Assembly (NCBI RefSeq): GCF_000429545.1
Contig: NZ_AUCB01000043.1
Location: 1-32,353 of the forward strand
Reading direction: 5' to 3'
Length of the DNA: 32,353 bases
Origin: Arenibacter certesii DSM 19833
Lineage (GTDB): Bacteria > Bacteroidota > Bacteroidia > Flavobacteriales > Flavobacteriaceae
Positions 1 to 32,353 of the stretch are shown piece after piece (positions within the stretch are counted from its first letter, which is position 1; every line of letters begins with the position of its first letter). Below the pieces are notes generated by a model that worked only from the letters and a program-made list of their open reading frames with translations, had not been told where the DNA came from and did no database searches. The position numbers and the translations under genes were made by a program.

Positions 1-295
1 TGCCTTTAGCTATTAAATTCCAATCTCTTTTTATGATCTTTCCCGTATCCATAAGAGTCCAGCGCCTACGCTTTATATGGAGCAGTACCGATTTACCTCT
101 TAAGGGGAAGTCCTCAACTGTTATCTCTGGCAGGAAGCCTTTGGACTGGGCTATTTCTGATTGGTGCTCTTTGGGGAGCACGTTCTTTTCTTCTAAGTAA
201 AAATGAATCTTACCTTCTGATGATTTATGGCCTACAATTTCAAAGTAATCCAAAACGCCTTCTGGCAATAAATACCGCACTAATTCTATATCCAA
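1..295 (-). CDS. ISAon1-type transposase, N-terminal part (cut by window edge)
   Basis: The minus-strand frame reads without a stop from about 295 to the window edge. It carries the pattern typical of the small first ORF of ISAon1-type elements in Bacteroidota: a LLPEGVLDYFE start, a middle LEEKN segment, then GFLPEITVEDFPLRG and HIKRRRW. I place the start at the TTG at 295-293, because a TAG stands two codons upstream (301-299 region) and the family usually starts a few residues before the RYLLPEG motif. The next codons after the window edge are missing. In ISAon1 elements this ORF is followed by a second ORF with the DDE catalytic domain, which would lie to the left of the window. The call rests on remembered family sequence and was not searched. 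Confidence 0.8.
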   Translation of the reverse strand, partial: MDIELVRYLLPEGVLDYFEIVGHKSSEGKIHFYLEEKNVLPKEHQSEIAQSKGFLPEITVEDFPLRGKSVLLHIKRRRWTLMDTGKIIKRDWNLIAKG

Positions 296-354
296 GATCT
301 AATCTCTTTGTTGTCAAAGATAAAGATTCTCCCCAAGTTTTACACTTGACGCCC
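296..354. other. Probable terminal segment of the ISAon1-type element
   Basis: This stretch separates the ISAon1-type transposase start from the broken IS3 reading frame. On the minus strand it reads GGGCGTCAAG, then an AAAACTTGGGG segment, then TTGACA close to the transposase start, as expected for an IS tip and its promoter. The IS3 protein match stops exactly where this begins (codon 354-356), so the tip is placed near 351-354. The matching inverted repeat at the other end lies outside the window, so the exact boundary is not proven. Confidence 0.45.
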
Positions 355-647
355 AGTATGCTTCAAATAAAATGACAAGCCTGTTAGGTTTAAGTTGTAA
401 AACAACTCAAAGTATGAGCCGGAAAGGGAACTGTTGGGACAACGCCGTAGCTGAAAGTTTTTTTAAGACCATAAAATATGAATGTAACCATAGGCACAAC
501 TTTAAGACCTACTTACAAGCTTATCAAATTATTGGAAACTACGTAAATTGGTATAATAATGTTAGAATACATTCTGCCTTGGACTATAAAACACCGACAG
601 AAAAGGAATTAGAACTAAAAATAAAAAACATGTATAATGTAGCATAA
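354..647 (+). pseudogene. IS3-family transposase OrfB, C-terminal fragment
   Basis: The frame QYASNKMTSLL, then QSMSRKGNCWDNAVAESFF, then WYNNVRIHSALDYKTPTE is the C-terminal third of an rve-type (DDE integrase) IS3 OrfB transposase. The glutamate in NAVAESFF is the last catalytic acid of the DDE triad. The conserved reading frame starts at 354, upstream of the first ATG (372), so it is a truncated frame and not a short gene with its own start. The first two catalytic aspartates are gone, so it cannot work as a transposase. Confidence 0.9.
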
Positions 648-677
648 AAAATAGCACCAAAATTATTAGGTAGTCCA
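354..677 (+). mobile_element. IS3-family element remnant (3' end only)
   Basis: This is the right-hand remainder of an IS3-family insertion sequence. It consists of the last part of the orfB transposase plus the terminal repeat, which ends in TAGTCCA at 671-677. The left part is missing because an ISAon1-type element abuts it at about 354. On the other side the element sits inside a traN gene, whose reading frame is lost exactly at the TGGACTACC tip (minus strand). The order of events is therefore IS3 into traN first, then ISAon1-type insertion into or deletion of the IS3. Confidence 0.75.
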
Positions 678-1304
678 ATTATTTCCGTTCACTTTAAATA
701 GGTCTAAAGAATTTATTTCATAATCGATTTCTGAAGTGTTGGAGATTTCAAATTTGATATATAAATCAGTTTTATAATAGATGGTTTTGGTCATCTTCAC
801 CCTAATTCCTTTGCGATACTTAACTTGGTCAAAAGGTCTCGGGTTTTTCAGTAATTGTTTGCAGAGTTTGGAATAGTTTAATGCATAATCTCGAGAGGTA
901 ACGGTGTCTGTATCTGTAAAAGACACTTGTTGTTTTGACAATTTAATGGTGCCTGATTTTTGGTTTCGAATGCTTTCAGTGGCTGCGATAAAATAACTTA
1001 GTTTATTAAGTTTTTCAGAGTAACGAAGTAAATAGGAGTAAATCTCACCATTACTGGTGATTACTAAAAGATTGCTTTCCTCACTGGGTGTTGCTTAGAG
1101 TAATCCGAAACTTTGTTCTTTATCACGATTATAACTAAAAGCATAATTAGAGGATCCTGTAATTCCTTGTCGAATCGGGTCTGGAAAGAATAAAGAACTT
1201 AATTTTTGGTTATTCGCATAGATAGTGTCAATATTTCGAATGTTTTGTGCACCTATATAATATATGGAAGAATAAAAACAAAAAAATATGATTAACTTTC
1301 TCAT
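675..1304 (-). pseudogene. traN: Conjugative transposon protein TraN (DUF4138), broken
   Basis: TraN is an outer-membrane-associated part of the type IV secretion apparatus of Bacteroidetes conjugative transposons. The frame starts at the ATG at 1304 (MRKLIIFFCFYSS, a signal peptide ending near GAQ). It runs through DTIYANNQKLSSLFFPDPIR and SYNRDKEQSFGLL to a TAA at 1097-1095, then continues in the same frame with ATPSEESNLLVITSNGEIYS and the DYALNYSKLCKQLL and FDQVKYRKGIRVKM segments. Family members have a glutamine at the stop position, so a CAA to TAA change is likely. The C-terminus is lost after KVNGNN, where the IS3 end begins. The gene therefore carries two independent lesions. The recognition is by remembered family pattern. 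Confidence 0.82.
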
Positions 1305-1433
1305 GAATGTAAGTATTAATTGGTCTTTTTTCCTAATGTTAGTATACACTTCAAATTTTATCATCAGTAAATAGGTATTCGGTTTTACGAACTAGGTGTA
1401 ATTCACCATTTTATATTTACTTGGTTAATTTCC

Positions 1434-1721
1434 TTAGACTACTATGCCTATTAGATAGGTGAAGATGCCTACTACTGCTCCTGCGATTAGAACAAATATT
1501 AATACCCGAGTAATACCTTTTTTTAGGTCAGAGTGTTCACCAAAAAAATGCCCTGCGTTAAACAAGAACCCGACTAGGAAGATTACCCCTAGAATAATCG
1601 GGAAGATGGTTCTAATGGTATCTGAAACATCGTTGACAGAGTCTTCTATTCCTCCGATTTGGGAATACGCTGGTAGAGTAGCCATAATTAGCAGTAAGAT
1701 TGAATTTTTAAATTTTTTCAT
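1434..1721 (-). CDS. Small conjugation-type membrane protein (pilin-like, VirB2/TraE-like)
   Basis: This is a 95-residue protein with an N-terminal signal peptide (MKKFKNSILLLIMATLPAYSQ). The mature part has two hydrophobic segments, at about residues 37-58 (TIFPIILGVIFLVGFLF) and 73-95 (VLIFVLIAGAVVGIFTYLIG), joined by a short polar loop (HFFGEHSDLKKG). This build, a small secreted protein with two membrane helices, is that of VirB2/TrbC pilins and of TraE (DUF4134) in Bacteroidetes conjugative transposons. It lies 129 bases upstream of the broken traN on the same strand, which supports a conjugation role. The frame is intact. The exact family is not certain. Confidence 0.55.
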   Translation of the reverse strand: MKKFKNSILLLIMATLPAYSQIGGIEDSVNDVSDTIRTIFPIILGVIFLVGFLFNAGHFFGEHSDLKKGITRVLIFVLIAGAVVGIFTYLIGIVV

Positions 1722-1922
1722 GGTATTGCTGATTTAGAAGCCCTCTAGGGGGATAGGGTAGGGCAGTTGTTTAATTCTTAGTAGGGAATGTCTAAAGGAT
1801 TGATTAGAAAGATTAGAATCAGATAAATTTTAACATTCTTAAACGTTAAAATTTGAGGGATTATCGGTGAATTGAAGAAATTGGTGAATATGCTGTAACA
1901 CGCACTAAATAATTGTTGGCTT

Positions 1923-2561
1923 ATGAATCGATTTTTGACAGTTATGTTTTGTATTGGATTGACTTTTAATACCAATAGCATTAGTGCCCAAAAAAATAAT
2001 AGTCTAAGAGTGGTTTTAGATCCTGGGCATGGAGGAGAAGATTCTGGCGCTATTGGTGTTATTGGTGTTAATGGAATATATGAGAAGGATATTGTCATTC
2101 AGGTTGCCAGGGAAGTAATTAGGCTGAATAAGGAACTCTACAATAATAGGTTGGAGATTTATTTGACCAGGTATACTGATACTTTTATTTCCTTGGCTGA
2201 TCGCGCAAAATTGGTTAAATCGTTACTGGCGGATGTTTTAATATCATTGCATTGCAATGATTCACCTATAAAGGAATCCCAAGGCATAGAGGCATATATA
2301 CAGGGGTCACAGAGTCACCGAAACTTAGAGTTAAGAAGAGAGTCCGAACATTTAGCGTAAACACTATTGTTCGAGTTTCAAAATTCTATGCGGTATAAAA
2401 GTAGGAGAGTGATGTATGATGACTTTCAGGTATTAAGGGAAGCTCAATTAACATGTCCAGGAGTATTATTAGAACTTGGTTTTATATCAAATGAGGAAGA
2501 AGCTAAGCATAGTAGTAGAAGAGAAAGTATAACTGGATTAGCTTTGGTTATTTTAATCTAA
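1923..2561 (+). pseudogene. N-acetylmuramoyl-L-alanine amidase (Amidase_3), internal stop
   Basis: This is an exported zinc-dependent peptidoglycan amidase of the AmiA/AmiC type, which cuts the amide bond between muramic acid and L-alanine. After a signal peptide (MNRFLTVMFCIGLTFNT) come the zinc-site motifs: DPGHGGEDSGAIG (His), EKDIV (Glu) and ISLHCND (His). The catalytic glutamate is in LLELGFISNEEEAKHS near the end. A TAA at 2358-2360 splits the gene, and the second part continues in the same frame (TLLFEFQNSMRYKSRRVMYD), so it is a nonsense change and not a frameshift. The metal-binding half and the catalytic glutamate end up on different products. Conjugative elements often carry such an amidase to open the cell wall, which fits the tra remnants next to it. 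Confidence 0.85.
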
Positions 2562-2850
2562 CTCAACACATATTATAATAAAATATTTTAAAGAATAATA
2601 AGGGAGAGAAATTGGTTAAGCGACATTAATTATAAATTCACACCCATTGCTTTAATATTGGAACTTTAGCTAAAATGGTATGGGAAGTATGGGAAGATCG
2701 TCTAAATACTTGTGCAGGACATTCTTTGTTAAATGAAGGTAGTATACCGTTTATGGATTTAATACGGATACTTTACAACTTATTAAATATATAAAGAGGA
2801 AATTATAATTATTTACTAATTTGCTTAGCATCTTCGAGGATTTTTCTGTG
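2562..2850. other. Spacer between element debris and PUL; no clear gene
   Basis: I recognise no gene here. A 39-codon frame from an ATG at 2675 to a TAA at 2794 (plus strand, starting MVWEVWEDRLNTCAG) is open but has no usable ribosome binding site and no family I know. It may be a scrap of a lost gene. The left boundary of the PUL probably lies in this stretch, because the amidase remnant ends at 2561 and the regulator of the PUL ends at 2851. Confidence 0.4.
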
Positions 2851-3723
2851 CTAATTTACTGTTTGAATTGTCTTGGATTGATATTCCGATGGAGAAATCC
2901 CTTTTATCTGCTTAAATTGTTTGTAAAAATACGAAGGACTATTGTATCCACTTAAATATGCGCATTCGGTTATTGGAATCTTATCTTGGGAAATCAGTTT
3001 ACAAGCATGGCCAATGCGTACTTCGTTTAAGAACATTGTAAAGGTTTTTTTTGTCCTATTTTTAAAATATCTACAAAATGCCGATTTATTCATGTTAATA
3101 ACTGAAGATACAGTACTTAACTCTAAGTCTTCGGTGAAATTGTCCAAGACATAGGAGAAGACCTTGTTTATTTTTTCATCAGAGTTAATTAGAGTGTCAA
3201 CAAAAACTGGACTAGCCAATAATATATAATCTTTTGCAAGCGCTGCATAATGGAGAAGATCTATAAACTTAATCAGTCTTTCCATTCCCTCATATTTTAA
3301 AAGTGCTTCTGTTTTTTTAGCGATAATCTTTCTATCTGCATTTTTAAATACAATTCCTCTTTTAGCAATTGTTGTAAGAGCTTTTATATGTTGGGTTTCG
3401 GAAAGGCTCATAAAATGATTACCTAGAAAGTCCAAAGAAAACTGAATTACAATGGCTTTACTACTCTTGGGAACGAGCTTTTCTTTTTCCATAATGCTGC
3501 TTTTCCATACGTGAGGGAGTTCAGCGCCAAGCAACACTACATCTCCATCTGTAAATGCATCAATTGAATCACCCATATATCTTATGCCATCACCTTTTTT
3601 AATATAAACTAGTTCCAGCATATTATGATAATGCCAATGATCGTCAAAATAGTCTCTAATATCTTCTCTGATATAGAAAGCTTGTTCAATCGGGTTGTTT
3701 AACTTATGGTAATTTGCTCTCAT
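2851..3723 (-). CDS. AraC-family transcriptional regulator with cupin sensor domain
   Basis: This is a 290-residue DNA-binding regulator. The N-terminal half (about 1-150) is a cupin-type ligand-sensing domain, recognisable from DDHWHYHNMLELVYIKKG and the GDVVLLGAELPHVW turn. The C-terminal 95 residues form the AraC/XylS double helix-turn-helix. The first helix pair covers LSTVSSVINMNKSAFCRYFK and the second ITECAYLSGYNSPSYFYKQF, followed by the usual GISPSEY end. It is transcribed away from the susC-like gene, with a shared 120-base promoter region. This is the normal arrangement for a local activator that answers to a sugar or glycan fragment. No ECF sigma/anti-sigma pair or hybrid two-component sensor is present in the window, so it is the only visible candidate regulator of the locus. 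Confidence 0.92.
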   Translation of the reverse strand: MRANYHKLNNPIEQAFYIREDIRDYFDDHWHYHNMLELVYIKKGDGIRYMGDSIDAFTDGDVVLLGAELPHVWKSSIMEKEKLVPKSSKAIVIQFSLDFLGNHFMSLSETQHIKALTTIAKRGIVFKNADRKIIAKKTEALLKYEGMERLIKFIDLLHYAALAKDYILLASPVFVDTLINSDEKINKVFSYVLDNFTEDLELSTVSSVINMNKSAFCRYFKNRTKKTFTMFLNEVRIGHACKLISQDKIPITECAYLSGYNSPSYFYKQFKQIKGISPSEYQSKTIQTVN

Positions 3724-3745
3724 GTTTGTGAAATTGTAATAAAAG

Positions 3746-3753
3746 CAAATATA
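3746..3753 (-). promoter_or_regulatory. Candidate Bacteroidetes -7 promoter element for the AraC-type gene
   Basis: The minus strand reads TATATTTG here, a full match to the Bacteroidetes -7 consensus TAnnTTTG, 22 bases before the ATG of the regulator. I do not see a clear TTTG -33 box at the expected distance, so this is a weak call. Confidence 0.3.
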
Positions 3754-3843
3754 GAGAATGTTTTTGTTAATATAATATTCGGGAAATTTCGAAAATGCTA
3801 CTAATTTGCCAAATTATTAAACCAACTAAATTTAAGTGAAAAC

Positions 3844-6800
3844 ATGCGGAAAATTATTAATTCAATTATTGTAGCACTATTCCTTCTATTTTGGAATTTA
3901 GGGGCTTCTCAAGAAATAGCGGTAAGTGGAACCGTTTTTTCAGTAGAAGATAAAATGCCTCTTCCCGGAGTGAGTATAGTGGTAAAGGGAACACAAAAAG
4001 GGGTAGTTTCGGACTTTGATGGGAATTTTTCTATTGATGCAAATCATGACGCTACCTTAGTATTTAGTTATTTAGGTTATAGTACAGTAGAGGTTGCTGT
4101 CAATTATCAAAAAACATTAGTAGTCAATTTAAATGAAAGTTCTGAAGCTTTAGATGAAGTGGTTGTGTTAGGATATGGAGCTCAGAAAAAAACAACACTT
4201 ACCGCATCTGTTTCCTCAGTTAAAGGAGAAGAACTTGTTGATGCTCCGGTTGCATCTGTTGCAAACAATTTAGGAGGTAGGCTTTCTGGCTTGTTGGCTA
4301 CCCAAAGTAGTGGTGAGCCGGGTTTCGATGAGACTACTTTTCGAGTGAGGGGTATTGGAACCATGGGGAATTCGGCTGCTTTAGTTATTATAGACGGATT
4401 CGAAAGGGATATTACCAGCATAAATTCGAGGGATATTGAAACAGTAACGGTACTTAAAGATGCAGCGTCAGTTGCTCCGTATGGTCTGAAAGGAGCCAAT
4501 GGCGTTGTCCTCATTACTACAAAGCGTGGGCAGGAAGGTAAAGCTAGCATAGTCTATAACGGAAGTTATGGACTTCAATCCCCAACAAATCTCCCAAAAC
4601 AAGTAAGTTCTTCAGAGTGGGCTAGTTTAAAGAATATAGCTTATGTCAATGATGGTGGAGATCCTAATAGTTTACCCTTTTCTGATCAAGATATTGCAAA
4701 ATTTCAATCTGGAACTGATCACAATCGTTATCCTAATGAAGATGTTATTGATTTGTTAATAAAGCCTGCACCTATAACTTCCCATGGTGTAACCGTTACC
4801 GGAGGTGAAGGTAAATTTAAGTATTTTGCTTCTTTGGGTTATTTGGGTCAAGAAGGCGTTTGGGGAGATGCAACCAATTTTAATAGATATAATTTAACTT
4901 CAAATATTGACTATCAGTTATCTGAAAATACTAAATTTGGGATTGATGTATCGGCTTCTTTGAGGGATGTAAAAACTCCGTCCATAGGAGCAGGGCAAAT
5001 TCTTTTTGGCTTTTGGCGATTAAATTCTACTAATCCTATATTCTTTAATAATGATCAAAATACACCTGCTGGATATTTTGAGCGCAATCCCTATTTAGAT
5101 ATTAATAAGAGTGGATATTTTAAAAGTGATGATTATCGATATGCTTTTACGATTCGTTTGGAGCAACAAATTAAATCAATACCTGGATTGATTCTTAAAG
5201 CTAATTTAGCAATAGATAAAAGAGATGTGTTAAGCAAGACTTGGCAAACACCATATACCTTTTATCAAATAAACAATGATGATTCTCTCTCTGCTTACAC
5301 CGGTAATGTTCAGGCACCTGCTTTAACAGAGTCTTATGGGGGCTCTCGCCAAATAACTGGTCAATTAATAGCCGCATATAATAATAGCTGGGGAAAGCAC
5401 GGACTAGATGCTCTTGCTGTTTTTGAGCCTCGGGATGGTACAAATGACCCCAATCAGCTAAATAAGTTTCTAACAGTTACTAGAACAAATTTTAATTTAA
5501 ATTTGGACGAATTATCTACAAGCGGAAATTCTAATCCATCGGATCTGAGTGCAGGAGGAATTTCCAGAAATCAGAGGCAGTTGGGTTATGCATATAGGGT
5601 TACCTATGATTACTCTAAAAAATATATTCTGGAAGTAGGAGGTAGGTACGATGGACACTATTATTTTGCGCCGGGTAAACGTTTTTCTTTCTTTCCTAGT
5701 TTCTCAGCTGCATGGCGTATAAGTGATGAAGATTTCTTTAATACTGATGGTCTGATAAATAATATGAAAATGAGAGGGTCATGGGGTAAATCAGGTAATT
5801 TAGCCGGTAATCCGTTTCAATATCTAAGTCAGTTTGTTGTACGTAATAATTCATACGCTTTCAATAGTGGTTCGGTATCAAGTGTAGCCGAATCTTTAGA
5901 TCCAAATCGAAGCATAACATGGGAAAAAGCAATCAAAAGTAATTTAGGGCTCGAAGTGGATTTATTTAATTCAGGATTAAGGATGGAGCTTGATTATTTT
6001 TATGAGAAAAGGTCTGATATGTTAATTGATGCAAATGTCGTTATTCCTAATGAATTTGGAATTGGAATTGGTCAAGAGAATAATGGAGTAATGGAAAATA
6101 AAGGATTTGATTTATCCGCAAGTTATAAGCATTATTTTTCTGATGAACTAAGCTTAGATGTTGGATTAAATTTTACGCATGCAAAGAATAAACTTCTGGA
6201 AATAGCTGAGAATGATGCTACACTTGATGATCCCTATAGAAGTAGAACAGGAAAGGCTTATGGAACTCGTTTTGGCCTCAAGTCATTGGGTTACTTCCAA
6301 GATGAGGATGAGATTGCAGCTACTCCTTATGCGGCTAATCTAGGAAATTTAAAACCGGGGGATATTAAATACTGGGATCGAAATGAGGATGGTGAAATTA
6401 ATAACCTAGACAATATAGCTATCGGTAAATCTGCATTTCCTGAGACAACTTTTGGTTTCAATGTAGGCCTTAAATATAAAGATTTATCTTTAACCACTTT
6501 TTGGCAGGGATCTTTGGGTTCCGACACCTATTTAGGTGGTTGGGGGGCACAAGCTTTCGAGCAATCTAATGGTGTAGTTTTTGAAAATCACCTCGATTAT
6601 TGGACGCCATCTAATCCCAATTCGGAATATCCACGTTTGACTTCCAATCCAGTGGGATATAATTATAGAGGCTCTTCGCACTGGATTCGTAATGGTGACT
6701 ATTTAAGAATGAAAACGGTAACCTTAGGATATACATTCCAAGATATTCCTCAATTAAGCAGTATTCGTTTTTATCTATCAGGTCAAAATCTATTGACCTT

Positions 6801-6900
6801 TACCAAACTTAAAACTGACGTAGATCCTGAAAACCCAAATAATTATACCGGATATTGGCAGCAAAAAACGGTCACTTTTGGAGTAGATATTAACTTTTAA
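3844..6900 (+). CDS. SusC/RagA-family TonB-linked outer membrane transporter
   Basis: This is a 1018-residue TonB-dependent channel that imports glycan fragments through the outer membrane together with its SusD partner. A signal peptide (MRKIINSIIVALFLLFWNLG, ending at ASQ) is followed by a carboxypeptidase-D-like regulatory domain at about 27-98 (VSGTVFSVEDKMPLPGVSIV, FSYLGYSTVEV). Then come the SusC signature LDEVVVLGYGAQKKTTLTAS at about 103-122, which includes the TonB-box region, and a plug domain to about 230 (VRGIGTMGNSAALVIIDGF, VLKDAASVAPYGLKGANGVV). The remainder is a beta-barrel that ends in the usual terminal phenylalanine (TVTFGVDINF). Length and order are normal for the family. 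It starts 120 bases from the divergent regulator, and the SusD gene follows after 10 bases, so the two form one transcription unit. The sequence does not reveal the substrate. Confidence 0.97.
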   Translation: MRKIINSIIVALFLLFWNLGASQEIAVSGTVFSVEDKMPLPGVSIVVKGTQKGVVSDFDGNFSIDANHDATLVFSYLGYSTVEVAVNYQKTLVVNLNESSEALDEVVVLGYGAQKKTTLTASVSSVKGEELVDAPVASVANNLGGRLSGLLATQSSGEPGFDETTFRVRGIGTMGNSAALVIIDGFERDITSINSRDIETVTVLKDAASVAPYGLKGANGVVLITTKRGQEGKASIVYNGSYGLQSPTNLPKQVSSSEWASLKNIAYVNDGGDPNSLPFSDQDIAKFQSGTDHNRYPNEDVIDLLIKPAPITSHGVTVTGGEGKFKYFASLGYLGQEGVWGDATNFNRYNLTSNIDYQLSENTKFGIDVSASLRDVKTPSIGAGQILFGFWRLNSTNPIFFNNDQNTPAGYFERNPYLDINKSGYFKSDDYRYAFTIRLEQQIKSIPGLILKANLAIDKRDVLSKTWQTPYTFYQINNDDSLSAYTGNVQAPALTESYGGSRQITGQLIAAYNNSWGKHGLDALAVFEPRDGTNDPNQLNKFLTVTRTNFNLNLDELSTSGNSNPSDLSAGGISRNQRQLGYAYRVTYDYSKKYILEVGGRYDGHYYFAPGKRFSFFPSFSAAWRISDEDFFNTDGLINNMKMRGSWGKSGNLAGNPFQYLSQFVVRNNSYAFNSGSVSSVAESLDPNRSITWEKAIKSNLGLEVDLFNSGLRMELDYFYEKRSDMLIDANVVIPNEFGIGIGQENNGVMENKGFDLSASYKHYFSDELSLDVGLNFTHAKNKLLEIAENDATLDDPYRSRTGKAYGTRFGLKSLGYFQDEDEIAATPYAANLGNLKPGDIKYWDRNEDGEINNLDNIAIGKSAFPETTFGFNVGLKYKDLSLTTFWQGSLGSDTYLGGWGAQAFEQSNGVVFENHLDYWTPSNPNSEYPRLTSNPVGYNYRGSSHWIRNGDYLRMKTVTLGYTFQDIPQLSSIRFYLSGQNLLTFTKLKTDVDPENPNNYTGYWQQKTVTFGVDINF

Positions 6901-6910
6901 TTAAAATAAA

Positions 6911-8566
6911 ATGAAAGATACATTTATTTATATGTCCACATGGGTTATGGTTGCAATTATGCTAGTAAGCTGTAGTGAAGATTTTGTTGAGGTTCAACCT
7001 AAATCTTCTATAACTTCGGATGCAGTCTTCTCTTCTTATACCAATACTAATATTTTTCTTAATGAATTATATAGTGATATCCCGGTAGGTACTGAATGGT
7101 TTAGTGAAGATGCAAGGGCAAACTGGTCAGATGATAGTATGGCGACGTTCGGTTGGACTACTTCGCAAAATGAAATAGCTCGTAGAGACTATAGTACTTC
7201 TAATGCGCCAATAGGTAATGGAACGTGGAGATCACATTATGCATCTATAAGAAAGGCGAATATGATAATTAATAATGTAGAGGCTGCTCCAGAAGGAACT
7301 TATTCGATTGATGAAAAGAATCAACTTCAAGGTCAAGCAAAATTTCTGCGTGCTTTTTTCTATCTCCGACTTGTCAAGTATTTTGGAGGGGTGCCTCTAA
7401 TCGATAAAGTTTTAAGTAGGGATTCAGAAGAGGGAATTACATTTCCTCGAAGTTCTTTTGAAGAAACTATAGATTTTATAGTTCAAGATTGCCGGGAAGC
7501 AGCAGACGTTCTTCCTGAGGTTTGGACAGGAGATAGGTCGACTAGAGCCTCCAAAGGTGCTGCATTAGCTCAAATGGCAGACGCTCAATTATTTTCAGAA
7601 CGATGGAGTGACTGTGTAATTACTTGTGAGGAGATTTTCGCGTTGGACTATAGCCTTGTCGATGATTATTCGTCATTATTTAGACCTGAAACTGAAGATA
7701 ATAGTGAGGTTATTTTTGATGTGGAGTTTAATGAATCTTATGCTCATGATAATGAGGTTTTTAATAGTCCACGAGTTGATCCAGTTACAGGGGTTGCTGC
7801 GGGATGGGGCCATTTGCTCCCTACTCAAGAATTAGTGGATTCTTATGAATTTAAAGATGGGTCATTAGGTAATGATGAAGATCATGCTAACGACCCATAT
7901 ACCAACCGTGATAATAGGTTTTATGCAACAATATTATATAATGGTTCGGATTGGAGAGGGGGTAAGATATGGACATTTTTCGATCCCACTGTACAGCAAG
8001 GATCTTTTAGTAATTCTTTCGATGATAACCATACACACCAAGGTACTTTAACAGGTTATTATTTTGCAAAACATTTAAATCCTAAAGTAGCTCCATCAGA
8101 AACCACATATTATGGGAAAAGTGTGGGAACTACAAATGCTATTGTTTATCGTTTTGGTGAAATTTTACTGATTTATGCTGAAGCTAAAAACGAACTTTCT
8201 GGGCCAGATGGTACTGTATATGATGCCGTGAATCAATTAAGAGCTCGCGGAGGATTACAACCATTATCAGGTTTGGACCAATCTACTATGCGTGAAAAAA
8301 TCCGAAATGAACGCCGTGTGGAACTTGCTTTTGAAGGAGATAAGCGGTATTGGGATATTATTCGTTGGAGAATAGCGGGTACAGTTTTTAATAAATCCAA
8401 AGGTGGAATGCGTATTGTAGTTCAGCCTGATAGCTCGCTAGAATATAATAGAGTTGATGCCTTAAGGGGGGAAATGCGGTTTAACGAACCCCGTGATTAC
8501 TTATTTCCGATACCACAAGAAGCTATAGAGGTAAATCCAAAATTGGAGCAAAATTCAGGTTGGTAA
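6911..8566 (+). CDS. SusD/RagB-family glycan-binding lipoprotein
   Basis: This is a 551-residue surface lipoprotein that acts as the lid of the SusC channel and binds the glycan. A short signal sequence ends in a lipobox (VAIMLVSC), with the lipidated cysteine at residue 21, followed by SED. SusD features are visible: YASIRKANMIINNVE, GQAKFLRAFFYLRLVKYFGG and TRASKGAALAQMADAQLF for the TPR-like helices, then the C-terminal block YRFGEILLIYAEAKNEL, IRNERRVELAFEGDKRYWD and YLFPIPQEAIEVNPKLEQN. The gene is complete and sits 10 bases after susC. A strong hairpin terminator follows it, so the susC-susD unit ends here. Confidence 0.96.
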   Translation: MKDTFIYMSTWVMVAIMLVSCSEDFVEVQPKSSITSDAVFSSYTNTNIFLNELYSDIPVGTEWFSEDARANWSDDSMATFGWTTSQNEIARRDYSTSNAPIGNGTWRSHYASIRKANMIINNVEAAPEGTYSIDEKNQLQGQAKFLRAFFYLRLVKYFGGVPLIDKVLSRDSEEGITFPRSSFEETIDFIVQDCREAADVLPEVWTGDRSTRASKGAALAQMADAQLFSERWSDCVITCEEIFALDYSLVDDYSSLFRPETEDNSEVIFDVEFNESYAHDNEVFNSPRVDPVTGVAAGWGHLLPTQELVDSYEFKDGSLGNDEDHANDPYTNRDNRFYATILYNGSDWRGGKIWTFFDPTVQQGSFSNSFDDNHTHQGTLTGYYFAKHLNPKVAPSETTYYGKSVGTTNAIVYRFGEILLIYAEAKNELSGPDGTVYDAVNQLRARGGLQPLSGLDQSTMREKIRNERRVELAFEGDKRYWDIIRWRIAGTVFNKSKGGMRIVVQPDSSLEYNRVDALRGEMRFNEPRDYLFPIPQEAIEVNPKLEQNSGW

Positions 8567-8609
8567 TTTTAAACCGTTTTTTAACGTGTAGTTGAATTAA
8601 GTTTATTTC

Positions 8610-8650
8610 AACCCTATAACTTGAATAAATTTCTAGTTATAGGGTTTTAT
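8610..8650 (+). terminator. Rho-independent terminator after the SusC/SusD unit
   Basis: A 12-base perfect stem (AACCCTATAACT at 8610-8621 paired with AGTTATAGGGTT at 8635-8646), with a 13-base loop, is followed by a T-rich run (TTTTAT). It lies 44 bases after the susD-like stop codon and closes that transcription unit. Confidence 0.85.
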
Positions 8651-8914
8651 AATTTTTCCTGAAGTCAAATATGTATTTGGATAGTATTTAAGTTGTGTAT
8701 TAGTTTAATTTGAGGTCTATTCTTGATAACGCGAATGTTATAGCAAAATAGGTGATTTTAGGAGCCTAAACCTACCTTAGCGTTGTAAGATTAATCTAGA
8801 AAAACATGTACAGCTTTTCCAGTTTATCGTTATAAGGTATGTAAATACTATCTATCTAATCTTGGACATTTATTAACTTTAAACACTTTTTAGCTACGTA
8901 TAAATAAAAGTATC
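8651..8914. other. Intergenic region before the NHL-repeat gene
   Basis: This AT-rich spacer follows the terminator, so the next gene must have its own promoter here. The best -7-like match is TAATCTTG near 8858-8865, one base away from the TAnnTTTG consensus, about 55 bases before the start codon. I see no convincing -33 box, operator repeat or small gene. Confidence 0.35.
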
Positions 8915-8920
8915 TTGATT

Positions 8921-9967
8921 ATGGATAGAAGAAGTTTTAATAAATTATTGCCTTATACTCTAGGTGTAACAATGTTTCCCTTTTCGACAAATGCAGGCAA
9001 TTTGAATCATTCGTTGGATAGTCACGGAATAATTGGACACGGAGATTTTCGATATAAAGTAGATACGCAATGGGGTGTGCAAGATTCTGGGAAAATACCT
9101 GTAAATGATTGTCATGAAATGGTACAGGATAAAAGGGGGAATTTAATTTTATTGACTAATGAAACGAAAAATAATGTATTAATTTATGATCGTTCGGGCA
9201 AAGTATTAAAAACATGGGGGACGGAATTTCCTGGTGCTCATGGACTTACTATTTCTCAGGAGGGAGAAGAAGAATTTCTGTTTATTACTGATCATGACCG
9301 CAATCAGGTTTTTAAAACAACACTAGATGGAAGAATTTTGATGACAATCAATTACCCACACGAGACTGGTAAATATGAGAAGAGAGAAAAATTTAGGCCT
9401 ACTGAGATTGCTGTTGCTCCAAATGGAGATTTTTATATTGCAGATGGCTATGGTGAACAATATATTCTTCATTATGATTATAAAGGAACGCTTTTAAATA
9501 TTTTTGGAGGCAGGGGAGATAGTGGACAGTTTTTCAACAATGCCCACGGGATTTGTTTAGATAATAGAAATAAAGATAATCCTACACTTTTGATTTCTGC
9601 TCGCGTACAGAATGCTTTAAAGCGGTTTACGCTGCAGGGTGATTATATTGAAACAATAAAGTTACCCGGTGCATTTATAAGTAGACCCGTGATAGATGAA
9701 GAGAATGTTTATACGGCAGTATTGGTTTCTAAAATGCCATGGAATTCTGAATCGGGATTTGTTTTAATTTTAGATAAGAATAATGAAGTGGTTTCGGCAC
9801 CTGGAGGTGGACATCCGAGCTATGAAAATGGGAATTTAAATAAATTAGTTCAAAAAGGTAATACCTTTAAACACCCACATGATGTCTGCATTGATGCCGA
9901 TAAGAATCTTTATATTCCTCAATGGTCTTCAGGAAAAACTTATCCGATAAAGCTCGAGCGTATTTAA
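8921..9967 (+). CDS. Exported NHL-repeat beta-propeller protein
   Basis: This is a protein of about 348 residues built from NHL/SMP-30-like propeller blades, seen in repeated segments such as GNLILLTNETKNNVLIYDRS, GLTISQ/EEFLFITDHDRNQVFK, EIAVAPNGDFYIADGY and HGICLDNRN. It ends with HPHDVCIDADKNLYIPQW. I prefer the second ATG (8921) over the one at 8915 because it puts DRRSFNKLLPYTLGVTMF, a twin-arginine-like export signal, at the very N-terminus. Proteins of this shape often bind substrates or act as lyases or lactonases (for example the PAL lyase and gluconolactonase folds), but no catalytic motif can be assigned here. It stands alone between a terminator and the VCBS gene 102 bases downstream, and it is transcribed in the same direction as the PUL. 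Confidence 0.85.
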   Translation: MDRRSFNKLLPYTLGVTMFPFSTNAGNLNHSLDSHGIIGHGDFRYKVDTQWGVQDSGKIPVNDCHEMVQDKRGNLILLTNETKNNVLIYDRSGKVLKTWGTEFPGAHGLTISQEGEEEFLFITDHDRNQVFKTTLDGRILMTINYPHETGKYEKREKFRPTEIAVAPNGDFYIADGYGEQYILHYDYKGTLLNIFGGRGDSGQFFNNAHGICLDNRNKDNPTLLISARVQNALKRFTLQGDYIETIKLPGAFISRPVIDEENVYTAVLVSKMPWNSESGFVLILDKNNEVVSAPGGGHPSYENGNLNKLVQKGNTFKHPHDVCIDADKNLYIPQWSSGKTYPIKLERI

Positions 9968-10069
9968 TATATAAATTCATGTTTTGGAGTATTAAGTGGA
10001 ATCAGTATTTGGGACTAGATTTTTCGAATTGTCAGAACTTCAATAATATTTTTAGATGAAATTACCGTT

Positions 10070-13000
10070 ATGAAACAGATAGAAAAAGCGTTGAAAATAT
10101 TCACTTTTCTTTTCTCCTCAGTTATATTGTTTCAATGTAAGAAAGAAGAGACAAGTTTATTTAAGCAAATTCATTCTGATCAAACCAATATCTCATTTAT
10201 TAATGAAGTCATTGAAACTGATGAACTTAATATAATGCAATATCAATATCTCTACAATGGAGGAGGTGTAGGAATAGGTGATTTTAACCAAGATGGATTA
10301 GCTGATATTTATGTTACAGGTAATACTGTAGAAAATAAACTTTATATTAATAAGGGAAATTTTATTTTCGAAGATGTTACTGCTGTGGCAGGGGTAGGAG
10401 GTAGACGAGGCTGGAAGACAGGAACTAGTATTGCAGATGTTAATGGTGATGGATTACTGGATATATATGTTTGTTATTCTGGGCTAGGAACAAATGACCT
10501 TAGGGCAAATCAGTTATTCATTAATAAAGGGAATAATAATGATGGGGTTCCAGTGTTTATAGATGAAGCGGTTGAATATGGGTTGGACGCCGAAGGAAGC
10601 TTTAGTACTCAAGCAGTTTTCTTTGATTATGATCTTGATGGAGATTTGGATATGTTTTTATTAAACCATGCAAACTCATATTATTCACCTTTCTTTAACA
10701 GTACTAAACTACGTAATACAAGGCATCCCTTTTTCGGAAATAGCCTATATCGTAATGATGACAATAATTTTGTTGAGGTTAGTGAAAGTGCCGGAATTTA
10801 TGGAGGAGGATTAAACTTTGGTTTGGGAGTGGCAATAAGTGATTTTAATCAAGATGGTTTTCCTGATATTTATGTTTCTAATGATTATGAGGAGCAAGAT
10901 TTTCTTTACCTAAATAATGGAGATGGAACATTTGTCGATGCTACTAAGATGGCATTTGGGCATATTTCTAAATTTTCAATGGGTAACGACGCAGCTGATA
11001 TAAATAATGATGGGTTAGTTGATTTAATAACAATGGATATGCTTCCGGAGGATAATTATAGGCAAAAACTATTGAAGGGTCCTGATGAATATGTTCGTTA
11101 TCAAATTGCTGTTGATAGTGGATATCACAAACAGCAGATGCGAAATATGCTACAGTTAAACCAAGGTATTGATCAGAATGGAGTGCCTAGATTCAGTGAA
11201 ATTGGTCAACTTGCAGGTATATCAAATACGGATTGGAGTTGGGCATCTTTGATTGCGGATTTTGATAACGACGGTTTAAAAGACATTTTTGTTACCAATG
11301 GCTATCTAAGAGATTATACAAATATGGATTTTTTAAATTTTGAAGCCAATCAGGCAGTTCAAAATGCAAGAGCTCATGGTGTTGAATTGCTAAGTGATAA
11401 GGGTAAAAATAAATACGCCAAGGCTATTTATGAGCTGGTAAATAAAATACCTTCAACTAAAATTCCAAACTATATATTTAAGAATCAAGATAACTATACA
11501 TTTAAAGATGTTACCAATAAATGGGGGCTTTCAATGCCTACGGTATCAACAGGCGCTGCATATGTTGATTTAGATAATGACGGGGATTTGGATTTAGTGA
11601 TAAGTAATACCAATTCCCCTATTGGCGTATTCAAAAACACTGTAGATCAAGAAGAAAATAATTTTGTCAGGATTAAATTAAGAGGCAGTGCTAAAAATAG
11701 CTTTGCAATAGGCGCAAAGGTTTGGTTGTATACGGATTCTTTGGTTCAATTTCTCGAGAACTACACGGCTAGAGGTTATCAATCATCTGTTGATCCTATT
11801 CTCAATTTTGGCATAGGGAAATCTAATAAAGCAAATCTTAAAATTCAATGGCCAGATGGGAGTGTTACCGTTGAAGAAAACATAAAGTTAAATACGCTAC
11901 TTGAATATGACCAAACAACATCTACTGCAATTAAACAGAGTAAAGATGATTCTTCTAGAAATAATATTTTCGAGGATTCAACGCAGCTATATGGACTTAA
12001 TTTTGTCCATAAAGAGAACAATTATGTTGATTTTAATGTGGATCGCCTAGCTTTAAAACAAAGTTCTAGGTCTGGGCCCAAGATGTCCGTTGCAGACGTT
12101 AATGGGGACGGAATTGATGACGTATTTATCGGTGGGGCATATGGGCAAATGGATCAACTTTTTTTGTCAAAACCAGATGGATCTTATATTCCTTCCAATG
12201 ATGAATGTTGGAAAATTAGTAAAGACTTTGAAACCACAGCTTCCGTATTCTTTGACGCAGATGGAGATGGGGATAAAGATTTATATGTTGTAAGCGGAGG
12301 AAGTGAAATTCCATTAGGTTCCCCTTATTTAAGAGACAGGCTTTATATCAATGATGGGAAAGGAAATTTTTATGCGGCACAGGAGAATGCTTTACCCCAA
12401 GCATTTTCAAACGGTAGCGTGGTTGCGGCTGGTGATTATGATGGGGATGGTAAAATAGATTTGTTTGTTGGTGGAGGAAGTGTGCCTGGGAATTATCCGA
12501 ATAATGCACCAGGTGGAATTTTAAGAAATGAAACAGATAAATTAACAGGAGAAGTCAAATTTAGTCTAGCAACAAATGAGATAAACCCAGAACTAAGACG
12601 ACCAGGGTTAATTACTGATGCAATTTGGGCAGATATAAATAATGATTCTTTGTTAGATCTTATATTGGTTGGAGAATGGATGCCAATCCGCGTTTTTATT
12701 AACGAAAAGGGAAAGTTGGTAGAAAAAACAAATGAACTAGGACTTTCCAAAACTAATGGATTATGGCAAAGTATTGAAGTTGCTGACATGGATGGAGATG
12801 GTGACTTGGATATAATAGTTGGGAATATGGGATTGAATCTACCTTTTCAAGTTTCAGAAGAAGAGCCGCTTGAGGCATATATTGGTGATTTTGGTGAACA
12901 TGGAACACTAGCTTCAATTTACAGTAGTTATGTTCAAGGAAAGCGCTATCCCATTGCATCGTTAAGTGAGATGCACGATGCTTTTCCTAGATTAAGAAAG

Positions 13001-13483
13001 AAGTTTTTAAAGCATTCCCACTATGCCTCGGCAACTTTAGAGGATGTTTTTTCGCCTGATCAACTTAATAAGTCTACGCACTTGAGGGTTAATCAACTAG
13101 AAAGTGTTTATCTAGAAAATTTGAATAGTAGTTTTAATATTCATCTATTACCAATGAAGGCGCAATTCTCATCTACTCAGGGAATTATAGCTAAAGATTT
13201 TACGGGAGATGATATAAAAGATATTCTCTTAGTTGGTAATTTTTATCCATTCAGAGTGCAACATGGACCTATCGATGCTGGTAAAGGGCTATTGTTGGAA
13301 GGCGATGGGAAAGGTGACTTCAATGTATTTGAAAGAGATGAATTTGGTGTTTGGATTGAAGGGGATGTAAGGGATTTAAAATTAATGAATGGATATAATA
13401 CAACGCATATCATTATATCCAAAAATAATGATAGCATACAATCTTTTAAGGTGGCTATACCAAATAAAGTTTATTCAGATTAA
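10070..13483 (+). CDS. Large VCBS/FG-GAP repeat lipoprotein with ASPIC/UnbV domain
   Basis: This is a 1137-residue exported protein. The N-terminus (KALKIFTFLFSSVILFQC) is a lipoprotein-type signal with the cysteine at residue 23. The body consists of FG-GAP/VCBS propeller repeats with about 13 calcium-binding loops of the form DxNxDGxxD, for example DFNQDGLAD, DVNGDGLLD, DYDLDGDLD, DLDNDGDLD, DADGDGDKD and DMDGDGDLD. Between two propeller blocks, at about residues 530-600, lies an ASPIC/UnbV domain (NNFVRIKLRG, GAKVWLY, ARGYQSSVDPILNFGIG, IQWPDGS). Such proteins are common next to SusC/SusD pairs in marine Bacteroidota and are thought to bind glycans or to stabilise surface assemblies, but their exact job is unknown. 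The reading frame is intact. Confidence 0.93.
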   Translation: MKQIEKALKIFTFLFSSVILFQCKKEETSLFKQIHSDQTNISFINEVIETDELNIMQYQYLYNGGGVGIGDFNQDGLADIYVTGNTVENKLYINKGNFIFEDVTAVAGVGGRRGWKTGTSIADVNGDGLLDIYVCYSGLGTNDLRANQLFINKGNNNDGVPVFIDEAVEYGLDAEGSFSTQAVFFDYDLDGDLDMFLLNHANSYYSPFFNSTKLRNTRHPFFGNSLYRNDDNNFVEVSESAGIYGGGLNFGLGVAISDFNQDGFPDIYVSNDYEEQDFLYLNNGDGTFVDATKMAFGHISKFSMGNDAADINNDGLVDLITMDMLPEDNYRQKLLKGPDEYVRYQIAVDSGYHKQQMRNMLQLNQGIDQNGVPRFSEIGQLAGISNTDWSWASLIADFDNDGLKDIFVTNGYLRDYTNMDFLNFEANQAVQNARAHGVELLSDKGKNKYAKAIYELVNKIPSTKIPNYIFKNQDNYTFKDVTNKWGLSMPTVSTGAAYVDLDNDGDLDLVISNTNSPIGVFKNTVDQEENNFVRIKLRGSAKNSFAIGAKVWLYTDSLVQFLENYTARGYQSSVDPILNFGIGKSNKANLKIQWPDGSVTVEENIKLNTLLEYDQTTSTAIKQSKDDSSRNNIFEDSTQLYGLNFVHKENNYVDFNVDRLALKQSSRSGPKMSVADVNGDGIDDVFIGGAYGQMDQLFLSKPDGSYIPSNDECWKISKDFETTASVFFDADGDGDKDLYVVSGGSEIPLGSPYLRDRLYINDGKGNFYAAQENALPQAFSNGSVVAAGDYDGDGKIDLFVGGGSVPGNYPNNAPGGILRNETDKLTGEVKFSLATNEINPELRRPGLITDAIWADINNDSLLDLILVGEWMPIRVFINEKGKLVEKTNELGLSKTNGLWQSIEVADMDGDGDLDIIVGNMGLNLPFQVSEEEPLEAYIGDFGEHGTLASIYSSYVQGKRYPIASLSEMHDAFPRLRKKFLKHSHYASATLEDVFSPDQLNKSTHLRVNQLESVYLENLNSSFNIHLLPMKAQFSSTQGIIAKDFTGDDIKDILLVGNFYPFRVQHGPIDAGKGLLLEGDGKGDFNVFERDEFGVWIEGDVRDLKLMNGYNTTHIIISKNNDSIQSFKVAIPNKVYSD

Positions 13484-14138
13484 AGGGAATCTTTAAATAT
13501 TTATTCAAGGCGAAATACTCCTATTCTTGCCTCATTACTAAATAGTTAATATTTGAATACTTATTTTGGTAATATGAATGTGGGTTTGTCCTGGATAAAA
13601 TTGCATATGTGTAGCAAGGTATACCAGAACATAACCTAATAAAATAATAAAGATAATAATGTTTTGAAACAAACTTTATTCTGATTTTTAAGTTTTTAAC
13701 TATCCATTACTCTATTAGAATCGTTACCCTTACCTGTATACCTAACGATAATTTTTGTTATTGATTTGAACATTTTATTTGTGTCTTATAAATTCAAAAA
13801 ATGTAATTAATATAAATTTCTGACAAGTGACGTCAAATCAACTCTGTTTGTGCACTATATTATCAAAGATCGCTTCGAATTGATTTATCAGGCAAATATT
13901 GATGATGTTTTGGTCAATATATTGCAGCTTATATAGATTTTTAATGGATAATTTGCGTTAGCATTTAGTGCTATCAATACAGCTTTAAGATCTTGTTTGA
14001 TATATAGGCATTTTGTTTCTAGGGTAATATCGATTTATTATTTGCATGTAATTCGAATTTTCTAAAATGATTTTTTTAAAGGGAAATTATAATCGATAAA
14101 ATGTGCTCGGTAAATCGTAATATTTTAAATAAATAAGA
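13484..14138. other. Long non-coding gap (655 bases) between propeller genes and cytochrome cluster
   Basis: I recognise no gene, RNA or repeat in this AT-rich gap. A 40-codon plus-strand frame at 13814-13936 (including DRFELIYQANIDDVLVNILQ) is open but lacks an ATG and a ribosome binding site. It could be a scrap of a lost gene or chance. The gap probably holds the promoter of the four-gene cytochrome cluster, but I find no clean TAnnTTTG box close to the start codon. Confidence 0.4.
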
Positions 14139-16877
14139 GTGAAAAGAAGAATTATTACAACATCGTTTTTTGTCATTATAATTGGCATTGTAATTTTACT
14201 AGTTGACTATTTGAAACCTGATCCGTTAATAGATTTTAGCACCCAAGTAAAACCTATTCTCAATAAAAACTGTATCGCATGCCACGGTGGGGTAAAAAAA
14301 AGTGGTGGGTTTAGTCTATTGTTCGAGGAAGAGGCCTTTGCGGACACCGAGTCTGGCCATCCCGCGATTATTCCTGGTAATGCTGCCAAAAGCTCATTCA
14401 TACAACTATTAAAGGAGGATGATCCTGAATTACGCATGCCTTACCAAAAGGCAAGGTTATCGGAAGAAGAAATAGAATTATTGACTCAATGGGTAAATCA
14501 AGGTGCCAAATGGGGCGAACATTGGGCTTACAGTCTTCCAGATAAAGTAAACATCCCTGAAACAGTACAGGTAGCTGGGATTTCTTCCGAGAACACCAAA
14601 GGTTTTATAAAAAATGAAATTGACTACTTTATACTAAGAGGGCTTGATAATAACGACTTGGAACCTAGCTCGCCTGCAGAGCCGAACGTAATTTCCAGAA
14701 GGCTTTCCATGGATATAACGGGGCTTCCTATAAATACGGATCTATACGAAAGTTTTAATTCTGGCAATATTTCTTATGAGAATATGGTAGACGATCTCTT
14801 GTCTAGAAATTCTTATGGGGAAAAGTGGGCAAGTTGGTGGCTAGATCACGCCCGTTATGCAGATTCTAAAGGGTATGAGAAGGACATGGGGAGATCCATG
14901 TGGGAATATCGGGATTGGGTAATAAGAGCATTAAATAAGGATATGCCATTTGATCAATTTACCGTTGAGCAACTTGCAGGGGATTTACTGCCAAACCCCT
15001 CGGTAGACCAACTTATCGCTACCGCTTTCCATAGAAACACTATGAACAACGATGAAGGCGGAACGGATGACGAAGAATTTAGGGTTGCCGCTGTTATTGA
15101 TAGAGTTAATACCACTTTTGAAGTATGGCAAAGTACCACTATTGGATGCGTGCAATGTCATAGTCATACTTATGACCCCTTCAAGCATGAAGAGTTTTAT
15201 AACCTGATGGCTTTCTTTAACAATACAAGGGATGAGGATACTACTGGAGATGAACCCAATCTAAAATTTTATGACAAAGAGCAGGAAATCAAATTATCTA
15301 AGGTTTATGATTGGATATTAAAGAATAATAATAAAGAGGTTGCTGAGGCTTACAATAATTTCATGAAATATTTAGAGCCTGTATACCATGCCCATTTAGC
15401 GGAGAATTATACGAATGGTAGTCTTGCGGGCTCCCAGTCCATTGGACTTCGCGACAACGGTTCATGTTATATAAAAGATGTTTATACACAGGGTGCAAAC
15501 TATATTTATCTAAGATATTCTTCCGGAGTGGATGCTAGCACAATAACAATACGAAAGGATAATCCTGAGGGAGAAATTCTGGCAAGATTTAAGACTAATA
15601 AAACCCAAGGAAGGGTTATCCATAAATTTCCATTTAAGAAAATAAATGAGAAAACGACTTTATATATAGAGGCGGAGAACCCTACGATCTCAGCTAAAAC
15701 CCCTACAAGTTATATTTCATGGATTGCCTTTCTTCCTGAGGTTAAAGGAAGTGAATCTCCAGGTTATTCTGAAATTGATAAGGAGTTTATGGAACTGATA
15801 AACACCAAAACTCCTACTTTACCAATTTTAGTGGAAAATCCTGATTTTCAAAAAAGAACTACTCGATTTTTTGAAAGGGGAAGTTGGCTAAGCCAAACAG
15901 ATACCATAGAACCGGGTACTCCTCATGTGTTGAATGATTGGAAGAGTGAATGGCCAAAAAATAGGTTGGGATTATCTAAATGGCTTGTTAGCAAGGAAAA
16001 TCCGCTTACTGCAAGAACCTTGGTAAATAGAGTGTGGCATCAGCTATTTGGAAGAGGCATTGTAGCATCCTTGGAGGACATGGGATCCCAATCGGATGCA
16101 CCTTCCCATCCTGAATTATTGGATTGGTTAGCTTTAAGATTTATGAATGAGCACGAATGGAGTATCAAATCTTTAGTTAAAGAAATTGTGATGTCTGGGA
16201 CCTATCGTCAAAGTTCTATGAACAACGCGATTTTATATCAAAAGGACCCTGAAAACAAACTGTATGCCCGAGGACCAAGGACAAGGTTGTCTGCGGAACA
16301 GATTCGAGACCAGGCCTTGGCGGTATCAGGATTATTGAGTGACAAGATGTATGGTCCGAGTGTTATGCCTCCCCAACCAGAGGGTGTTTGGCAAACTGTT
16401 TACAGCGGGGAATATTGGGTGGAAAGTAAGGGGGAGGATAAATACCGAAGAGCTGTATATACCTATTTAAAACGAACAAGCCCCTATCCTTCTATTGTTA
16501 CATTTGATGGGAGTAGCCGTGAAGTATCTACAGTTAGAAGGACAGTGACTAATACCCCTTTACAAGCTTTGGTTACACTTAATGATCCGGTATATTTGGA
16601 AGCTGCATATTTTTTGGCAAAATATATGACGAAGTTTGATGATCCGGATAATGCCATTGCTTCAGGCTATTATAAGGCCTTAATGAGCGAAATTGATAAA
16701 AATAAACTAATTTCCTTAAAAACACTCTATACAAATTCAATCATTGAATTTGAACAGCAAGCCGAATCTATAAGGGAGTTTCTACCCGTTGAATCGGAGG
16801 TTGATGCCAATTTAGCAGCACTAACCGTTGTGGCTAATGCCATAATGAATTTAGATGAATTTTTAACAAAATCATAG
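14139..16877 (+). CDS. PSCyt1-DUF1549-DUF1553 cytochrome-type protein
   Basis: This is a 912-residue exported protein of the type abundant in Planctomycetes. It starts at a GTG (the first in-frame start before MKRRIITTSFFVIIIGIVIL, a signal or anchor helix). The N-terminal PSCyt1 domain (about 30-130) has a heme c motif CIACH at 45-49 and a possible methionine ligand at M100 (LRMPY). The DUF1549 (PSCyt2) domain follows (about 155-365) with HARYADSKGYEKD, HRNTMNNDEGGTDDEEFR and a second CxxCH motif, CVQCH at 337-341 (CVQCHSHTYDPF). An insert at about 440-545 (DNGSCYIKDVYTQGANYIYL, TLYIEAENP) resembles a CBM6-like sugar-binding module. DUF1553 (about 590-870) carries RTLVNRVWHQLFGRGIV, RLSAEQIRDQALAVSGLL and RRTVTNTPLQALVTLNDPVY. 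It is 2 bases from the DUF1501 gene, its usual partner. The function of the pair is not established; redox or hydrolytic roles have been proposed. Confidence 0.92.
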   Translation: MKRRIITTSFFVIIIGIVILLVDYLKPDPLIDFSTQVKPILNKNCIACHGGVKKSGGFSLLFEEEAFADTESGHPAIIPGNAAKSSFIQLLKEDDPELRMPYQKARLSEEEIELLTQWVNQGAKWGEHWAYSLPDKVNIPETVQVAGISSENTKGFIKNEIDYFILRGLDNNDLEPSSPAEPNVISRRLSMDITGLPINTDLYESFNSGNISYENMVDDLLSRNSYGEKWASWWLDHARYADSKGYEKDMGRSMWEYRDWVIRALNKDMPFDQFTVEQLAGDLLPNPSVDQLIATAFHRNTMNNDEGGTDDEEFRVAAVIDRVNTTFEVWQSTTIGCVQCHSHTYDPFKHEEFYNLMAFFNNTRDEDTTGDEPNLKFYDKEQEIKLSKVYDWILKNNNKEVAEAYNNFMKYLEPVYHAHLAENYTNGSLAGSQSIGLRDNGSCYIKDVYTQGANYIYLRYSSGVDASTITIRKDNPEGEILARFKTNKTQGRVIHKFPFKKINEKTTLYIEAENPTISAKTPTSYISWIAFLPEVKGSESPGYSEIDKEFMELINTKTPTLPILVENPDFQKRTTRFFERGSWLSQTDTIEPGTPHVLNDWKSEWPKNRLGLSKWLVSKENPLTARTLVNRVWHQLFGRGIVASLEDMGSQSDAPSHPELLDWLALRFMNEHEWSIKSLVKEIVMSGTYRQSSMNNAILYQKDPENKLYARGPRTRLSAEQIRDQALAVSGLLSDKMYGPSVMPPQPEGVWQTVYSGEYWVESKGEDKYRRAVYTYLKRTSPYPSIVTFDGSSREVSTVRRTVTNTPLQALVTLNDPVYLEAAYFLAKYMTKFDDPDNAIASGYYKALMSEIDKNKLISLKTLYTNSIIEFEQQAESIREFLPVESEVDANLAALTVVANAIMNLDEFLTKS

Positions 16878-16879
16878 CA

Positions 16880-18388
16880 ATGAACAGTTTAGACCGACTT
16901 ATAAAAGAAAAGATAGAAAGAGATTTAGAAGCCAAAACTAGGAGGCATTTTATAAAGACTTGTGTTACTGGAATGGGCGGGGTGGCCTTAGGATCCTTAT
17001 TTATGTCCTGTGGTTCTTTTGGAAGTAACAAAGGGAATGGAAAGATACCTCTTAGCGATAGGGATGTCAATCCAATGGCTTCCTTGGCACCTCCCTACCC
17101 GGCGAAGGTTAAATCAGTGATCTATCTCCATATGGCGGGAGCACCATCGCAACTTGAAATGTTTGATTATAAGCCTGCACTTCAAAAATTAGATGGTCAA
17201 TTAACCCCTCAATCTCTACTAGAGGGAAAAAAATTCGCATTTATCAAGGGAACACCAAAATTATTGGGTCCCCAAGCTAAATTTAAGCAAGAAGGTGAGT
17301 CTGGGAATTGGGTATCAAATTTTTTACCTCATTTTTCAAAGGTGGTCGATGAGGTAGCCTTTTTAAAAGCAGTGAATACTGATCAATTTAATCATGGTCC
17401 AGCCCAGTTATTTATGCAAACTGGAAGCCCAAGATTAGGCAGACCAAGTATAGGTTCTTGGGTTACGTATGGTCTAGGATCAGAAAATCAGAACTTACCA
17501 GGATTTGTGGTATTGACTTCTGGGGGAAAAACTCCAGATGCTGGAAAAAGTATATGGGGAAGTGGTTTCTTGCCTTCGGTATACCAAGGAGTTCAATGCC
17601 GATCCAAGGGAGATCCTGTTTTATATATAGATGATCCAAAGGGAATATCTAGGAACCTTAAACAAAGTACTATTGAAGCTATCAATCAGATTAATAAGGA
17701 GGAATTCAATAAATATTCTGATCCTGAGATTTTAACAAGAATCAATCAATATGAAATGGCATATAGAATGCAAACCGCAGTTCCGGAATTAATGAACATT
17801 AATGACGAACCAGAACATATAAAGGAAATGTACGGAGTAAAACCAGGAAAAGAATCTTTTGCTAATAATTGCTTGTTGGCTAGAAAATTGGTAGAGGATG
17901 GAGTTCGTTTTGTACAATTATATGATTGGGGTTGGGATAGCCATGGTGATAGCCATGCTAATGCAATTGATTTAGGTCTTAGAAATAAATGTACGGAAAT
18001 AGATAGGCCAATGTCTGCGTTGCTTTTAGATCTTAAGCAAAGGGGGTTGTTGGAGGAGACTCTAGTAGTTTGGGGCGGTGAATTTGGTAGAACGCCCATG
18101 CAGGAAAATAGAGAAGGCCAAGAAATGGCTTTTAAAGGAAGAGATCACCACGGAGACGCCTTTACTATGTGGATGGCAGGTGGCGGTATTAAAAAAGGTG
18201 CTAGTTTTGGTGTTACCGATGAAATAGGGTATTCTGCGATAGAAGGAAAAGTCTCCGTACATGATGTGCATGCAACGATATTGCACCTTCTTGGATTTAA
18301 TCATGAGCAATTCACATTCGATTTCCAAGGAAGACCATTCCGCCTAACAGATGTTGAAGGACATGTTATTAAAGAGATTCTGGCATAG
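16880..18388 (+). CDS. DUF1501-family exported protein (alkaline phosphatase/sulfatase-like fold)
   Basis: This is a 502-residue protein. The N-terminus has a textbook twin-arginine signal, TRRHFIKTCVTGMGG, followed by a hydrophobic stretch and SLFMSC. The cysteine at residue 44 may be lipidated after Tat export, so the protein folds, possibly with cofactors, in the cytoplasm. The DUF1501 hallmarks are present: VIYLHMAGAPSQLEMFDYKP near the start of the domain, NHGPAQLFMQTGSPRLGRPS, RFVQLYDWGWDSHGD and VVWGGEFGRTPMQE followed by GRDHHGDAFTMWMAGGG. DUF1501 belongs to the metal-dependent alkaline phosphatase superfamily in fold. It follows the DUF1549/DUF1553 gene after 2 bases, which implies translational coupling and a joint function. 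Confidence 0.93.
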   Translation: MNSLDRLIKEKIERDLEAKTRRHFIKTCVTGMGGVALGSLFMSCGSFGSNKGNGKIPLSDRDVNPMASLAPPYPAKVKSVIYLHMAGAPSQLEMFDYKPALQKLDGQLTPQSLLEGKKFAFIKGTPKLLGPQAKFKQEGESGNWVSNFLPHFSKVVDEVAFLKAVNTDQFNHGPAQLFMQTGSPRLGRPSIGSWVTYGLGSENQNLPGFVVLTSGGKTPDAGKSIWGSGFLPSVYQGVQCRSKGDPVLYIDDPKGISRNLKQSTIEAINQINKEEFNKYSDPEILTRINQYEMAYRMQTAVPELMNINDEPEHIKEMYGVKPGKESFANNCLLARKLVEDGVRFVQLYDWGWDSHGDSHANAIDLGLRNKCTEIDRPMSALLLDLKQRGLLEETLVVWGGEFGRTPMQENREGQEMAFKGRDHHGDAFTMWMAGGGIKKGASFGVTDEIGYSAIEGKVSVHDVHATILHLLGFNHEQFTFDFQGRPFRLTDVEGHVIKEILA

Positions 18389-18420
18389 AAAAATAACAGA
18401 ACCAATCCAAAATTTAACTT

Positions 18421-19302
18421 ATGAGATCACTTCCGTCACTATTTTTGATCATATTCGGAGCAATCTTTCTCTCCCATGGCCAGGAAAAATTATTATTTTT
18501 TCAAACTGATTGGGGTAACCAAATCTCAATAGACGAATTTTGTGAGCGTGCAAAGTCATCAGGCTATGATGGTATAGAGACTTGGTTTCCATGGGACGTT
18601 AAAAAGCAAGAGGAGTTAAAGTCTGCTTTGAAGAAACATGATTTATTGGTAATTTTTCTTCATGGAACAAACAAGGGGCTACCGTTTAAGCAAGGTTTGA
18701 AAAAATTTAAAGAAGAATTAAATACCATTTTGGAATGGAAGACCATTTTGGTCAATTGTCATACTGCAAGTGATTTTTATTCAAAAAAACAGAATAGCGA
18801 TATTATTAACGCGGCGAATCGCTTAAGTGTTGAACATAACGTTCCGGTCTATCATGAGACGCATAGGGGACGGTTTAGTTATAGTTTGCCAGAGACAAAT
18901 CTATATCTATCCTCCATACCAGAATTAAAACTTACCTTGGATATCAGCCATTGGATGGTAGTTCATGAGTCCCTATTAGAAGGGAAGGATCATTTACTCA
19001 AGACCGTGAAGAATAGATCTAACCATATCCATGCTAGTGTTGGCCACGCGGAAGGCCCCCAAGTTAATGATCCCAAAGCTCCAGAATGGGAACGGGCAAT
19101 GGAAAGGCATTTGGAAATATGGGAGGAGGTAATTAAAAAGGGATGGGAGAAGCATCAAGGTGTGTTTACGGTAACGACTGAGTTTGGCCCTGCAGATTAT
19201 ATGCCTACCCTGCCGTATACAAAAGCTCCTTTATCGGATCAATGGCGGGCCAATGTTTTTATTATGGAAAGTTTAAAAGAACGATTAAAACTTAACAAAT
19301 AG
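18421..19302 (+). CDS. Exported TIM-barrel sugar isomerase/epimerase-like protein (AP endonuclease 2 fold)
   Basis: This is a 293-residue protein with the xylose isomerase-like TIM barrel. A signal peptide (LPSLFLIIFGAIFLSHGQ) shows that it is secreted, unlike most members of this fold. Typical divalent metal ligands are visible in order: E146 in YHETHRGR, D174 and H177 in LTLDISHW, H204 in NHIHASVGH and E254 in VTTEFGP. Early barrel strands are IDEFCERAKSSGYDGIETWF. Members of this fold isomerise or epimerise keto- and aldo-sugars or open sugar rings. The gene sits 32 bases after the DUF1501 gene and 7 bases before the cytochrome/LRR gene, so it is part of the same operon. The exact substrate is unknown. 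Confidence 0.87.
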   Translation: MRSLPSLFLIIFGAIFLSHGQEKLLFFQTDWGNQISIDEFCERAKSSGYDGIETWFPWDVKKQEELKSALKKHDLLVIFLHGTNKGLPFKQGLKKFKEELNTILEWKTILVNCHTASDFYSKKQNSDIINAANRLSVEHNVPVYHETHRGRFSYSLPETNLYLSSIPELKLTLDISHWMVVHESLLEGKDHLLKTVKNRSNHIHASVGHAEGPQVNDPKAPEWERAMERHLEIWEEVIKKGWEKHQGVFTVTTEFGPADYMPTLPYTKAPLSDQWRANVFIMESLKERLKLNK

Positions 19303-19309
19303 TACATAA

Positions 19310-20701
19310 ATGGAGGTTATTCAGCAACTATTGGGGCGCTTGCATCCCATTGTAGTCCACTTGCCCATCGGTTTTATAGTTACAGGGCTTTTGCTTCAAT
19401 GGTTTGACCGAAAAAATAATGAATGGGGCAAAATCATCGCCATAATATTTCAGTGGGGATTTATATCGGCAGCTTTAGCCTGTATAAGTGGTTATTTATT
19501 ATACATCGGAGAAGGGTATTCCTTTGATACGGTAAAGTTTCATTTATGGCTAGGGGTAGCCACTGCCGTTTTTTCCTTACTGATGTTCTTGCGACTAGTA
19601 AATCCCTCGAAAGTCGATTTCTTAAAACGATTACCAGTAGTGTTAATATCATTTTCTTTATTTTTTATAATATCAATAACCGGACATTTAGGTGGTAATA
19701 TTACTCATGGTTCCGATTACTTGATAGAGCCTTTACCAACCAGTATAAAATCCTTTTTGGGGATAGGGCCAGAAAATCATGAAATTCCAATTCTTGATGA
19801 AAAGAATTGGGAAGATGCTGTTCTCTATGCAGATCTTGTACAACCTATATTGAATACTAAATGTGTTAGCTGTCACAATTCAAAAAAAGACAGAGGCGAT
19901 TTGCAATTACACGAAGGACAGGGAATCCTTAACGGTGGCGAAAACGGTCTGGTAATAGAGGCCAATGATCCCGAAAACAGTTCTTTGTACGCTAGGCTGG
20001 TATTACCACTAGATCATGATGACCATATGCCTCCTAAAGATAAGACACAACTATCCAAAGATGAGATAAATATTATAAAAATTTGGATTGCCAATAGCAA
20101 CTCGTTTGATAAAAAAATTGGAGAACTTGGATTAAAAAAGGAATTATTTACCGCTTTTTTCCAAAAAACTAATGAGAGTATTTATCCTGAAATAGAAGTT
20201 GCTTCGGCATCAATAGATAGTATAGAAGTATTAAAGGCCAGAGGACTCCATGTTGAACCATTAAGTGACGGGAATAATTTCCTCAAAGTTTCCTGTATAA
20301 ATAGTCCAAAATTTAGTGATAATGATGTTAGGTTGCTCTCACCAATATTTGATCAAACGGTACATTTAGATCTAGGCAAAACGGAGATCACAGATGAAGT
20401 TTTTGAACTTCTTTCGCAATTTTCAAACCTGACAGTTCTCAAACTAAACAATACAACAATAACGGGAAAAAATATTGAAAAGCTTAAAGGTCTTGAGCAC
20501 TTAAAAATTTTAAACTTGACCCATACGAATTTTGATGAAGAGCAATTTTCCATCCTATCGAGCTTAGATCAATTGCAGACGGTTTATATGTATAACACAT
20601 CCATATCAAAAAACGCTAAAGACAAAATCATAGGAACAACAGAGTATAACTTTGGGGGATATGAACTTCCAATTAGTGCTACTGATTCTATAGTATATTA
20701 A
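19310..20701 (+). CDS. Four-helix membrane module fused to PSCyt1 cytochrome and leucine-rich repeats
   Basis: This is a 463-residue fusion protein. Residues 1-135 form a four-helix membrane module that resembles DUF2231, starting with LHPIVVHLPIGFIV. Histidines occur at 12, 17, 78, 126 and 133, at or near helix ends. A PSCyt1 c-type cytochrome domain follows at about 170-265, with the heme motif CVSCH at 185-189 and a likely methionine ligand at M240 (DHMPPKDK). The last part (about 320-445) consists of short leucine-rich repeats (LDLGKTEITDEVFELLSQF, LTVLKLNNTTITG, LKILNLTHTNFDEEQF). The domain order suggests a membrane-anchored electron carrier facing the periplasm. It is 7 bases from the TIM-barrel gene and likely ends the operon that starts with the DUF1553 gene; a 182-base gap follows. 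Confidence 0.88.
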   Translation: MEVIQQLLGRLHPIVVHLPIGFIVTGLLLQWFDRKNNEWGKIIAIIFQWGFISAALACISGYLLYIGEGYSFDTVKFHLWLGVATAVFSLLMFLRLVNPSKVDFLKRLPVVLISFSLFFIISITGHLGGNITHGSDYLIEPLPTSIKSFLGIGPENHEIPILDEKNWEDAVLYADLVQPILNTKCVSCHNSKKDRGDLQLHEGQGILNGGENGLVIEANDPENSSLYARLVLPLDHDDHMPPKDKTQLSKDEINIIKIWIANSNSFDKKIGELGLKKELFTAFFQKTNESIYPEIEVASASIDSIEVLKARGLHVEPLSDGNNFLKVSCINSPKFSDNDVRLLSPIFDQTVHLDLGKTEITDEVFELLSQFSNLTVLKLNNTTITGKNIEKLKGLEHLKILNLTHTNFDEEQFSILSSLDQLQTVYMYNTSISKNAKDKIIGTTEYNFGGYELPISATDSIVY

Positions 20702-20830
20702 AATTGGATTCTTTTATAATTTTATTTTGTGAGGTATTAGGGGTTTTGGAATTCAAAACAGGAAAAATTTAGTTGTGAAAATTTAAATTGGTTAAGACAT
20801 TTTAAAGAAGAGTGATAATACGGAAAGGGA

Positions 20831-20838
20831 TACATTTG
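20831..20838 (+). promoter_or_regulatory. Candidate Bacteroidetes -7 promoter element for the symporter unit
   Basis: TACATTTG matches the TAnnTTTG consensus and lies 45 bases before the symporter start, within the only sizeable gap (182 bases) between the cytochrome cluster and the transporter. No clear TTTG box is seen 19-21 bases upstream, so this is tentative. Confidence 0.25.
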
Positions 20839-20883
20839 AGTTCTTTTTGTAAAAGAGTCCTAAAGTTTTAATAAGGTTGGTTA

Positions 20884-22443
20884 ATGACTCTATCTGAATT
20901 AGATTTTTATGTTTTTATCGGATATTTTTCATTTGTTCTAATAATTGGCTTTGGAATAACCTTCTTTATTAAAAAAAAGCAATCATCGAAAGATTATTTT
21001 TTTGCTGGAAACAGTTTGCCTTGGTGGGTCATTGGATCGTCTATTATCGCGGCTAATATTTCTGCAGAACAGTTTATTGGAATGACAGGATCAGGTTATG
21101 TTGTGGGATTGGGGATTGCGGCATATGAATGGTTAGGGGCGATAGGCTTACTGTTAGTTGCGAAATATTTTTTACCAATTTATTTACAGAATGGAATTTA
21201 TACAATGCCAGGATTCTTGGAAAAACGTTATGATTCTAGGCTAAGAAGTTGTTTAGCTGTTTTTTGGTTATTGGTATATTGGTTTGTAAATTTATCTTCC
21301 GTCCTTTATTTAGGTGCTTTGGTACTAAAGGGATTCTTGGGATTAAGCTTTTTACATTGGATTTTAATTTTAGCAGTTTTATCGGGTCTCTATTCCGTAG
21401 TTGGCGGATTAAAAGCAGTGGCTTATACCGATGTTGTACAAGTTATCTTTTTGATATTAGGAGGTTTAACAACTACTTATTTCGTTTTACAGGCAATAAG
21501 TAACTCTAATGATATTTTTCTTGGACTAGAATTGCTAATTGAAAAAACTCCAGAGAAATTTGATCTAATTCTTGATAAATCTAACCCAAATTATAAATAT
21601 CTACCTGGTTTTAGTGTGATCCTTGGAGGGTTATGGGTCGCTAATATTGCTTATTTTGGTTGTAACCAATATATTATACAACGGTCGCTAGCTGCCAAAA
21701 ATATTAGAGAAGCACAACATGGGATGGCTTTTGCTGCTTTTTTAAAAATATTTATACCTCTCATAGTGGTTTTACCAGGTATAGCTGCATTTGCTCTGAA
21801 TGCAGAAATAGGAAAACCAGATGAGGCTTATCCCTGGTTATTGAGCAACTATGTTCCTTCGGGATTTAAAGGCCTGGCTTTTGCAGCGCTTGTAGCAGCT
21901 ATTGTATCTTCTCTTAGCTCCATGGTAACAAGTGCATCGACCATATTTACTTTCGATATTTTTCAACCGATTTTTAATAGTGAAATCAGTGATAGTAAAT
22001 TGGTAGTTACGGGTCGGATTATAGGTGTAATCTCACTAGTTATTGCTGTCATAGTTGCGCCTATGTTGACTACCCTTGATCAGGCTTTCCAATATATTCA
22101 AGATTTTACAGGAATGGTAACGCCTGGTATTGTAGTAGTGTTTTTATTTGGATTATTTTGGAAAAAGGCGAATGCTACTGCCGCTTTATGGACGATTATT
22201 TTGACCATACCAGTATCTATTACCTTAGATCTGCTAATCAATGAGTTGCCTTTTTTAGATCGGATGGGTTTTGCTTTTTTAACTCTTTCATTCATCTTAA
22301 TCTGTATCTCAATTTTACATAAAGAGGATTGTAATGATTTAATAAAAATTGACCGAGGAATGTATAAGACGAGCCTCTTATTTAATGTTTCAGTCTTGTT
22401 TATAAGTGGTGTTCTTGGTGTGATTTACTATAATTTTTGGTAA
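20884..22443 (+). CDS. Sodium/solute symporter (SSS family, SGLT-like)
   Basis: This is a 519-residue inner membrane transporter that uses the sodium gradient to import a sugar or other small solute. About 13-14 hydrophobic helices are spread over the whole length. The SSS signatures are clear: SKDYFFAGNSLPWWVIGSS followed by IIAANISAEQFIGMTGSGY in the first helices, YSVVGGLKAVAYTDVVQVI in the middle, then GCNQYIIQRSLAAKNIREAQ, and LAFAALVAAIVSSLSSMVTS for the sodium-site helix 8. It ends with a short cytoplasmic tail and a last helix (LLFNVSVLFISGVLGVIYYN). The RraA-like gene follows after 18 bases, so uptake and first steps of catabolism are probably co-expressed. Confidence 0.93.
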   Translation: MTLSELDFYVFIGYFSFVLIIGFGITFFIKKKQSSKDYFFAGNSLPWWVIGSSIIAANISAEQFIGMTGSGYVVGLGIAAYEWLGAIGLLLVAKYFLPIYLQNGIYTMPGFLEKRYDSRLRSCLAVFWLLVYWFVNLSSVLYLGALVLKGFLGLSFLHWILILAVLSGLYSVVGGLKAVAYTDVVQVIFLILGGLTTTYFVLQAISNSNDIFLGLELLIEKTPEKFDLILDKSNPNYKYLPGFSVILGGLWVANIAYFGCNQYIIQRSLAAKNIREAQHGMAFAAFLKIFIPLIVVLPGIAAFALNAEIGKPDEAYPWLLSNYVPSGFKGLAFAALVAAIVSSLSSMVTSASTIFTFDIFQPIFNSEISDSKLVVTGRIIGVISLVIAVIVAPMLTTLDQAFQYIQDFTGMVTPGIVVVFLFGLFWKKANATAALWTIILTIPVSITLDLLINELPFLDRMGFAFLTLSFILICISILHKEDCNDLIKIDRGMYKTSLLFNVSVLFISGVLGVIYYNFW

Positions 22444-22461
22444 TCTTTCAAACAAATACAT

Positions 22462-23157
22462 ATGAAGAAATTTTGGAAAAACGACGAGGACTTATTTAAA
22501 CATGCAAGGAAGGAACTTTTCACCGCAGTCATTGGCGACGCTATGGATAAAATGAAATTGTTCCATCAATTTTTACCTCCAAGAATACAGCCGCTTAAAA
22601 ATGACATGTTTTTGATAGGCAGGGCAATGCCAGTTTTGGAAGCAGATACATTTGAAGAATTAAGTATAGGGGGGCAAAATAAATTAATGGCTAAACCCTT
22701 TGGGCTAATGTTGGAAGCTTTGGACGATTTAAAAAAGAATGAAGTTTATATTTGTACGGGATCTTCTCCTAGATATGCCTTAATAGGGGAACTAATGATG
22801 ACTAGAGCAATGAAGCTGGGTGCTGCAGGAGCCGTTGCCAACGGATATTCCAGAGATACTTTTGGTCTATTGGATTTAGGGTTTCCTGTATTCTCTTATG
22901 GTAATTATGCTCAAGATCAGGGACCTCGTGGCAAAGTCATAGACTTTAGAGTTCCTATAGAAATCGAGGGCGTTCGTATTAGCCCAGGCGATATTATAGT
23001 AGGGGATGTAGATGGTGTATGTGTAGTGCCAAAGGTCTTTGAAGATAAGATTTTTCTTAGGGCTTTTGAAAAGGCCAGAGAAGAAAAAACAGTATTAAAA
23101 GCTATTCAAGATGGAATGAGCGCTGTAGAGGCGTGGGAGAAATACCAAATTATGTAA
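22462..23157 (+). CDS. RraA-family protein (aldolase/decarboxylase-like)
   Basis: This is a 231-residue cytoplasmic protein of the RraA fold, which includes 4-hydroxy-4-methyl-2-oxoglutarate aldolase, oxaloacetate decarboxylase and the RNase E regulator RraA. The active-site region is clear: ALIGELMMTRAMKLGAAGAV followed by NGYSRD, with R131 (substrate carboxylate) and D132 (metal). The preceding position, usually Asp in the DGxxRD motif, is Asn (N127). The end of the fold, GDIIVGDVDGVCVVP, is also typical. In the setting of a symporter, an enolase-superfamily dehydratase and an SDR, cleavage or decarboxylation of a 2-keto acid is more likely than an RNase-regulatory role. The substrate is unknown. 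Confidence 0.88.
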   Translation: MKKFWKNDEDLFKHARKELFTAVIGDAMDKMKLFHQFLPPRIQPLKNDMFLIGRAMPVLEADTFEELSIGGQNKLMAKPFGLMLEALDDLKKNEVYICTGSSPRYALIGELMMTRAMKLGAAGAVANGYSRDTFGLLDLGFPVFSYGNYAQDQGPRGKVIDFRVPIEIEGVRISPGDIIVGDVDGVCVVPKVFEDKIFLRAFEKAREEKTVLKAIQDGMSAVEAWEKYQIM

Positions 23158-23176
23158 ATTATTTACTGCAACATAA

Positions 23177-23206
23177 TCAAAATCGTTTCAGTTATGATTT
23201 TTTTAT
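23177..23206 (+). terminator. Possible weak terminator after the RraA-like gene
   Basis: A short stem (CAAAATC around 23178-23184 with GATTTTT around 23197-23203) runs into a T-rich stretch 20 bases after the RraA-like stop. The stem is only about six pairs, so it may reduce rather than stop read-through. Confidence 0.25.
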
Positions 23207-23236
23207 ATTAATAATTCAATAAAGCATATTTCTATT

Positions 23237-26188
23237 ATGATTTTTAAAAATTATACATCATATATAATGCACAAGTCAACTCTTTGTGTGGTGATTTTTT
23301 TAATAATATTTTCCCAAAATATAGTGTCTCAAGAAAATACTGATAACATACTAAGGGATGCGGGGATTGAAGTCCCTAGGTTGTCACCTATGCCAGAAGA
23401 GGTGCAGGGAATAAAAAATCCAATAATTTCACTTAACGGAACTTGGGAGGTTACTATTGATGATAAAAAGACTATGCCCGTTGAAGTTCCTGGTGAACTG
23501 TTAATGCAGGGCTATGAATTAAATTCAGGAGAAACGGCCGTTTATCAAACTAATATAGTTATCCCGAAGGAATGGATCAATAAACGAATTTTTATCAGAT
23601 TCGATGCGGTTAGTTCGTACGCACAGGTAAAAGTAAACGGGAAGCCTGTGGTTGAACATGAAGGTGGTTTTGTGCCATTTGAGGCGGAAATAACAAATCA
23701 GATTAAACCCGACGAAAACATATTGCAAGTTGCCGTTCAGGCGCATACAATAAGTGATATATTAGGTTGCACCTCACAATATGCCGCCCATACAGTAGCA
23801 GGTATATTACGAAAGGTAAGGTTATTTGTTCTTCCCGAGTCTAATATTGCAGATATGACTGTTAATACTGTATTTGATAAAAAATTTCATAATGCTAAAT
23901 TGAATATTGAAACGAGTGTTGTCGCCTTAACAAGCCATGCCTCTCAGATTCAAGTACGCTACACCTTACTGGATTCTAATGGAAAAAAACAGGCTTACGA
24001 AATATCTCCTGTAAGGATGGGAAATAAAGGTAAAAAGAATTTATCTTCCATTGTTTCTATTGATGTTAATAAACCAAATCATTGGACTCCAGAGGGGCCA
24101 TATTTGTACCGATTGCAAACCGAACTTGTCAAAAATGGAAAGTCTCTGCAGAAAAATATTCAAAATATTGGCTTTAGACAAATCGACATTAATAATGGTG
24201 AGGTTTTTGTAAATGGAAAGCCAATTAAACTACACGGCGTAAATCGTCATGCGATTCATCCGCTTTCTGGTAGGTCCTTGACTCCTGAATTAGAACGATT
24301 AGATGCGAAACTTTTTAAGGAAGCAAATTGTAATTTCATTAGAACTTCACACTATCCTCCATCAGAGGAGTTTTTAGAAGCTGCTGATGAATTGGGTTTA
24401 TTTGTGGAGAGTGAAGCATCTCTTACTTGGATAGAGCATCATGCTTCTCCTATTTGGGGCCTCTGGGATTATAAGGATCCAAAATTTTTGCCTTATATGT
24501 TAATGGCGAATATCGAAAATATCCAGGCCAATAAAAAACACCCATCAGTCATTATTTGGTCCATTGCAAACGAATCACGTTGGAGTCCTCTTTGGGATAA
24601 GGTAAAACAGGTCGTTAAGCAAATGGATCCGAGTAGACCAAATGCTTTCCATGATCAATGTTGGGGTGGTTTTAATAATGCTGGGAGTACTGCTGATATT
24701 GCAAATTATCATTACCCTGGTATAAATGGCCCTATGGCTACTGATACAATGAGCAGACCAACTTTATTTGGGGAATATGCTCATTTATCTACTTATAATA
24801 GAAGGGAGCTTTTAACGGATCCTGGAGTACGTGACGCATATAATCAACCATTGGTTTCATTTTACGATTCTATTTATAACCATCGTAATAATTTAGGTGG
24901 TGCAATTTGGAGTGGTATAGATGATACTTTTCATTTGCCTGATGGAAGAATAGTTGGTTATGGACCGTGGGGGCCCATAGATGGATGGAGACGACCTAAA
25001 CCAGAGTATTTTGGAATGAAAAAAGCCTACTCGCCTATAAAGATAAAGAGTAGTAGCTTGAATAAGGGAAGATTACAGTTTGTAATTGAAAATCGTTATG
25101 ATTTCACCTCTTTAAAAGACATAAAAATAATAGCCGAAGTAAATGGTAAGGAGTATAATTTGGAAAGTAAGATCCCACCTAGGCAACAGGGTGTACTAAC
25201 CATACCTACAAAAACAAAAGTTAAAACCTTAAAACTGAAATTTTTTGACCCCTTAGGCTTTATAGCTGAAGAGGAGTTTTATAACTTTAATGAAGAACCT
25301 GCATTGCCTACTAAAAAGGACCGATCCCTTTCCTACATAGAAAACGGAAATTCCTATTTAATTCGTCAAGGGGAAATTTCGTACAGGATAGACAAGTTGA
25401 CCGGGACTATAAATTCCGTCGATAAAAACAATACCTCAATACTTATGAAGGGTCCATTATTCTCCATAGTCCCCATGAACCGTGAGGATGGAGGAAAGAA
25501 TAACATTGCTGGGGAAACCTATCAGCGCAATATTCAACCCTTGCAAAATTTCCCTTGGTACGTTAAATATGCTGCAAATATTACTATCAATGAAGCCCCT
25601 GATTTCATTTCAATGAATGTTGATATTTCATTTAAAGAAGGAAAGGGAAATATGAAATATAATTTTTATTCCGATGGTAGATTGGAAGTTCTATATAATA
25701 TTACCGAAATAAACAAGGAAGTTTCGCCTTATCAATATGGAACTGTAATGGTACTTCCCAAATCCTTTGATCAGTTAACGTGGAAGAGAGAAGGTGATTT
25801 TAGTTTATATCCAGATGATCATATAGGAAGGAATAATGGATCTGCAAAATTAAATGCCATTCAAACATCGGGAGTGGAGCTTTGGAGGAAACAACCACTC
25901 AGTTTATGGAAAGACGATGCAAATGAAATGGGTAGTAATGATTTTAGATCTACCAAGCGAAATATTTTAAGCGCATCATTGTCCAATAATAGTGGGACTA
26001 AAGTAACCGTTTTATCCAATGGTAAACAAGCCTCCAGGACATGGCTACAAGAGGAGTATATACATTGGCTTATTGCAGATTACTCCAATAATGGTTCCGA
26101 GCCATTTTATGCTACACCTCATAATGAAGGTAGGATATCTATTAAAGATGATCATTTGACTGGTGGAGTTACGCTAATTTTCGAATAA
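23237..26188 (+). CDS. Glycoside hydrolase family 2, secreted
   Basis: This is a 983-residue GH2 retaining exo-glycosidase (beta-galactosidase, beta-glucuronidase or beta-mannosidase type). A better start may be the ATG at 23270, which gives a clean signal peptide (MHKSTLCVVIFLIIFSQ). The sugar-binding jelly-roll domain (about 45-195) begins with SLNGTWEV, an Ig-like domain follows, and the TIM barrel starts near KPIKLHGVNRHAIHP. The acid/base Glu is E446 in IIWSIANESRW and the nucleophile is E513 in TLFGEYAHL. The C-terminal 370 residues hold further beta-domains, including one like the beta-galactosidase small chain (WKREGDFSLYPDDHIGRN). It is a clear paralogue of the GH2 at 28328. The sequence does not fix the sugar specificity. 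Confidence 0.93.
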   Translation: MIFKNYTSYIMHKSTLCVVIFLIIFSQNIVSQENTDNILRDAGIEVPRLSPMPEEVQGIKNPIISLNGTWEVTIDDKKTMPVEVPGELLMQGYELNSGETAVYQTNIVIPKEWINKRIFIRFDAVSSYAQVKVNGKPVVEHEGGFVPFEAEITNQIKPDENILQVAVQAHTISDILGCTSQYAAHTVAGILRKVRLFVLPESNIADMTVNTVFDKKFHNAKLNIETSVVALTSHASQIQVRYTLLDSNGKKQAYEISPVRMGNKGKKNLSSIVSIDVNKPNHWTPEGPYLYRLQTELVKNGKSLQKNIQNIGFRQIDINNGEVFVNGKPIKLHGVNRHAIHPLSGRSLTPELERLDAKLFKEANCNFIRTSHYPPSEEFLEAADELGLFVESEASLTWIEHHASPIWGLWDYKDPKFLPYMLMANIENIQANKKHPSVIIWSIANESRWSPLWDKVKQVVKQMDPSRPNAFHDQCWGGFNNAGSTADIANYHYPGINGPMATDTMSRPTLFGEYAHLSTYNRRELLTDPGVRDAYNQPLVSFYDSIYNHRNNLGGAIWSGIDDTFHLPDGRIVGYGPWGPIDGWRRPKPEYFGMKKAYSPIKIKSSSLNKGRLQFVIENRYDFTSLKDIKIIAEVNGKEYNLESKIPPRQQGVLTIPTKTKVKTLKLKFFDPLGFIAEEEFYNFNEEPALPTKKDRSLSYIENGNSYLIRQGEISYRIDKLTGTINSVDKNNTSILMKGPLFSIVPMNREDGGKNNIAGETYQRNIQPLQNFPWYVKYAANITINEAPDFISMNVDISFKEGKGNMKYNFYSDGRLEVLYNITEINKEVSPYQYGTVMVLPKSFDQLTWKREGDFSLYPDDHIGRNNGSAKLNAIQTSGVELWRKQPLSLWKDDANEMGSNDFRSTKRNILSASLSNNSGTKVTVLSNGKQASRTWLQEEYIHWLIADYSNNGSEPFYATPHNEGRISIKDDHLTGGVTLIFE

Positions 26189-26304
26189 GAAATGTATAGA
26201 ATATTCAAAGCTTATATTTCAAAATAGAGTTGTTTTAAAGTATCTTTTGAAGGGGCTGTTTTCCTTAATAGGGTATAATATAAATTAATTATAAAACAAG
26301 AAAA

Positions 26305-27465
26305 GTGAAGATTACGGACGTTAAAGTATGGTTGGTAGAAGGTGTTAAATATAATTGGACCTTTTTAAAAATATATACAGATAAAGGAATAACCGGTGTT
26401 GGAGAAGCTACAAATTGGCCTGGCAGTCAGATTGTAGAGGCTGCCGCCAAAGAACTCGGAAATCGGATTATTGGCCTAGACCCAATGAAAATTGATTATA
26501 TATGGACAAAATTATATAGAGATCTGAATTGGGTAGGACCTTATGGGGCGAGCATGTGTGCAATTTCAGGAATAGACATGGCGTTATTGGATTTAAAGGG
26601 CAAAGCCCTTGGAGTCCCTGTATATGATCTCTTAGGAGGTGCATTTAGGACTAAGATCCAGCTATATGCTAATTATTGGTTTACACATGGTGGACATAAT
26701 AGTGTTGATTATGCGTCTCAAGCGTTGGAGGTTAAGGCTGCAGGATTTACAGGATTAAAGTTTGATCCGTTCGCACATACTAATTATTTCTATGGCGAGG
26801 ACCTAGATACCAGTCTATCCTTAACCAAATCTGAGCAAAATCGGGCGTTTGATGTTACAAAAGCCGTTAGACAGGCGGTTGGTGATGAAATGGATATTAT
26901 GATAGAAACACATGCTATGTTAAATTTCAAAGTAGCAATAAATATGGCAAAAAGATTGGCGGAATTGGATATTTCGTGGTATGAGGAACCAGCAGGACCT
27001 GAAAATCCTAATACCTTAAAAGCATTACGAGATAGGATAGATCCTAATGTTTCCATTTGTGTAGGAGAAAGACATTATACACGACACGGGATAAGGCCTA
27101 TTCTAGAAAGACATATTTGCGATGTGGTGATGCCTGATATTACACGATGTGGTGGACCTTCAGAAATGAAAAGAATGGCTACCATGGCAGAAGCATATAA
27201 TGTATTAATAGCTCCCCATAACCCGAATGGTCCTTTATCCACCTTAGCATCAGCTCAAGTTTGTGCCACAATTCCTAATTTCTTTAAACAGGAGTTTATT
27301 TTTAAAGATGTTCCTTGGCGAGATACAGTAATTACTCATCCATTAGAGATTGTAAATGGGAATTTAATTCTAAGTGATAGACCAGGCTTAGGAGTAGATT
27401 TGGTAGAGGAAGAGTTGGAGAAGCATCCTGGTATTAGAGAGGCAAGAAAAGGATTTTATATTTAA
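26305..27465 (+). CDS. Enolase-superfamily sugar acid dehydratase (mandelate racemase/muconate lactonizing type)
   Basis: This is a 386-residue cytoplasmic enzyme that starts at GTG. The N-terminal capping domain (MKITDVKVWLVEG, GITGVGEATNWPG) and the barrel with IDMALLDLKGKALGVPVYDLLGG are typical of the MR/MLE group. Putative magnesium ligands are E201 (IETHAML), E227 (YEEPAGP) and E255 (VGERHY). Acid/base candidates are K152 (GLKFDPF), H203, and the D278 (MPDITRCGG)-H305 (APHNPNGP) dyad. These line up in spacing with the catalytic set I recall for E. coli D-galactonate dehydratase (D183, H185, E209, E235, D258, H285), except that the first ligand is Glu and not Asp. Dehydration of a sugar acid to a 2-keto-3-deoxy acid is the likely reaction. 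The SDR gene follows after 8 bases. Confidence 0.9.
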   Translation: MKITDVKVWLVEGVKYNWTFLKIYTDKGITGVGEATNWPGSQIVEAAAKELGNRIIGLDPMKIDYIWTKLYRDLNWVGPYGASMCAISGIDMALLDLKGKALGVPVYDLLGGAFRTKIQLYANYWFTHGGHNSVDYASQALEVKAAGFTGLKFDPFAHTNYFYGEDLDTSLSLTKSEQNRAFDVTKAVRQAVGDEMDIMIETHAMLNFKVAINMAKRLAELDISWYEEPAGPENPNTLKALRDRIDPNVSICVGERHYTRHGIRPILERHICDVVMPDITRCGGPSEMKRMATMAEAYNVLIAPHNPNGPLSTLASAQVCATIPNFFKQEFIFKDVPWRDTVITHPLEIVNGNLILSDRPGLGVDLVEEELEKHPGIREARKGFYI

Positions 27466-27473
27466 AAAATGTT

Positions 27474-28259
27474 ATGCTTACAATTGACTTAAAAGGTAAG
27501 ACAGCCTTGATTACAGGTGCAAGTAGCGGTATAGGATTGGGTGTGTCTAAAATGTTGGCAAGGGCAGGGTGTAATATTTCTGGTTGTGCATCTTCTGAAC
27601 AAAACTCTGAAGAAGGCGTGGAGTTTTTAAAATTGATTTTGGAGGAAGGTGTGCTTGCTGACTACAATTGTTGCGATGTAACCAACTTTACTGAAATGGA
27701 AAAGTTAGTTAAAGCTACTGCAAAGAAATTTGGAGGGATAGATATTTTGATTTCAAATGCTGGAGTTAACGTTTTCGAAGGTGCTGAAAATTGTACGGAT
27801 GACCTTTGGAACTATAATGCAGACTTAAACTTAAAATCTCATTGGAAACTAAGCCAATTATGTAAGCCTTGGTTGGAAAGAAGTCAAAAAGGTGTAATTC
27901 TTATAATGACTTCTAATCATAGTGATGCCACTATTCCTGGTTGTTTTCCCTATAATGTTACAAAAACGGCTTTAAAGGGATTGGTCCAATCCTTAGCAAT
28001 TGAGTGGGGACCACATATTAGGACCATTGGTGTTGCTCCTGGTTTTATAGATACAAAAGGTAATCAGAAATGGTTCGACAGTTTTGCTGACGCTAATAAA
28101 GAACGACAGCGAACTATAGATATGCATCCCGTGAAAAAAATAGGAACTCCGGAAGAGGTTGGCGCACTATGTGCTTTTTTGGTTTCGGATGCAGCTAGTT
28201 TTATTTCTGGAACAACCTATCTTATAGATGGTGGTAGATCTGCATTATTGCAAGACTAA
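27474..28259 (+). CDS. Short-chain dehydrogenase/reductase (classical SDR)
   Basis: This is a 261-residue NAD(P)-dependent oxidoreductase. The cofactor motif TGASSGIG is at 14-21, NAG at 95-97, the catalytic set is S147-Y160-K164 (YNVTK) with the supporting N119, and the C-terminal SFISGTTYLIDGG block is complete. There is no signal peptide, so it acts in the cytoplasm. I chose the ATG at 27474: an ATG at 27469 is in another frame that stops after seven codons. With only 8 bases after the dehydratase gene the two are coupled. In that setting it probably oxidises a sugar or sugar lactone, or reduces a keto-acid, on the same route. Confidence 0.92.
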   Translation: MLTIDLKGKTALITGASSGIGLGVSKMLARAGCNISGCASSEQNSEEGVEFLKLILEEGVLADYNCCDVTNFTEMEKLVKATAKKFGGIDILISNAGVNVFEGAENCTDDLWNYNADLNLKSHWKLSQLCKPWLERSQKGVILIMTSNHSDATIPGCFPYNVTKTALKGLVQSLAIEWGPHIRTIGVAPGFIDTKGNQKWFDSFADANKERQRTIDMHPVKKIGTPEEVGALCAFLVSDAASFISGTTYLIDGGRSALLQD

Positions 28260-28327
28260 TTTAAGTTTATAATTTTCACTTACATAATGCAGTTAATATT
28301 ATATAAAACTTATTTAAAAAAATACAT

Positions 28328-31300
28328 ATGAGGAGGTTGTGGTCTGTTTTGTTTATATGTGCTTTTATATCCTTTATAATTAGCTGTAGCAGCAATGAGA
28401 ATTCTGATTTATTTGTAGAATCTGTAGAGGAGCCAATTATAAACCTTAATGGTATCTGGAAAGTAAATACAAATCCCAAAGATGAGTTTTGGTTAGAGAA
28501 AGATTTGGACAATTCTTGGAAAGATATTCAGGTGCCTGGAGAGTTAATGATGCAAGGATTTTCTATAAAAAATGATGTTCCATTTGCTTATAAGAAAGAA
28601 ATAACTATTCCATCAGATTACGTTGGTAAAAATATTTTTCTGGAATTTAATGGAGTTTATAGCTATGCTCGCGTATGGATAAATGGTGAATTCATAAGAG
28701 ATCACCATGGTGGTTTTACAAAGTGGACCTGCAATATTTCAAAATATGTAAAACCTGGGGAAAAGGCAGAAATAACAGTAGAGGTAACCGACAGAGCAGA
28801 TGATATTTCCTATGCAAGTGGTTATGCAAAACATCAAATAGGAGGAATTCTTCGGGATGTCAATTTGTTGGCATTACCGTATAATTATCCTAAAGATATC
28901 ATTGTTGAAACAAATTTTGATTCAGAATATAATCATGCGAATTTATCGATTTCCGGTTCATTTGAGAAGCTAGCAAAAAAAGCAAAAGTCAATCTTGCAT
29001 TGTTCGATGAATCCGGAGAAGAGATTAAACTGAAGGAGTCAAGCCTAGTAGTGGATAACCAATTAGATTTTTTCATAAATAATCTTATTCTAAGCCCAAA
29101 AAAATGGGACGCAGAGCATCCCAACTTATATACTTTACAAATTACCTATCTTGAGAATAATCGTTTGCTATGGAGGTCAAATAAGAAAATCGGCTTTAGA
29201 GAAGTTGAAATTATCGGTAATAGTCTTTTAGTCAATGGGAAGAAAGTTAAGCTTAGGGGGGCGAATAGACATGATAATCACCCAACCTTGGGAAGGGTTT
29301 CTACTCCCGAATATGAGTTAAAAGATGTACTCTTGGCCAAAGAGGCAAATATGAATTTTATTCGCACTTCACACTACCCTCCAACAAAAAACTTTTTGAA
29401 ACTATGTGACGAATACGGCTTGTATGTAGAAGATGAAACAGCGGTATGTTTTGTAATAGATTATAGAATTAAAGGTTATGAAGAAGCTTCTAACTCTCAA
29501 GATGATCCTAAATATACTGATCGCTACTTGTCTCAATTGAAAGAGATGGTAACAGCACATAGGAATCACCCATCTGTAATTATTTGGTCAATAGGGAATG
29601 AAAGTATTTATGGAAGTAATTTTGAGAAATCTTATAAGTGGATTAAGAAAACTGATACCACTAGACCTATTATGTTTAGTTATCCTGGAACCGTTCCAGA
29701 TAGTATTGAGGCCCCCTATCAAATACTTAGTATGCATTATCCTTCTGTCACAGGAAATTTAAATCAATACGAGATACAGACAAAAGGATTTGGGTATGAA
29801 AAGATGCCAGTGGTTTTTGATGAATGGGCACATGTCGCTTGCTATAATAATGAAACTATAATTGAAGACCCAAATATTCGCAACTTTTGGGGACAAAGTC
29901 TAGATATGATGTGGAGTAAAACCTTCGATGCTCAAGGGGGATTGGGCGGGGCAATTTGGGGAATGATAGATGAAACTTTCATGCTACCAGAAAACTTAGA
30001 TGGATTTAGAAACTGGTGGGGAATAGAGGATAATACCATTGATACCTATAAAGGAACTACAATAGGTTATGGAGAATGGGGAATAGTTGATGTCTGGCGT
30101 AGGAAAAAACCAGAATTTTGGAATACAAAGAAAGCATATTCACCGATTAAGGTTTTTAATACCACCATATATGACTATGCGGATGGGAAAGGTGTAAAAG
30201 TTTCAGTTTACAATAGATTTGATCATACAAATTTAAAGGAAATAGGGATTTCATATACTTATAAAGACAGTATTTATACTATTACTTCACCTGATTTGCA
30301 CCCACATACAGAAGGTGAGCTGGTCCTGCCAATTTTGAATTGGCAAAAAAACGAAAAAATTCTACTGGAATTTTATGACCAGAATCATAAACTTATAGAT
30401 TCTTATCAATTAAGTCAAGAACAAGATGTTCGTCAGGATATTACTTTGTCTGATGAGAAAGTTCAAATAATCAGAAAGGATAATCTACTAGAATTTCTTA
30501 TAAAGGAAGGCTCCATATTCATGGATATGACAACAGGGAAATTAACACATTTGGAAAATAGTAGTGAAAAATTAGTCATTTCAGGACCGAATCTAGTATA
30601 CAAAACAAAGGGTAAGTCAATAAGTTATTCATCCAATGAAATTAAAAATTATGGGAAAGACTGGAAATTAAAAAGTATCGATTACGGAAATGAAGGAAAT
30701 GAAGTTGTTATTGAAATAAAGGGAGCTTATAATAAAATTGAGGTTATATTTAATTTGCGTATATTTTTTAATGGAAGGATTGATAGTAATTATAATTACA
30801 AAAATTTACCTGAAGAATATGTTCGTGAAATTGGACTTTCCTATATGATCGAGGATGTTTTTGAAAATATTTCATGGACTAGAAGAGGTTATTGGAGTCA
30901 ATATCCCGAAAACCATATTTCCGCCTTAAAAGGGAATGCTAATCTTTATTCCACAATTTTAAAAAGGTATAGAGAAGAACCGGAAAAAGAATGGAATGAA
31001 GATAGTACCAGTTTTTACTATCAGGGAACAAATGATGAAGATAGTTCTACATTAACGCATAACGTTAAAGCTACAAAAGAAAATGTTTTTAATTATTCTT
31101 TAGTGAAGAACAATCGTAATTTGATAACAGTTCAAGGAAAAGGAGACGTTTCATGTAGATTGTCCAAAGAAAATAATAAATTGGTATTACATCTTTTAAA
31201 TCAACTAGATTATATAGATTTAAGTTGGGGTAATTTTCAAAATAATATAATGTTGGATGGTTCATATAGAGGAAGCGTTAGTTTTGATTTAGCGTTATAG
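28328..31300 (+). CDS. Glycoside hydrolase family 2 lipoprotein
   Basis: This is a 990-residue GH2 exo-glycosidase with a lipoprotein signal (WSVLFICAFISFIISC, lipidated C20 followed by SSNENSD). The SNENSD stretch after the cysteine is acidic, which suggests surface export. The sugar-binding domain starts with NLNGIWKVNT and the barrel with KKVKLRGANRHDNHP. The acid/base is E425 (IIWSIGNESIYG) and the nucleophile is E499 (VVFDEWAHV). The C-terminal region again contains a beta-galactosidase small-chain-like part (WTRRGYWSQYPENHISALKG). It shares domain order and many motifs with the GH2 at 23237, but it has a lipid anchor and a longer loop between the two catalytic residues (GLYVEDETAVCFVIDYRIKG region). 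It is the last gene of the PUL; mobile-element debris follows. Confidence 0.93.
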   Translation: MRRLWSVLFICAFISFIISCSSNENSDLFVESVEEPIINLNGIWKVNTNPKDEFWLEKDLDNSWKDIQVPGELMMQGFSIKNDVPFAYKKEITIPSDYVGKNIFLEFNGVYSYARVWINGEFIRDHHGGFTKWTCNISKYVKPGEKAEITVEVTDRADDISYASGYAKHQIGGILRDVNLLALPYNYPKDIIVETNFDSEYNHANLSISGSFEKLAKKAKVNLALFDESGEEIKLKESSLVVDNQLDFFINNLILSPKKWDAEHPNLYTLQITYLENNRLLWRSNKKIGFREVEIIGNSLLVNGKKVKLRGANRHDNHPTLGRVSTPEYELKDVLLAKEANMNFIRTSHYPPTKNFLKLCDEYGLYVEDETAVCFVIDYRIKGYEEASNSQDDPKYTDRYLSQLKEMVTAHRNHPSVIIWSIGNESIYGSNFEKSYKWIKKTDTTRPIMFSYPGTVPDSIEAPYQILSMHYPSVTGNLNQYEIQTKGFGYEKMPVVFDEWAHVACYNNETIIEDPNIRNFWGQSLDMMWSKTFDAQGGLGGAIWGMIDETFMLPENLDGFRNWWGIEDNTIDTYKGTTIGYGEWGIVDVWRRKKPEFWNTKKAYSPIKVFNTTIYDYADGKGVKVSVYNRFDHTNLKEIGISYTYKDSIYTITSPDLHPHTEGELVLPILNWQKNEKILLEFYDQNHKLIDSYQLSQEQDVRQDITLSDEKVQIIRKDNLLEFLIKEGSIFMDMTTGKLTHLENSSEKLVISGPNLVYKTKGKSISYSSNEIKNYGKDWKLKSIDYGNEGNEVVIEIKGAYNKIEVIFNLRIFFNGRIDSNYNYKNLPEEYVREIGLSYMIEDVFENISWTRRGYWSQYPENHISALKGNANLYSTILKRYREEPEKEWNEDSTSFYYQGTNDEDSSTLTHNVKATKENVFNYSLVKNNRNLITVQGKGDVSCRLSKENNKLVLHLLNQLDYIDLSWGNFQNNIMLDGSYRGSVSFDLAL

Positions 31301-31420
31301 AAACAACTGGATAGAATATCCTTAGTTACAGCCTTATAATTAAATCTAAGCCATCCTTTGTTATTGATGATAGGGCCTGTGCTGAGAAACCTTAATTGAA
31401 TTGACTGTTATCAATTTCAC

Positions 31421-31439
31421 CTAAGAATTTAATTCTTAG
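31421..31439. repeat. Perfect inverted repeat downstream of the PUL
   Basis: CTAAGAATT and AATTCTTAG, separated by one T, form a perfect 9-base palindrome in the gap between the last GH2 gene and the recombinase remnant. No T-run follows, so it is not a standard terminator. It could be a protein-binding site or chance in AT-rich DNA. Confidence 0.35.
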
Positions 31440-31545
31440 AAACTATATTTAAAAAAGTCTAAAAATACGTCAATTGATATTGAATTTTTTATTTATAGAT
31501 TGGATTAAAATAAAACATCATTATTTAAACCTCTAGGAATTAAAG

Positions 31546-31860
31546 TTAGATCATAGCGTCTTTATTGTGGATTTTTTGCTGAAACTTTTCTCTTAACAGT
31601 TGCATATCTGCACTCACTTTTAAATCTAATATTTTAGCGTAGTGTTGCGTGGTTTTTAAAGATTTATGACCTAACATTTTACTTACAGTTTCAATAGGGA
31701 CGCCATTGGATAGTGTGACGGTGGTAGCAAATGTTTGTCTGGCCAAATGGAAGGTAAGATTTTTAGAAATCCCACATAAATCTGCAATTTCCTTAATATA
31801 AGCGTTCATTTTCTGATTCGATAAGACTGGAAGTAGGGATATTCGGGAGTAGGCCGATTT
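31546..31860 (-). pseudogene. Tyrosine recombinase (phage/CTn integrase), C-terminal fragment
   Basis: The frame, open from about 31860, contains SLLPVLSNQKMNAYIKEIAD, then FHLARQTFATTVTL with the HxxR motif, and LGHKSLKTTQHYAKI with the second His and the tyrosine nucleophile. These are the last catalytic residues of tyrosine recombinases typical of Bacteroidetes conjugative transposons. The DNA-binding N-terminal half and the first catalytic Arg and Lys are missing. Recognisable homology reaches upstream of the ATG at 31809 to about 31845 and is then replaced by IS21-type end sequence. The gene was therefore cut by the IS and is not a naturally short protein. Confidence 0.88.
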
Positions 31861-31882
31861 TCACTAAAAACTGGACAGAACG

Positions 31883-31917
31883 AATCCTGGAACATCGATG
31901 TTTCCGGGATTTTTTTT
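31883..31917 (+). terminator. Hairpin with T-run in the IS21-type end
   Basis: AATCCTGGAACAT (31883-31895) pairs with ATGTTTCCGGGATT (31898-31911) with one bulge and one G-U pair, and a run of eight T follows. This is a good rho-independent terminator for transcription entering the IS from the left (plus strand). Confidence 0.65.
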
Positions 31918-31928
31918 ATGGTTTATTT

Positions 31929-32054
31929 TCGAAGTGGATTTTCGTCCGGTTTAAGAGGGCTTTTTGGTCGTTTTAGTGAGGTTCTGGCATACCTTTCCCA
32001 TCGAAGTGGATATTCTGGTGATGTTGACCCCCTATTCTGGCCATACTGACCCCC
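31929..32054. repeat. Terminal repeats of the IS21-type element
   Basis: Two adjoining 22-base direct repeats lie at 32011-32032 and 32033-32054. Both start with TATTCTGG, carry AT at positions 11-12 and end in TGACCCCC; they match at 18 of 22 positions. In addition, TCGAAGTGGAT occurs at 31929 and again at 32001, each followed by a near-identical TTTTC/TATTC. Multiple subterminal repeats of this sort are the transposase-binding sites of IS21-family elements. Confidence 0.65.
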
Positions 32055-32092
32055 CTAAGGATTTTGGTCAAAAAGATAAGTTAATGACAATA

Positions 32093-32353
32093 TTACAGTT
32101 TTTTTCTTAGACTTTCTCCCTTTAATTCTATCCGGTGAGAGGTGTGTACCAGTCGGTCCAATATCGCGTCAGCGATGCTTGCTTCTCCAATAATATCGTA
32201 CCAGCTTCCCACAGGAAGTTGACTTGCAATAATGGTAGATGATCTTCCATGCCGGTCCTCAATGATCTCCATCAGGTCCATTTGCTGTTTTCTATCCAAG
32301 TGAGCCAGTCCAAAGTCATCCAGGATCAACAGTTTCGCCTTCGCCAACTTAGC
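32093..32353 (-). CDS. istB: IS21-family helper ATPase IstB, C-terminal part (cut by window edge)
   Basis: The frame runs in from the right window edge (AKLAKAKLLILDDFGLAHLD). The Walker B motif LLILDDFG is followed by the IstB pattern QQMDLMEIIEDRHGRSSTII, then the sensor-like region ASQLPVGSWYDIIGEASIAD and ILDRLVHTSHRIELKGESLR at the C-terminus. IstB is the AAA+ ATPase that assists the IstA transposase. The Walker A part and istA would lie to the right of the window. The C-terminus is intact, so the element may still be functional. Confidence 0.93.
   Translation of the reverse strand, partial: AKLAKAKLLILDDFGLAHLDRKQQMDLMEIIEDRHGRSSTIIASQLPVGSWYDIIGEASIADAILDRLVHTSHRIELKGESLRKKL

Follow-up and report, generated by a model that had tools for sequence, protein, structure and literature searches.

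What does an operon of a planctomycete-like cytochrome type do inside a PUL of a flavobacterium? This question is raised by contig NZ_AUCB01000043.1 of Arenibacter certesii DSM 19833, analysed here as one stretch of 32,353 nucleotides (the window; Table 1). The original prediction described a tight group of four genes, all with products acting outside the cytoplasm, two of these with heme c motifs and one with metal-site residues, lying among SusC/SusD, symporter, dehydratase, SDR, RraA-like and GH2 genes. We confirmed this description: the genes, separated by gaps of 2, 32 and 7 bases, form one operon, the four products are predicted to be extracytoplasmic, and Pfam agrees on the surroundings, where a SusC/SusD pair, glycoside hydrolases and a regulator together make up a PUL. 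The first protein combines PSCyt1 (E 1.9e-12), PSCyt2 (DUF1549, 3.9e-72) and PSD1 (DUF1553, 2.7e-92) in one chain, followed by a DUF1501 protein (4.8e-152), an AP_endonuc_2 TIM barrel, and a protein with DUF2231, PSCyt1 and weak LRR matches. Three domains in one protein with a Tat-type DUF1501 encoded directly downstream are the hallmarks of the PSCyt2-PSD1/DUF1501 pairs of Planctomycetes and Verrucomicrobia, which the window module matches in domain architecture and gene pairing. Upstream of the operon (13484-14138), no terminator and no match to the Bacteroidetes-type promoter, in the pattern that we assumed, was found, and promoter-like sites numbered 11 against 6.6 expected (sd 2.4), with none standing out; Rfam gave no match.

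Table 1. Features of the module and of its PUL in the window.
Feature	Position	Strand	Remarks
AraC-type regulator of the PUL	2851..3723	-	52-55% at the G593, G631 and G023 cassettes; 69% in A. sp. 6A1 and A. nanhaiticus
SusC-type receptor	3844..6900	+	77-78% in A. sp. 6A1 and A. nanhaiticus PULs
SusD-type lipoprotein	6911..8566	+	73-75% in A. sp. 6A1 and A. nanhaiticus PULs
Exported NHL beta-propeller	8915..9967	+	56% to own-genome contig 3 copy; 58% in L080
FG-GAP/UnbV_ASPIC lipoprotein	10070..13483	+	
PSCyt1-PSCyt2(DUF1549)-[CBM6-like]-PSD1(DUF1553) protein	14139..16877	+	912 aa; N-terminal membrane anchor; GTG start
Heme c motif 1 of PSD1 protein	14271..14285	+	C45-C48-H49; 45/45 representatives
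Heme c motif 2 of PSD1 protein	15147..15161	+	C337-C340-H341, then invariant H343; 45/45
CBM6-like beta-sandwich (predicted)	15378..15740	+	residues 414-534, between PSCyt2 and PSD1
DUF1501 protein	16880..18388	+	Tat leader; lipobox-like Cys; predicted alkaline-phosphatase/sulfatase fold
Exported xylose-isomerase-like TIM barrel	18421..19302	+	putative metal tetrad E146/D174/H204/E254
Membrane cytochrome	19310..20701	+	DUF2231 part (five invariant His), PSCyt1 heme c, LRR-like tail
Heme c motif of membrane cytochrome	19862..19876	+	C185-C188-H189; invariant M240; 21/21
SGLT-type Na+/sugar symporter (SSF)	20884..22443	+	vSGLT 2xq2, 498 bits
RraA-like aldolase	22462..23157	+	
GH2 enzyme a	23237..26188	+	leader by eye
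MR_MLE sugar-acid dehydratase	26305..27465	+	nearest NCBIfam gluconate/galactonate dehydratase, all below cut-offs
SDR, candidate cytosolic aldose dehydrogenase	27474..28259	+	
GH2 enzyme b	28328..31300	+	lipoprotein leader by eye

The three heme c sites are invariant in their motif residues among the aligned representatives (for the PSD1 protein, the window copy and 44 of 54 chosen representatives; for the membrane cytochrome, the window copy and 20 of 54). In the PSD1 protein, the invariant M100 is likely the sixth ligand of the first heme, as judged from the alignment. Over residues 44-124 the profile matches FoxE, a better match than hydrazine synthase alpha, which the PSCyt1 profile also reached (E 0.002). 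The domain at residues 414-534 is modelled with a CBM6 fold; Pfam CBM_6 is not listed for this protein at E 1e-3, and the PSD1 profile met CBM6 chains at E 0.004-0.08. This domain is variable (3 of 121 columns conserved at 90%), and among PSD1 proteins LamG as well as CBM6-like domains occur at this position. Structure-match lists for the PSD1 protein were dominated by it, which hides PSCyt2 and PSD1 proper, and single-sequence searches at 0.1 returned no PDB relative of the PSD1 or DUF1501 protein.

The DUF1501 N-terminus reads as a twin-arginine signal with a lipobox-like Cys, and a simple pattern, RR followed closely by F, is present in 19 of the 20 aligned leaders (the window and all 19 representatives), the remaining one having RK. 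Its model, which suggests a fold of the alkaline phosphatase/sulfatase superfamily, is of middling quality (pLDDT 69), with Foldseek TM-scores of only ~0.3. Against the sulfatase-type profile (an alignment of 14 of 30 matches), only residues 370-489 aligned, with E401 in place of Asp. The sulfatase C/S-x-P-x-R motif was unseen at its expected place, where an invariant N171-H172 stands instead (a placement by eye, outside the profile alignment).

Besides its heme c, the fourth protein has a membrane part with five invariant histidines and may therefore feed quinone. The third slot appears exchangeable: among 151 modules it holds a TIM barrel in 66 and an NHL propeller in 14, never both together, and is otherwise empty, the PSD1-DUF1501-cytochrome set without TIM accounting for 44. 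The window carries an NHL gene too, upstream of the operon, whose homologs fill this slot in other such modules. The TIM protein matches the xylose-isomerase-like family profile (E 1.1e-11), and its putative metal ligands are invariant in all 25 aligned sequences (the window copy with 23 of 36 listed homologs, plus one locus added later); we take such a Glu/Asp/His/Glu tetrad to be the mark of this family. Its leader, read by eye, is of Sec type in the window and of Tat type in several homologs, and the TIM profile found no PDB relative at E 1e-4.

As to its origin, the module was originally seen as planctomycete-type and built into a PUL; it is better described as a Bacteroidota operon. The exact four-gene order recurs in 52 of 83 modules, which exceeds chance, at 80 named loci that are the best 80 of 81, were drawn with patterns from the window protein, thus comprising close relatives only, and have no matched control. 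One of these loci is from Rhodopirellula, two are from Balneolaceae, one is named 'uncultured bacterium' and the remainder bear Bacteroidota names; across Bacteroidota the operon is patchy and often standalone. The A. certesii genome itself holds such a standalone copy on contig 34 (L103), with the same four genes in the same order, the products being 72, 86, 65 and 58% identical to those of the window; it adjoins a lysS-like gene and a DASS transporter, outside any PUL. By sequence, this standalone copy and the one in the window are paralogs, the latter now inside a PUL. A planctomycete transfer into this genome was considered and rejected, given the names of these loci and the position of the window copy within a group of Arenibacter copies.

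The original prediction also asked whether the four-gene order travels with SusC/SusD and GH2 across Bacteroidota and Planctomycetes; the order does recur in Bacteroidota, and no general company of SusC/SusD or GH2 emerged. SusC was found in 9 of 40 module regions vs 12 of 39 controls, SusD in 7/40 vs 6/39 and sulfatases in 6/40 vs 6/39, and GH2 was likewise not enriched between the same sets, in a survey by iterated profiles (one or two seeds per family) whose module regions were picked non-randomly from lists and whose controls, placed at an offset and in most cases on the same contig as a module, existed for 39 of 40, one of them itself having PSD1, DUF1501 and cytochrome matches. A Pfam survey of 92 of 192 listed neighbours, the nearest on each side chosen by hand, gave no dominant sugar family among the first 25 of 143 families; the nearest neighbours are diverse and include tRNA synthetase and aminotransferase families. 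Standalone copies lie among lysS, hemL, maf, ppx and cox-like genes (names by eye). With many relatives amid housekeeping genes and SusC/SusD unenriched, the sugar link therefore comes down to the CBM-type domain and to a handful of loci. At these loci, in Arenibacter and, as a separate placement, in Sphingobacterium endophyticum, the module adjoins a GH2/dehydratase/SDR cassette of one kind, and orthologous SusC/SusD accompany it in two more Arenibacter species; homologs of the FG-GAP/UnbV_ASPIC lipoprotein, with SusC/SusD, also occur in module-free PULs. The carbohydrate link is supported by the CBM6-like domain and by the cassette placement in two genera and not by SusC/SusD, and carbohydrate redox chemistry is our best guess for the role of the module.

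The original proposal, in which periplasmic oxidation or rearrangement of the sugar precedes its import, would have the module turn a GH2-freed aldose into an aldonate that is taken up for the dehydratase, with the SDR acting later or elsewhere. The sugar-acid dehydratase and the RraA-like aldolase would suit such a route, and the absence of a lactonase where the module is present would fit an aldonate made outside: an SMP-30 lactonase gene is in the cassette of 7 of the 8 dehydratase loci (of 12) without an adjacent module vs 0 of the 4 with one, a comparison among few loci, related to each other and reflecting about two independent gains, the S. endophyticum locus having been found through the module itself. 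Against it, the symporter is closely related in sequence to vSGLT (over residues 3-519), most sugar-site positions being kept and a few nearby differing under the substrate-site numbering that we assume; the corresponding locus of Arenibacter sp. 6A1 has a Sugar_tr gene; and no module adjoins two cassettes (G631 and G023) that share this SSF and SDR. With an SGLT-like importer and most dehydratase loci lacking an adjacent module, seven of them having the lactonase, the route can therefore run in the cytosol, and we consider prior oxidation outside rather improbable.

The housekeeping surroundings of standalone copies, their diverse neighbours and the lack of SusC/SusD enrichment would also suit a general envelope redox system without a sugar role, its PUL placement being incidental; the position shared by CBM6-like and LamG domains within PSD1 proteins and the two separate placements beside similar catabolic cassettes make this rather improbable. 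That DUF1501 is instead the hydrolase of the set, an esterase resembling a phosphodiesterase or sulfatase that takes off a substituent, with the cytochromes serving another step or regulation, appears very unlikely, given the sulfatase motif unseen at its expected place and the unenriched sulfatases, and it would leave the close pairing with a protein of two heme sites unexplained. Electrons could also flow outward, with quinol-driven hemes activating oxygen or reducing the substrate, as an oxygenase or reductase and not a dehydrogenase. The histidine pattern of the membrane part is compatible with either direction, and the hydrazine synthase alpha match, as we understand the chemistry of that enzyme, would suit outward flow; FoxE, the better match, oxidises its electron donor, and Pfam showed no oxygenase family among the four proteins, so that we regard this direction as highly improbable.

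Altogether, we propose, tentatively and with a little less than even confidence in the model as a whole, a respiratory module that acts on a glycan outside the cytoplasm, while the freed sugar is imported unoxidised and oxidised in the cytosol. It would be an autonomous Bacteroidota module working on the periplasmic side of the inner membrane, in which the PSD1-DUF1501 pair would draw electrons from a glycan-derived substrate bound by the CBM6-like domain. The two c hemes of PSD1 would pass the electrons to the fourth protein, whose heme c and putative b hemes would carry them on to quinone, and a keto-type product could then be rearranged or eliminated by the TIM protein. The standalone copy would have been duplicated and one copy placed in the GH2 PUL, its most likely task there being to condition the glycan or an oligosaccharide extracytoplasmically. 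The sugar freed by GH2 would enter unoxidised through the SGLT-type symporter, to be oxidised by the SDR in the cytosol, dehydrated by the MR_MLE enzyme and cleaved by the RraA-like protein. A broader idea, which we hold to be doubtful, is a new class of quinone-linked carbohydrate-oxidising complex, with a metal DUF1501 protein of alkaline-phosphatase fold, its hydrolase function lost, and a two-heme, CBM-bearing PSD1 protein forming the substrate site, a DUF2231 b/c-heme exit, an exchangeable third subunit (metal TIM barrel or NHL propeller) setting the fate of the product, and PULs acquiring it by duplication of standalone operons.

Cytochrome c-linked sugar dehydrogenases of the periplasm include gluconate 2-dehydrogenase, glucoside 3-dehydrogenase and PQQ glucose dehydrogenase. 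The module could share their logic, oxidation outside with electrons passed to heme c and quinone, but differs from them in its domains, as Pfam found no FAD (GMC), PQQ or molybdopterin (Mo) domain in the four proteins at E 1e-3. Compared with the planctomycete pairs, the window module adds the third slot (TIM/NHL) and the DUF2231 cytochrome, neither of which was seen in one Rhodopirellula locus (L088). In Rhodopirellula europaea, DUF1501 immediately follows 34 of 40 PSD1 genes; a planctomycete genome has about forty PSD1 and PSCyt2 copies, the number being 41 in a passage of PMC2754498. In its passages on these families, PMC5615132 reports that PSCyt proteins can carry CBM-type domains, including CBM_6, and gives the function of PSD1/PSCyt2 as unknown. 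The proteobacterial DUF1501-DUF1800 pairs, described beside chitin synthase genes (PMC5122149), likewise have a twin-arginine DUF1501, one fixed partner and a sugar epimerase gene nearby, but the partner is DUF1800, and the passages on these pairs name no PSCyt cytochrome. An incomplete literature search for DUF1501 and DUF1553 together gave no match, from which we claim no absence from print.

Our study argues that a PUL alone should not be taken as proof of periplasmic sugar oxidation. In Bacteroidota, within genera that have cultured strains, the system comes down to a single four-gene operon, its third gene optional and its electron exit likely, and a few species carry it in one PUL whose relatives are without it. 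The long-standing question of PSD1/PSCyt2 function may, therefore, be testable by clean deletion.

The four genes of the module were recovered by ORF calling as originally described (intergenic gaps of 2, 32, and 7 bases) in the window, which is C40:1-32353 of a 4.99-Mb draft genome. Their Pfam domains are, in order, PSCyt1-DUF1549-DUF1553 (the protein, here PSD1, also has a CBM6-like domain), DUF1501, a xylose-isomerase-like TIM barrel (TIM), and DUF2231-PSCyt1 with weak LRR matches (CYT, a membrane cytochrome). Genes for an AraC regulator, SusC, SusD, an NHL propeller, and an FG-GAP/ASPIC protein lie 5' of the module, and those for an SSF symporter, an RraA-like protein, GH2, an MR_MLE dehydratase, an SDR, and another GH2 lie 3' of it. 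Outside this PUL, ORFs inspected by eye at both ends of the window include remnants resembling an IS3-type transposase, a tyrosine integrase end, and an IstB-like protein; an N-acetylmuramoyl-L-alanine amidase gene (Pfam Amidase_3, 1923-2561) is apparently broken into two reading frames.

Features of the window lying apart from the four-gene module
Feature	Coordinates	Location	Basis
NHL propeller gene	8915-9967	upstream of the module, within the PUL	
Transposase/integrase/IstB-like remnants	372-647; 31546-31809; 32093-32353	outside the PUL	ORFs by eye

The walk used to count modules ran downstream from PSD1 and ended at the cytochrome, at any other gene, where the strand switched, or where a gap exceeded 400 bases. 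The 80 named loci (the best 80 of 81, found with patterns from the window protein and hence close relatives) yielded 83 modules: 52 PSD1-DUF1501-TIM-CYT, 12 PSD1-DUF1501-CYT, and 19 that are shorter, truncated, or of NHL type. TIM was present in 10/21 modules and NHL in 1/21 of 20 further regions, mostly from the window's genus and including two duplicates of named loci (L104 and L106 of L009 and L018), and the respective figures for 40 more regions were 3/47 and 12/47. Over all 151 modules, DUF1501 follows PSD1 in 138, the third gene encodes TIM in 66 and NHL in 14, and TIM and NHL never occur together; at L141, an NHL gene is located 3' of the cytochrome. In the window, TIM is inside the module and the NHL gene is separate, farther upstream in the PUL. 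This NHL gene may belong to the same system as the module, because its predicted product shares 56% identity with the protein in the third slot of the contig 3 module of the same genome and 58% with its L080 counterpart; no NHL gene was seen in the PULs of Arenibacter sp. 6A1 or A. nanhaiticus. Altogether, the module places the PSD1-DUF1501 pair in a compact operon of Bacteroidota whose third protein can be exchanged and which probably offers an exit for electrons.

Several variants were observed. Six PSD1 loci of Emticicia and its kin have no adjacent DUF1501 and place PSD1 beside another type of TIM protein, one bearing a Tat-like leader, mostly together with an aldo/keto reductase; Pfam detects this arrangement at L045:13123-15092, and clustering gives the same for L046, L048, L050, L073, and L083, with the reductase where the contig reaches. 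In several genomes of the window's genus (L144-L147, L149, L150, L155, and L157), a C68-type PSD1 module has another PSD1 gene or module directly behind it. The cytochrome of the contig 3 module (L102:5230-7287) has additional CHB_HEX_C and F5/8 type C domains.

The original prediction of a planctomycete-type module built into a flavobacterial PUL gives way to a Bacteroidota operon that is patchy and often standalone. PSD1 occurs in 6/118 sampled genomes of the phylum, own genome included, a module copy at ≥70% identity is found in 17/18 genomes of the window's genus, and the flanks in many of the 80 named loci are, by eye, housekeeping genes. The copy on contig 34 of the same genome (L103) has a lysS-like gene on one side and is followed on the other by a gene for a DASS transporter (Na_sulph_symp, L103:4595-6025). 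A tree built from concatenated PSD1 and DUF1501 proteins unites the window copy with the copies from A. sp. 6A1, A. nanhaiticus, and genome G004 in one clade (support 100/100), beside the remaining copies of the genus, the contig 34 copy among them. The PULs of 6A1 and A. nanhaiticus have SusC/SusD 73 to 78% identical to those of the window, together with SDR, MR_MLE, GH2, and the module. No match to SusC, SusD, or GH2 was found in about 31 kb near the G004 module, and the PUL label therefore takes two changes on the tree, either an entry plus a loss or two separate entries; a single origin is also compatible. The module was probably standalone first and then placed in the PUL. A further member of the operon family, in Sphingobacterium endophyticum, lies 305 bases after GH2-RraA-MR_MLE-SDR on the same strand, a pairing with the catabolic cassette separate from that of Arenibacter.

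The general co-occurrence with sugar genes that the original prediction proposed to check did not emerge, either in 20-kb regions around 40 modules and 39 controls or among 92 nearest neighbours. Module versus control counts were 9/40 versus 12/39 for SusC, 7/40 versus 6/39 for SusD, 2/40 versus 0/39 for GH2, 6/40 versus 6/39 for sulfatase, 8/40 versus 5/39 for Gfo/Idh/MocA-like proteins, 3/40 versus 2/39 for ASPIC, and 15/40 versus 9/39 for AraC. Among the first 25 of 143 neighbour families, the DASS transporter was commonest (5), followed by mixed families, with GH95 at 3 and GH2, Sugar_tr, and SusD at 2 each; DASS matches occurred in 13/20 genus regions and 6/80 named loci (best 80 of 81). 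Therefore, the sugar link depends on the CBM-type domain and a few cassette pairings. Near the modules of L109, L111, and L066 are similar-looking proteins of about 1100 aa, which we take to be DUF5107-like, with a GH2 or sugar-transporter-like gene.

Close dehydratase homologs (E of 1e-140 or better, four overlapping samples) were found in 2/395 phylum, 3/18 genus, 5/9 genus g2, and 5/397 family genomes, giving 11 loci, 3 of them with the module; S. endophyticum, found via the module itself, is the twelfth. The A. nanhaiticus dehydratase gene (L203; L018:20022-20933) has one in-frame stop. No module lies beside the cassette in 8 of the 12 (five of g2, G593, G631, and G023; at least 18 kb read each). 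In G023, a standalone module lies at a distance of about 21 kb, and G631 and G023 encode SSF and SDR proteins 76 to 77% and 71 to 73% identical to those of the window. An SMP-30 lactonase, assigned by Pfam in one locus and by similarity in the others, is in the cassette of 7 of these 8 loci; none was found in the 4 module-bearing ones. These loci are read most simply as a route in the cytosol: import of SGLT type, oxidation by the SDR, opening of the lactone, dehydration, and aldol cleavage. Alternatively, the lactonase pattern could mean that the module renders the lactonase unneeded, which stays at the level of a suggestion because about two independent gains underlie it. The original observation is confirmed, and its interpretation is partly supported: the module-cassette pairings and the CBM-type domain favour a link to carbohydrates, a general co-occurrence with sugar genes was not seen in the regions and neighbours compared, and sugar oxidation in the periplasm before import is weakened, the cytosolic route being the simplest account.

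In the passages available from He et al. (2017; PMC5615132), PSCyt genes with CBM domains are reported, PSCyt2 and PSCyt3 genes are said usually to adjoin a gene from either of two uncharacterized families, and action on mono- or oligomers is proposed, the function being given as unknown. According to excerpts from other sources, the PSD1 and PSC2 domains each occur 41 times in R. baltica (PMC2754498), and twin-arginine DUF1501 proteins are paired with DUF1800 (PMC5122149). PMC4452313 and PMC4960237 cite a DUF1501 genomic module from PVC bacteria, and in the excerpt of PMC11495043 PSCyt1 serves solely as a cytochrome label. The module is of a kind already known, though without an explained function; what is new is its compact operon form, here recruited to a PUL.
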